64,000 nucleotides of DNA from Haliotis asinina. Taxonomy: Eukaryota; Mollusca; Gastropoda; Lepetellida; Haliotidae. Location of the stretch: the NCBI RefSeq assembly GCF_037392515.1, contig NC_090280.1:74450504-74514503 (forward strand), read 5' to 3'. Position numbers and translations under genes: made by a program. Below the pieces are notes generated by a model. The model was not told the origin of the DNA. It saw only the letters and a program-made list of their open reading frames with translations, and did not search any database. Positions within the stretch are counted from its first letter, which is position 1; every line of letters starts with the position of its first letter. Below, piece after piece: positions 1-64,000 of the stretch.

Positions 1-278
1 CATGCTGATTGTATGGTCTGGCGATTGAATTGGCTGTTAACATGGCATACACACCAATGCTCTTCTCATAGTACAAAACATGTTTTGTCTGATTCAAAAT
101 ATTTACAAGCCACCGTCCAACATCTGGACAATACCATAAACAAATACACACTTGTCTGAAATATATATCCTAATCGCAGTCCTAATCCCGATAAGAGGAC
201 AGAACCTGATTTTCTTACTTTGTCACACCTAGCGTAAATGAAAACCCGTTGTCCTTCTTCTCTTTCCGCCTGTTCAAG

Positions 279-3200
279 TGGGTCTCTCGACAAGTGGCCA
301 TGCAAATGAACCCATCGTCGTTGACAACACGCCTCCAGTAGCTGGCGTTATCAGCGATGGGGCTATTGTCGGCACAGATATGGACTACCAGGCACAGGCT
401 GATACCATTTGCGCGCAATGGAAAGATTTCTTCGACCCGGAGTCGGGCATTAAGACGCAAGTATTATATTGTTTCTAATTTGCTGTCCACGTTTGTTTCG
501 GCAAAGGACTAGCATCGTTACAATCAACTTGTTTGTGTTCCTGAAAGGCATATAGAGGTTGGTATTCAGGAATGTTATGGATGTCACCTTCTTTATATAT
601 AGACGAAGTTGACATCCATAACATTTTGTCTTAATCTATTTCTGGTTTCTATCCATACAGATTTTGACTTAGTATTATTAGGGAAAACATATTTCAAAGA
701 TACTGCAAGTCAGTTGTTTCATTCGAATGGAATATCCCGCCGTGACTATGAACATTTATTTCTATTTTGTAGCCGACTTATGTAATTGTTTCTTTTTGCA
801 CAGGTACATGTGGGGCGTTGGCACCAAACCTGGCAGAGACGACATTGTCAAGTTCAGAGATGAGGACCGGATAATCCATGATGACTGTGCCACAGTTTCT
901 CTAAGTCACAACACGACCTATTACTCAACTATCGTGGCATTTAATGGAGCCTTGAACATGATGAGAGTCAACACTACTTCTAATGGAGGTACCGGAACAT
1001 GTATTACACTAATTTGTACAGAGGGTAATATACAGGACCTATGTATGCCTCTGTAAATACAAACTATGAGTTTTATGTTTTGTAAACACTCGATGTTAAA
1101 TTCTACCATTCTGTTACAGTCCTGGTGGACCTCACTGACCCAGTGAAGGGATGGATCAAAGATGGTGACAATGAAACACTTGATGTCTCTTACACCTCAG
1201 AAGCAGCGCTGATTCAGGCAGTTTGGGGAGGTTTCTCTGATCCCGAGAGTGGGATTGTCAAGTATGAAGTAGACATTTATATCAATAATCAGCACAGGAA
1301 GACTAACACAATCTTAGCAAACCAGGATGACCAGCTGCACTACATGAACGAGAAGACACTAGAACTGAAGCACGGTGATAACGTGCACACTAAGGTCAGA
1401 GGATTCAATGGAGCAGGGAAGAGTGTAGAAACCACAACCAATGGCTTCATAGTGGATCTGACCCCACCAGTAGCTTACTTTGTCCACGACAGTGATGGGC
1501 AAGGAGGGTACCAGCTGGATAAGACAGGACTTCATCTGTCATGGAGGTTTGAAGACTCTGAATCTGGCATTGAAAAGTATATGGTTTCAGTGTCTCAGGA
1601 GATAAATGGTATGAAGAAAACAATATGGCCCTCGCCATATGACCCTCAGGAGGCCACGGACTTACCCTCAACACAGGTGTCATACCATGTACCTCTTGCC
1701 CTTCGCGATGGTACACGCTACATTGCCAGGGTTATAGCTGTCAATAAAGCCGGATTGTCCAAGACAGTCGATTCCCCTGGCATTCTCATCGACTCAACTC
1801 CACCAAAAATACAACAGGTTGATGTACTATAAGTTTAATAACCATTAACAGTAATTCTTGCGTAAATATTTCTAATAATTCATCCATCCTCACTTTTATG
1901 TAGTTTGTAGGTGTGAATCTAATTACGTTTATCGTCTTGATTTGTTCCAGATTCACCTTGGACCAATGAAAGAAGATGAGGAAATTGAAAATCAGGCACT
2001 TATCCACACAGACCATTCCAAAATGACCATCTCATGGAGGGCAATTGATCCTGAAAGTGGCATCAGTGAAGCTTATGTAGCTCTGGGTACCTCCGAACAT
2101 GACCAATCCATAACTAAAGGGTTCCTCACTTTCAAACATACAAGTGAAGTCACACTGAAACATCTGAACCTTGTTGATTTTAAGACTGGTGGAAAATATT
2201 ACTACTTCCAGATCAAGGTAAAGAATGGCGCTGGTGTGGAATCACCGGTGAGTGTTTCCATGCGTATAAATGTCCTACCTGGAAATGTTCCTGGTATCAT
2301 ATATGATGGGAGGAAGCGTTTCGTTGATGCAGACTTCCTCCATGATAAATCTACCTTTGCAATGTCCTTTGCTGGCTTCCAAAGTATTGCTTTTGGCATT
2401 GTGGCCTATGAGTGGGGTATTGGGACTGAGCCTTATGTGACAGACATTGTGCCTTTCACGAGCTTTGGGATTGTCAAGACTAATGAATCATCAGGGTTTG
2501 GGCAAATTGACATACAGTTGTTTGAAGGTGTCAAGTATTTCACAACAGTCAGGGCAAGAACCGGACATGGTGGTCATGAAGAACACATTGTGTCCACATC
2601 TGATGGCATCCTTGTGGACACACAAGGGCCTACAATCAAGGCATCCAATAGCAAAGGACACACGATCCCAGATGTTAAGTCCTGGGGTCTTGTGTTCCAG
2701 AAGGAAACCGACATAGTTGAAGTAACACCTGATATCACTGATCCCTCTGGAGTCAATGTCAGCCATGTATGCTTGGGATCCTACCCATATGAGGATGACA
2801 TCCACAAATGTAGTCCTCAGAATGAAAAGAGCGTCAAGGGACTATCTCTAGAGCAAGGAGCATCAGTCTTCATAACTATCGAGGCAACGGACAATGCTGA
2901 GAACAGTGTCACATGGGAATCTATTGCCTTGATTCCTGATTCAACTCCACCCGAACTGGTGAACTTCACATGTACAAACGACATATCCAGCATGAGGTCT
3001 GGAATAGAATGTACTTGGGCTGAAGCACGGGAGCATGAGAGTCATATACAGTCTATCCGCATGTGCATCGGTGTGTCTGACAATCCATGTTCTCTGTCCC
3101 CCTTTGAAAACGTAGTGCTCCAAGTGAGGTCATGGAAAACGGATATCTTCAGAGTTATCAAAGGAATTCATGGTCAGAAGATTTTTGTCACAGCTTACAT

Positions 3201-6200
3201 TGAAAATGTCATGAAGAGGAAGACCGTATTGACCAGAGAGGTCTTCATTGACACTACAATTCCTACAGGTGGTAATGTCATGATTGTTACTGATGACAGG
3301 CTACACGCAAGCAGGACAAGTAAGCAGTGTCAGGTTCCACAGTCTTTTGTTGAGGTCATCATCACAGGATTTAAAGACGCTGACACTGGTATTGAAAGGT
3401 ACAATGATTAGAATAACATGTTTTGCTTAACTTAACCTAAATACTTAAAACTAAATCATCAACGCATTTCCGTAATAACTGCTTTGTATCGTCTGTTGTT
3501 GACGTAATGGGTTGTGAGTAAACCAATCTTCTCTCATTTTAGATGTGAAATTGGTCTTGGTCGGCAGCCAGGATCAACGGATATTCATGGAATGATGGAA
3601 GCTGAGCAAGATAAAATTATATTCATTGGAGGGCTGTCTCTTCAACCTGAAGATAAGGTTTTTGCAACAGCAAAGTGCTCGAATATGGCTGGTCTCACTG
3701 CATCTGCAACATCTCAGGCAGTAGTTGTTAGTCCATTACCTCACCTGTCAGTTACTGATGGACCTGAAGAAAACGACGCCGAATTCCTGACAGGCCTCAC
3801 GACGATAGAAGGACATTGGCATTACACTAGTGGTTGTCCTGTTATTAAGGCAGAGTGGAAGGTTCTGACAGTTAGCTGGGATGTATTCCAAGACTTCATA
3901 CCAATCTCAGAATCTCACGGAACCTTCTACAATGATGAACTCCAGCTCACAGCCGGATTTACCTACATCAACGTGATACGTGTAACAGATGCCATAGGAA
4001 GAGTTCACGTCGCATACTCTAATGGTGTGACTGTTCGCATACAACCACCACACCCAGGGGCAGTCAGGGATGGGACGGGGAAAGACAAGGACTACCAGAC
4101 TTCCACAACTGAACTTTCAGCTAACTGGGATCCATTCGGTATATTAAACAGTAAAGATGCCAGTCAACAGATCGAACGCTATGAAGTTGCAATTGGTGAT
4201 GATGCTAAGAACCCAGCTTCACGGTACAATGTCCATTTCTTTGAAACCGCTCACCTGAACACATCGTACACATTCAAAAACCTGAAACTGACAGCGAAGC
4301 TGATAACATATTATGTCACGGTACGTGCCTACAGCAAGGCTGGGAGTTTTGAAGAAGCTTACTCTGACGGCATCAAAGTTGGATATGATTTGGACATATC
4401 TCCCGGGAGCATTGACGTAAGCAAGTACAGTGATAGCCGTGAAGATCTGAAGGTCTCATGGAGCGGTTTCTACTCTGATATTGGACTCACAGAATACACT
4501 GTTGGAATCAGCAAGGACAATATTGCTCTTCCGGGTAATACTACTACCTGTAAATCGCTGATGACGGCCATTTCCAACAACTATAATGCATCGTTCCAAT
4601 CCGCGGGACTTGACACCGTAGTGTATATACACAATCTTACTCTCCAACAAGGTAACTCCTATTATGTGACAGTCATTGCCCATGACAAGGTTGACTCTTG
4701 CACTGGAGTTTCTCAGGGTCCAGTTACCATTGACACAACTCCGCCTACACAAGGCCATGTATCTGTACAAGGGGGTCACAGTACAAAGGTTGTGTACATC
4801 AGCAGCAGTGATATGGTGACCCTACAATGGGATGGTTTTAAGGACAGAGAAAGTGGTATTCAAAGATATCACTTACAACTGTACTCGGAACAGCCTTGTT
4901 TGCAGCAACAGAAGAAACTGATCAAAGAAATGGATGTTTACAACATCACACACACCACGCTCTACCGTTTGAACCTAACTGTTACTCTGATGTATACATT
5001 TACAATAACTGCCATCAATGGAGCTGGTCTTAATACCACAGCTGCAACAGTACCTATCCTCATCGATGTCTCAAGGCCACAAGCAGGAACTGTGAAAGTT
5101 GGTAGAGACTGGCACACATCAAGGACCTTCCAAAGTGAACATGACATGGTAGTTGCGGAAACTGCACTTGCAAGAGACAAGAGGGCTTCAGAATGCAAAA
5201 GGAGTAAGGAAATATTCCCTAAACCCTCAGGTAGAGAACACTGGAATATCCTTGCAAGGTCGGATATGTCTCCCTCTTCTGCTCTTATTGATCAGTTTGC
5301 AAGAGTTGCTGTCACGTATGATAAGGACTTGCAAAATATCATACGTGGTGGTGTTTTCCTTAACCTTGAGGACTCTCTATCGGAAGGAAATTATACATTC
5401 ATGTTAGTAAGTGCCAGGGGACAGAACATCATCACATCCCTACATATTGATTTCTCCGACATTGAAACGTATCAAACCCCAGTCCTGAAGGAAATACCAA
5501 GTCTTGATGACAACGATGTGCCCGAAGAAGCCAATGCAACATCCAATGAAACTGACGACGTATTACAGTGCCTGTCGTCACCCGGAGTTGTAGTCTTCTT
5601 CTATGGTTACGCTGACGATACTCATACATGGAAAGGACGAATCTGTTTACGGGATGACAATAAGGAAACAGATTCCTGGTTTGACTTACCGCAAGATCCG
5701 TCAGACTACCTTTATGAAATCTCCCTTGGATTCAAAAGAAATATAGACAATGTCAAAACCACATGGAGGACCACCCTTTTCTTTGAAGGTCATCGCAAAG
5801 CAGATATTGAGGGTTATGCATTTTCTGGTAAACCAAGCATCATCTACCGTGTACATAATCTGAATGAATACAAGCCTCCAGTACGGGATCCCCTTCATCC
5901 ATTCTTCGCCCAGTCACTGTTAAGCTATGTTTCAGTACCAGACACAACAGATAAAGAATGTTTACATGGCAAACCATTCTTTGATGGCGAGAGCGGAATA
6001 AAGGAAATATGGATGGGAGTTGGATCGAATGCATCTTCTGTGGACAATGTGATCCCATTTCAGCTGAAATCAACATTTTGTCTTCCTTGTAATGATAGAT
6101 GTATGGAAGTGTGTGATCCGAACTGCACTGTTTCAAATCTTGACACACTGGATGTATTATCACTTGAACTAAAACATATAGCATTGGAACACAGTGAAAA

Positions 6201-9200
6201 ACTACCTGAGAATAATAACTCTGACGCTTCGAAACTGATGGAGTATAAAGCTCCAACATACTATATCAGCGTGAAGGCTGTGAACTTTGCAGATGAGTCA
6301 ACAGTGGCCATTTCAAATGCTTTCCAAGTTGACATCACTCCTCCCAAATTCGAATACATGATGTGTGTTGATCCTCAACATTCTCTGGACGAACCGACCA
6401 CCTTTATAGGCTCCAATAACAGTGTTGGGGCATTCTGGGAATGCAATGAAGATGTTAGTGAGATAGCTGAATACACAGTGCAGATTGGCAGTAAGGAAGG
6501 CGGGAACGATATTTTGAAGGCGACATCGGTTGGATTAAAGAGAAAGGTTGGTTTGACACTGGAGCATGCGATTATGGATGATGGCAAGACCTACTATGTG
6601 ACCGTGACAGCTATAAATTCAGCAGGAATATCTGCCAAGACGACATGTAATGTGACGGTCCTGGTGGGCGCACCTGCTGTTTCTAGCGTCTACACACAGA
6701 GTCTCTTCACCTCAGGTTTAACAAAGCATGGTGTGGCACTTACACCTTCGCAGCACAAAATCGGCCTCAATGTACATGGTGGAAATGGAATCGATTACTA
6801 TGGTGAGTTAATGAATATATCCTATCGTTATATGGACAAGTCACACTTATAGGGCCTTGAAGTCTCGCGAGACGCTACTTCCGATACTTAGCTGGGTCCC
6901 GGCTCTCCTTTTGCGAGCGCCAATTTGCGATATGCGAAACATGGCCCAGCTTAGTTCCGGTACCAGATTTCAAACGAATAATCAAGAACCAGTTATTGTT
7001 CCAAATTGTGCGACCGCCAAATATGACTTTACTAGACCGGAGCAAGTGTACATCCATGCTTGACTGTCACAGCTGCTGACATTCGCATTAGAAGGCTAAC
7101 TTGGGGATGGTTCGATTGCAAATTTGTTATTCCAGCAATGACTATCGGTCCCTTCCTGTCAACGTACAACCATGAGACCATTCGTAAAGGCATAAAACGT
7201 TGTTTGTCACCGGAAGTACGAAGGTCTCGCAAAGTGAAGTGACCTGTTTACGGGCCCTACACATCAAACAAACGTTTCCAAATAGAAACCATATATGGCG
7301 TATAATTGTAACATTTTATGAACGAAAGACCATTAAAACAATAGAGAAGAGATCAACACAGCAGACGTTGTGTATTACACTGCAACCTGTTTTGTTTTAG
7401 AATGGACTATTGGCACTGTTCCCTCAACTGATGACGTCTTTCCCGTCATCAAAGTGGCAACACGATCAGAATCCAAAATTGCTATCACAGAAGGACGGCT
7501 TATGGTCGATGGACGAATTACAAACATCTCACTAAGTGACTACAACACTAACGACACAGACACCAATACCCGCAAAGCAGCCGGGTCCTTCCTGGTGCTG
7601 GAGCCAGGAAGATGTTACTACCACAGTCTTCATGGTGTGGGGCTGTCCCATGTTTCTGTTCCTGTTTTCACACAACCAGTCTGCGTTAGACGTATGTATT
7701 TCAGTATGTCATGTCAGGGGCTGTTGCTACTTTGGTATCATTATTTAAATGGGGAAAATTATTCCTGATGATTAAACAAATCCGGAAGGTGCATAAAACT
7801 CAAAGGATAGTAGCTGTTTCACGACATTAAGGGGGTAATTGAAAAATCTGACTTGCTTTATTGTTAGCGAAGTCATATCACGTACTATCATATGTCCGCC
7901 CTTCATAGTCCATAAAATAAGAAAAAATAGAGTCATCATTTACCGTACTCCATCAGTATCAAGAGACAGGACTTGTTTTAATATCAGTTTTCGGCAAAAT
8001 CGCTATGTTAAACATATAGAATTCTGAAACCAAAATTGAACAACAAAAGGATTGTAGCTGTTCAGTGACAATGGGTATTTGACTGGGTCAGTGAACTTGA
8101 TTCTTTGTGTTGTTCTAATAAAGTATTCTCAGCAGGCATCGTTGAATGGTAGTCCATCTTTCGAAATTATTTAAAGATGATAGATGAGGGTCTCCTTTCA
8201 AGGTGTGAATAATAGCTATATATATATAGTAATATAATTGTAAAGCTGATTATATTGTATTTTCATGTCAGGAACTGGTGATACTTTGATGGAATTTGAA
8301 GAACACTACAACGTCGAGAAAACACATGTAATACATGCTGAACCAACACTGGACAATCACAACAGGTCTCTGTCCCTGTCCATTAAAGGTAATTATTCAA
8401 GGAATGAAACAGTGTACAGCTACATGGGCATCGTGGTATCTGAGTATTATTTACATTAACTGTTGTGTGAATGCATGCAATTTTCTGCACATATATGTAC
8501 AAGTAACTGCATCGGTTGAACAAAAGGGTTATGCGTCATGAAGAGGGACATTTTTATGATAGACAATCTCTTCATTGCAACAGATGCGACATTTCGGTCT
8601 AGATCCGTTATGGAGTAAGTGATACACAATATGCGCACCAAGGAGACATTTATATATAAAATATATTTAAGTTTATACAATTGAAGAGTTGATCTACTGT
8701 ATGTTGAAATGTTGATTGAAGCCAGATATTTCACATATTGTGTATCATTCACTTGATGACGGTGGTAGGTCCTACCCCGAAACGTCACATATATTGCAGT
8801 TAAGAAATTGTCTATCCATTAAAAGAGTTCCTCTTCATAATTCCTCCTTCTAACTGCTACTTAAAGAAGTTATGTATTATATCGTTGTCGTATTGCTTCA
8901 TCGTGTAAATATATTACAGAAAGGAAATGATGACCTACTCACGTGGCCTTGCAGCTATTAATTGATGGTATTTACACAGGCTACAATGGAAGTCTCCTGA
9001 TTGGTGCCTTAAACACAACCGACCTGTCTCAAATCTATGGAAGTGCAGCATCGGCTGAATATATCCCTTACATTCACGATCCAGAGGAGTCTTTGCAGTC
9101 AACATCAAGGATATTATATGGGAGGTAAGAACGCATAGTAGTAAAGGTAGGGACGTATTATGTAGGTGCATGTCACCTCCATCTTTAATTCTTTAAAGTC

Positions 9201-12200
9201 TCAAAGACTAGTGTAGAGATTTGACGATTTGGTTTTGAGTATGTTATTGAGTATTCCCCTATGATGCTTCAGGCTGATAAAACCACTTGGACTGTCATTC
9301 TACATCTCCCCAGCCAAAGAGGCATTGGTGGAACCAGTGCTGAACATCAGTGCTCATGGATTTATTCCTATAAATGTCAACAGTTCCATTTCACTGTTGG
9401 CGTGGAACAAAGGTCTGAATTTGATTCTATTTTACGTGAAACTCTTTCTCATTAGTATTGACACAATTTGTTTGTTTACTATCCTTTGTCTACAATACTT
9501 TGTCCATCGTACATTTTAATGACAAAGTCATAAAAATGAAACATCAGTTATATCGGTATAAGAATGTTTTATGTATTTGCATATGTCGACAGATATACAG
9601 CAATGGCATTTCCCTGACAGCTGTTCGAAGATTCTCCCCATCGACATCGCGAAGGGAAAGGTAAATGATACACTGTTTTGTTTAATCGGATGTGTGTATT
9701 TTGTGTCTTTTATTCGTATTTGTATTTTAAAAAATGTCAGTCTACAAGATGTTTAGACAAGAGGGTTACAAGTTGTATTTTTTATGCAAAATAGGGAAGA
9801 AACTATTTTAAAAAATGTAAGAAACATCAACCTTTCTTATTACATGTGTCAGTCAGAAGGTTTTGTGTGATATGCTTCTGGTGCAATTCCATTTTCATTT
9901 TATATCAAATTCACTAATTTCTCTTTGTTTATTTTTTTTCAAAATAAAGCGTTTGTTTCTACATTTAACAGTTCAGATTCAAAGACTAAATGACATACGT
10001 TTTGACACAAACATTCTGTCTTTAACTCTTTTCAACGTAAGCCACAGATTCTTACATAAACTGATTACGTTTTCTGTATCCAAAATGTTATGGGGCTTTT
10101 AGAAGACATTTAGGTGTAAAGTAAATGTCGTGGTTGAAACACGGCTATTGAATACTCGTATTCACAAAGAAAGTTATTATTTTTTTCAGCTCTGCCTTTC
10201 TGGTCAAAACCAAGTCATACAAGGAACCGAATTTATCAGGATTACTGAACCTCTGCTGCTGAGCCTGTTTGAAGTGGACAAACAGATTCACAACACACCA
10301 CCAGTAGTCTTGACGAAGACAGTAACAGCCGTCGAGGACAAGCCGCTAATCGAATACATTGATGTCCAAGACAAAGAAGATGACATTATTTCCTTTTCCA
10401 TCATGGCTCAAGGAAAATATGGCAATGCTTCCGTCACTACTGATGGCTACCTTATCTACAGACCAGATCTGAACTATTGTGGAAAGGACATCGTTACAAT
10501 TGAAGCGAATGAACAGAAAGTTCCGAATCCACATAGTGTTGTCAAGGACATTCTGATCCAGGTCACCTGCCAAGACGACCCACCAGAACTAACGTTCATC
10601 ACTGCTAATAATGAAAAGTACGATGCAGAAACTATCTGCATTGAGGCCACATCGTCTGCACATACAGTCACCAGACCTTTCCTTGGGACCTTTGTTATCA
10701 CTGATCCTGATGTTGGCAAACTTCGTCTAGTATATGATACAGACGCGGTGAAGGTGCTGCACATGCAGCTTGTTGAACTGAGCAAGTCCAGTGACCAAAA
10801 GGCGATGACGGAGTTCAAGTATAATGTGTCGCTCGTGAATTCGCCAAATGCACGGCACAAAAGCACCATCAACTTCCGAGCAACAAACAACATGACTTAC
10901 AGTAATATGATATCCTTGAACATATCTGTTGTGAACTCGACATGCCAAGGCTCAGCATGTGATGTAATCAAGACGTACATTCTAAAAGCTGCACATGGTA
11001 AGTGATGGCCAACCGATTACATGGTATGCGATGTAAATCAGTCCACTCCCTTGCCATTTCTAGTGCTTATTGCTACTCAACAGCCGACCATTTTATTGGG
11101 TGGAGCAGGTGAGCTAGGGCTTAGCAAAGAAGCAATGTTCTAACACACCTTAAAAGAATAAAGTTGCTTTTCTTGTTCCTAAATGACATGATTACCCTTA
11201 TGTTTTACTGCAGCTGAAGAATTCGTTGAGCACCACGACCATGACAAGATGAATGCACCTCCTGCACAGATGTTCAGGAATGACGTGAGTTGTAAATTAT
11301 TTCACTTGATGCCATTTTATGCAATTCTGATCCTTTGAAAATGAAGTTCATGACTCATGTTAAAATACATCACAAATCCATATACATATGTATATTCCTA
11401 ACACTGCTCGGTGCATTTCTACAGTTCCTTGGCAAAGGATCTATCAAGACTACAGGCTTGGAGGGGAGGGACATATCTTTGAGCAGAGAGGGAATCTTCT
11501 CCCTCACTATAGATACTGTTGACGCCACAGAGGAGTTCATGATCGTGACACCAAAAGGTTTGAAAATCTTTATTAAGGTAGTTATATAATCAACGATCGC
11601 AATACAGGGACGATGACATGGTCTGTGTTCGCACTTTCGGTTCTAATTGGAGTGTAGGACATGATTTGCATGTCTTCCTTCGCAGTTTTGTTTTATGTGG
11701 TGTAAACGCTTGGCCAAGTAATATAAGCCACCACAGAACACGCTGTGCGGTACTACGTTCCTTTGGTAATTAAGAACTCGATCATCGAGTCGTAATTATT
11801 TTTGTTACTGTTTGGGTCAGCGCAATAGCTCCGTTTGTTTTCAGAGAAATTAGCAATTGTCAAACACACGCTTCACATTGGTCTTTATCCCGACATGATA
11901 TAACTACTCAACTCCCTCATTCAGCCTTTCGGAGACCAAATATAACAATTGCTTCCATCTGAACTTGCAGTGACTGCATCCACAATAATATGTTAGGGTA
12001 GGGTAACCTAGTGGTTAAAGCCTTCGAACCCGGGTTCGATTCCTCATATGAGTATAGTGTATAAAGCACATTGCAAGCGACCCCATCGTAATATTGATGG
12101 ACTAGTGCGTAGATCCCAACACAATCAGTCGTTGTTTTCCAACATCAAGATGGATCCTTCCAGTAACTGAAACACAATCTACATCATAGTGAAACCATAA

Positions 12201-15026
12201 CACACATCTTTCAGGGAATTTACAGTTAACAGCAAGCGAACCATTGACTCCTTTTGAACAGAAGAATATTCTATCAGACAGGCAATACAGAGGAAGGTTG
12301 GTATAGTTGTCAATACGATCTTGTATGATAGAATCAGTGTTACTGTGAACCCTTTAACGTTAATGTTTCTATTTTAAAAGCAACTATCAAACAAGTATAC
12401 CCGTAGCGGTGGAGTGGCTAACGAAGTTATGTTGTATTCTACAAAGTGTGGACACCGATTGGACGTTCATACATCCATAAACGCAAAGCAAATTGTAGCC
12501 TGCGTTACATATATTTCAGGTTTCACTGTGTATAATTTAAAACCATTGGGATGCGATAAAAATTATATTGCATGCTTATTTCTACGAAGAGCACAAAGCG
12601 ATCTGTTCGGTGTTTATTATTCACACCTTGTGTTACAGATTGGTGGACCAGCTCGGCCAGCCTTTGTCCATCAGCGTCAAGCCGCAAGACCTCAAAACCG
12701 TGCATGTTGATATAAAAGTGAAATCAGATCACGACAGGAACACCAGCATCAAAGTGTTCTTTAATGACAGCCGTAAGAACATTTCAACGTCCTTCCAATG
12801 TCTTATTTTTCATATACGTATTGTTGTCATTGCCTTTGGGAATAACGTACAGGCCACTATTTGCAGTCATTATACTATATGCATAAACATGTTTGAGTCA
12901 AAGCAACATTTGACGGGAACTGGAAATGGTGAGTCATGGGCTTCCCACTTGCCCAATTGGAGTATCCTGAGGGCACTCCAGAAGCTATTCGTCTGCTTCT
13001 CTGTACAAATCCCATCGGGTGAGCATTTAACCAAGGTGGTAAACAGCATTAGCTGGCACACTTTCATGTAATGTTGTTTAAAGCACCTTGAAAACAGACT
13101 AATGCATTTTTTAGACCGTAGGTTCTTGAAAATCAGTGACCCGTAATATAAGTAGTACTTGTCGGGAGTGAGTGGCGTATTGCCTACAAAATAAGGTACA
13201 ACTGTCTTTGAATAGAGCATCAGTGGTTGCACGTGGTGTTGTAAACAACCACCATTAATCAATTCCTCGACACCTTGTCCTTTTTCCACAGATGGTGTAT
13301 GGCATGAGTTACCGGACATTTGTAACAAATCGCAGACACTGCTACTGAGTGAGGACCAGTACATTGTACCTGTAAGTATAGAACATAGCCTGCTCTTGCT
13401 TCCTGCTTTCATACGACCTGTGAAGATCCGGTTTAGAATTGGACGTCATCATCCCATGCTTGAAGTAAGAGACGAGTAACGGGGTCGAGTGGTCATCCTC
13501 GCTGACTTAGTTAGCACTTCTCATCGCATCCCATATGCGTAGATCGATTATCGATGCTCATGCTGTTGATCACTGGCCCAGACCTTGTTTATTGACAGAC
13601 TGTCGCCACATAGTTGGAATACTGAAGAGTACTTTCGTACGTTTTAAACAGTAGCCAGTATAAATGACACTGCGTTAACACTGATGCTGTTGGCTTCCTT
13701 GTGTGTATGTGGAATGCCAATCTCACCAGAAACAAGAAACTTTAATCGTACACGGCTGCCAACGGCAACCATGATATCAGTACGCCGTGTATAGTCACGG
13801 ACTGTGCCCTGACGTACTCCACGAGGAAAATTAACTTTAACCAACTTTTAGCAATATTCCTGCAGTCGCGGTGGATACACGAAATTGGCTTCACACATTG
13901 TACCCATATAGAGGGGAGAGCTGTCAAAGAAGAGTCACATAATAATGATCATTACATAATATGTGTATTGCTTAAAGGTTTTATTGTAACATCACTAAAC
14001 ATCACCAAATATTAGCATAAAATTACACTTTCTTTACATATTATTTTTATATTTCTTTAACGCTGTATGGCCAGTATTGATACATTTTGACTACAACCAC
14101 TTTCACATCTAGACGTATTTGTACAATGGACTATGTTTCTATTTCAGATATGCCCAGATCTATTCGGGAAGATGAATCTGACCCAAACCAGGAACGGTGA
14201 CCTGTCGACAAAACTGGTGATGCTTGCCATGGAGAACAATCTAGTGAACACCGCGCCGTACTTGGAGGACAAGGTGATATACATTCAGGAAGGACAGAAG
14301 CTTCACCATCAGATCAAAGCTAAAGATGCTGAAGGAGATGCATTTGTATTCCATCTGGTAAATACCAACCGCACTCGTGGTACTGTTCACCTACTTGCCA
14401 CAGGCGTCCTTGACTACACACCAAGACCTCACTTCAGTGGTGTTGATCATGTTGAGATAGAGCTGGTGGAAGCCAGTGTAAAAGGGTTCAAGCCGAATTC
14501 TCAGAGCTACACGCTCACCATCATGATCACTGCAGTGGACGGACCACCAGTCCTGTACTACCTTCCTCCTGACAGTGACATGTTCCGGGTTGACAACAAT
14601 GACCACGTGGAGCTCGACATCACAAGACCAATGCCCTACCAGACAGCAGTTGTTGATCTCGGCTACGTTGTCGCAGCATACTGGAACAACGGAGACGATA
14701 TCGGACTGGAACTGACGCCCCTGAACACAACGCTTCATTTCTTTGCCGCCAAACCAGCAGCGTTACCAGATTCGATATGGAGCACCCAGTTGTCTGAAAT
14801 CAGGGAAATTCCGCAGAAGAAGGTCTCCCAAATTACCATGCACTTCCTGTCTGAGTTCAAGGGGACTCTCATGTACAAGATTAAGGTCAAGGGCAAGGCT
14901 GCAGAGGGCGTGCAAGTTGTTCTGTATGCCAGGGTTTCCTACGAGTTCTGTCAGCCTGACACAGTCTGCGTTGATCATGTCAGCGCTAAGAAACTTCCTA
15001 CCCTCCACAACGAACCCCATTCTTAA
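279..15026 (+). CDS. Gene A: 3' part of giant extracellular FN3-like / cadherin-like protein (17 exons, 5' end missing)
   Basis: Exons: 279-456, 804-988, 1120-1817, 1951-3398, 3543-6802, 7401-7691, 8272-8435, 8955-9124, 9273-9412, 9593-9660, 10190-10997, 11214-11284, 11425-11557, 12215-12296, 12639-12772, 13292-13371, 14148-15026. The phases agree at all 16 junctions; the exons sum to 8,789 nt, that is 2 nt of an upstream codon plus 2,929 codons including the TAA. All introns are GT-AG except the first, which uses GC. The protein is secreted or extracellular by inference: many N-glycosylation sites, no membrane segment and no cytoplasmic tail before the stop. The product is an array of beta-sandwich modules, probably for adhesion or matrix binding; I do not know its exact function. 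The first visible exon begins in phase 1, so more exons lie upstream. Introns longer than 300 bases (457-803, 3399-3542 is shorter, 6803-7400, 7692-8271, 8436-8954, 9661-10189, 11558-12214, 12297-12638, 12773-13291, 13372-14147) hold only repeats or AT-rich sequence. Confidence 0.85.
457..462 (+). promoter_or_regulatory. Non-canonical GC splice donor (GCAAGT)
   Basis: Cutting before the GC at 457 leaves AC, which joins the G at 804 to give a Thr codon and restores the module motif ESGI-x-x-Y-x-W-GVGT. The nearest GT (461) would shift the frame. GCAAGT is the usual context of GC-AG introns. Confidence 0.7.
570..625. repeat. Short inverted repeat in gene A intron
   Basis: AATGTTATGGATGTCA (570 onward) is followed about 25 bases later by TGACATCCATAACATT. 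A related half copy (TTGATATCCATAACG) lies near 46,025-46,040, so this is a fragment of a dispersed repeat. Confidence 0.55.
6850..7245. repeat. Possible MITE-like element in gene A intron
   Basis: The ends carry imperfect inverted copies: AAGTCTCGCGAGAC..ACTTCCG at the left and CGGAAGTACGAAGGTCTCGC at the right, around 390 bases of relatively GC-rich sequence inside an otherwise AT-rich intron. No coding sequence was recognised. The boundaries are approximate. Confidence 0.35.
7401..8435 (+). other. Gene A linker exons after the FN3-like array
   Basis: Two exons, 7401-7691 and 8272-8435, connect the FN3-like array to the C-terminal cassettes. The first completes an FN3-like unit that starts with EWTIGTVPSTDD, equivalent to the Y-x-x-x-x-GT strand after ESGI in other modules. 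The second contains two N-glycosylation sequons (NYS, NET). I end the second exon at 8435 rather than at the earlier GT at 8389. Only the longer form is in phase with the next exon at 8955; the shorter form would read into an in-frame TGA. Confidence 0.7.
8539..8838. repeat. Foldback element with ~100-base imperfect arms
   Basis: The arm 8539-8633 (GAAGAGGGACA..GATAGACAATCTCTTCATTGC..GATACACAATATG) is an imperfect inverted copy of 8733-8838 (CATATTGTGTATC..GAAATTGTCTATCC..CCTCTTC). It lies in the gene A intron 8436-8954. The inner part AGATGCGACATTTCGGTCTAGAT also resembles the sequence at 29848-29870 (GGTGCGACGTTTCGATATAGAT), so the two foldbacks belong to one family. Confidence 0.65.
8955..10997 (+). 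other. Gene A C-terminal cassette 1, ending in a cadherin-like domain
   Basis: Exons 8955-9124, 9273-9412, 9593-9660 and 10190-10997 form a cassette. The last exon has a sequence typical of cadherin-like or tandem-95-type domains: TPPVVLTKTVTAVEDKPL, then DVQDKEDD, GYLIYRPDLNYCGKD and a closing QDDPPELTF. It then carries a second beta-rich stretch with a cysteine pair STCQGSACDV near the end. The same order of exons, phases and motifs recurs downstream at 12215-15026, so this is one copy of a duplicated block. The function is not known; cadherin-like repeats usually bind calcium and serve adhesion. Confidence 0.7.
11994..12100 (+). repeat. tRNA-headed SINE fragment (family 1)
   Basis: It has an A-box-like CCTAGTGGTTAAAG and a perfect B-box GGTTCGATTCC, followed by a piece of the common body (TGTATAAAGCACATTGC). 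The tail is degraded. It lies in a gene A intron. Confidence 0.65.
13442..13640 (+). repeat. SINE family 2, diverged copy
   Basis: It reads GACGAGTAACGGGGTCGAGTGGTCA..GTAGATCGATTATCGATGCTCATGCTGTTGATCACTGG (shown in parts). This is the complement of the family seen at 16194-16456. It is diverged and lies in a gene A intron. Confidence 0.6.
13838..13922 (-). repeat. tRNA-headed SINE fragment (family 1, minus strand)
   Basis: TTTTAGCAATATTCCTGCAG, then CTTCACACATTGTACCCATA. This is the complement of the family 1 body (TGGGTACAATGTGTGAAG) and tail. Confidence 0.55.
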
Positions 15027-15150
15027 AGATCACATTCGCCTGGGTGTATTTTGCATTGATTATAAAGGATGGCATGCAATATTTTTAGATGTGTAGTCTA
15101 TGCCTGAAGTAATAGCAGTGTGCAGTTAGTTGAAACTGGTCACTCCAATG

Positions 15151-15156
15151 AATAAA
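15151..15156 (+). promoter_or_regulatory. Polyadenylation signal of gene A
   Basis: AATAAA lies 125 bases after the gene A stop codon. It is the first canonical hexamer in the 3' region. Confidence 0.55.
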
Positions 15157-15369
15157 GCGGCGGGAATCTGCCCATGCAAACTCGCAACACTGTTGTCCTG
15201 TTTAATGAAGAGTGTTACATATTCAAATATATCAGCACGTTTTCTTATTGTGAAAATGATTTGCAAATGTTCATCGATATGCTGAATGTGACTGAATAAC
15301 CAATGCGAATAAAAGCTTTCTCTGCATGTGAAAGGTTTCGAAGTTTGCATTTGTTCTTATAGATCTGGT

Positions 15370-15530
15370 GCGGCGGGTTAACCTAGTCATTAGCCTGTTA
15401 GCGGGTTAGCGTGAAGATCAGAGTTCGATTCCTCACATGGGTACAATGTGTGAAGCCCATTGCTTGTGCTCCCCGCCGTGATAATGCTTGAATATTGCTA
15501 AACGAAGCGAAAATCCATACCCGCTCACTC
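15370..15530 (+). repeat. tRNA-headed SINE (family 1)
   Basis: It carries a tRNA-like head (GTTAACCTAGTCATTAGCC), the B-box GTTCGATTCC, the conserved body CATGGGTACAATGTGTGAAG, and the tail CCGCCGTGATAATGCTTGAA ending near CGCTCACTC. Confidence 0.7.
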
Positions 15531-15983
15531 TTTGTGCATATGTGTATGGGTTTGTGGTTTCCATAGCCCTCATTGGTATAACAACGATCGTACAAGTGGT
15601 ACTGGTTTGAATAATTTTGCAGATAATGTCTTCTCCAATGTCCCAAATGAGAAATGAATGAACTTTGTGTCGCACAAACTGAATGAACCCACATGCATAC
15701 TATTGACCGACGGTGGCTCTTTCCCTGCATGGGTACATTGTATTAAGCTCATTCCTGGCATGAAATCATACTCATATTGTAAAACATAAAGCGTAAAACC
15801 TCACTCATACGCCCGATTCATTAACGTGGGGTTGATTGCAGGTCATCGTGCCTAAACTCCCTGGATATGTGTTCATACCATCAACCTTTGCTTTGAATAG
15901 TTAGGAATCAAGTTTTTACATAAAGGATGGGAAGCAGAGATAGGCACAAAACAACCCAGCAATATAAGACAATCATATCCTGA

Positions 15984-16181
15984 CTGAGTTTAGTTTTACG
16001 GAACAATCAGCAGTATTCCAGCTAGATGGCGGCGGTCTGCACATACTCGAGCCTTGACCAGATCGGTCCAGATGGTTCACTTATGTACAACATTCTATGC
16101 AACTGGGATAAGACTACATGTGTCAGCCGAGTCGATGTGACCACCACCAACACACGAACGAAAACTGAAAAGACCAACTTA
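15984..16181 (-). repeat. SINE family 2, truncated older copy
   Basis: GAGTTTAGTTTTACGG..CAGTATTCCAGCTAGATGGCGG is recognisable. It then decays and is interrupted by the intact copy starting at 16194. Confidence 0.65.
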
Positions 16182-16193
16182 CAGTACATTACT

Positions 16194-16456
16194 AGTGAGT
16201 GAGTGAGTTTAGTTTTACGCCGCACTCAGCAATGTTCCAGCCATATGTAAATGTAAATAATCGAGTCTGAACCAGACAATCCAGTGACCAACAACATGAG
16301 CATCGATCTGCACAACTGGGAACCGATTACATGTGTCAACCAAGTCAGCGAGCCTGACCACCCGATCCCGTTAGTCGCCTCTTACGACAAGCATGGTCGC
16401 CTTTTATGGCAAGCATGGGTTGCTGAAGGGTCGCCTATTCTATCCCGGTACCTTCA
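16194..16456 (-). repeat. SINE family 2, near full length with target-site duplication
   Basis: It starts (on +) GTGAGTGAGTTTAGTTTTAC and ends near CCCGGTACCTTCA. It is flanked by the direct repeat CAGTACATTACTA at about 16182 and 16456, a target-site duplication of about 13 bases. The CGCC..CACTCAGCAATGTTCCAG and CAAGTCAGCGAGCCTGACCA blocks are the family hallmarks. Confidence 0.8.
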
Positions 16457-18565
16457 GTACATTACTAACACTCGACATATGCGTTATAATTTCATACCGT
16501 CAATCCCTGCAAGCGTTTGTATCAGTCAACACGAAAGTTTCTTTGAAAGTATATTTCTTCAGGTTCAGAAGCAAAGCATGAAGTTGGAGACACGGTGGTT
16601 ACACGAGGTAATCTCTTCAAAACTTTCGTTCTAAACGTTGTTATGTACATCCTTATTAAATAATAAACAAGAGGACAAAAATCAAGTGATTTAATTTTCA
16701 TCTTAATTATGATGGCGATGGTTTTGTAGATGACTGAATATCTGGCTGATCCAAAACTGAGGTTTCACTGACATCAGTTTTAGTTTCTTTGAGCATTGGA
16801 AGTCTACATTAACTGACGTTTAACTGGACCTACCTTCATATTCACAAAACATTACAGTGATCTAAAGGTGGCTCTATACTCCGTATCTTCTCTACCCATT
16901 GCCGTAATATGTTTCGGATTCGACTGACGGGACAGCAGAAATGAAAGTCAGACTTTGTTCAGAATACGCTCTTGCGCCCGCTAACATCATGCTGATCGCA
17001 CACGTACACGAAGTTTAGTAATAAACTGGTGCAGTCATATAGCACGTGCAGAAGTACCATGCAATACATGAACGAAATATTAAGATTATGCCTTGTAAAT
17101 TAACATCGCAGTCTGTATATTTCCCATTTGACCGTGAAACTACAGTGTACATTATGATGCCCTTGATGCACAAGTAAAAAAAACAACACTATTATTTAAA
17201 TGTTTAATATATTCATATAATATGTAATATATAGACCACAGCCCCACAAAATAGACGTTCTGTTTAAATTATATTAGTTTTCAGTTTATGGCACTGTAAT
17301 GATGCTATAGCAATTTCATTATTAGTGTGCTTTTATCTCTCACCAAGCTAATTCTATGATATACCGGGACGCGTCCAGGTCACCACTTTGACAAATGCAA
17401 AGACGAGAATATTCCTGACAAATAAAGGACTATAACACGATCGAATCTTAAAATCAGTGTTGAAGAAACCATCCAATTACCGAGAGCTAAACTCGTTCCG
17501 CAGTTCAAGACCACCGTGACCGTATTTTCCCCAATATCAGTAACCCATATTATTCTCGCAAATATTCTGCATATATATATGTGTCGAATAATGCATTCTA
17601 CCTCCAGACTACCGTGACCGTTTTTGTTCTTGCACTGGCATGACTAATACTTGGCTGAACTGACGTATTTCTTTGTGACACTGTTGTTAAACCAGTTGCT
17701 TTGCTTTGGAAGTGAACGAGTGGACACATAAGGTCAAGCACTGTAGGCGTGATTTGCCCTCGTCCAGAATCGGTGGTAGTAGAATAAAGACTGCTCTGTA
17801 TGCGCTGGTGGACTGGTTGGCACATAGGAGCTTACTCGGCGTGATCATGTTCCCATCAAACAACCTTGACGTTGTCCTACATTTCTTAGATCAGGACATA
17901 AGTGATCAAATTACACTGTGTCAGACAATACCGATAATATCTATGGCTCCAAGTGTTTGTTTAACTTCTATCTTTGCTACAAAAGCACTTCAAATGACGT
18001 GACTTGCAAAGTGATCCCAACAACAGTGCAATCGCCACTGATAGTCTGTTCTCAATTTATTTCTTTGCCTGGATTACCGAATAAACTGTGACAGCAGGTA
18101 CATTAATTCACCTCACTTGTTATTTCTTTATCACCTTGTAAAAGCCCTTCACTGCTGTTCACCACATAGCTACCCTGCATTGCAGACTAGGTTTGGGGTT
18201 CAAGAAACAAGTTCCTTTTCAACATTAAATCACACCACTACTATCACATTCAATGGTTGCTGGAAAAATAATGGCATCACCTGATACAGCTTAAATTGGT
18301 TTCAATCCCGAAAAGACCTTGCCCTGATTCGAATATTTAGAGGCCGTCAGGACAACTGAATATGGGTATCTGTACATTAACCACTGTCGACTCGCCACAA
18401 ACGTCAACATGTACAAAGAGAATAGATCGAAATGATGGCATTGTCCTGCTACATCTTACTGTTTATGGCAATGCTAGTTTGATATGTCACTTTAGCAATA
18501 TATAATTAAAAGTGGCCATGATTGCGCCCAAATATCAACACCAAGAAATCGATGTTTTGTGTGCT

Positions 18566-18790
18566 TGTTGTTTAACGTGACTCTCAACAATATTCCAGTC
18601 ATAAGGTGATACAATCGAGTTCGGACCAGACAATCCAATAATCAACTGCATGAGTGTCGATCTACGCAATTGAGAAACGGTGACACATGTCAACCAAGTC
18701 AGGGAGCCTGACCATCTGATCCCATTAGTCGCCTCTCACGACAAGCATGGGCTGAAGATCAGTTCTAACGTAGATCTTCAAGGATGTTCG
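18566..18790 (-). repeat. SINE family 2, diverged copy
   Basis: TTCCAGTCATAAGGTGATAC, then CAACCAAGTCAGGGAGCCTG and TTAGTCGCCTCTCACGACAA match the family in order. Confidence 0.7.
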
Positions 18791-19184
18791 CTTTGTAACA
18801 CACAGTCTCCCATCTATATGTTCCCTTTGTTCTTGCTTCAGTGTAACTGTACTCCTGTACAGGTGAGTCAGGATATGCTCATCCTTTCGCAAACACCTGA
18901 TGCCATCACTATTTCATGTTGACTCATAAAAACACATCCTCTTTATGGAGTTTGCGTTCCAAAACGACTTTGCTTTCAGCAAAGATTTCTTATGGATGTA
19001 CTTACGAATTTATCTCTTATATGCATCATGATGAAACTAGTACACCAAGTTCAAGTATGTATTAAACGTCACCGCAAGAAAATCATCAATCTCGGAAAAA
19101 CATATTTCACTGGACGTAAAATACACGTGTGAACCGTGTATGGCAGGAACACACAGACTAGTGCTTAATGATTTCGAAGTTTTA

Positions 19185-19450
19185 TGTTTTTTGTTTAACG
19201 CCACACAGTATTCCAGCTGTAAGGCGGCTGCCTGTGAATATTCGAGTCAGGACCAAAACCATGATCAAAACCATGATAAAAAACCAAACAAAAATACCCA
19301 AACAAACAAAACAACAGAAAAAAACCCCAACAAAACAAAACAACAACAAAAAAATGACGTATGCCAACCAAGTCAGTGAGAATGGCCTCTCGGGACCGTC
19401 AGTCGCCAGTCCGACGATCAGTTTTAACCTGGATCTTAAAGGGTTGATTT
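19185..19450 (-). repeat. SINE family 2 with internal A-rich insertion
   Basis: The head TTTGTTTAACGCCACACAGT..ATTCCAGCTGTAAGGCGGCT and the later CAACCAAGTCAGTGAGAATG are separated by an A/C-rich stretch (19265-19355, repeated AAACAAAACAAC). This suggests a secondary expansion. Confidence 0.6.
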
Positions 19451-19849
19451 CAAACTAAGCAATGCGTCCCTGAAACGCAGCCGGCCCAACTGGGTCATTT
19501 GTCTCTTAAAGATTTGAACCAAATGAGCCAAGGTCGTTCGATGTGATAATCAGGCTGGGACTTAAAGACTTAGATCCGAGCTAACCGGTTTCTTTATCTC
19601 TTTACGAATAAAAGTCACCTTGAAAACACGTGCTGGCCTCAAGCATGCGGTAAGACCCATGGGTACGAAGTCCCTCATGTACCTATATGAACCCACAATG
19701 AAATACTCCCGAATCTTCCAGACAATTTTCACAAGTAAACATTCTATAAACATGGATGTGATAACTAAAGAAGATGCCCATCTTCAATCAGATTTTGAAT
19801 AATGCTGAAAATACAGCTTCAAGGAAACATTTATTAGCTTCTACGTATG

Positions 19850-20450
19850 TTCAGTGCATCATACACCATGTTACAGTGCATCATACACCATGTTACAGTG
19901 CATCATACACCATGTTACAGTGAATCATACACCATATGTTACAGTGCATCATACACCATGTTACAGTGCATCATACACCATGTTACAGTGCATCATACAC
20001 CATGTTACAGTGCATCATACATCATATGTTACAGTGCATCATACTCCATGTTACAGTGCATCATACACCATATGTTACAGTGCATCATACGCCATGTTAC
20101 AGTGCGTCATACACCATATGTTTCAGTGCATCATACGCCATGCTACAGTGCATCATACACCATGTTACAGTGAATCATACACCATATGTTACAGTGCATC
20201 ATACACCATATGTTTCAGTGCATCATACACCATGTTACAGTGCATCATACACCATATGTTTCAGTGCATCATACGCCATGCTACAGTGCATCATACACCA
20301 TGTTACAGTGCATCATACACCATATGTTACAGTGCATCATACACCATATGTTTCAGTGCATCATACACCATGTTACAGTGCATCATACACCATATGTTAC
20401 AGTGCATCATACACCATATGTTACAGTGCATCATACACCATATGTTACCG
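19850..20450. repeat. 600-base minisatellite, 22/24-base units
   Basis: About 26 tandem copies of CATCATACACCATGTTACAGTG (shown as CATCATACACCATG + TTACAGTG). Two unit lengths are mixed: 22 bases, and 24 bases with an extra AT (CCATATGTTACAG). Variants include GTTTCAG and GCTACAG. Higher-order repetition is visible: the series plain / ATATG / ATATGTTTC recurs. It lies 1 kb upstream of gene B. Long stop-free frames across it come from the repeat and are not genes. Confidence 0.95.
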
Positions 20451-21448
20451 GGGATGCATGAAATCAGCGATTTCGTGTAATCCCTAAAATAGTCAGTTAT
20501 TTCCTGAAATCACTGTAACCCTCAGTTATTTCACATATTCCCTAAAATTTCATAAAATTACTGAAATCTTTGGATCAGGGATTTCATGAAGCCCATGCCA
20601 GTCTTTATTGAAATACAGAACACCAAATTTAAAATGCACCTACAACAGAGTATATGTTGATAAGATTCCAGGCAAGACAGACTGTTGTGACATCGGCTAT
20701 TTGACTCCAGTCCCACTCAGAAACATTTACATCGATTTTTATTGGTTAGGACCCCAGTCTAGAAACCCTGACCACAACAATTCAGGTCGGAAATCACAGC
20801 AGTCCGGAGAGACATATTTTCCTATTGTTTTTATTAATTCAAATCAGTAGGTACAAATATAAACAATACTTTAATCAGAAGAATTAGTACAGAAACTGGC
20901 AAAAGTTCATACGGGTATGTGCAACAGTGACAACCGTTTTCTGTTAAATTGTAATATTTCTTTACCTTTATTGGCAATAAACTTTTCTGTGTTGTAAAAA
21001 TGTCTTTTACTAATAATGCAAAAAATGCTTTTATGAATAATGTACCCAGTGATAACCTTTTTAAATACATGATGTATGGATGTACTGTTTACCGGTAAGA
21101 CGTATATGATTCGATAGGGCGATAATGTGACATTCCACCACTTAAGACTTACGTTTGTCATGGTAACAGTTTCTGATGATTTACCTTCAATATACACTTT
21201 CAGTTTCAACCAGAATGTTTTCACACATTCGTATTGCCAATAAACATGTATCAAATGTATATACTATACTATAACACAAATGTATACAGCATTGCGCTAG
21301 TCTTCTATACCTCCCTTTAATAGCTTATCTTTTGATGGGTGCGTGTCTAACTCAGTTTGGTTGGGCTGTACAATCCTTAACCGGTAAACAGAACCAGATT
21401 GATGTCAACAGAAAAACCACAGCCACAACACATACAGGGAGGAACATC

Positions 21449-24400
21449 ATGAAGATTGTACCGGTATGGATTGTATTCTGTGTAGTTTCTGTTAGCACTA
21501 CCAATGGCGGGCGTCGATTTAAACACCAAAGTCGAAGCAGCGACGTTGACGACGATGCTGAATGGGAACTGAACTCTAGAGGGCTCGTGTCACACATCGT
21601 CAATCTCGATGTCCTGCCTGACGTCAGTGTATGTATTCTTTCATGTATCATATCTAGTGTGTGAGTGAGTGAGTAAATGTTGAACGTCACATCGTCAATA
21701 GCTCATTCATATTGCATAAAGAAACGGTTCACGGAGTTGATGATTCTTTGTGTGATTAGGAGCATTTTATGTTTCACAAATTTCTATGCCGTAAGATATA
21801 CACTACTTTTAATTGATCATATATTAATTGGGAGCCTAGTGGTTAAAGTGTTCGCTCGTCACACAGAAGACCTGGGTTCGATTCCTCATATGGTCACAAT
21901 GTGTGAAGCCCATTTCTGGAGTTCTCCGTCATGATGTTGCGGACATACTGCTAAAGGCGGCGTAAAACTAAATTCATTCACCCACATGTTCATGTCATCG
22001 GTTTTCATGAATCAACGCATATGGCTAACAATGTTTCCAGTTTTGAAGCCATGAAACAGTACACCAATCTGACAATTTAAAAGTATTTTCTCACTGTTCA
22101 AAGGTTGCCGAAAACAGCAAAGGGGAGATAATCGTGAATCTTCGAGACACTTCGGTTGCTTACAGATGGCAGAAAGGATGGTATGTGATAAGTACCAACG
22201 TCAGACAAAGACATGGATTGGACGTCAAACACGTGGCCATTGTGAGGAAAATACAACGTGTGAATGTCGTCAGTCATACAAAGGTCAAGGTTGAGGGCAT
22301 CGACATCAGGTAACCAACCCATAAATGTCATAAAGCAAACCAATGTGTTTTAATGTTATTTCAGTTGATGTTCATTTAGCGATTTTTGTCTATCAATTTT
22401 TCAGCGCCTTGGATTTACTTCAGGAAGCACAGGTGTTTCTCAGATATCCCCACATAACCAACAAACATAGTCATCGCCAGAAGAGATATGTGTCCAATCT
22501 TCTCTCTGACGTCTTGGACAAAATCAGCTTCCATGCCATTGATGCTGACGAGTCCATCAATTTCAATTTTGACCCAAAGACTGGTAAGGCAATCCATGCG
22601 TACAATGTATATAAGGAGCAAGGCAAAAAGGAGGTCAAGGTTGAAAAAGTCGTCAAAGGTAAAACCAGTACCATTCCACGAGATGTTGACTTTCGACTGA
22701 CCTGCAAGGATTGTTTCGAAGTTCGACATATTGGGCATACAATGTAAGTGTTATTAAGCAATAGATCATTATATCAATATTCAATAATCACATATGCTGA
22801 TACAATATAGGCATATTGAGGACTGTGTATTATCCATCTTACAATGGACATATATAAGTGCAGAAGTACAGAATGCATTTATTCAGAAAATATAGAAATA
22901 GCACACCACCTACGGATATTTCACTGTTTTAAAATTATTTATCTATTGTTACAGGGACCTCAACGTAGAGAGACGAAACACGACAGCTGTTGTTAAAATG
23001 TTCCTTATGCAGGTTGTATGCGATTATTTTTAGATAATTTTAAATCGCTGTTCAGGAATTCTGAAATATGTGTCATTCGTAAATGAATACTTAAGACCTA
23101 AAGCTAACGTTTTGCAATAATACTTTCTCAGGGGTTAAACAATCATGTAAAGATGTTTATAGTAATTCTCAAAAATGTAACAGAGTGACGTCAATACCAT
23201 CCACAACGTTGATTTCGACGTGGACTTCAGAAAAGCTCTTGGCGTTAAGGAAAGACTTATATTGGACAAGACACCTGCAACAGTTTTACGGACTATTCCA
23301 GTTGCAAAAGTAAACGAGAAACTACCACCCATACAACTTGTCATCTCATATGACAGAACTGTGTATTTGGAAGTCAACGCAACATCTGATGGGCCAATCA
23401 ACTTTGATGGCAAATTCCATGTGCAAGGGAATTATACTGCGAGTATGAAAACTGTAGTTTCATTACCGTATACCATTTTTCTGCACCCTTGCAAAAAGAT
23501 ATTTCAAGACAAATATTCACGAATATTTGAAGCAGGCAATTGCTATAGCTTTGCACTTGATTACCGAACATATGTCATATTTGTGATTACACTTTCCAAA
23601 GTGCAGATTCTAGTACTTGTGCTTGAATCCATCCGGGATTCGAACCCTCATCCTCAGTCGCTGAACCGTGGCTGAGCGGGTTATACGGCAGACTTTGTGT
23701 GCTGGCGATTAGGTGCCTGACTCTGAGGGTGCGGGTTCGAATCCCGGATGGGTCTCAACCGAAAAAGTACTAGAATTAGTACTTAACTGAGAAAGTGTAA
23801 TCCCCAATATGACATATGTCACATTTGACCACTTTCTGAATGGCATTGTGCAATCATGGATTACCGAAGTCGAATTGTGCCATTACAATCCTATAAATTT
23901 TAAAAGTTTCCATTTTGATATCAGAGAAATGTAATTATCACCCCATAACGCACCTTGTTATAATTCAGACTAGGTTTTCATTTTCTACCGAAAACCTTGT
24001 AATATCATGATTGAACAAATCATGTTTTCCTTTCAGCCTCGACAGAAACATCCGGACATATTCCTAGGACAGACTTGACCACAGCCGACTGGTCATCTTC
24101 AGACAAATCATTCAATAGCCATTCTGTAACAAGATATAACTTTTCCATGGCTCTTTATCAAGAGGTGAGCACATAAGCTGTTACGACTATGACATATGTA
24201 ATAATATTGGAGTCAATATGATAACATGAAGCCCGAATGTAAGTGCCAGTATCAACTCCATATCGTTCTAAACTTACAATAATAGGGCAGCAGAAGGTAG
24301 TCACTGTTAATGTTGGTGCCAACATGCTGGACACCAGTGATAACATGAACCCCGACCGTATGTGTCAGTAGCAACTCTATCTCTACAGTAACAGGGGGGC

Positions 24401-27400
24401 AGAAGGTTCATGGTTCGATCCACGGCTACGTCAAACGACTTTAAAATATGTTTTAGCTTTCACCCTCAATGACCAGTGTCATTAAGCGGATTAAGCATGG
24501 GTTTGTGTCCGAGCAGTGTAGCCATGGTATGTGCGGCGTTATATCTCCGTCGGCTGGCAATGTAACAGGAGCAAATGCCCAATGGAGTTTGCACCAACAG
24601 TCACACATAACAGAGCACATGTACGTCGCTACATAAATGACAGAATATTGAACGCGAACCATTTCGTCATTCTTTAACTTGCAATAATGAGAATAGAATA
24701 AATTATCTCTCATGTTTCACTTTATATAACGTGTCTTGTCTTATCTGTCAGGTTACTCTACAAACTTCAGTTCAGTGGTCTCAGCATGACGTGTCCCTAG
24801 TGTTCACGCCACCGGAAATTGCAAGTTTCAGGCCTGTTCTGTACGCTCGCACTACCGAGGATGAGTACAGTCGATGCGAAAAGGCTTCCCTTATAGTTGA
24901 TGGGATGTTTACCTACGACAAGTCGGATTTTGTGGCTAAAGCTTTCCACAAAACCGTATGGTAATTTAATTAACTTGATTCATTAACTTTGTCATATCAT
25001 GTCACGACATGATCCCTAATGTTAGCCATTGCCAGACGTAATGTTTGTACGATAGAACATCTAATAATTCAATTGTTGCTGTTTACAGGAATTAATAAAT
25101 CCAGACAGCTGGACATCATCTGGTAATATGCTTATTGTACTGATCTGACGTCTTATATATTTTCTTATATTTCAGGGATCTGGGATTAGTAGACACCAAC
25201 GTCATCCATAAGTCTTTGATAGAAGACACACTGTCTACTATTTGCTCTGCGAACTGTGCTGCTCCAGTCGCCGATGTCCATGGGAAGACAATGGAAGCCG
25301 TCTGTGGTGCAGTGGGACAAGCGATCGTCAGAGGAGATGGCAATTTTAATAAGTAAGATCACGTTCTATTTCGCCATTTTACCATAAGCTTACAGTATGG
25401 TCTTGGCAGATGTCTGATATGTTTTTTGTGGCTCTTTACATTTCGTTGCGGGCTTTCAAATTCAACTTCAACGTTGTAGGTTGGAGTATCAGTGTGACCT
25501 ATTGTAACTTGGGGTAACTTGTTTCCTGGGGACCCCCTCCACGGTCTTGTGGTAGAGCGGGAGGTCTAGGGTCCGAAGTACGGCCGCGTCATGCCAAAAT
25601 ATGTTCCAATATGGAACTTGTTGGCTCCTGCAGCTCGGCATTAATAGGTAAAACAAAGTCTGATCTCTGTGAACTAGCACTATAAATCCGGCTTACGTCT
25701 AGGTAGTACATGCAGTCACAAATACACACGCATGCACGTCGTCATGCGAGCGACATATTCTTAAGTAAGACGTTAAACCCTTTACCTCACCTATTTCCTG
25801 GGAACAGTCCAGCAACTGTACATTATATCAAAGTTTTTTAACGGAATGCGATTGATAGAATACATCAATTAAATTTCGATAACTTGAGTATCAATGAGCG
25901 CAGGTAGTCGTGGAATTTCTGGCAATTAAAAAGGCAATACTTCTCAGATTAACCTTGATTGGCGGAGACTTCATCCTGTTTCGGTCTGAAGAAAAAGACA
26001 GTGCAAGCTGGTGCGGAACGTCAAAACGACCATGTCGTACATGTGTGTGGAGTGATCACGGAGACAGTGAGGCCGATGTCTGCGCCGACAGATTAATGAC
26101 GTCTACAGCAGCAGCATCGTTGACTACCCTTGGACTGTTTGCCGCACAGGAATGGCCAAACCGTAAGAATTCGTATTAGAAACACTTGCGTCATCGTTTA
26201 TTGTTAGGTGCAAAGGTGTCGGTGTAAGGTTTTCAGCAAGAAGTGAAAAAAAAAACGGAAACGCCAATGATGGACTGAACGCCAATGATATTCAATACAT
26301 TCGAACTTGAAGATACGAAGGCCCCTTCAAATCGATGGGATGGCGAAAGGAGGTTTATAACAATGGTCACCAGTGTTTTATAAGTACTGGCATAAGTACT
26401 TACAAGTACCAAAGAGTGTCTTGTGAGTGAGCATGACTTTAAGCCGCTTTTAGCAATATTCCAGCAACATCACGGTGTTGACACCTGAAATGGACTTCAC
26501 ACATTGTAGCCATGTAGGGAATCGGACCGACATGTTGTGCCTACATGAGAATAAAGATTCTTAATCAGTTGTTCATTTAGACAATAGCTACCTGAAGTAC
26601 ACCATGTGAACGTATATTTCTGCTTATATACACACATACAGGAAAGGGGTATCACATATTTGGGAAAGTGGAGAACTAGAATGCATAAACAATAACTTGT
26701 GCATTTTATCACAAGGTAAAACTACAATCTGCATGCAATTCAGGAAAACTGGTGGTGCTTGAAGCATGGGATGAACCAACGTCAGATCACCCTCAAGGAA
26801 ATCATGGCGCTTCTTCACTTCACTATTCCGGAAGGGCTCTCCAGGTGGCGCTGACAACTGAACACCCTAACAAAACTACATCACTGCAGTTGGAATCGTC
26901 AGCCCCGTTGTTGAAGAGATTGGCAGAACTTGGTGCTTGCGCTGGGTTCCCATTCTTTGATGTCACTTCCGGTCATGTTGAGTTCTGCGTCCATGATGGT
27001 TCGTCACTCCAAACAAGGTCAAAGCGATCGCCAATCGGACCAACTGGAGACAGTGTAGACGAAGGGTCGTTTCTTAGAACAATGAATGAAACTGGTAGGA
27101 AACTGGAAGCTTATTAAAACTAAGAGAACGTTCAAAAGAAATAATTGTCAGTTGGGAAGCGCATGAGACAGGGCATGTTACTCTTGTGTCTGCTGTTGGA
27201 ACATAAACCTCTCAGACGTTGTTTCAGAGCTACTTTGAACATTGTTTCATTTATATCTCAGCGTATTCTAGAAGAAAAGCCTTTCACCAGTTGACAAAAA
27301 ATAAGTAGCAATGCGAAGGCGATTCTCAGAGTCGAACCAACGTTTATAGGTTATAGTAAACCGTTTGGCAGATTTCCACTGGGAATTATGGGTCCCTCTC

Positions 27401-30400
27401 CCAAGATTCTCATTAGTACCTGAAAGATATGATGATATTATGTACATCTGTATTACACACTGGACTTGTTACGCTACATGTATGCATTTCGTTACCACAT
27501 TCATAATAACACTGATGTCAAGAAAGCAACTTTAGATAAAAATTACAGGGTCTTTAATCTCCACATTTAAAGATGTATGCATCACAGAAGCCATTCGGTT
27601 TGGATTCACAAACTCAAATTTCGCAGGTGAAATGCCGTTTCTTAAACATAACCCAGTTGACGTATGTTGGGGTCACAATGGGGATCAATTGTTTTCAGTG
27701 CTTAAGTCGGCTTCTGCTGCTTGCAAGATTGGTCGTGTCAAACCAAGTGATGTTCTTGGCCATGTCATCAACCCCCCATTGATGGAACATGACTTACAAT
27801 ACAGGTATGTCTGTATCTCTGTGTGCCGGTCAGTTGCGTTTCTAGTAATCGTCGGGATGATTGGATAGCCCAGTGGTTAGGCGTTCGCTCCTCACGCCCA
27901 TGTCCCGGGTCGATTCACCGCATGGGTACAATGTGTGAAACCCGTTTTTGGTGTTCCCCGCGGTGATATTGCTTGAATGTTGCTGAAAGCGACGTAAAAC
28001 TAAACTCACTCACTCTATTATTCATCGATGCCATATTAACTTTGATATCTTTTGAGATAGACGTGAATTCTTTGCAGTATGACTTACTACACAATTATGA
28101 AATTAAATCATTTCTTCAGATTAATTCAGTATCCTTATGAAGACGTTATCTTCAAACCCGAGGGATCACCATCAGCCACATGCTATCAGTCGACCAGGAG
28201 ATGCAAGAGCACGTGCAAGTGGTCTGATAGTACGGAACACTGGGATTGGTGTCAGACGAGGGTCATGACCCCTAGAATGGCAATACGCCTACGGCGATTG
28301 GCTGCCATTGTTAAACACCAGTATCCAGGTATTTGTGTTTCATATTAGTACAAGATGAGGTAAATGTTTTGGGGCTTTTTTACTGAGGTCTTTTCTGTCT
28401 TTCTTCTTTTTGTTTTGTGGTGTTTTATGCATTCTTCTTGGGTTGTTTCTTACCCGTAAAGGGAAAGGGTAGAATAGGCCTTCAGCAACCCATGTTTGCC
28501 TTAAAAGGCGACTGTGCTTGTCGTAAGAGGCGACTAACGGGGTCGGGTGGTCCCACCAAAGCCTAGACAGTAGCTGTTGTTTGGTTAAGTCTGTTCGGCC
28601 GTCTCTCGTTTAATTGGACGGTCATAGGTCGATCATAGGTTACCTGACGCAACCCCCAATGTAGGAGTGTAACCAATAATCCTGAAATTAGATTTACTTA
28701 AACTTGAACGGAAACACAGATGTATGACGTTATGGCGTTGAGGGACATCACAAATGGAAGGAACACACACTAATGTACAGACATGTATTTTGTATGAACC
28801 ACGCACTGACTACTCTACTGCCCCAGTACGTATATATACACGTCAGCATTATTTATGTTGTTTTCTCACAACAGGTGCAAAACTAAGTGTGGGAAAGCCA
28901 GCCCTAGCAGCTCACAGAGGATCGTCTGACGATATCCTGCTTGAAATGAATGGGAGGTAAAGGTGCTGCAATTCAAAGAACACGCATATAATATAAACTG
29001 TCACATATACATGAAGTACAGTTCAAATTTAATCTTGAAGTATGTCAATCAGATATGTAACATTGTAAGTGAGAAAACCCTTAGCAAAACCATTGATACC
29101 GTAACCAATGATACGAGTTTTCCTTAACTATGTGCCAACAACTAATCAGTGGAGATCAAATAAAGATCAGATTTAGGTACAAAAGTGGCATTTTAACCGG
29201 TAATTGGAACATTAGTTCTAAAAGTTTGTCTTTACATCAGGGGCATTTCTAGCTAGAGTGCAGTGAATGTAAGGTGATTGGTTCAAAAACAACAATCAAT
29301 ATAGATTTTTGTTACCCCACGGTCACAGTGGATATACTATACCAACAGAAAACTCCAGATTACTCGTCAGTCAGGCACAACACCAACCACAGCCCAACTT
29401 CACTCTTTGGCGACATGTGCAGGCTTTGATTACATAGACAGCTCCAAGTCCTCATACATTGACGTCTATGTCAAGCTCCAAGACGGCTACAAGGCAACAA
29501 TTGTCCCTTTCCCGGTAACTACAGTGTTGGCAGTTGGGGTTCAGGATGAAGATTATGCATATCCCCCAGCACTGATTGGCGAGTCCAGAAAGTCTTTACT
29601 GTTTGATGGATTTAATAAGGACATAGCACTCTCGCAACACTTCAAAATATCAGACTTCAAACACTCAGAGAGAAGGTTCTTCAGACTCGATGCATCCCTT
29701 GTTGACTGTCTGGAGCTGGTGGTAAATGATCTTGGACAAGATGTCAGAGTTGTTCCAAATACTGCTTACAGGTGTGTATATATTTACGGGTACATTTTTG
29801 AAGGAAAACCAAGTTCTATTGATAGTCAACTTCTTTATTGCAATGGGTGCGACGTTTCGATATAGATACTAACACCGTTATCAAGCATAGAGTGATATAT
29901 AGAGTTGTTACATTTAGAATATGTACATAGCTTCATAATGATAAAAAACCTTGATCCCAGTTCATTGTGGGGTTGAATCACCCCGTAGACAAGCAGCTCC
30001 CTTTGTGATAAGTATCCCATATGTCCCAGCAGTCAGCCATCAGATAAGACGACTTCTTCAGCAGCAAGTAGGTATGGGCGTTCTGTTCGAGAAAGGCAAG
30101 TCCATCCAAACCTCCTCCAAGTCACAGGCAAACCCTCATCAACAACTAAAGAAGACCCCACAGGAATAGTCTACCAGATAAATTGCCAATGTTGAGAGTC
30201 TTACATATGGGAAACGTCCCGCCCTCCCCCACTACGAATTAAAGAATACAAAACTTCAGTCCCAAAAATAAAAGACTCCAAATCCGCCATAGCCGATTAC
30301 GAAACTTCTACAAGCCATAAAAATTCAACGCTTCAACCCCTCCATGAACAGGGATCAAGTTTATTTTATCTCATCACCACCTAATAAAACGTGACCAGTA

Positions 30401-33400
30401 ATTTACCCATACCTCGTCCACTGGCTTGTATGCTCCCTTTTGTGTGTTGTAATCAGAATCAATTAATATGTACATCAACCTACTTTCTTCAACTATCAAC
30501 TTATCTATTGCATAAACTGATTCAGCATATTTTTAAATTACTATTACTTTGTACATCACCCTACTCCCCTCGAATCACTAATCAGCAATCCAGAATATAT
30601 CAAACTCGTTATTTGTATATACACACTGGCAGCTATGTACATAACATATTCTAAATGTTACAACTGTTTGTATCACTTGCTTGGTACCTATACAAAAATG
30701 TCGCACCCCTTGCAGTAAAAGGAGTTGACTATTCACAAAACTTGGTTTTCCTTCATCTATATAAAATGTCTTTCAAAGAAGATGCATCATTGTAGAATTT
30801 GCAAAAGATTTAATAATCAACTTTGATTGGTAATCTACTTACGTATAATGAGCAGTAGTTTGCCTTTTTTATAGTAACTATTATATTTAGCACTTGGTAG
30901 AACATTATAACGCGGTATGGAGAGATATGTGGAATATGGTACTTAATATGATATGAAGATATCCTTTCCCCGTTGTTTTACATTACGTGTCTTTCCACAA
31001 ATTTATCTCCTCGTTGTAACACGTTGTAACAGGTCGCACTCTATCAACCTGCGAGACATGGACCATAGACATTCCCAGGAAAAGTTGAGGTATCAAGCAG
31101 GACAAGCAATGCATGTCAAGCCCATCGCAGGCAAATCAACAGAGGACCTTGTAAACATTGGACAATCCTTTCTGAGAAGCTGTTCTCCAACGCTTCGACT
31201 GCAAGCACGTGGCCTTGGCATAGGTTGTCATGGTGATTCTTTATACATTGACATTCGACCGATGACATCTGGTGATGTTCGAGACATAGCCGATGTGTGG
31301 AATGCAGGAAATGAGGCTGTCTTCGACAAGTTGCACAGTTCCATGGACGAACTGAGAAAAGGTAAATAACATTTGTGGAATATGTCAGCAAATGCCTTTG
31401 GTGACAATCGGAAAATCAACTGCATATATATACCTGTGTGTGTGTGTTGTAGGCGGGCCAGCAATTAATCCTCTGAACCAGAAGAGAACATGCAAAACAC
31501 CACGGCTTGGTGAACAATATGCACACTACTCCTTCAACACGCGTTCACTTGGGTACGTTTCATAACTTAATTGCTAAAAGGACACTTTTATCTGTTATGA
31601 TTTTTAAAAATTATGGTACTTGTATTTTCCTGAGGTTTCCTTTTTCATATGTTTCAACTTGATAAGTGTCAAACTAAATATTTCAAGAATTCATTGTGTG
31701 GAATGGTATATTCATATACGATAGAGAATGTGTGTGTGTGAATATTGTTTTACTCCGCTCTAGCATTATTCCTGGATATCACAACTATCGACAACAGGAA
31801 TGTGTGTATGTGAATATTGTTTTACTCCGCTCTAGCATTATTCCTGGATATCACAACTATCGACAACAGGAATGGGCTTTCGGATATTACAGCAATGTGG
31901 GAAATCTAACCCCGGCCTTCACTGTGTGAGAATGCTTTGTTCACTTCCTACCGCATCATCGTGTCTGAGCCGTCGTGTCTGAGCAATCCCCACACATTTA
32001 TATCCAAATGTGAGTTATCATAACTTAGTATGTTCAGGTTACTGTGTACTCTTCATACATTCATTAGGTTCTGTTTCCACGACCGAGAGAGTCAGTTCTG
32101 CCATGACACCAGGGAATACAGACATCATCAAGCCGACAAACTCCGAGATGACTTGATGAAAGTGGCAGGCACTACGATGACCAGGAATGCGATAGAGTCG
32201 GATCTACAAAAGTGTGTTCTGGACAATTGTGGCGGTTGTCCCGGCAAGGGTAGGACACATTTATAAGTTGTTACTCTATCCCCAAGGTTCCTAAGAAGCA
32301 CCTTCACATCAAGTGCACAATTTTGTTGTTGCCCTATTTAAACGCAATTTCAAATGTTCTTCTTCTAGGGAGAGAGTTGCCGTTATATTCTGATAATTTA
32401 AAGATGTTTCAAAACATTTCAATTTGTTTTGCACATGTATAATTCTTAGGAACAATATGGAATAAAAAGGTGAGTGGATGTGTGGGAATGGTTCACACTT
32501 TCCTGAGGCTTGCCAAGAACCAGTTCAAAGACGTAGTTGACAAGGCTGCCTTCTTCAACATCGACAACGCCGAATCAAGCGTTCACTCCCTGGCGTGTCA
32601 TGACGGCCATGTATGTTTGGAGAATACACAACTGTATTCCCTAATAAGTGAGTGATGTATAAATACGTCATCGTCGTCTGTCAATTAAAAAATATCAAAG
32701 ACGTCTGTTTTCGTGTCTTAAACCTTCGGAAGAAAATCGGGACACTGAAATGGCAACTTTTGAAATAATTGTGTTCCTCATGCTAAAATATTCGCCATTA
32801 ATATCTGACGATCTGTACAGGATACTTGCCGCTTTTTTATCTGCATTATCTTTGAGACAGTAGTCTATTCTGCGTGATGTGTATTTCATGAAATTCGTTG
32901 CAAATCCGTACGAAACAGTGCACCATAATTACCTGTGTGCTTCCAGTGCCTCTGATGAATTCCAAGTACCAACCTAACCCTCAGCAGAGCCGAGAGGAGT
33001 TGTTATACAGTGGAGATGACAACCCCTTGCCCCTGATATCTCTAGTGGAACAAGAGTTTGCAAAACAAGTGTCTGGTGTTGTGAAAGTGTACATAGAGTC
33101 GGAGGCAGACATGGCCAGTATGAGGGACGTGTTGAAGGTATGAAAGAAATGTACTTCGCTTCCGTTTTGGACTGTTATCAGGGATAAGAAATTAATGCGC
33201 TTGAATCCGATTTAATAAAATGGCTGACATCTGATGAGCTTTGAATTAGTCATAAAGTGCCCTGAATCATTATGTTATCTTGATGTTGACACTGTTGTAC
33301 TATGTCATATACAAGACGTCTTCACGATACTTTCACTAACTTAGATTGTGGTACTCTCTTGCTGACAGTTCAGATACCTTTGACTCTTCGAAAATATGCT

Positions 33401-33819
33401 ATTTTATTTCATTTGACACTACCTGGCATTGTACAATCACGTAGCTTCGGAAACGGGCACACTACGTATCAATACCAATAGTGGACGCTCTGAGAAAAGC
33501 TAGATTCTCTAAAGGAGCGCTGTTGCAGATTGTTATTTTGTTCCAGATCCTGATGATCTACAACCGGGACGTGACAGAGGTGGAGTTCCATCTGACGGAC
33601 ACGGTGGACCAGGACAACGTAATGTCCGCCCTGCAGAGGAAGCTGGAGTACTGGTCAGGGACGGCCTGTCCTCGGTGGAGTCGGTTTGCTGTTGCTGCGT
33701 ACAGCGTCCACGACATCCCCCATCACAGGAGGAGGAGGAGTCTTGAAAGGAGCAGAAGCAGGAACAAGGTGAAGAAAGCCATGAAGGAGTGGGAGCTGGA
33801 CTGGATCAAGAAGATGTGA
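21449..33819 (+). CDS. Gene B: secreted protein with two Hedgehog-N-like domains and a Peptidase_M15_3-like domain (complete, 20 exons, ~1,454 aa)
   Basis: Exons: 21449-21628, 22104-22309, 22405-22743, 22955-23012, 23184-23442, 24037-24164, 24752-24960, 25176-25352, 25948-26162, 26744-27094, 27549-27804, 28120-28328, 28875-28956, 29349-29771, 31033-31361, 31453-31552, 32068-32249, 32450-32647, 32947-33137, 33547-33819. All junctions are GT-AG and in phase; the total is 4,365 nt. The chosen ATG at 21449 opens a signal peptide (MKIVPVWIVFCVVSVSTTNG). Order: unrecognised N-terminal half (about residues 20-500), Hedgehog-like domain 1 (about 519-680), Hedgehog-like domain 2 (about 765-940), M15_3-like domain (about 985-1108), and a cysteine-containing C-terminal part ending in a basic stretch. 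Three furin-type sites are present. No Hint/Hog domain follows. It is probably an extracellular binding or signalling protein rather than an enzyme, because the metal ligands are mostly replaced. Confidence 0.85.
21655..21705 (-). repeat. 3' tail fragment of the non-LTR retrotransposon family
   Basis: GTGAGTGAGTGAGTAAATGT followed by GAACGTCACATCGTCAATAG matches the terminal sequence of the element at 38677 (GTGAGTGAGTTAATATTTAA..CGTCACATCGGCAATA), in the same orientation. Confidence 0.55.
21829..21985 (+). repeat. tRNA-headed SINE (family 1)
   Basis: GGGAGCCTAGTGGTTAAAGT, B-box GGTTCGATTCC, body CACAATGTGTGAAGCCCATT, and tail GGCGGCGTAAAACTAAATTC. It lies in the first intron of gene B. Confidence 0.8.
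23568..23819. repeat. Foldback with ~90-base arms around a tRNA-like core
   Basis: The left arm (23568-23656, ACATATGTCATAT..GATTACACTTTCC..TAGTACTTGTGCTTG..CCGGGATTCGAACCCTCAT) is an inverted copy of the right arm (23722-23819, GGTTCGAATCCCGGATGGG..AAGTACTAGAA..GAAAGTGTAAT..ATATGACATATGT). The core 23667-23755 has an A-box TGGCTGAGCGGG and a perfect B-box GGTTCGAATCC, with the spacing of a long-variable-arm (Leu/Ser) tRNA, but no matching acceptor stem. It lies in gene B intron 23443-24036 and is best read as a mobile foldback derived from a tRNA, not a working tRNA gene. Confidence 0.75.
25535..25795 (+). repeat. Third type of tRNA-derived SINE
   Basis: CACGGTCTTGTGGTAGAGCGGGAGGTCT (given in part: GTCTTGTGGTAGAGCGGGAG) resembles a tRNA A-box region. 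It is followed by CGTCATGCC and a body ending TTAAGTAAGACGTTAAACCC with a CCTCACC end. It lies in gene B intron 25353-25947. Confidence 0.55.
26421..26550 (-). repeat. tRNA-headed SINE (family 1, minus strand)
   Basis: GTGAGTGAGCATGACTTTAA, TTTTAGCAATATTCCAGCAA, CTTCACACATTGTAGCCATG, then GGGAATCGGACC (complement of the B-box region). It lies in gene B intron 26163-26743. Confidence 0.7.
27858..28016 (+). repeat. tRNA-headed SINE (family 1), near full length
   Basis: ATAGCCCAGTGGTTAGGCGT, GGGTCGATTC, ATGGGTACAATGTGTGAAAC, CCGCGGTGATATTGCTTGAA, ending GTAAAACTAAACTCACTCAC. It lies in gene B intron 27805-28119. Confidence 0.8.
28443..28600 (+). repeat. SINE family 2, 5' part
   Basis: AGGGTAGAATAGGCCTTCAG, AACCCATGTTTGCCTTAAAA, GCTTGTCGTAAGAGGCGACT, AACGGGGTCGGGTGGT. 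This is the complement of the far end of the 16194 copy. It lies in gene B intron 28329-28874. Confidence 0.7.
29600..31361 (+). other. Gene B Peptidase_M15_3-like domain, degenerate active site
   Basis: The end of exon 29349-29771 joined to exon 31033-31361. Motif order fits the M15 DD-carboxypeptidase / endolysin family: HFKISDFKHSE (family: HF-x-x-E-F), DASLVDCLELVVNDLGQDV, VVPNTAYRSHSIN (family: SGYRSPxHN), HSQEKLRYQAGQAMHV (family: SxHxxGxAxD), LGIGCHGDSLYIDIRP (family: GIGxYxxxFVHVDxR). The three metal-binding positions read Arg, His and Tyr instead of His, Asp and His, so catalysis is unlikely. The exon join TAYR|SHSIN is in phase (2 to 1) and skips the repeat element in the intron. 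Confidence 0.75.
29797..30758. mobile_element. ~960-base foldback/MITE-like element in gene B intron
   Basis: The left end 29797-29858 (GAAGGAAAACCAAGTTCTAT, GATAGTCAACTTCTTTATTG, GGGTGCGACG) is an inverted copy of the right end 30700-30758 (GTCGCACCCCTTGCAGTAAA, AGGAGTTGACTATTCACAAA, CTTGGTTTTCCTTC). The interior is AT-rich and includes an open stretch 29951-30167 preceded by an AG. That stretch is not needed for gene B, because exons 29349-29771 and 31033-31361 join in phase without it and rebuild the M15 motif across the join. Confidence 0.7.
31453..33819 (+). other. Gene B C-terminal region
   Basis: Exons 31453-31552, 32068-32249, 32450-32647, 32947-33137 and 33547-33819 add about 310 residues. 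Cysteines recur (TCKTP, FCFH, FCHD, KCVLDNCGGCPG, CHDGHVC), so the region is probably disulfide-bonded. It ends with HHRRRRSLERSRSRNKVKK, which contains furin-like RRRR-S and would bind anionic partners such as heparan sulfate. Two segments, VVKVYIESEAD and EVEFHLTDTVD, resemble each other and the last strand of the Hedgehog-like domains (HVEFCV), so a fourth, very degenerate repeat is possible but not shown. Confidence 0.65.
31728..31872. repeat. Tandem duplication, 72-base unit x2
   Basis: The block GTGAATATTGTTTTACTCCG..CTATCGACAACAGGAATG occurs twice with a 72-base period and is nearly identical, so it is recent. It lies in gene B intron 31553-32067. Confidence 0.9.
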
Positions 33820-33864
33820 TGGACATATTGTACACCTGCTAATGGCTAGGACGTATTCTAAGCA

Positions 33865-33870
33865 AATAAA
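33865..33870 (+). promoter_or_regulatory. Polyadenylation signal of gene B
   Basis: AATAAA lies 46 bases downstream of the gene B TGA. Confidence 0.6.
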
Positions 33871-34558
33871 TATTTTTTAGATATTCCTGTGTGATAGTGA
33901 TACATGTGCGATTTGTTTCTTGGTTCTTTGAAAACGGTGAACATAATGAATGAAATACACTGGACTCTGATCAGTGACCTATAGAACTGTGAGTTACTTT
34001 GATATCCAATCTGAAATGCTGTCATGTATCAGTCAGTGTGCGCAAGGTATATCTTATTGAATAAAATATATTCCCTAATATGGTGTGTTATCTGTGTTGT
34101 TTTAGTACTTTCCTGTTTTACGATATCCAACATATATCGTGAAAACGGTATGTTATTTAACGTAGTAGCTTTAGCAGGTTTTGTGCTGCTTGTTTCTTGC
34201 ATAGAGCAAAGTTCTGGTTTAGACTATGACACAGATAACAAGCGTATCTGCAACCGAGTTATGAGAGGTACATATGCATAGTATGCTGTCACAAGCAGCC
34301 GTACCGTTGACAACAAGTGACTGATAATAAGTGGATAAGGCCAGACGTTGTTGTTTGCAACAAACAAGGCGTTGCTATCCGTAAACGTGTATACTTCACT
34401 GTTTACTCGCCAACTTCAAGAATGCCGGTCAACCAGTTAGATTTTTCATTTTCATGGCAGTATTTGGGGGCAAGTGAGGGGGATAGCATGTAAGGGGGAT
34501 ATGGAGAGTCGTTGGTAGCGGCCATCTTTATCCTTAGGATAATTTATGAATACTCTAC

Positions 34559-34601
34559 GCGCGTACACACACGCACGCACGCACGCACACACAGACACAA
34601 C
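34559..34601. repeat. CA / CACG microsatellite
   Basis: GTACACACACGCACGCACGC and onward alternates purine and pyrimidine for about 40 bases. Confidence 0.8.
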
Positions 34602-35131
34602 CTTACTATGGCCATCTACGATTCTACCGGGTATTCACTAACTGTTGGGTGGAGAGGACTATAATTCGATCTAAGACACTTGCAGGAGGGGATGCCATGC
34701 GTCTTGCATACCAGGAGGTTAGCTAGAGGTCAGATCTGATTTTCATTACCATGGTTACTTACAACCGAACACGTTCAAACCCAAGACACCTGGCTCTTCG
34801 TAGAACATCATACTTCTCATACGTCCAGTTTTAATATTCAACTTCCAGCAATAGTTTACATAATGTGTACTTTGAGACGATTTAGAGACGAAATTTTCTC
34901 AAAATATCTGTGCAATTGAGATATAACGCCCACGGTTACGCATCAGGTATGGCGATGCCCCTTTGAAGAATGCTATAAAACGAGCAAAACAACATGTATT
35001 CGCTTTGTACGCTTTTAAAAGTGCGATAATTCGAGAGTCATTTTTGTGGGTATGGTCGTAGTAATTATTGTCCTTCAAAACATTAGTTTCATTCGGCTCG
35101 ATGGTAAGTTTTAAATTTTTAACGTAGATCT

Positions 35132-35280
35132 TAAATAACATATCTGATATCATTAATCGCCACACCCAACCTTGACACTAAATAACATATCTGATATCAT
35201 TAATCGCCACACCCAACCTTGACACTAAATAACATATCTGATATCATTAATCGCCACACCCAACCTTGACACTAAATAAC
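35132..35280. repeat. 47-base tandem repeat, three copies
   Basis: TAAATAACATATCTGATATC..CACACCCAACCTTGACAC repeats three times without visible differences, starting at 35132, 35179 and 35226, plus a partial fourth start. Confidence 0.92.
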
Positions 35281-35477
35281 AGCAGGAGCATTTCTAGGGT
35301 GTCGGACGCTAATGCCACAGATCACTCGTGACCAAATTAAAGGGCACGTGTACACGAAAATGAACCTATTTTCTTGTTCTTTTTAATTTTGAATAAATTT
35401 CAGTCTACCATTGTATTTAACCGTAGGATATATGTTATTTTAAATTATGGTTAGCTTTGTCTATTTGCAAACATTTG

Positions 35478-35800
35478 CAAGGAATGCGTAAATCCAGCTT
35501 CGACCCATGCAGACACCTGTGGTACTGTAAGTTCCCATGATCCCACGTATGGTGATCACCTTCAGTTGTGGGCGATCTGTAGCCTGCTTTTATATCATGC
35601 ATTGTCCAAATAGTGCCGTTAGTTTTAACTTCACGCTCTAGTTCTAAATTTGAACTGTAATATTCTAGTTGTTTTACTGTCCTTTGACAACATTTGTTTT
35701 TATAATATATACATATTCTTTATAAACGTCGTATTTGTTCTCGTCACGATATGGCTGAAATATTGCGGATATGACGTTAAAGATTAACTCACCCCCTGTG
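35478..35800 (+). mobile_element. 5'-truncated non-LTR retrotransposon, 3' UTR only
   Basis: It reads AAATCCAGCTTCGACCCATG..TTGTGGGCGATCTGTAGCCT..GTTGTTTTACTGTCCTTTGA..CTCGTCACGATATGGCTGAA..GACGTTAAAGATTAACTCAC. The complement of this order is found in 38677-39000, the 3' UTR of the long element on the other strand. It is a typical dead-on-arrival insertion. Confidence 0.75.
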
Positions 35801-36127
35801 GTACCTTCATAGATAAATACAATAAAATGAACGAATTCCTACAATACAATGCAATACATATCCATTACAATCACACTTTATCATTTCCATGAATAATATC
35901 CAGTCCTGTTTCTTGTTTCTCCCCATCAGATAGTATGGTTAGTGTGTACGATTTGTATCCTTGTTAAAAGGTTTTCAGATTATTTCTTATTTTTGAACAG
36001 AAGATGTTTTAATAGAATTACTAAAATTCAAATGATTATTTCATAAGCTATTGTTTTACAATGTATATTTTTAATATAGATATTCAATATATGCACCATT
36101 ATTCAGTCACATGTCTTTCCATATAAG

Positions 36128-36380
36128 TTCAGGGTCCAGTGAAGGTCCGGTTAGAATTGGTCTAAAGCAACCAGCGATTGTGGAATAAGGCGATTAACAT
36201 GACCAGGTGGTCAGACACGCTCATTTGGTTGACTCATATCATTGTATCTCATTTGCGAAAATCGATGCTCATGGTGTTGATCACTAGGTTGTTTGATCTA
36301 TATTGGATGATTTAAACACCACGGCCATACAGATGAAATATTGCTGAGCGCATTGTAAATTCACTCATTCATATAAAGGA
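36128..36380 (+). repeat. SINE family 2, diverged
   Basis: TGACCAGGTGGTCAGACACG, ATCGATGCTCATGGTGTTGA, and ATGAAATATTGCTGAGCGCA, ending at TTCACTCATTC. The order is as in the complement of the 16194 copy. Confidence 0.65.
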
Positions 36381-37004
36381 ATGGTTTGAAAATTGTTTAT
36401 CTATTTTGTCACATCAATGACAGAATGGTCGGCAGGTATTTAACCACCGGCACCGTGTAGCTGTAATAGCGCCGAATGCGGCGTTAACCCACAAACCAAC
36501 CAACCATCATTTCAGGGATACCTTGTGTAGCAAGGAGTAAGTCCAGCACCACAAAGGTTGTTGTTTGAAAAACGTACAATTGTCCTCGTAGCAGAAATAG
36601 AAGGTCGGTGCACCATATATACTAGTAACTGGTCCAAACACGCCATTGTCACAGAGGTCGTTCAAAAGACATTGAAATGTCCTTGGTATCAACCCTAGTT
36701 ATCGGTTGATCAGATCCAGGCAATTTACAGTCTTGAATTGTCAAGAAATGGAACAAAGAGCTCAGGTGTTTATAAGTTCAGGGGTTTTTATCTTTGACGT
36801 GTGTTTACGTAAAGTCTTCTTTTGTATCGATCGTCATGGGGGTATTTGTACCCTGTTCCTGCCCCCTACAATCAATGGGGCCTCACTGTTAACACTCCAA
36901 GTTGACACACCAAGGTTCCTTGAAGTTTTATGTATTGGTTTGTTTATCAAGTTCTGTACACAGTTACAAAACAATTTCCCTGACATGACACTTTTGATTC
37001 AAGG

Positions 37005-37274
37005 GGCGAGTGAGTGAGTGTAGTTTTACGCCGCACTCAGCAATATTCCACCTATATGGCGGTGGTTTGTAAATAATCGAGTCTGGACCAGACAGTCCAG
37101 TGATCAACCGCATGAACATCGATCTGCGCAATTGGTAACCTATGACATGTGCCAACCATGTAAGCGAGCCTGACAACCCGATCTTGTTAGTCACGTCTTA
37201 CGACAAGCAGAGTCGCCTTTTATGACAAACATGTGTTGCTGAAGGCCTATTCTACTCTGGGACCTTGATGGGTC
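37005..37274 (-). repeat. SINE family 2, full length with target-site duplication
   Basis: The element runs from GCGAGTGAGTGAGTGTAGTT to CTGGGACCTTGATGGGTC. It is flanked by the 10-base direct repeat TGATTCAAGG at 36995-37004 and 37275-37284. Confidence 0.8.
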
Positions 37275-37397
37275 TGATTCAAGGAGTATTGGTGCAGTGA
37301 ATGTATGAACATCATAAAGTGGGTGTGTGAATGCTAACCTCTTCAAGACAAGAGTTAATCATGCTACAGATAAGATGATTTTTATGGGGGTGGGGAG

Positions 37398-37615
37398 GTG
37401 TTTAACTTCACACATAACAGTGTTCATGCTATATGGTGTTGGTCTGTAAATAATCGCGGCTGGACCAGACAACGCAAGGATCGACAGCGTGAGCACTGAT
37501 CTTCACAAATGGGATACGATGACTAGTGTCATTCAAGTGATCGTGCCTGACTACCTGATCACGTTAATCGCCTTGTGCGACAAGCCTTGGTTGCTGAACA
37601 CTAAAGCTAACCCGG
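37398..37615 (-). repeat. SINE family 2, diverged
   Basis: GGTGTTGGTCTGTAAATAAT, GCTGGACCAGACAACGC, GTGCCTGACTACCTGATCAC. The family order is kept. Confidence 0.6.
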
Positions 37616-38075
37616 ATGTTTTCGGGTCTGTTGTGATAAGAAGCAGCGAGTTAAGACCTTCGGTCAGGCAAAAGGCTGAAACAACCAACGCAGACAGCCT
37701 ATACCGCCACCACTTAACGAACCCAGCCATCATATTCAGTTTGATAAATTATGTATCTTCACCAACATGCATTATGTCTGATGCCACAAACCCTCTCTTC
37801 GTTGACATCAGAAATATTGCATTCCGTCAGCCTATGTTGGTCTAATCAATCAATATACGCTTTTAATTAGCATTTAGTCAGCTTGTCTAACAATCAGATT
37901 TTCTTCCAATCAGCTTGTTTCAATACTATCCAAACACTATGTTCAACATTCAATCTTACTGTATGCCAGCTAGGTCAATTGCTGAGTGTTATTTGTATAT
38001 AACTGTAATTGGCCGTTGTTAGGTTATCTCGATAACCGTGTAAGAACCGTCCCTAATGGAACAGACATAAAGTAA

Positions 38076-38230
38076 GGGCGGTGGAATAGCCGGGTGGTTA
38101 AAGAGTTCGCTCCTCGTGCCGATGACCCGGATTCGATTCCTAAAATGAACATAATGTGTGAAGCCCATTTCAGGTGTTCATCGCCGTGAATATTCCTTCA
38201 AGCGGCGTAAGCTATACTCACTCATTCATT
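38076..38230 (+). repeat. tRNA-headed SINE (family 1)
   Basis: GAATAGCCGGGTGGTTAAAG, B-box-like GATTCGATTCC, AATGTGTGAAGCCCATTTCA, CGGCGTAAGCTATACTCACT. Confidence 0.75.
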
Positions 38231-38368
38231 CGCTCAAGGAGCAGCGTTTCCTTATATATAACTCGGTAATTACAGATAGAATTTTATCTGTTTTAATTAA
38301 CAGATTAAACGCAACCAACATCAGGGAACTTTTTGCAGTTTGGGGAATTGTGCGTTAACAGCGTTCTT

Positions 38369-38475
38369 GTAGTAGTAGCAGCAGTAATTGTAGTAGTAGT
38401 AGTAATACTAGTAGTAGTAGCAGTAGTAGCGGTAGTGGTAGTAGTTGTAGTAGTAGTAGTTGCTGTTGTTGTTGT
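38369..38475. repeat. TAG/GTA trinucleotide repeat
   Basis: About 105 bases of imperfect GTA/GTT triplets (GTAGTAGTAGCAGCAGTAAT and onward). Confidence 0.92.
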
Positions 38476-38495
38476 AAGGGCACTGATATAACTGG

Positions 38496-38676
38496 TGGCT
38501 GGGGTGGTAGCCCAGTGGTTTCATCATCACTGCGAAAACCATGGTTCAATACTTCACATGGCTATGTGTCAGCCCATTCCACATGTGTGCGCGTGTGTTT
38601 GCGTGTCCGTGTACGTGTGTGTGTATTTTGTGTATTTTGCTGGCATATTGCTGAACGGCTAAAACCTAAGAGAGAG
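38496..38676 (+). repeat. tRNA-headed SINE (family 1) with a GT expansion
   Basis: The head GGTGGTAGCCCAGTGGTTTC and a weak B-box GGTTCAATAC are followed by GGCTATGTGTCAGCCCATTC, an expanded GT tract (38583-38640) and GCATATTGCTGAACGGCTAA. It ends where the long retrotransposon tail begins. Confidence 0.55.
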
Positions 38677-39215
38677 TGAGTGAGTTAATATTTAACGTCA
38701 CATCGGCAATATCTCAGCCATATCGTGACGAGGACACTTAAATGAACACTTAAATGAAATATATGCACATTCTACAAATCTGTCAACGAAGGACAGTAAA
38801 ACAACTAGAATATCACAAGTTTAATTGAAACCAGCATGAAAAGTTAAAACCAATATCACTATTTAGACAATACAATATAAAAACAGGCTATAGATCGCCA
38901 ACAACAGAAGGTAGATCACCACACTAGGGACCATGGGGACTTGCTACCTGCATGGACCCTAGCTGGATTTACATCATCCCTTCAGCTGCTGGCGAGTGTA
39001 CAAAGTGCTAGCCAAAATTAAAACAACATGGACACTACGATTAAAATCCTGGTAGATTTAAATCTACATCGAATGTTTTGGGACTTACGTACCCTCTCAG
39101 GAGGACAATAATTTTACAATACTTCAACCTCCTTTGAGGGTACAGCCATCAACAATTCAAGTTACTAATTCAAACTACCAATCGTTAAAATACATCTATT
39201 TACAGCAGATACTAT

Positions 39216-39665
39216 TCAAAATTCAACCAAAAAATCAATTTCTTTAAAAAAACCTATAATTAAATGAGAATTAACGCTGGTAAAAAGATCCTTCATTGTT
39301 TTAACTGTACAATACTTATCCCTTATGATGGAGAATTCAACACAGTCAAGCAGAATATGCTTGATCGTGACTCTCTCATCACAAGGGATACAAAACGGAG
39401 GATCCTCACCTTTTAACAGGTGCACATGAGTATATCTAGTATGGCCAATACGACATCGTCGTAAAATAACCTCTTCAAATCTGGACTGACAACCCAAGTA
39501 GGTGTAACCAATGTAGGGTTTTATTTCATGTAATTTATTTATACGTACTTGGGTGTCCCACTTCTTCTGCATCAGACTACGGATGTAGGTTCTAATGCTC
39601 GCTTTGTAATCAGAGTATGGAATAAGAAGTGGTGTCACAGATTTGTTGAGTGCTGCCTTGACCAT
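39216..39665 (-). pseudogene. Retrotransposon ORF2 C-terminal zinc-motif part
   Basis: The fragment contains KKWDTQVRINKLHEIKP, RCRIGHTRYTHVHLLKGEDP and PFCIPCDERVTIKHILLDC. The C-x-x-C, H and C arrangement is the usual tail of RNase H-bearing non-LTR elements. It overlaps the end of the RNase H fragment in a different frame, which shows another frameshift. Confidence 0.8.
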
Positions 39666-39990
39666 CGTGATCGGCCATCGTGTTACCGGAAATGCCTACA
39701 TGGCTTGGTAACCAACAGAAGACGATATCGTATTGGTCAGTAGCAGGATTATTATACAATTCAATAATATCAATTAAAAGTGGATGTTTACATGATAAAT
39801 TTGTAATCGCCTGAAGACAAGAAAGAAAATCTGAATAGATTATATATTGTTTACGTTTAGGGTGTCTTTGAATATATTTAAGAGCTGTTAACATGGCGTT
39901 AGCTTCAACTGTGAAAATAGAACTGTTATCTGGTAATCTAGAAGATATTGTTCTGGATCCAATGACAGTGGCACAAGCCACTGCGCCACC
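39610..39990 (-). pseudogene. Retrotransposon RNase H domain
   Basis: 39981-39610 contains FTVEANAMLTALKYI, YIIYSDFLSCLQAI and WLPSHVGISGNTMAD. These are the Glu, Asp and His/Asp blocks of RNase H; the Ser after Asp is replaced (YSD-F instead of YSDS). Upstream is a part of unknown function. Confidence 0.85.
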
Positions 39991-40649
39991 ATCCTTGGAC
40001 CCATCTGTAAATTTAGTTGATTACATTCTTGTTTATATTGTAATTCATTAGTTTCTTATTTTTTTAAAATGTGGTCAATGTTAGGTCTACTTGGGGCCTG
40101 GCCAACTGCCAAGGAGGAGAAGAAAGAAGACGGGAGGGAGCTATGTTTTTCCAGCTCAATGCCGGCAGCAGAAAGAAAGGGTTTAATTGTATGTCCTTTA
40201 TACGGCGCTGCTCGGGAGATGGTTCATCAGCCTCAACATAGAGGCTGTCAACAGGTGACGTTCTAAAAGACCCAAGACAAAGTCTTAGACCTTGATGATG
40301 GACAGAATCTAACAATTTTAAGTTGCTTTTGTGGGCTCCACCATGCACGATGGAGCCATAATCAAGTTTAGAACGAACGAGTGATCGATAGAGATGGAGA
40401 AGGGTAGCTTCATTTAGAATTTGAAACCGCTTTCAACAAGTCAAGTGCTTTCAGGCATTTAGTTTTAAGGGATTTAATATGCGGTGAAAACGTTAAGTGT
40501 GAATTAAAGATTAGACCCAAGAACTTAGCTTCCTTAACAACTTTAATTGGCGTGCCATCTAGAGATAGTTCAGGGTCCTTATATGGTTTATATTTACGTA
40601 AAAAATGTATGCAGTTAGTTTTCGATTTAGAAAATTTAAAGCCGTTTTC

Positions 40650-41924
40650 AAGACATCATTTATTAATCTTGTTTAAACACAACTGCAGTTGCCGTTCAAT
40701 GGTATGCATAATGTTACCACGACAAGAAATATTAAAATCATCCAGAAATAACGACCCATTCATTGAATCGTTTAAAACTTTTGACAAACTGTTTTTCTTT
40801 ATACTAAAATGTGTGACTGACAAAATACTGCCTTGTGGAACACCCTGATCCTGACTGTAATGATCAGACAGGGTAGAACCCACGCGGACTTGAAATTGTC
40901 TGTTATTTAAGAATTTGGCTATGAATTCAGGCAAACGACCCCGCAAACCGAAATCATGTAAAAGCTCTCAGAATGCCATATTTCCAGGTTGTGTCATATG
41001 CCTTCTCAAGATCAAAAAAGATAGACACAGCATGTTGTTTATTAATCAGCGCGTTTTTCACAAATGATTCTAAACGCACTAAGCGATCGACAGTACTTCT
41101 GTTTTTTCCGGAAACCACATTGTATATCTGTGATAAGATTATTTGTTTCCAAGTACCAAACAAGTCGGTTATTTATTATGCGTTCCATGGTCTTGCAAAC
41201 AGAGCTAGTTAATGAAATCGGACGATAATTGGATGGATCTGTATGATCACGTCCAGGTTTAGGTATTGGTACTACTGTAGCATCACTCCATGAAGAAGGA
41301 AATTTCCCGAAGTCCAAATATCATCAAATATATACAAGAGCATCTCTAAACAGGATTCTGGTAAGTGCTTCAGGAGTTGATAATGCATGTTATCAGCTCC
41401 TGTAGCTGTGTCATGAGCTTGATGACGAGCAGTATGGAGTTCATCAATAGAAAATAATAAATGAAATTAATAGTTTTCTTTTCTTGTTGTTTTTCATATT
41501 GTTGAAATTTAGGTGTATAATTAGAAGAGGAAGAATGTTTAGCGAGAGTTTCGCCCAGTTTATTCGCAATATCTGATTTTTCTGTAAGTAATTGATCTCC
41601 ATGTTTTAGGTGGACAATAGATTTAGTACCTTTACCTTTAATTTTCTGGACCATGTTCCATACCTTGGACATGGGTGTCCGAGAATATATTTTACATACA
41701 TAATTTTGCCAAGAGTGGCGTTTGTTCTTTTTAAAAGTACGCCGTGCTTTAGCATTTAAAATTCTAAATTTATTTAAATTATGCACCATAGGATGGCGAT
41801 GGAAATAATGTTCTGCTTTTTTCCTTGCCTTCCTAGCTTGTTTGCAGTCATCGTTGAACCATGGTTTTCGAATATGTGGAACTGCAGAGGAATTTGGTAT
41901 ACACTCATCAGCAATGGAATTCAA
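40650..41924 (-). pseudogene. Retrotransposon reverse transcriptase remnant
   Basis: Fragments in order: KPWFNDDCKQARKARKKAEH (41924 on), a fingers part GRDHTDPSNYRPISLTSSVC (41317 on), ISIFFDLEKAYDTTW (41163 on), and QGVPQGSILSVTHFS with the catalytic box FLDDF (40946 on). The usual box is YVDDF or YADDF. Frame breaks occur between fragments near 41350, 41100 and 40950. Confidence 0.85.
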
Positions 41925-42119
41925 TTCATCAGAAAAGCACTTAATAGCATCAGGAACGTCAATAAAACGTTCAGGTTTAAGTTTTTCATCACACAGTGTT
42001 TCATATAAAGTCCAATTACCCTTTTTAAAATTCCGCCTTGATGATGGAGGAACATCAAATGGAGTTACAGATTTTAGTATAGTAGGAAAATGGTCACTTC
42101 CACAGAGATCATCGTGGAC

Positions 42120-42660
42120 TGATCATTCGAATTCATTGAGTAGTTCTGAATTTGTGAGTGACAAGTCGAGAGCAGAATAAGTCCCTGTCCCAAGGTGTAA
42201 ATATGTGTCGGAACCATCACAATAAATACATAAATCATTGTCAGAACAAAAGTCCTCCAACAATTTACCTTTAGTGTTTGTATTTACACTACCCCAGAGT
42301 GGGTTGTGTCCATTTAAATCTCCCATTATAATACAGGGCTTCGGGAGTTGGTCATATAGTGCTTGAAGATCAGTTTTGGGAAACGTCGAAGATGGCAAAA
42401 TATAGAGTGAGCATAGCGTAAACGCTACATGTAAAGTAATTCTCACAGCAACAGCCTGCATATTAGTATTAAGTGAAACAGGGCTTTGAATAACGTTTTG
42501 TCTGACTAGAACGGATGACCCGCCAGTGGCTCTATCAACCGTAGGTGAAAAACAATGATATGCATTAAAATGACGAAGGTCAAATGTATCTGTTTGTTTT
42601 AAATAGGTCTCTTGGATACATAACGCTGAATGTGTAAAATCTTGGACTAATCACGTAAAT
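42120..42660 (-). pseudogene. Retrotransposon endonuclease (APE type) remnant
   Basis: 42461-42123 gives YILPSSTFPKTD, IIMGDLNGHNPLWGS and YSALDLSLTNSELL, which are the central motifs of APE-like endonucleases (GDFNAHNPLWGS and S-x-IDLTL in intact elements). The N-terminal part upstream (42462-42660) is in another frame. Confidence 0.8.
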
Positions 42661-42708
42661 TAGTCCTCAATCCTCTGCAGTTCCACTGTACAATATTACT
42701 GGAATAAA

Positions 42709-43932
42709 CTATCTTTTGGGGGGATTTATTGGGGATCTACTCCGCACTATTTTGGAGGGCGACAAGTTATGTGCCCTAGAATGGACGTTTTCAGAAACTT
42801 CCATGTCCTCGAGAGACCCATATTTGTTGAACAACTGAATTTTGTTTTGTGACCCTTTCGGGGCTCTGTCACTTAGTTTTTTCAAAGGATTTGGCTTTTT
42901 AGGTTTAGTTTTAACGGTTTCTAAAGATTTTGGAGTTGATTGAGAAGATGCCTCATGATCAGAGGATGCTACTGATTGGATTTGAGACGAAAGTGACTCT
43001 GGCGTTTGAGTAGACATTGTAGGAGACAAAATCAGAGGAGCTTCTGATGTAATCCAAGTCAAGTCAGTGTGACAGCTTGCGGTTGATTTTGTTATAGCTT
43101 TCTTTAGGTTCAGAACTTCGGACCAGTTTTTTGGCATCTGCAAAACTAATGTTTCGGGTGAATTTTAGTTTGTTGATCTCCATATGATACTTCCAGACAG
43201 GACATTCTTTAGAAAACGATGAATGGGCACCAGTGCAGTTTGTACATTTCTTAACGTTACTGTCACAATCTTTTGTTGTATGTGTCTTTTTTCCACAGTG
43301 AGCACAAAAAACAGACAATGTGCAGTGATTAACTCCATGGCCGAACTTTTGGCATTTTGAAGCATCGAAGAGGGTTTGGAATGTACATTTCAACGTTGAT
43401 GTTACAGTATCCTGCTTTTAGTGATTTTGGAACATTTGGAGAAGAGAAAGAGAACAAATATGTATTTGTGTTTACAGTAGCATCATTTCTACGGGTTGTA
43501 AAACGTTTGACATAAAGGACACCTTGATCCTTCATCTCTGAGGCGACGTCAAGTTCTGACATGTCAGCAAACAAACGTTCGCGGTCCCTGACAATTCCTT
43601 TACTCGTATTAAGTGTTTTGTGGGCCGAGATAATAACTGGAATGCCGACAAAAGATTTATTACTCATAAGATTCGTGGCTTGCTGCCTTTTTGCACACTC
43701 AACCAGAAGGGCACCGGAACGTAATCGCGTAATGTTTTTAACATCACCGGCGATGCCTTGTATAGCTTTAGCTACGGCAAAAGGATTCAACTTTAAAGGG
43801 ATTTTGTCAATAGTCTCAACAACAAGAAAACGTGGCCAGTAATCAATTGAGTTGGGCAGTCTGTGGTCAGTTTCAACGGGGTCAGTATCAAGCTGACGTT
43901 TGCTCCTTTATTGAGGGGTTTCGTAAGCCATG
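42709..43932 (-). pseudogene. Retrotransposon ORF1 (gag-like, CCHC), frameshifted
   Basis: It starts at an ATG near 43932 (MAYETPQ, then a stop). It continues NSIDYWPRFLVVET..LNPFAVAKAIQGIAG, an RRM-like stretch typical of these ORF1 proteins, and then zinc knuckles CFKCQKFGHGVNHC, CAHCGKKTHTTKDC and CTNCTGAHSSFSKEC. A frame change near 43375-43390 is needed to go from NPLRCF to KCQKFGHG. Another near 43130-43145 is needed to reach MQMPKNWSEVLN. The gene is broken at three places or more. It binds RNA in intact relatives. Confidence 0.8.
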
Positions 43933-45462
43933 TTTAGTTAGTTAGATTTCATCATCTGAGCTCCCCACCCACAACGGAGTATCACAAGGACAATGCTAAA
44001 CGCAAGTGGTTCTCCGACTTTCCACACCAAGGATACCCGGATGATATACTCTAGCGGAAGAGTTATAAATAACTAATCCACCAGATTGGCCCCTGAGCCA
44101 CCGCCTTCTGGGCATAAGACTCTAGGCAAAGTTCAAGAACATTTTATCATATTTCAAAATCCAAATAATTTCACTGTAATAATAAGGCCACGTCCGAAAA
44201 TCAAACAATTCAAAATAAGATTTGTGCATTGACATACATGCAGGGCTTGGCATGACCAGCCGATTGGTTGAACCAGGCCCATTCAACCTCCCGTCTAGGT
44301 GCAGTAAGGGTGGAAGGGGTGTGTTGAGCAAAGGGAACGCGCTCACAGGTCCCCAGTGCCCTCAACCCCTAGACGACCGTCCTCCACTGACACAGGGCCG
44401 CAACCCACGGCAAAGGGGTTGGTGGACCAAATATTCCCCCGGGTCCACTTCCGGGGTGTTGGCGAGCTCTTGCCGTTACCCAGCACCCACCACGAGGAGG
44501 TGGCTCGCCACGGGTGCCTAAAACCTAAGACTCACTAACTTGTTATTTTCGTTAATTAGACCAACAACCGTGGTAGATCAAGAAAAGAGGGCATCACGAG
44601 CAAGCAATGTCAAAATGTCAACGATGTGTGCATTTCCTTGACAGTCACAATATTTCAATTAATTATCGTGCATGGATCTACGCCAAGTCAACGAGTCTGA
44701 CCACCCGATCCCGTCAGTAGCCTCTCACGCCTATGATAAAGTATGTACGTTGACCCGAAATAACTCAGCCTACCTGTGTAGGTAAAGCTGTAGTTTGGAC
44801 CATTTAGATGGCCTATGGAAATACGTTAGCATACTTAAAAGGGTGAAAAGCTCTATGGATAAACACCAGGTGAGTTGGACTTGTGTAAAAACATATTCCG
44901 TCAAAGTGTTTTTGTGTAGATGTTGTTTCGATGAACATCATGTTTGTGTGCCCTAAATAAGTTCTAGCTAGTTGTCCAATAATCAGTGAATGATTTATTG
45001 ACTTTAGTGCTTAACTTAATACCCGGTCAGGTTTTTTTTAATGTTTGGCTACTAAAGCCAGACACCTGAGTTCGATTCTGGGTATAGCTATTCCTGGCAT
45101 CCCCCCGGTTACTATACTAACACGTTTGTAGTAAATATTCATACAATCAAAATCAAAATCAAAATGCGATACGGCTCGATTGGTGTCACACTGAGCAGAG
45201 TTACTTCCTTTGGCGTACCCAAATCTAACATGATCGGTTCAAATCCAACTGTGCCTTCATTATATATCTATATTTATCAGCACCATACATTTGTTCTTGG
45301 AAGTTCTCCAAAGTGAAAAATGTCTAGACCTTGCATCTCTTCAGACTGTGTTCCCACCTGAAGATGACAAGTGGAATATTGCTTGTAGCAACGTTACATC
45401 AACATCAACCAATCACTATGATCTTCCACCAACTCTCCACATTTTCTCTTTCCATGTCAGCG

Positions 45463-48400
45463 ATGAGATCCTGGACATCCATTGTGTTTTGGGTCGTCTA
45501 CATTTGCTCATCTGCGGAAGGGCTCAGCAATACTGGGTATGTCATCTGTTATCACCAAGGATACGTCATTCCCTCCGCTTCTGATGCACGCCTCCACGAA
45601 GCCCATAGAAATGGATACATCTCCTTTCAAAACTACCTCTTTGGTTGTACATCTCTGACTCTACGCATTTTCCTTTGTTAACACTCTGAGTTTACTCACA
45701 GCCTTTATCAGCGTCTGCCCATGTGTTGATTTCCTCTTTTATTATTATAAACGTATGTAAATTTTCCATTCCCTTCTGATGATTTGCTCCATCAGGGCCA
45801 GTAACAAACAGAAACATCTCCTCTTTTTCAATCTCTGGCTCTCCTGCCTTTTCCTATGTTACTGACTTTGTCAGCTTACTGCCTACTGCCTTCCTGCCTG
45901 ACATCATGTTAATAATTTATGGGGTTTTTGTTGTATAGAGTACATCAATATCCCTTCCACTTCATGTTACATTCCTGCTTGACAATGGTAGAAGAAAGAG
46001 CTTCGAAAAGTCACTCTACAACAGAAGTTGATATCCATAACGTTTGTCAGTATTGTACTTCTCAGCTTTAGATATGCCACTTAAACAAGTCAAGCGTTGT
46101 TGGTAAAACTGTTGCAAACAAACATCTACAATTTCTTCTGAGAGAGTGAGTGACTGAATGAATTTAGTTTTAGGCTACAATATACAAATATACAATCCAG
46201 TGATCAACACCATGAGCACCAATCTACGCGAGTTTGGATACGATAACATGTGTCATTGTGCCAGCGACCCTGACAGACTGAACCTGTTAGCCGCCTCTAA
46301 CGACAAGCATTGACTACTGAGGATCAATTCTAGCACGCACCTTCACTTTTCATCTGGGAGAGTATTTATTTATTATTTCCTGTTGCAGGGCCCATGTCTG
46401 TCACCACACAGTAACTTACTCTGGTTCCTACCAAGAAAGGTACACGACTCATTGTGGGACTTTCCACTGGTCAAGGTGTACCCGTCATCGAACCAGGTAA
46501 ACATGAATTGTGCCCAAAAAGACTGATATTTTCCTATCATACTGTGATTGATTCGGTGAGATGGTAGGACGATAAAGAGGTTTGTTTGAACCATTCAGTT
46601 AGATGAGTGAATTAGTTTTGCACCGCGCTCAGCAATATTCCACCTATTTATCGGTAGTCTTTAAAGAATTGAGGTCTGGCCAAGGCACTCCAATGATCAA
46701 CATCATGAGAATCGATCTTCGCAGCTCGGACACGATGCCATGTGTCACCGGCCCGTCATTTCTTACGATAAGCATGGGTTGATTAAGACCAGTTCCAGCT
46801 CGGATCTTCATTCATTCAGAAGTTCAAGGTCATTACTCATCAATAACGATGCTGCGTTTGATATTACGATATCAAGTGGAAGGTGCATGACATAACACAA
46901 TTTTCGGGAAATGACGTAAAAACGTCATTGACACAACCTAATGGTAAGACAAAATAGCGGTTGATTTACGTCATACTGGTAACGCAGTAGGGGATTTACG
47001 TAGCAGAATGGTGGGTTCAATATCTACCACAGGACAATAGCTCAGCACAAAATGTTTAAATTTCCTCTCTACTGAGTCAACTGGTTTATTCACAAGATAA
47101 ACACACGTGTTTGCTGCTGCTTCCACGTACATATTATCCAGTGTTTAAATGGGGATGCTGCATTCATATTACGCCGGTCCCTTTCTGACCCTACTTGGAT
47201 CTGACTTACATTATCGAACTTTAAAGTTCTTCTGGTTCATCATTTTGAAACAATGAATGCCTGATACAATTTTGTGAGGTCAAATATTTTTTATTAGAAT
47301 TTTATTATCGGAAACATTCAATTTATTGTCGGATACTTATGCTTACACCTGTGCTTATTTTCTTCTGCTTATCACTAGTATAGTCACATGGTGACATCAG
47401 GTATTGGCGTGTTGTAGGTACCGCGTACAGTCACGTGTAGTGTATGAATGCTGCGCTGGGTGGCGAAGTACCAACGGTGTCGACTGCAGCACAGGTACTG
47501 GCACTTATTATTGTCACTGATAACACAACAAGCAACATTATAAGCAAGGGAGATTATGTAAGTAAATTCGAACTGACATTCAATTACCTTATAGCATTGA
47601 CAATATCAGTGTTGATTGAATTGCAAACGCTGCCGTCTCCTCCAGCAATCTGTTACGGAAAGGACAACACCAATGGAGCTTGCAACCAGAGGGGAAGCTG
47701 TGTTGCACCAAACAAGTGTTCCTGTCGAACTGGCTACACTGGATTACAATGTGGTAAGCGTCATGCCATCATGTATTCTTTTCAATTTGGGTATTCAAGA
47801 TTCCAGGGTGTTCCAACAACCGTCGACAACGACGACTGACGGAAAGCAAACTGCTACAACGGACGATCGTTTTAATATCGTGCCTTTCTTGGTTTTATCA
47901 TTAAGTGCACACCCTCTTCTAACGGCACTTGGTCCGCAAATACGACGTGATTGGTTGTGTTCAGATGTTGTTGGCAATTATCGCCATGATCACATCCCAA
48001 GTTTTGTCCCCATTTACCGGCTGCTATATCTTCTGTCAACGCGGGCTAGATGGTCGTCTGGGCAATTAGCTCGGAATTAAGGTGAAGTGTACGTTGACGA
48101 AGACAAAGGCATAGTTGAATTCTAACTGCACTGCTTCCACAAGACATGGCATCAATAAGTACACACGAATGAGATGAACGGAGTTTCAGCTCAACTCCAG
48201 GGCGTTTCCTGCAAGCTTCACGTCCCTACACAGGCAGTCGGAATACCGACGGAACACCTGTACATTATGGGTATGAACATATATGTAGCTCTAAACAACA
48301 ATGGACAGGGGAAGGCTCAACAGTGTACAGACAGAGAAACAATACCACTTCTTTTTACACTTGATGTGATGCTAAATGCAGCCAAGAAGGATGACCAATT

Positions 48401-51400
48401 AAGACCATAAATACCATATACAGTAATTAAAGACAGTGACAGTACGGTTCGGGTTGGCTGATAAGACAATTTACAGTGCGTTAGTGATAAGGATTGGGAA
48501 TGCAGATTGAATACTTACAATTAGTTCTAGAATGGCTTGGCTACATACTTGGTCTTTGCAAATACTTGGACGATGGATGTCCTGAACTACACTCTATAAT
48601 ACTTCTTTGCATATTGTAAACAGTTATGTATTACAATAGCTTACTTTAACAGTTGAATATTATTATAACAGATATTTCTAAAAGATTCGGTCCACTGATA
48701 AAGTTCATTTCAAGATACACAAACCATTTTAGAATTTTTTTTTTATTTTTCGTCATTTCAGAACAATGTCTTGATGCTCGAGGTGATCCTGAACATTCAA
48801 TCTGGTGGAACATAACCAGTCATCCTGACTGTGCTCGTGAGTTCTAAAATTGAATTGAACCAGGAATATAGAAGCATACTCGTAAACGGTGAATATCTGA
48901 GTAATTACTTGCAAAGTTATTTCATTGATACATTTGTTACGTATTTTATAATGTCAGTGACGTGTTCGTGGAAGAATCAATGGTGTTGGCCCGGCGACTG
49001 TCTAGACAGAAGACTGAGGACATCTTGTAAATGTAGGACGGGCTTCGTGAAGAAAGATGGAGGTTCCAGCTACACAAAGTGTGACCGTGAGTCCAAAAGC
49101 GATCGCCTCAAATTTTATATGATTGTTGTACAGAAAGGATTGGCGAATGTCATTACGGGAGACCAGTTAGTTGGTCAGTTATCATTTCAATACTTTCCTT
49201 GAGAACAGATCTAATAACACCTTCCCGGCTATTGCTCTGTGCACATAAATGTACAAACATAGCATTTGTGATCAAGCCATCTGATTGAATAGCTCTAACA
49301 ACACCTGTGTATGTTTATGACCCTGATTGTGTCATTCACAGTTACTTACAAACCCGAACTTTTAACCTGCAACATTGGGATGACGGACGCACACCATAGC
49401 ATAAGGAACTCTACACATGGATCCAGCACTGGCTGTGCACATGAAGCAGATACCTACGTCAACTTGAAGCCAAAAGCTGTTTACTATCTGCTCTTCTCAA
49501 GGTTCGACAACATTAATATAAAAAATCCCCCGAACTACGTCTACGAACAAGGCTATGGAATCGTGACGTCATCGGCACAATTGAAGAAGATTCTCATTAA
49601 CGGTACAGTGATTGTAATATTCTGACCTATATGTGACGACTCTTCATCCCATGCACAATATTAGAGACATTTGCTTAGCAGTTAGAATACACTTATGTTT
49701 TGGACTGATTTTGTACCACAGGAGGGTTGGGGTAGCCTAGTGATTGCAGAGTTCGCTTGTCATGCTTAATACTCGGGTTCACGTCCCCACAGAGATACAA
49801 TGTGTAAAACCCATTTCTGGTGTCTCGCGCCGTGCCATTGCTGGAATATTGCTAATAACCTCACTCACTCACTAACTCACGAAAATATTATCAGCGGAAT
49901 AGAATGGAAAAGAGAACGTTACCTGGCGAATAGAACTAACGTTCCATCTGCATATTCTTTACAACACTTCAGAATTAAATTTCGTCCTGCAGTTAATCAT
50001 GCCCAGATGTGATCTTGAATTGATTTGAAGTTGATGACTGGGCATGATTGGGTTCTTTACATTATTTAGTAAAGTTTCAATTTAGGAGCCGAGACTACTC
50101 TATCAACAATACCATTACACGGGGCCAGTGACTGCTCGACAGCTCTGAGTGATACTTCACCGTCCAGCAATCTGGCATGTTCAAGAACCCTTCCGATTTC
50201 AACAGATATGCATGATGGGGAGAGGTAATTGCGTTTAATAAATTAAATGCAACTTTGGTAAATTGAAATACTTATAGATTTAAAAAGATTTCGGTTGATT
50301 GATTATATAAGGCATCAACGAAAACGTGTTACTCCCTCTTTAGACGTGCACCTTACGTTTTCCTCAAAAAGTTGACGTGACACTGCATGTGTTTGTGATG
50401 ACTGTCCCCGTTTCACGTATCCTTTCTATCACCACATTTTCACATGGTCACTATCACCATATAACATGTACAAAGACCAACCTCGTGACTTCAAATAAGC
50501 TTAATTTCACCTCTCCAGGCTGTGCATCTACTTTTCCGCTACTGGAGGAGGATATTTCAAATATCAGAACTTCGACAAACATCATTTAGGAACCCAGATT
50601 TACAGTCATCAGACTTCTACCAAACAGCTCTGTTTCCGGTATGACGTTGGTAAACCACAACACTGCTCCAAACTCAGCACAGGACACTGCGTGTCACAAC
50701 CACTGGAACTGTCAACCCACGTAACACGAACTCGTATGTATTCTTAGCATTCATATTCACCATTATCTGACAGGTATTTCTTGGTTTTTGATAGTGCATA
50801 CACATGGAAAAGAGTATTGCATTTTCAATATTTCCCCTAGTATTAGCACGCTGTTATGGAGGCGTAGTAGAGTCTCGGTAAAATTATTTTTAGTCCATTA
50901 TCTCTTCTTAATATCTTCTACTTAGGAGATACTATCTCTTACGTAAGGCATAATATCTCCTACGTAGTACTTAGCATCTCCTACATAGGGCTTAATATCT
51001 CTTACGAAGGACCTAGTATCTCTTACGTAGGACCTAGTATCTTCTACGTAGTACTTACTATCTCCTACGTAGGACTAAGTGTTTCCTGTGGGAGATAAGC
51101 GATATATGTTAATATGCATTAATCTCAAATAGCCGACTTAAATCCCCAGACGCGGAAAGAATCTCATGTTTCTCTGTTTCAGTCACTGTTAGAGTCTACA
51201 GTCATTGTGTGTCATTCATTTTAAGAGTCTGCGGTTTACCATCCGAGTCTGCTATCATGTTTTTCATTTACTTTAAGAGTCTATTGTTTCATTCACCATT
51301 AGACTCATGTGTCCAACTAATTTTTGCACATTACTGTCTGTCAGGTATAGGATCAACTGTTGTACTCTACTGCCTCGCGTTCAGTTTGCTCTACCGTTCG

Positions 51401-51805
51401 GCGAGTTATTTCATTGTCATATGCTGCATTTTATTACACTTTACTATTATTCGTTGGATATTGCAGATGATTATTCGTTGGATATTGCAGATGTCGTTGT
51501 CATAATCTGTCTGCAGAGACGTGTCTTAGACTATCGGTGACAATCTGTACGTGCTTATTCCTTTATATTCACACCACTACAATGACACTCTCTTGAATTT
51601 TTAAGAGTGGTATTGTTTTACGCCGTACTCAACACTTTTCCGCTCTGGTCAAGTCCACTTGTAAAGAATCACGAAAACAGAAACCTAGAAGAAGAGAAGC
51701 AAAGAATTGGAGGACGTGTTATGACTAGAATTTCATATCCGGACCGCAACCCGATCCAACTCCACTTGTGTGTGTGTGCGCGTGTGTTTGTAAGGGAAAG
51801 TGTGT

Positions 51806-51836
<31 letters not shown>

Positions 51837-52298
51837 TATGAGATATTCAGTCGTACGGAAGAGATACCAAGTACTAACACCTACGTAGGAGAGAGTCACA
51901 CCAATAACAAAAACAATGCTCACGGTGACCCTACTACGCTTCCGTACGCTACCATTAACCACAGCAGAGGAACTTATCCTCAGGGTATAATAAGTAATTC
52001 AAAAAGCTTTGTGTTGATATAAGGAAACATAGCAATTTATTGTTTCGTTTTGTGGAGCGGATAAGTATTAGTCCAGTCAATCTAACCGAAACATAGGGTC
52101 AACCATCAACTCATTTTCAAAGTAGGGGTATATGACACTGAAAATACAAAAGTCTAGAAAAATCTAATGGGTGGAAGATGTTAAAAATCAACCTTAATGT
52201 TATCCCCACAAAAGTGCTTTTTATGCTTTTGCTTAATTCACATGTCGGTTCTTATAGGTTTTCCTCAAACACATAATGCATGATTAGTCCATTTGTCC

Positions 52299-52332
<34 letters not shown>

Positions 52333-55300
52333 TCATGGGAAAAGTTAAAGAACATCGCATTTCAATGTGTAGTAGAAAAACGTACGTTCACACTATTATA
52401 TTTTTCTTAGAGAAACATGAGCGTTTCATTGCTTTCTTTTACCAGTTTGACATAAAGATAAACAATACTTTCTTTCTACGTAAAGGTATTAAAAGTGGAC
52501 AGATTATTATTTTCTGAGTGTCACTTAAAAATATTTTGTGATAAAAATCCTATTTGATTGCTTTACTGTTTTAATGTTCTATTCGCAAGTGCAATAATGG
52601 AATGTTCATAACGCTAATATCTATTTATGAATTCCATATCTTTTGTCAGAAATTCACAATTTGATTACCATTATACTTTCTTCTTATGTACATAATTGCA
52701 CGTCATCATCCAAATCATGTGAGAAGACTGGATGAATTGCTGCAACTCAGTCCACGGCACTCTCCACATGCATCTGAGCACTTCAGTCCATGTTTCCTGC
52801 AAGAACAGCGTTTGGATTCGCACTCTCGTTTACAGTTACATCTGATGACATACAAAAGTTCTTTTGGAGCTGGCGGTTTGCTGCTTCTCACAGGCATCAT
52901 ATCAGTCTACCTTTCTCCATAGTCCAGTCCCATTGGTGTGGAAGCATGTCAGGATTGGTTGCTGTCCACTGACACACTTGGTAGTGAGTGTGGTACGACG
53001 CAGCGATTTGATGTCTGTGGGAGAGAATGCACATTGACAGGAACAAAAGATGTAGCAACCTTCTGACAAATTTTCCCAAATCTTAGTTCATCAAGGCTCT
53101 CATTTTCTGTGCCGCCATAGAGATGCACAGTAAGTCTACCACCTGTATTGATAATGTCTTCTCTGGTGGATTTGCTACAAAAGGCCTGTGCATGCTTGAC
53201 CGTCGACGGCATGGAGGAGATTTTCTGCAGTCCGACTCCTTTGCCTATTCAAAGGTTCTAGATGTTGCATCACAAAGCATGAATAACTTGCAGTGTTTGA
53301 CAGATGCTGCTGCCGATACTTTTTACTTGAGACTGTTAATGTTCAGTGATGCTTTTTTGGTTTGTTCTGATTTAAAACTTAATGTACATGCTACCTGATC
53401 AGCATGATAAAGCAAAAGAACCAGGAGATCTGTGTCTTCTCCTATTAGAATGGTTGGTTTGGTGGCGGCACACTGCACTGCTGTTTCTACAATCAGAAGA
53501 TCTGCATCTTCACAAGCTTTCATAACCCTGTAACCACTGTCCTCAAATTTTGCACTCAGAAGATCAATAAATGCCTGTTTGTTCTCATTGTTTGAGAGAA
53601 ACTGTTCTTTCTTTGACGTCAGAATCATTTCTTCAGTGAAATTTACTTTTGGACCACAGATGCCTCTTGTCCGTCGTAGGTGTGCAGTATCTTTTGTCGA
53701 AGGTCCTGACAAGTACCCATCAAAGACTATGGTCGCATTTGTGTACGTTCTACTGACATATTCAGTATAGATTTGGGAAATTGCGGAGAACGTTGAGCCA
53801 GTGGTCCATGTTATGCGTTGGTGAAGACTACTTCCATTTTAAGACATGGTGATACGAGTCTTCATGAATGTTCTGATTTGGAATATCTTTGCAGTGGATC
53901 TTCCATATTGCTTCAGTCGAGGAGGATTTTTGAGCTTCTCTCATTAACCCAGAAGAGTCAAAGAGCGAAGAAGGAAAGCTTGACAACTCATAGCTAAAGA
54001 GGTCTTAAACACTGTCAAACGTGGTATCTGCTGCAGTTATGCTGGCCTAAATAGTATCCACTGAGATCTCTGTGCTTCACCGACACCATGAACTCTTGTC
54101 ATACCACCAGTTGACTTCCGACTTCTCATCAGCACTTGTTCAATTACTAAGTTTGAAGATAAACCAGCCCAATACCTGTCACTCCTTGTAACATATGTCC
54201 AGATAACATGATGTCCAGACATGAACGCCAGATAGACATCTGGATGATCCTGTTGGAGTCGCTGCATTGATTGCAAATAAATGTAGGCAGACTTGGTATA
54301 CATATTGTGCCCACATGCAGCAAAAAAGGAAACATTTCCATAACTGCTTGGAGATGCAGATTCCATTTTTTTTGTGCGTTCTCCTTTCAAACACTTCTTC
54401 AAAATGTCCACCATGTCCATATAAAGAAGCCAAAGTGATGCTGTTCGTGAATGAGAAAGTGACTGCTTTGTCTTGCTAAGGTCTTTCTGTATGAAATTCA
54501 AAAATGGGCTACCGTTGATATCATTGGGAAATATTTCTTCTGCCATGATCTTTTCAAATAGTTTCGAAGCATCACAAAGATCTTCAGACAATGTGGTAGT
54601 GGATGATCCATCAGTTCGTGTATCAGCTTCTGCTGGCGTAGCATCTGTATCAGAGCTGCAGCTTTGTTGACAAGAAGATAATTGAGGACTCTATTGACAA
54701 GAAGTGTCCTCTGATAGCACGTGCAACTGCTTTTCCACTAAGCATATGAGCAACAGCATTTGAAGCATAAACCGTTTCCAGGGTCTCTTGCAACCCTGTT
54801 CCACCCATGATATAGCCAATGCATCCGAGCTTTCATACTATTTTCGACAATACATCAATACTCACAGATGATTCTTGAGCTTGAACATCACTTGTCAAAT
54901 TTCAGTTCACCAAGTCCAATCTGGAGTGGAGCCTTGGTCTTGATGTCTGAATTACAGCCTGGCCAATGGAAGCATTCCACACTTCAGTATCCTTCTCAGG
55001 TATCATGGACATTAGGAGAGTCTTCAACGAGTTCGGAATGTAGTCGATGTTGTGTTGAATGGATGGCATCTCCTCTGATGATGGATAAGATATTTTTGAG
55101 GTGTTGATGTCCTTGATATCAGTTAGTGTAAGCTTTGCTGCTGTCTCCATTAGCTTTAGCTTTTCTGTAGTAGAGCCGTTTTTGTGTGGTTGTCCATAGA
55201 AGTCCTGGAGAACTATTTCTGCAGTTACTGAAAGTTACCACCTTTAACTTGCCATTCATTTCCGTAAGTGTTCTTGTAGTTTGCGTTTCATATAATTATG

Positions 55301-58300
55301 GCTATGAGCACTATCTTCTATCAACTGTGTCATATGGTGAACAAAGTTGCCAACTGTGATCTGTTCACTGTCATTATCTTTCACATACTCCATCACTTTC
55401 ATGAAGGCCTTAGCGCGACTGGAATTTACAGAGTGAGAGTGCATTTCTGCTTTTGGTATTTGACGGCCAGTTTGAAAGTTAACATTGCATGGTTGATGAC
55501 GCAATGCATCTGCAGCTGGTAAATCATTCACTGACTCAAGCTTTCCTTCAACAACCTGAGCCCATTTATCACCACGTTCCAGACATATTTTCTGGATGGT
55601 GCTTTGAAATTCTAACGTTCTGACAGGGTGTATTTCATAGGACCTCTTCTTCCCTGACAGACGTGCATATTGTCGACAGAACAAACTATGTTCAAAAGAG
55701 ACAAAGCTTGATATTTTGGAACGTGTTGGTCACTTGAATCACTAAAAGGCGGATGTTGGGAAAGACTCTGTCTTATCACGTTTGGATTGGTATACGTCTT
55801 TTTTTGATTTTTTGATGAACAACTTGGCCAGCTTGAAGAAGCAAAGGGTCGACATGTGCTGAACTTGCTGAATTAATTCCATCGCAGCCTTTGTTCCTCA
55901 AAATTACAGTGGGCTTTTCGATTAAGGTTAAGACTGCATATAATGCATTTCTCCGTCGATGCTTTAAAATATCTGAAAATGGAATAAATGAATTTTATCA
56001 TATAACTGAGAGTGAAATACATGTACAAATCATCTATTGGCTAAAGTGATGATAAAATGTATCTTCATTTTACATCAAGAAAAGACACATATCCACTTGT
56101 AACTATTTCATTATAAATAGTGCTTTGAATTATGTAAAAAAAAGTAATAAAAGACAACACCTCCTTCCGTAGATGAATATGACATAAATGATCCCTTACC
56201 GGTAGAACAAGCATCCATTAATGTCAGCTTTCCCTTTTTGACAGAAGTGATCACGACTGCAAAATAACAAAAATGCCATGTATTTCCATGCAAGTCTGTT
56301 TGACACTTATTTATATATTCTCTTGTGTGTTTTTTGTCACGTGTACTGTAACGTTTTACGAGAAAATGGGCTTTTTACTGAACTGAAAGCAATAGTGAAC
56401 ATTTTAGATGCATTATGGCCTAAACGGGCTTCTATAGATTTTTTTCTTCACCAGAATCACCCCTTGAAAATGTCAATATTTTATGTCACATAGCAACAAT
56501 TAAGCATTATTATGTATAAGATGTCTACAGTTTCTGGCAATACTTCCAAAAACCCATTTCTAAGCTCCATGGATGGAGTGTTGTGAATCTGAGAAGGGCT
56601 ATATGCAAAAAAAACAAAAAAAACTCAAATGCCATAAACATCAAGTACCAACTTTGGGTAGCTGGCAGTTTAGGAAGCCTATTATTTGCTCATCAACAAC
56701 AAAATCAATTGATCCGCCAATCATAATGTTTTCTGAAATCTGATATTTGCTTAATGACGGCTACACTTACTACACGTGATGTTTGTCTTTGATCGTATCA
56801 GGTGTATTTCTGAAAATCGGTGTGTGGTGCGCTGGAAGGGTCAACGTAATCACGTAAACAGCCATGTATACATTAGAATATAAGTGTCAATATGGGAGTT
56901 GAAAAGATGTTGCAATACTTTTTTCAGTGTGTATGTAACACTTGAAAGTGATTATATTTACCACTGAATATTTGCTACTACCATCACAATCTACACCCGA
57001 GACGGCTTTTACTCGTTGTGGCGTGACTCCCCCGATGGGCACTCTTACTAGAAAACGAACTGCTTTTACATAATAGACTGAAACTTAAATATTGCAGGTG
57101 AAGTCCGTGTTAAAACATCTGGGTGGACGGACCCTGTTCCGACGGGAGGAAAGGCTGATACAGCATCGGGGTTGAAGTACATGAAAATACAAGTCCTCGA
57201 AACTGAACACAAAGGAAATGTGATCGACGTCATTCACACACCACTGAAAGGTTTGGACTTCAAATACGATAACAATTTCGACCTGGATACACCTATCCAT
57301 CTCCCCAATAAGTATGGCCTTTATGTTGTCCTCCTGGAGGTACATGACACGGCTGGAAATATCCAATCTGTTCGTCGTTTGGTTCTGTATGACAACTCCT
57401 CCAAACTGATGACAGACTCCACGAAACCACTTCAGGTTGTGTCAGCGACACTGAAATCAGGGTACAAGTGGCAGACAAACCTGGGACCTGTATGTACGGA
57501 CTGGAAAGGCCGTTACTACAATGATAAAATGAGGGACAATAATCTTCTGGAGCCGGTGCGTCCTCAAGTAGAAGTGGCATCTGGCTATGACCAAACTGTT
57601 GGAATACTTCCTGTTTCTGGGACTCCTAATGTCGATGGCATCGTCGAGGCAAAGTATTCCGTATCTGTTGATCATGGTGTCAGGTCAAGCTACGACTTGG
57701 TTCCCAAATTCATCAACCAGTCACTTTGCATCTCCCCCAAGCTGCTGGATGGCCAAACGTATAATATTTCAATAAGGCTTAAAGACATTGTTAACAACTA
57801 TGTGGAGGAATCGGTGCGTGTCTACATTGACTCTACTGTTCCCGACATATCCAACATGTGGCTCGTGAAGAATGGAAAGAAGCAGGTGTATGTCCATGCC
57901 AGCCTCGATCTTTCTACCATGGTGCTCCAGTTTGATGTCAGTGATCCTCACAGCGGCATTGTGTATGTAGAGTGGTATCTTGGTACCAAAGACTCGTCAG
58001 ACGACCTTGGTCATGGTGTACTGCCAGTTACAAAACTGAAAGAAAAGGTAATTATGAATTATAGTTTTTGAGTTTATTATGCCTATGCATGCATGTCCGA
58101 TATGTAGTTCAAAATGTTGGAACTTTGGGCTTTTTAAACTTCCTTTTGTTTCATGACCCTTTACTCTTTAACATTACACAGTATACTTTTATTCATCATT
58201 CATTTCTATATGTTATATATTTTGTTTGCAGTCATGTCCATCCTCTATCAACTGCTATTGTCCATCCATTGGAGAGTGTCAGTTTCACAACTATACCGTA

Positions 58301-61300
58301 AAGCTAAATGCCCTTGTGGCAAACAAGACCAATCAAGCTCAACATAACCAACCCTTCTTCTTCACGGTCATGTCAACAAACGGAGCTGGCTTGAAGAACA
58401 TCGACCACTTGGACATCCTCGTAGACACCTCCCCTCCTGAAGCAGGGATCGTTAACGAAGGAGCAAAGGACGGACCTGATGTGGACTACACAAGTGAAGA
58501 TACTGTACTGGTCAACTGGGCAGGGTTTATTGACCACGAAAGTGGCATCAGCCATTACCTAGTCAGCCTGAGCCAGAAATGTCTGACACTTGATGACATG
58601 AAAACCATTACTGACGTGATTAGAATTCCAGGAAGCATCAATACAGCACAGTTTAGAATTCGTGAAGAGATGACGAAATATCATGTCACAGTTGTTGCCT
58701 TCAATGCTGCCCTTAGTCCTTCAAAAGCCGCCTGTTCTGATGGGGTAATCAGGGATAACTCACCTCCATCGGTATACAATGTCATCCTGAGATCGGCAAA
58801 GACATCAAAGGAACACGTCGCGTGCCTGAATGGGGCTCTTTGGCTTGTCAAAAGAAATCTAACATTACAGCTGTTTCAGAATACCAGTGAATGTTCACAG
58901 AGATGCAATTTAATCTCCGCATCAACCTTTGCCGACATACTGCCCAAGATTAACACCATTTTGAATGATACTGAAATGGCCAACAGCCTCTGTAGACATC
59001 TTCCATCTTTAGAAGATTCGGTGACCTTTCTTCCATCAGACAAGATAGACCTGCACTGGAACTGCACAGAGAATGAAAGCCAGATACAAGATTTCTCAGT
59101 AGGATTTGGTTCAGACAAGACAACGGTTCATGACCCAGATATTCTGGACTATGCATCCAGTAAAGGACGCCACTCATTTAAAATTAACCATGCTGGCTTT
59201 TCTGGAAAGAACATGTTCTACATTTTTCTGAAGGCAGTTAATAAAGCTGGACTGACTTCAGTTGTGACTTTTGGGCCAGTGATGATCGACAATACACCGC
59301 CTGTTGTTAATGAGGTGATAACACCAATGGCTGGAGGCGATTTTGTCACTATTACATGGAACAATGTGACATTCACAGATTCAGAGCAACAGGATTCCGA
59401 ATTTACAGTTTTGTACAGAATTGGTAAGTTCTTAAAAACACTACTAGTTGTTCTTTTTTTTAAAACAAAAAAAAATAATCTGTGTTTTCGTTCAGTTAAT
59501 CTTTGATGGTAACTCAGACAAACCAACGACGATTGTTTTGATGTGATTTTGATGACGGTTTCTGTTATTATTATTATTGGAAACAATGCTTTTAATTCTG
59601 TTTTAGTGCACGATGGAAATCACGTGACACCTATACTCCAAACGCCGAAGCACGTCACAAAAGCCTGTGAGATTCAAGGCTACGCTGGTTGCCTCAGATA
59701 TCCTCTTGAAAGACTAAAAGAGATGGACTCGGAGCTCAACAAACCATTTATCTTTGAACTGTATGTGTACAATTCAGCTGGTCATTTCACTGTTGTCAAC
59801 ACAGAGGGGATTACGGTACCATCGAGATTCCCACCAGGACATGGCCTAGTCTATGACATTGACCCAATGGATGCTAATGGGAAGTATGATGTTGACTTTC
59901 ACTCCACACTAAATAAGTGTTGTGTCAAGTGGAACGGCTTCCGTCATCACAGGGATATCCAGTTTGAAGTGGCCCTAGGGTCTGCTGTAAATGGAAGTGA
60001 CATTAGTCCATTCAGATTTGTTAATGGTACGAGTTTATGCATATCTTCAACAAGCATCAAGCCACGTGTCAAGTATTATGCTACAATAAGAGCAACATGT
60101 TCTGGTGGAACATCATATGCTTCATCTGACGGTTTCATCATAATTGATCAACCAAATGATGACCAATTTGTCTTTGAAATATTTGATGGAGTATCGTGTG
60201 ACATGGACATTTCTGCCATTTCTGAATTGGTCCCAGAAACAGATGTAAGTTCAGACATCAATATAACGAGGACATACTTTCCATCTGTATCTCTCGGTAT
60301 AGGACAGAAATATCTTGTTAAGTTTGAACATTCCCTCAATGGCACACTAATGTCGGATGACGTTTTCTTTGTGTCAAAATCTAACACTGCTGGGAAGATT
60401 CAAGATCTGGACACGTATGAATTTGTTCCTTTTACACGTCGTCCTCGGTTCTACTCTACCAATACTACTGATGACATTTGCAACTCAACCATCCGCATGT
60501 GCTCACTGGACATTGACTACACGTTGTCTAAGAACAAAGTGTCATGTTTCTGGAAATATGCAGGTGCATGGAAAGTGCTTACAACCCATTTTGAAGCTGC
60601 TCTCAAAGAAAGAATGCACTGCACGAACAGTACGCAGTGTTATAAAACAGTTTCAACTATGTCTGTAAGCGGTGGAACCAACTATGCAGACTTCACTAAT
60701 ATAGTCCTCGAAGAAGGCAAGGTATACCAAGTGTTCGTGAGGCCCTGTTTTGACACTGTGTGTTCAGAATGGAAATTTTCAGATGGCGTTAAAGTTCTTC
60801 ATGGACTGCCAAGAATATCAATGACAGCATCCTTAAACAACAGAGCCACATCAGCTTGTCATGCTGTGACAATTCATGTTGATAACACCGAATGTGAAGA
60901 AGAACCAGGAGATTTAAAGGCAATCATCTATCAGTGGACTGTTGTGGACAAACATAACGATACCTTAACCCCCTGGCAAACTGACCAGTCACTAGCCTTT
61001 GGAAAGGTAGTATAGTAAATATGTTTTTATATACAAATGAATGCTAACAAACTAGTTATAATAGCCCTAATGTAGTTTGCACACTGGAAATTAAGGTCAC
61101 CGTTGACCTTAACATCATCGAAAACGAGATGGCTTTCAAAAGGGGATATTGTGTCTTATTGGGCTTGGTTTGCAAAAGGAGTACCGTGTCTGATTGACTA
61201 CGTCCATATCATATTGTGTATCACAGATAATTCTTGTGACAACAGATAATTCTGCATCTTTCTTCCAGGCTGACGTCTGTCTTGAGGACCATGTTCAGTC

Positions 61301-64000
61301 ACGCAGTGTCATAAACGTATGTGTCAGAGTCACTTGTCCATCTGGACTGTCTGGTACATCTTGTAGAACTCTACGTCAGACTACGAATCTCAGGAACCAG
61401 CCTGTTGAAGCGAACCAAAAAGATCTTCCGAAAATTATGAAAATGATGGAAATGCTGCAATTTTCCAATCTTCCCTCCTTTGATACTGACAGTGCCGAGT
61501 CTGACATTAAGCTGGCGGGTGCAATGCATGGATTAGAGGGCTTGAGGTCCACTTGGTACTTGATGACAGATCCGTACATTCCCAGTGACTGTAAATCTGA
61601 CGACAAATGTATCACCAGTGTGCAAAAAGAAGGACCAGTTGCTAAGTTTCATGGTACACATTTACTGGATGGTGTAACATATTATGTATGCATCCAAAAC
61701 AATAACACAGGATTAACAATGTCAGAATATGGAGATGGTGTTGTCATAGATGATCAACCGCCTATAAAGGGAGATGTTTGGGTGCTGAACCAACAGAATG
61801 GATTCCTTACCGAAACGGATGTTCTAGTGATGGATTGGTCAGGTTTCAGGGACCATAAATCCATGGACAGTACCCCTGAGTCAGGCATAACCCACTTCTC
61901 ATGTGCCATAGGTAGGTTCATTTGTTGTGTTATAAAATGTAAAGATTCGTTTGAGCATACTCACTTTGTTTGCTCACTTATACAAGTGAGCAGAGGTAAT
62001 CTTTGACAAAGTTTTCCACTGGTCAAGCACAAGGTATAGTGTTCGACAGCAAAATCGAAACACCAATAGGTGAGTTATATAGCTCTGTTCAATAACATTG
62101 ACACAGCAATTCCATAACCACTGATCTATACATATATGTCCCCATTTCCATGGATTCCAGGTTCCTATCCAGGGGGACAGGATGCTATGGCTTTCACAAA
62201 TGTTGGCTTTTTACATCATGCACACCTTTGGAACATAACGTTGGTGAATGGGAAAACCTATTATGCAACTGTCAAAGGTACGTAAAGAATGTATCCATAC
62301 ACACTATCCGAAAACAATTATCTTGTTTCTAAAATTAACGGGCAAAATTTATAAATTCATTCAGGTTCATCTATACAACACGTTATTTTTCTCTAATAAC
62401 AACATGATGACTGTTGTTTGGTTCATTGTGATAGACTGGAAAAGCCGGGTATGTCAAAGCAAACAATTGCTATATTTTAGATGATATTTCAGCTTATGAC
62501 CGACTTGGGCACTCAACATCGGCAACGTCAGACGCTGTTCTGGTTGACGTTACACCACCAGAGACAGGAGACATTTTCATTGGCAACACACTGGATAGCC
62601 ACAGCGTGGTGTCAGTAGACAGGGTGACTGTTCACTGGACGGGATTCAAAGATCCCGAGTCTGGCATCCTTTCAACGTACCTAGCCATAGGGTCGACCAT
62701 CACTGGAACACTGTCACCTTTCACGGAATATGCAGGAACATTCGCAGACATCCACATGAATGGATTGATAGACGGTCATGAGTACTTTGCAAAACTAATG
62801 GTACTTTTGTCATTGAAATCCACTTACTCATTCTAATTAAGTTTACGCTTACAAAAGTAACTACAGAAATCGATGATGTAACACAAATCGTGGATTTGCT
62901 TTCCTATATAATGACGAGGTGCTTGAACTAGAGACCACTTTCTCACTTCATATAACACCAACACTATTGACAGGATAGATCAGTAATCTGCCGCCAACAT
63001 GAGCGTCGTAGTGTATACGTTCGTTGCAATGTGTGTTTAGATAACCAATCGAGCTGGCTTGACTTCTACAGCAGTGTCCAACACCTTCACCGTGGACTCG
63101 TCACCACCTACTCGAGGTGTTGTTGCTGATGGTGAAGATACAAACAAGGTACTTTTCTGCACTGATAAATGGTACTGTTGGGTTCCACATTTCTATGCAA
63201 AATTATTTTTGGAAAGATTGGAAGAATTTAATTGTTTTAACACACTTCCAAATTTCTTCAGGTTGAGTTAGACTACCAGGGCTACACTGACAGGTACGTT
63301 TGTCACTGGTCTGGATTTGATGATCCACACTCTGGGTTGTCCTCTTTCCGCGTTAGCCTTGGGACGCAGCCGTACCTGGATGATGTTGAGACAGAAACGC
63401 ATACAGGATTAGGAACAGGTATATAGAGAGTCAAACAAAGATGAAAATTATGGGTATTTAATTTTAGCATTCCTGATGGATTGTTGCATTTGAAAATTGA
63501 TTTTTACATAGTCAGATAATTAACTCATGTTAAGAATGTTTAATTGGCAAACAACATAATGTATAAGGAATCTGTTAGTTCTGAGAATAACAAAGTTCCT
63601 TTTATTCCAGCAATGTCATGGACTGGAGACTTGCCAATCGGGGTGAAACTCTACTGCAGTGTTGAGGCTTGTAACCGTGCAGGTCTCTGCTCTAAGAGTG
63701 CATCCGACGGGATCATCCTCGACAATTCTCCTCCTGTTCCTGGCGTTGTCTTTGTTGGATATGACGGGCATCATCGCAAATATCACGGACATGCGTAATT
63801 ATGTTCAATATTGTGTTATATGGAGAGTCAACGTTGTAATGGAGTGTTCAGAATTATCTCCGAATCCGTATGTACTTCATATGCATACTGAATCGTTCAT
63901 GTTCATGTTATATCCCAAGATGTGCTCATTTTACATTACTTATAATTGGATTTCAGTTCCACTCTTACTGCTCGATGGTTTGGATTTGAGGACCCGGAGA
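45463..64000 (+). CDS. Gene C: EMI / EGF / FN3-like giant secreted protein, 5' part (19 exons seen, continues beyond window)
   Basis: Exons: 45463-45536, 46389-46496, 47418-47494, 47646-47753, 48762-48836, 48958-49086, 49342-49602, 50086-50224, 50519-50733, 57098-58047, 58232-59423, 59607-61006, 61269-61911, 62161-62277, 62493-62800, 63041-63148, 63262-63418, 63611-63794, 63957 to the window end. All junctions are GT-AG and in phase, giving about 2,096 codons so far. The ATG at 45463 starts a signal peptide (MRSWTSIVFWVVYICSSAEG). Order: EMI domain (about 25-84), EGF (about 87-122), a second cysteine-rich EGF-like part (about 148-190), two related cysteine modules (about 191-395), then FN3-like modules as in gene A. 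Probably an extracellular adhesion or matrix protein. Long introns contain SINEs and, at 50734-57097, a DNA-transposon remnant. The start of exon 48762 may be off by one base. Confidence 0.85.
46144..46345 (-). repeat. SINE family 2, diverged
   Basis: GAGAGTGAGTGACTGAATGA, then CAATCCAGTGATCAACACCA and GCCGCCTCTAACGACAAGCA. It lies in the gene C intron 45537-46388. Confidence 0.6.
46602..46830 (-). repeat. SINE family 2
   Basis: ATTAGTTTTGCACCGCGCTC, AGCAATATTCCACCTATTTA, CACTCCAATGATCAACATCA. It lies in the gene C intron 46497-47417. The rest of that intron shows nothing recognisable. Confidence 0.65.
47646..49086 (+). other. Gene C EGF-like modules
   Basis: Exon 47646-47753 is a symmetric 1-1 exon encoding one six-cysteine EGF module: ICYGKDNTNGACNQRGSC, then VAPNKCSCRTGYTGLQC. 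Exons 48762-48836 and 48958-49086 give EQCLDARGDPEHSIWW and then LTCSWKNQWCWPGDC, TSCKCRTGFVKKDGGSSYTK. The latter is an EGF-like fold with an unusual WCWPGDC loop. Confidence 0.8.
49342..50733 (+). other. Gene C cysteine modules before the FN3-like array
   Basis: Exons 49342-49602, 50086-50224 and 50519-50733. The first reads LLTCNIGMTDAHHSIRNSTH, then GCAHEADTYVNLKP and YYLLFSRFDN. The second and third together repeat the pattern: SDCSTALSDTSPSSNLAC, then LCIYFSATGGGYFKYQNFD and QPQ-like PQHCSKLSTGHC. I do not recognise the family. They look like beta-sandwich modules with one disulfide each. Confidence 0.65.
49722..49880 (+). repeat. tRNA-headed SINE (family 1)
   Basis: GGGGTAGCCTAGTGATTGCA, CGGGTTCACGTCC (mutated B-box), AGATACAATGTGTAAAACCC, and GGAATATTGCTAATAACCTC ending CACTCACTAACTCAC. 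Confidence 0.7.
50925..51080. repeat. ~22-base tandem array (ATCTCYTACGTAGGACYTAGT)
   Basis: About seven diverged copies of a unit resembling TATCTCCTACGTAGGACTTA. Each contains the palindrome TACGTA. Confidence 0.75.
51456..51503. repeat. 24-base direct duplication
   Basis: ATTATTCGTTGGATATTGCA GATG occurs twice in a row. Confidence 0.8.
51765..51836. repeat. GT microsatellite followed by a run of G
   Basis: (TG)n from about 51768 with interruptions, pure TG at 51801-51820, then about 17 consecutive G. The G run is potentially polymorphic and hard to sequence. Confidence 0.9.
52700..55720 (-). pseudogene. Decayed DNA-transposon-type gene with C-terminal CXC motif (possibly Academ-like)
   Basis: On the - strand, in order: 55684-55256 (CRQYARLSGKKRSYEIHPV, AADALRHQPCNVNFQTG), 55150-54902, 54591-54037 (IEQVLMRSRKSTGGMTRVHG), 53712-53323 (TILIGEDTDLLVLLLYHAD), 53212-52949 and 52900-52715 (RCNCKRECESKRCSCRKHG, LKCSDACGECRG). 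The fragments are in different frames with stops between them. From memory this set is shared by a group of invertebrate transposon-derived proteins. The GEDTDLLVLL block looks like an acidic nuclease motif of the XPG/PIN kind, as reported for Academ transposons. The class is inferred. It lies in a gene C intron and is inactive. Confidence 0.6.
57098..64000 (+). other. Gene C FN3-like module array
   Basis: The same signatures as in gene A recur: IDSTVPDISNMW, SDPHSGI, VDTSPPEAGIVNEG, IDHESGISHYLVSL, IDNTPPVV, DDQPPIKGDV, TPESGI, VDVTPPETGDIF, KDPESGI, VDSSPPTRGVVADG, DDPHSGL, LDNSPPVPGVV. A cysteine-containing insertion (NVCVRVTCPSGLSGTSC) sits near 61315-61360. The first four exons are large (950-1,400 bases). 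From 62161 each module is cut into small exons with phases 1-1, 1-0, 0-0, 0-1 and 1-2. The array continues out of the window. Confidence 0.8.

Follow-up and report, generated by a model that had tools for sequence, protein, structure and literature searches.

The question raised by this locus is what kind of protein would carry the signalling domain of Hedgehog twice and the Hog domain not at all. In a window of 64,000 nucleotides from Haliotis asinina (the whole stretch of DNA analyzed, positions 74,450,504 to 74,514,503 of contig NC_090280.1), a first-pass annotation had noticed two tandem homologues of the Hedgehog N domain in a non-Hedgehog gene, and they had been interpreted as a separate lineage of secreted proteins with duplicated domains and no Hog. 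Hedgehog itself, in contrast, has one N domain, which is followed by Hog/Hint. The duplication was confirmed by the present analysis. A probable third domain, similar to Peptidase_M15_3, had been missed, as had a four-cysteine insert shared by both Hedgehog-N domains, the loss of the zinc sites, the convertase motifs, and the spread of the family.

The gene and its family

The interval originally noticed, 25176-29771, comprises only exons 8-14 of a gene at 21449..33819 on the forward strand. Its 20 exons are located at 21449-21628, 22104-22309, 22405-22743, 22955-23012, 23184-23442, 24037-24164, 24752-24960, 25176-25352, 25948-26162, 26744-27094, 27699-27804, 28120-28328, 28875-28956, 29349-29771, 31033-31361, 31453-31552, 32068-32249, 32450-32647, 32947-33137, and 33547-33819. 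The hand-made 20-exon model contains a single open frame, with GT at 19/19 and AG at 19/19 introns, and its product of 1404 aa is identical, letter for letter, to a deposited "uncharacterized protein [Haliotis asinina]" (P0001). In addition, five transcript-sized contigs of 4.3-4.85 kb each contain an open frame of 1396-1421 aa. The splicing is supported because these contigs are too short for such introns and because P0001 matches exactly. The assembled product matched PF01085 with 77 bits (E 1.8e-21) for the draft model and 77.2 bits for P0001.

Profile comparisons and alignments showed the following order: an N-terminal region, Hedgehog-N domain 1, Hedgehog-N domain 2, an M15_3-like domain (by profile evidence only), and a cysteine-rich C-terminal region, with no Hog. 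This architecture is shared by a family of 15 proteins, ten of which have an assigned source, i.e., gastropods, bivalves, and a cephalopod. The search for relatives thus yielded abalones, bivalves (clams), and an argonaut octopus, and also the five transcript-sized contigs. Apart from the hand-made start of the model, nothing favors an assembly or gene-model artefact that joined unrelated exons, and its probability is practically negligible in view of the identical deposited protein, the whole open frame on transcript-sized contigs, and the order common to 15 proteins, those with an assigned source coming from three classes. Contamination was dropped as an explanation, since introns are present and copies reside in an animal genome. 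A pseudogene was dropped as well, since the frame is open and dN/dS is 0.22.

The abalone genome contains two tandem copies, one old paralogue, and a small duplicate contig. Between the tandem paralogues dN/dS was 0.216 overall and ranged from 0.133 to 0.245 by region; they are under purifying selection, and rapid evolution is not apparent. Elsewhere, the same genome has a normal hedgehog gene (104 and 165 bits with PF01085); this gene and the common architecture support the proposed separate lineage. When PF01085 was run against the whole genome, the two exons of this canonical gene were the only matches listed. Absent from the list were the present gene and its paralogues, whose individual exons score low. 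In the present gene, a single domain 1 exon reached 23.8 bits and passed the cut-off of 22.1, whereas a single domain 2 exon failed with 15.1 bits. The family sequences had already been deposited; the search database labels them PF01085, and the UniRef name of the Dreissena member begins "Hedgehog N-terminal signalli". The family is also a warning that PF01085 gene counts in molluscs include non-Hedgehog proteins. Six LOC identifiers of the family are named in no paper's main text (as distinct from supplements), and the earlier remark that no protein with this layout had been described is consistent with the literature matches listed. Scanning of bacterial and archaeal contigs with domain 1 yielded 18 pattern matches, of which tblastn confirmed 0.

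The two Hedgehog-N domains

By profile comparison, residues 502-676 (25300..27000, forward strand, exons 8-10) and 735-884 (27779..29481, forward strand, exons 11-14) are Hedgehog-N (PF01085) domains. The motifs quoted originally for domain 1 (ADRLMT, KLVVLEAWDE, SLHYSGRALQV, AGFPFFD, GHVEFCV) are found in the given order on the forward strand in exons 9-10, and those quoted for the second run (IFKPEG, RVMTPRM, YPGAKLSV, MNGRKLQIT, CAGFDYID, YIDVYV) in exons 12-14. With PF01085 (cut-off 22.1), a piece with domain 1 alone scored 54 bits (E 2.1e-14) and a piece with domain 2 alone 31.8 bits (E 1.4e-7), the latter piece including extra sequence because exon 11 was taken from 27549 instead of 27699. 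PF01085 was matched in 15/15 family members at E<=1; bit scores refer to P0001, P0003, P0005, and P0006. In profile searches against the PDB (E<=10), each domain retrieved 25 distinct sequences, all of them Hedgehog, with best E values of 9.7e-11 for domain 1 and 5e-11 for domain 2. Of the 175 positions of domain 1, the best match spanned 61-133 (the next one 58-135), and of the 151 positions of domain 2, it spanned 48-149. Alignment alone supports the initial 40-odd to 50-odd residues of each domain and, in domain 1, also the final 40. The likeness to Hedgehog at the profile level thus includes ADRLM, EAWDE, and SLHYxGRA in domain 1 and extends to the C-terminal strand in domain 2, and in the alignment only, a CGxxG start lies opposite the IGASG of abalone Hedgehog.

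The two domains matched one another in a profile-profile comparison with an E value of 6e-23, compared to 0.0021 for the best of 200 column shuffles. Both contain an insert with four cysteines that are invariant in 15/15 members: C541, C548, C551, and C564 in domain 1 (26012..26083, forward strand) and C764, C771, C775, and C787 in domain 2 (28181..28252, forward strand). Abalone Hedgehog has a gap in the alignment where domain 1 carries this insert. The intron positions match between domains 1 and 2 and differ from Hedgehog, which has a phase 0 intron after ADRMMSE, whereas here a phase 1 intron precedes KLVV. The shared invariant insert and the matching introns therefore show, at the level of sequence and gene structure, that the two Hedgehog-N domains arose by a duplication within the gene.

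Among the 15 members, the searches reported no Hint/Hog family (E<=1), and the GCF motif is also absent, in line with the original statement. In Hedgehog, the palmitate-bearing cysteine directly follows the signal peptide, whereas Hedgehog-N domain 1 begins only at about residue 500 and has no acylation cysteine. Because both the N-terminal acylated cysteine and the cholesterol anchor made by Hog would be missing, the behavior of a membrane-tethered Hedgehog morphogen is not expected. The zinc site was compared with the reference triad H, D, H and the catalytic E (mouse H141, D148, H183, and E177). The triad is complete in 0/15 members in domain 1 and in 0/15 in domain 2, and an E at the E177 place was found in 0/15 for both domains. 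Parts of PMC6027127 describe a missing zinc motif also for Drosophila Hedgehog, and this and the presence of two Hedgehog-N domains would be compatible with a true Hedgehog-type ligand acting through Patched. Such a ligand is nevertheless very unlikely, given a sequence with neither acylation cysteine nor Hog and a genome with a normal hedgehog gene.

Hedgehog-N domains outside Hedgehog have precedents. According to parts of PMC6027127, Hog-less Hedgehog-N proteins have been reported from cnidarians, sponges, and choanoflagellates, and it is debated whether the signal domain originated from DD-peptidases of bacterial type. Hedgling and the Hog-less Hedge proteins (Nematostella Nv 200640, sponge) are similar to the present protein in being large, extracellular, and Hog-less, but have a single, N-terminal Hedgehog-N domain, as far as parts of PMC2362128 and PMC6027127 describe them. 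The bacterial Hedgehog/DD-peptidase proteins (bacHh) likewise have a Hedgehog-N-type domain outside a Hedgehog gene, but are described in parts of PMC6027127 with all Zn and Ca residues, whereas the Zn triad is broken here. Lophohog, another Hedgehog-related family of molluscs and annelids, has Hog with a different N-terminus in the relevant parts of PMC9695228, and the present protein is the reverse.

A probable M15_3-like third domain

Residues 920-1060 (29587..31270, forward strand, exons 14-15) look like a degenerate Peptidase_M15_3 domain, and this assignment is probable on profile evidence. The region aligned with 8 phage M15_3-type proteins in hhalign with an E value of 1.2e-10 over 111 columns, i.e., nearly its whole length (best of 200 shuffles 0.005); the first phage set (A11) was chosen by similarity to the paralogue C8, which makes its match partly circular. 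A second set (A12) of 5 phage proteins, chosen without reference to the abalone, was matched with an E value of 3.2e-7, and this match persisted when the C8 row was removed from the abalone profile. The A12 proteins are 5 records among the 20 matches listed of 744 and were retrieved through their similarity to a phage protein that is itself one of the three matches of the C8 exon. Their deposited names are similar to peptidase, serine/threonine protein kinase, Peptidase_M15_3 domain-containing, peptidase M15, and endolysin. The 744 records with a match to such a domain (E<=1e-4) represent about 1.5% of 50,697 phage records.

Phages were also searched with tblastn (E<=10). With the C8 exon as query, 3 records were matched, with E values between 8e-3 and 3e-2, and Pfam assigned each of them to M15_3. 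The P0001 slice matched 4 records, the best of which (E 2e-2) is one of the places hit by the C8 exon, and the P0006 slice matched 8 records with E values of 1 to 6, including one at that same place. Among the latter, 2 are named "similar to peptidase", 2 "endolysin" (one phage twice), and 3 are hypothetical. Scans of Pfam, NCBIfam, and PHROGs families yielded no match for the third domain, and PF08291 (Peptidase_M15_3) was matched neither in any of the 15 members nor in the C8 exon. Nothing was recognized as a relative in PDB searches. Designed repeat proteins (Cake) appeared there with whole-sequence E values as low as 2e-13, although none of the individual stretches passed; the matching stretches of about 17-34 residues were taken as noise, together with weak unrelated chains.

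Unlike in Peptidase_M15_3, the zinc ligands are lost: the places of HxxGxAxD and HxD are occupied by F/Y, E/Y/H, and Y in 15/15 members. Thus, the zinc triad is incomplete across all three domains in every member. Neither Hedgehog-N domain matched the third domain, and therefore no recent triplication is claimed. With the phage M15_3 sets, the E values were 0.014, 0.012, and 0.068 for domain 1 and 0.46 and 0.024 for domain 2, none of them beyond the best control shuffle of the third domain (0.005). The link between the Hedgehog-N domains and the third domain would thus lie at the superfamily level, as taken from the literature. With this qualification, a single bilaterian polypeptide, conserved across abalones, bivalves, and an argonaut, would combine a pair of Hedgehog-N domains with an M15_3-like domain, and the layout would unite the signal domain of Hedgehog with its presumed enzyme relatives in the same molecule.

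The match to phage M15_3 peptidases raises the idea of an immune function, i.e., recognition of bacterial cell walls by domains that descend from peptidoglycan peptidases and have lost catalysis. The filter or surface feeding of bivalves and gastropods would fit. However, all three folds are degenerate, the copies in the abalone genome are few, and the tandem copies lack signs of rapid evolution, and we consider this function unlikely.

Processing and possible function

The N-terminal 20 residues (21449..21508, forward strand) are hydrophobic and were read by eye as a probable signal peptide, which upholds the suggested secretion as probable. Three convertase-type motifs were found on the forward strand: RQKR at residues 153-156 (22475..22486), RSKR at residues 682-685 between the two Hedgehog-N domains (27016..27027), and RRRR at residues 1375-1378 (33727..33738). 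RxKR/RxRR is present at these places in 14/15, 11/15, and 14/15 members, respectively; four members lack the motif between the Hedgehog-N domains, and all three motifs are absent from the Argonauta member. The signal peptide and the convertase sites are motif readings from the sequence. The cysteine-rich C-terminal region (residues 1093-1374, 31458..33726, forward strand) has the lowest regional dN/dS, 0.133, and its profile had 0 matches in the PDB.

Taken together, we think it probable that the protein is a secreted, convertase-cleaved, non-enzymatic binding protein and not a lipid-anchored morphogen. The precursor would enter the secretory pathway, and furin-type convertases would cut it at up to three RxK/RR motifs. 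Outside the cell it may act as a calcium-dependent binding protein, with the Hedgehog/DD-peptidase folds as pseudo-enzyme binding surfaces that conserved disulfides would hold together. Candidate partners are a Hedgehog-pathway protein, the matrix, or microbial wall material. With enzyme site, lipid anchors, and Hog all gone, such a protein would be a natural test case for the question of which Hedgehog surface binding depends on.

The large size, the richness in cysteines, and the absence of a complete enzyme site would also suit a structural or adhesive protein of the extracellular matrix, whether of shell, egg coat, mucus, or tissue, with the Hedgehog folds as mere building blocks. In parts of PMC2362128, Buerglin 2008 argued that the Nematostella Hedge protein, which lacks Hog and continues with VWA, cadherin, and EGF domains, has a role in adhesion. 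However, none of these three domains was found in the 15 members (E<=1), nor was any other recognized adhesion domain, and a matrix role is possible but less likely than binding.

The calcium site was compared at the six acids that form it in Hedgehog, where they coordinate Ca and contribute to the binding of partners. In domain 1, five of them are kept in 15, 13, 14, 12, and 14 of the 15 members and the sixth in 1-2/15, depending on the alignment; domain 2 has kept one of six. The five acids of domain 1 would allow a modulator of Hedgehog signalling, in which calcium-loaded domain 1 competes for Ihog/Cdo-type or Hhip-type partners. This role is rather doubtful, however, given that the sixth acid is nearly always missing, that the zinc groove has changed, and that the calcium site is adjoined by the four-cysteine insert. 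Equally tentative is the proposal of a second, Hog-independent molluscan Hedgehog-N lineage in which a Hedgehog signalling domain lies next to a recognizable domain of the DD-peptidase family, and in which a convertase frees a Hedgehog-N fragment that carries no lipid, binds calcium, and acts on partners in the Hedgehog pathway; if true, it would give direct access to the step from peptidase fold to signal. Both modulation of Hedgehog signalling and recognition of bacterial walls are special cases of the binding protein proposed here.

Two Hedgehog-N domains and their origin

The window gene (21449-33819, plus strand) was built by hand from 20 exons, and GT-AG borders are present at all 19 introns. 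Its product turned out to be identical, letter for letter, to a deposited 'uncharacterized protein [Haliotis asinina]', P0001. This supports the exon joining and fixed the end of exon 1 at 21628 and the start of exon 11 at 27699. The Hedgehog-N profile PF01085 matched the first-draft product with 77 bits (E 1.8e-21). When single-domain pieces were analyzed, domain 1 (residues 502-676) reached 54 bits and domain 2 (residues 735-884) 31.8 bits, each above the cut-off of 22.1 bits, which bears out the claim of the first-pass annotation that two such domains lie in tandem.

A PDB search with the single sequence of domain 1 (E<=10) yielded 28 matches, 25 to Hedgehog (best E 4e-9) and three to beta-glucosidases (E 0.39-0.61). 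Profiles of six relatives retrieved 25 distinct sequences per domain, all of them Hedgehog, with best E values of 9.7e-11 (domain 1) and 5e-11 (domain 2). The matched stretches fall inside positions 58-135 of 175 in domain 1 and extend over positions 48-149 of 151 in domain 2; what precedes these stretches, like the final part of domain 1, is assigned by alignment to the abalone's own Hedgehog. The profiles of the two domains also matched one another (E 8e-16 with six rows, 6e-23 with fifteen rows), compared with 0.0021 for the best of 200 column shuffles. In view of these values, the tandem arrangement is far beyond chance. The architecture is almost certainly that of two Hedgehog-N domains without Hog.

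By their sequences, the two domains are products of a duplication inside the gene. Each contains an insert with four cysteines immediately before the ADRLM/TRVM helix, and these residues (C541, C548, C551 and C564 in domain 1; C764, C771, C775 and C787 in domain 2) are invariant in all 15 family proteins. The exon ends correspond as well: the main exon of each domain is preceded by a phase-2 intron (exons 8/9 and 11/12), and KLVV (9/10) and AKLSV (12/13) by a phase-1 intron. In contrast, the abalone Hedgehog lacks the insert, and the true hedgehog gene has, from the exon ends as read, a phase-0 intron after ADRMMSE that is found in neither domain. This canonical gene lies at C10:52288409-52310116, and its exons encode an intact zinc motif (SLHYEGRAVDI, HIHCSV).

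Among known relatives, a Hog-less protein with one Hedgehog-N domain is reported from Nematostella and suspected in a sponge (excerpt of PMC2362128), and Hedgling is described for cnidarians, sponges and choanoflagellates (excerpt of PMC6027127). Lophohog of molluscs and annelids represents the reverse case, a Hog with another N-terminus (excerpt of PMC9695228). In agreement with the first-pass annotation, which knew of no protein of this layout, none was described in the titles and abstract openings among the literature matches listed. The find does not lie in the sequences themselves, because family proteins are already deposited with an automatic Hedgehog-domain label. It consists of the architecture and how it is conserved, together with the third domain and the states of the sites.

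A probable third domain and the states of the sites

The layout proposed at first, two Hedgehog-N domains, held, but it overlooked a probable third, M15_3-like domain that is supported by a profile match to phage proteins. Judged by these comparisons, residues 920-1060 are very probably a degenerate relative of Peptidase_M15_3. The region had no match in Pfam, NCBIfam, PHROGs and PDB searches. The homologous exon of a diverged paralogue on C8 was compared by tblastn with 50,697 phage records (E<=10) and matched three (E 8e-3, 1e-2 and 3e-2), all of which are M15_3 by Pfam (85.9, 58.1 and 82.2 bits). With the same records, the window gene's own piece gave four weak matches, the best at one of those three places, and the piece of another family member, P0006, gave eight, one of them at that place.

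A six-row profile of the third domain matched the three phage proteins with E 1.4e-10, and five M15_3-type phage proteins, chosen by similarity to one phage protein and not to abalone, were matched with E 3.2e-7. With 15 rows and all eight phage proteins, E was 1.2e-10 over 111 columns. The controls yielded 0.058 (reversed profile), 0.005 (best of 200 shuffles), 0.069 and 0.25 (N- and C-terminal regions) and 0.068 and 0.024 (Hedgehog-N domains). No comparison that paired a Hedgehog-N domain with either the phage proteins or the third domain of the abalone reached significance. Hedgehog-N and M15 are assigned to one superfamily, Hh/DD-peptidase (excerpt of PMC6027127). One Vibrio phage protein (L035, 142-489), which bears the name serine/threonine protein kinase, aligns with M15_3-type peptidases and is probably misnamed.

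The sites were read from alignments. In domain 1, the position of mouse H141 is a histidine in 5 of the 15 proteins, D148 is kept in one and H183 in none; in domain 2, none of the three equivalents is kept in any protein. Glutamate is absent from the E177 position of both domains (0/15). The three ligand places of the third domain are occupied by F/Y, E/Y/H and Y throughout (15/15). Of the six calcium-holding acids of Hedgehog, five are kept in domain 1 in 15, 13, 14, 12 and 14 of 15 proteins and the sixth in one or two, according to which alignment is used; domain 2 keeps one, in all 15. Given these states, the domains are very unlikely to act as enzymes, and domain 1 could plausibly bind calcium.

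By eye, every member except the H. rubra model has a hydrophobic N-terminus. Furin-type RxK/RR motifs end at residues 156, 685 and 1378 of P0001 and occur at these places in 14, 11 and 14 of 15 proteins, with none of the three in the Argonauta protein. These features suggest a secreted precursor that would be cut into pieces, which would part the two Hedgehog-N domains in most species. Partners might be bound via calcium-dependent and pseudo-active-site surfaces; beyond its general form, we regard this binding-protein mechanism as tentative and somewhat doubtful. Hedgehog-type lipid anchoring would not be expected, because neither Hedgehog domain has an N-terminal cysteine behind a signal peptide, and Hog is missing.

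Spread and evolution of the family

Three protein searches yielded 15 members of 1360-1421 aa; the first two were limited to scoring the 7,999 and 8,000 candidates richest in shared words, and the third listed 7,820 candidates with no cap reported. As shared five-residue words and similar length were required, absence outside the groups found is not proven. Five members are from Haliotis (two each from H. asinina and H. rufescens, one from H. rubra), four from the bivalves Ruditapes philippinarum, Mactra antiquata, Mya arenaria and Dreissena polymorpha, and one from the cephalopod Argonauta hians, so that every one of the ten members of named origin is a mollusc. The H. rubra model as deposited (P0004, LOC124278269) begins about 45 residues later than the related proteins do and has lost the putative signal peptide region. 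The remaining five are on contigs of 4.3-4.85 kb without source organism. These contigs hold the whole open frame and thus stem from spliced RNA, unless those genes have no introns; we read their source tag 'lgn' as reassembly of public reads.

In an unrooted tree, the bivalve and the five no-organism proteins grouped together (support 100). The two tandem types of Haliotis parted from each other earlier than the species of that genus did (supports 92 and 100). The pairing of the C8 paralogue with Argonauta had a support of only 55. Over 1377 codons, dN/dS between the tandem copies was 0.216 overall and 0.133-0.245 by region, with synonymous change almost saturated in the linker and in Hedgehog-N 2.

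Genomic setting

The window is located at C1:74450504-74514503 of the 1.143-Gb assembly, and the tandem partner of the gene about 123 kb downstream (74607041-74617728). The first Hedgehog-N domain of the old, diverged third paralogue (loci L015-L018; C8:63065732-63077526, minus strand) contains SLHYEGRAAAV. A second copy of the 3' half of this paralogue lies on C59 (63649-70783), a 71-kb contig that looks like an alternative haplotype. A further weak match to P0006 at C5:28023713-28023901 (plus strand; 30% identity, E 0.009) is perhaps due to chance.

Long exons with repeated fn3-like units flank the gene on both sides (1086-6849 and 57082-61012, plus strand), and by eye the two genes are related. 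In the Pfam scan, fn3 passed the cut-off for the entire 3508-6849 protein as well as at 1086-1829, stayed under it at 58172-59503, and had no match at 59513-61012. An upstream gene (10103-11005 and 14091-15026, plus strand) contains bacterial-Ig/cadherin-like repeats, with Big_9 over the cut-off in both parts and Cadherin_4 in one. Open frames at 39216-43907 (minus strand) resemble, by eye, fragments of a non-LTR retrotransposon, with stretches like a zinc knuckle, an endonuclease and a reverse transcriptase; a Pfam scan of a 249-aa piece gave no match. At 19809-20480 (plus strand), a short-unit tandem repeat noticed by eye, with HHTPCYSASYT-type repeats in translation, keeps three reading frames open over long stretches. 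A short open frame at 47441-47836 (plus strand) carries an EGF_2 domain over the cut-off (28.3 bits).
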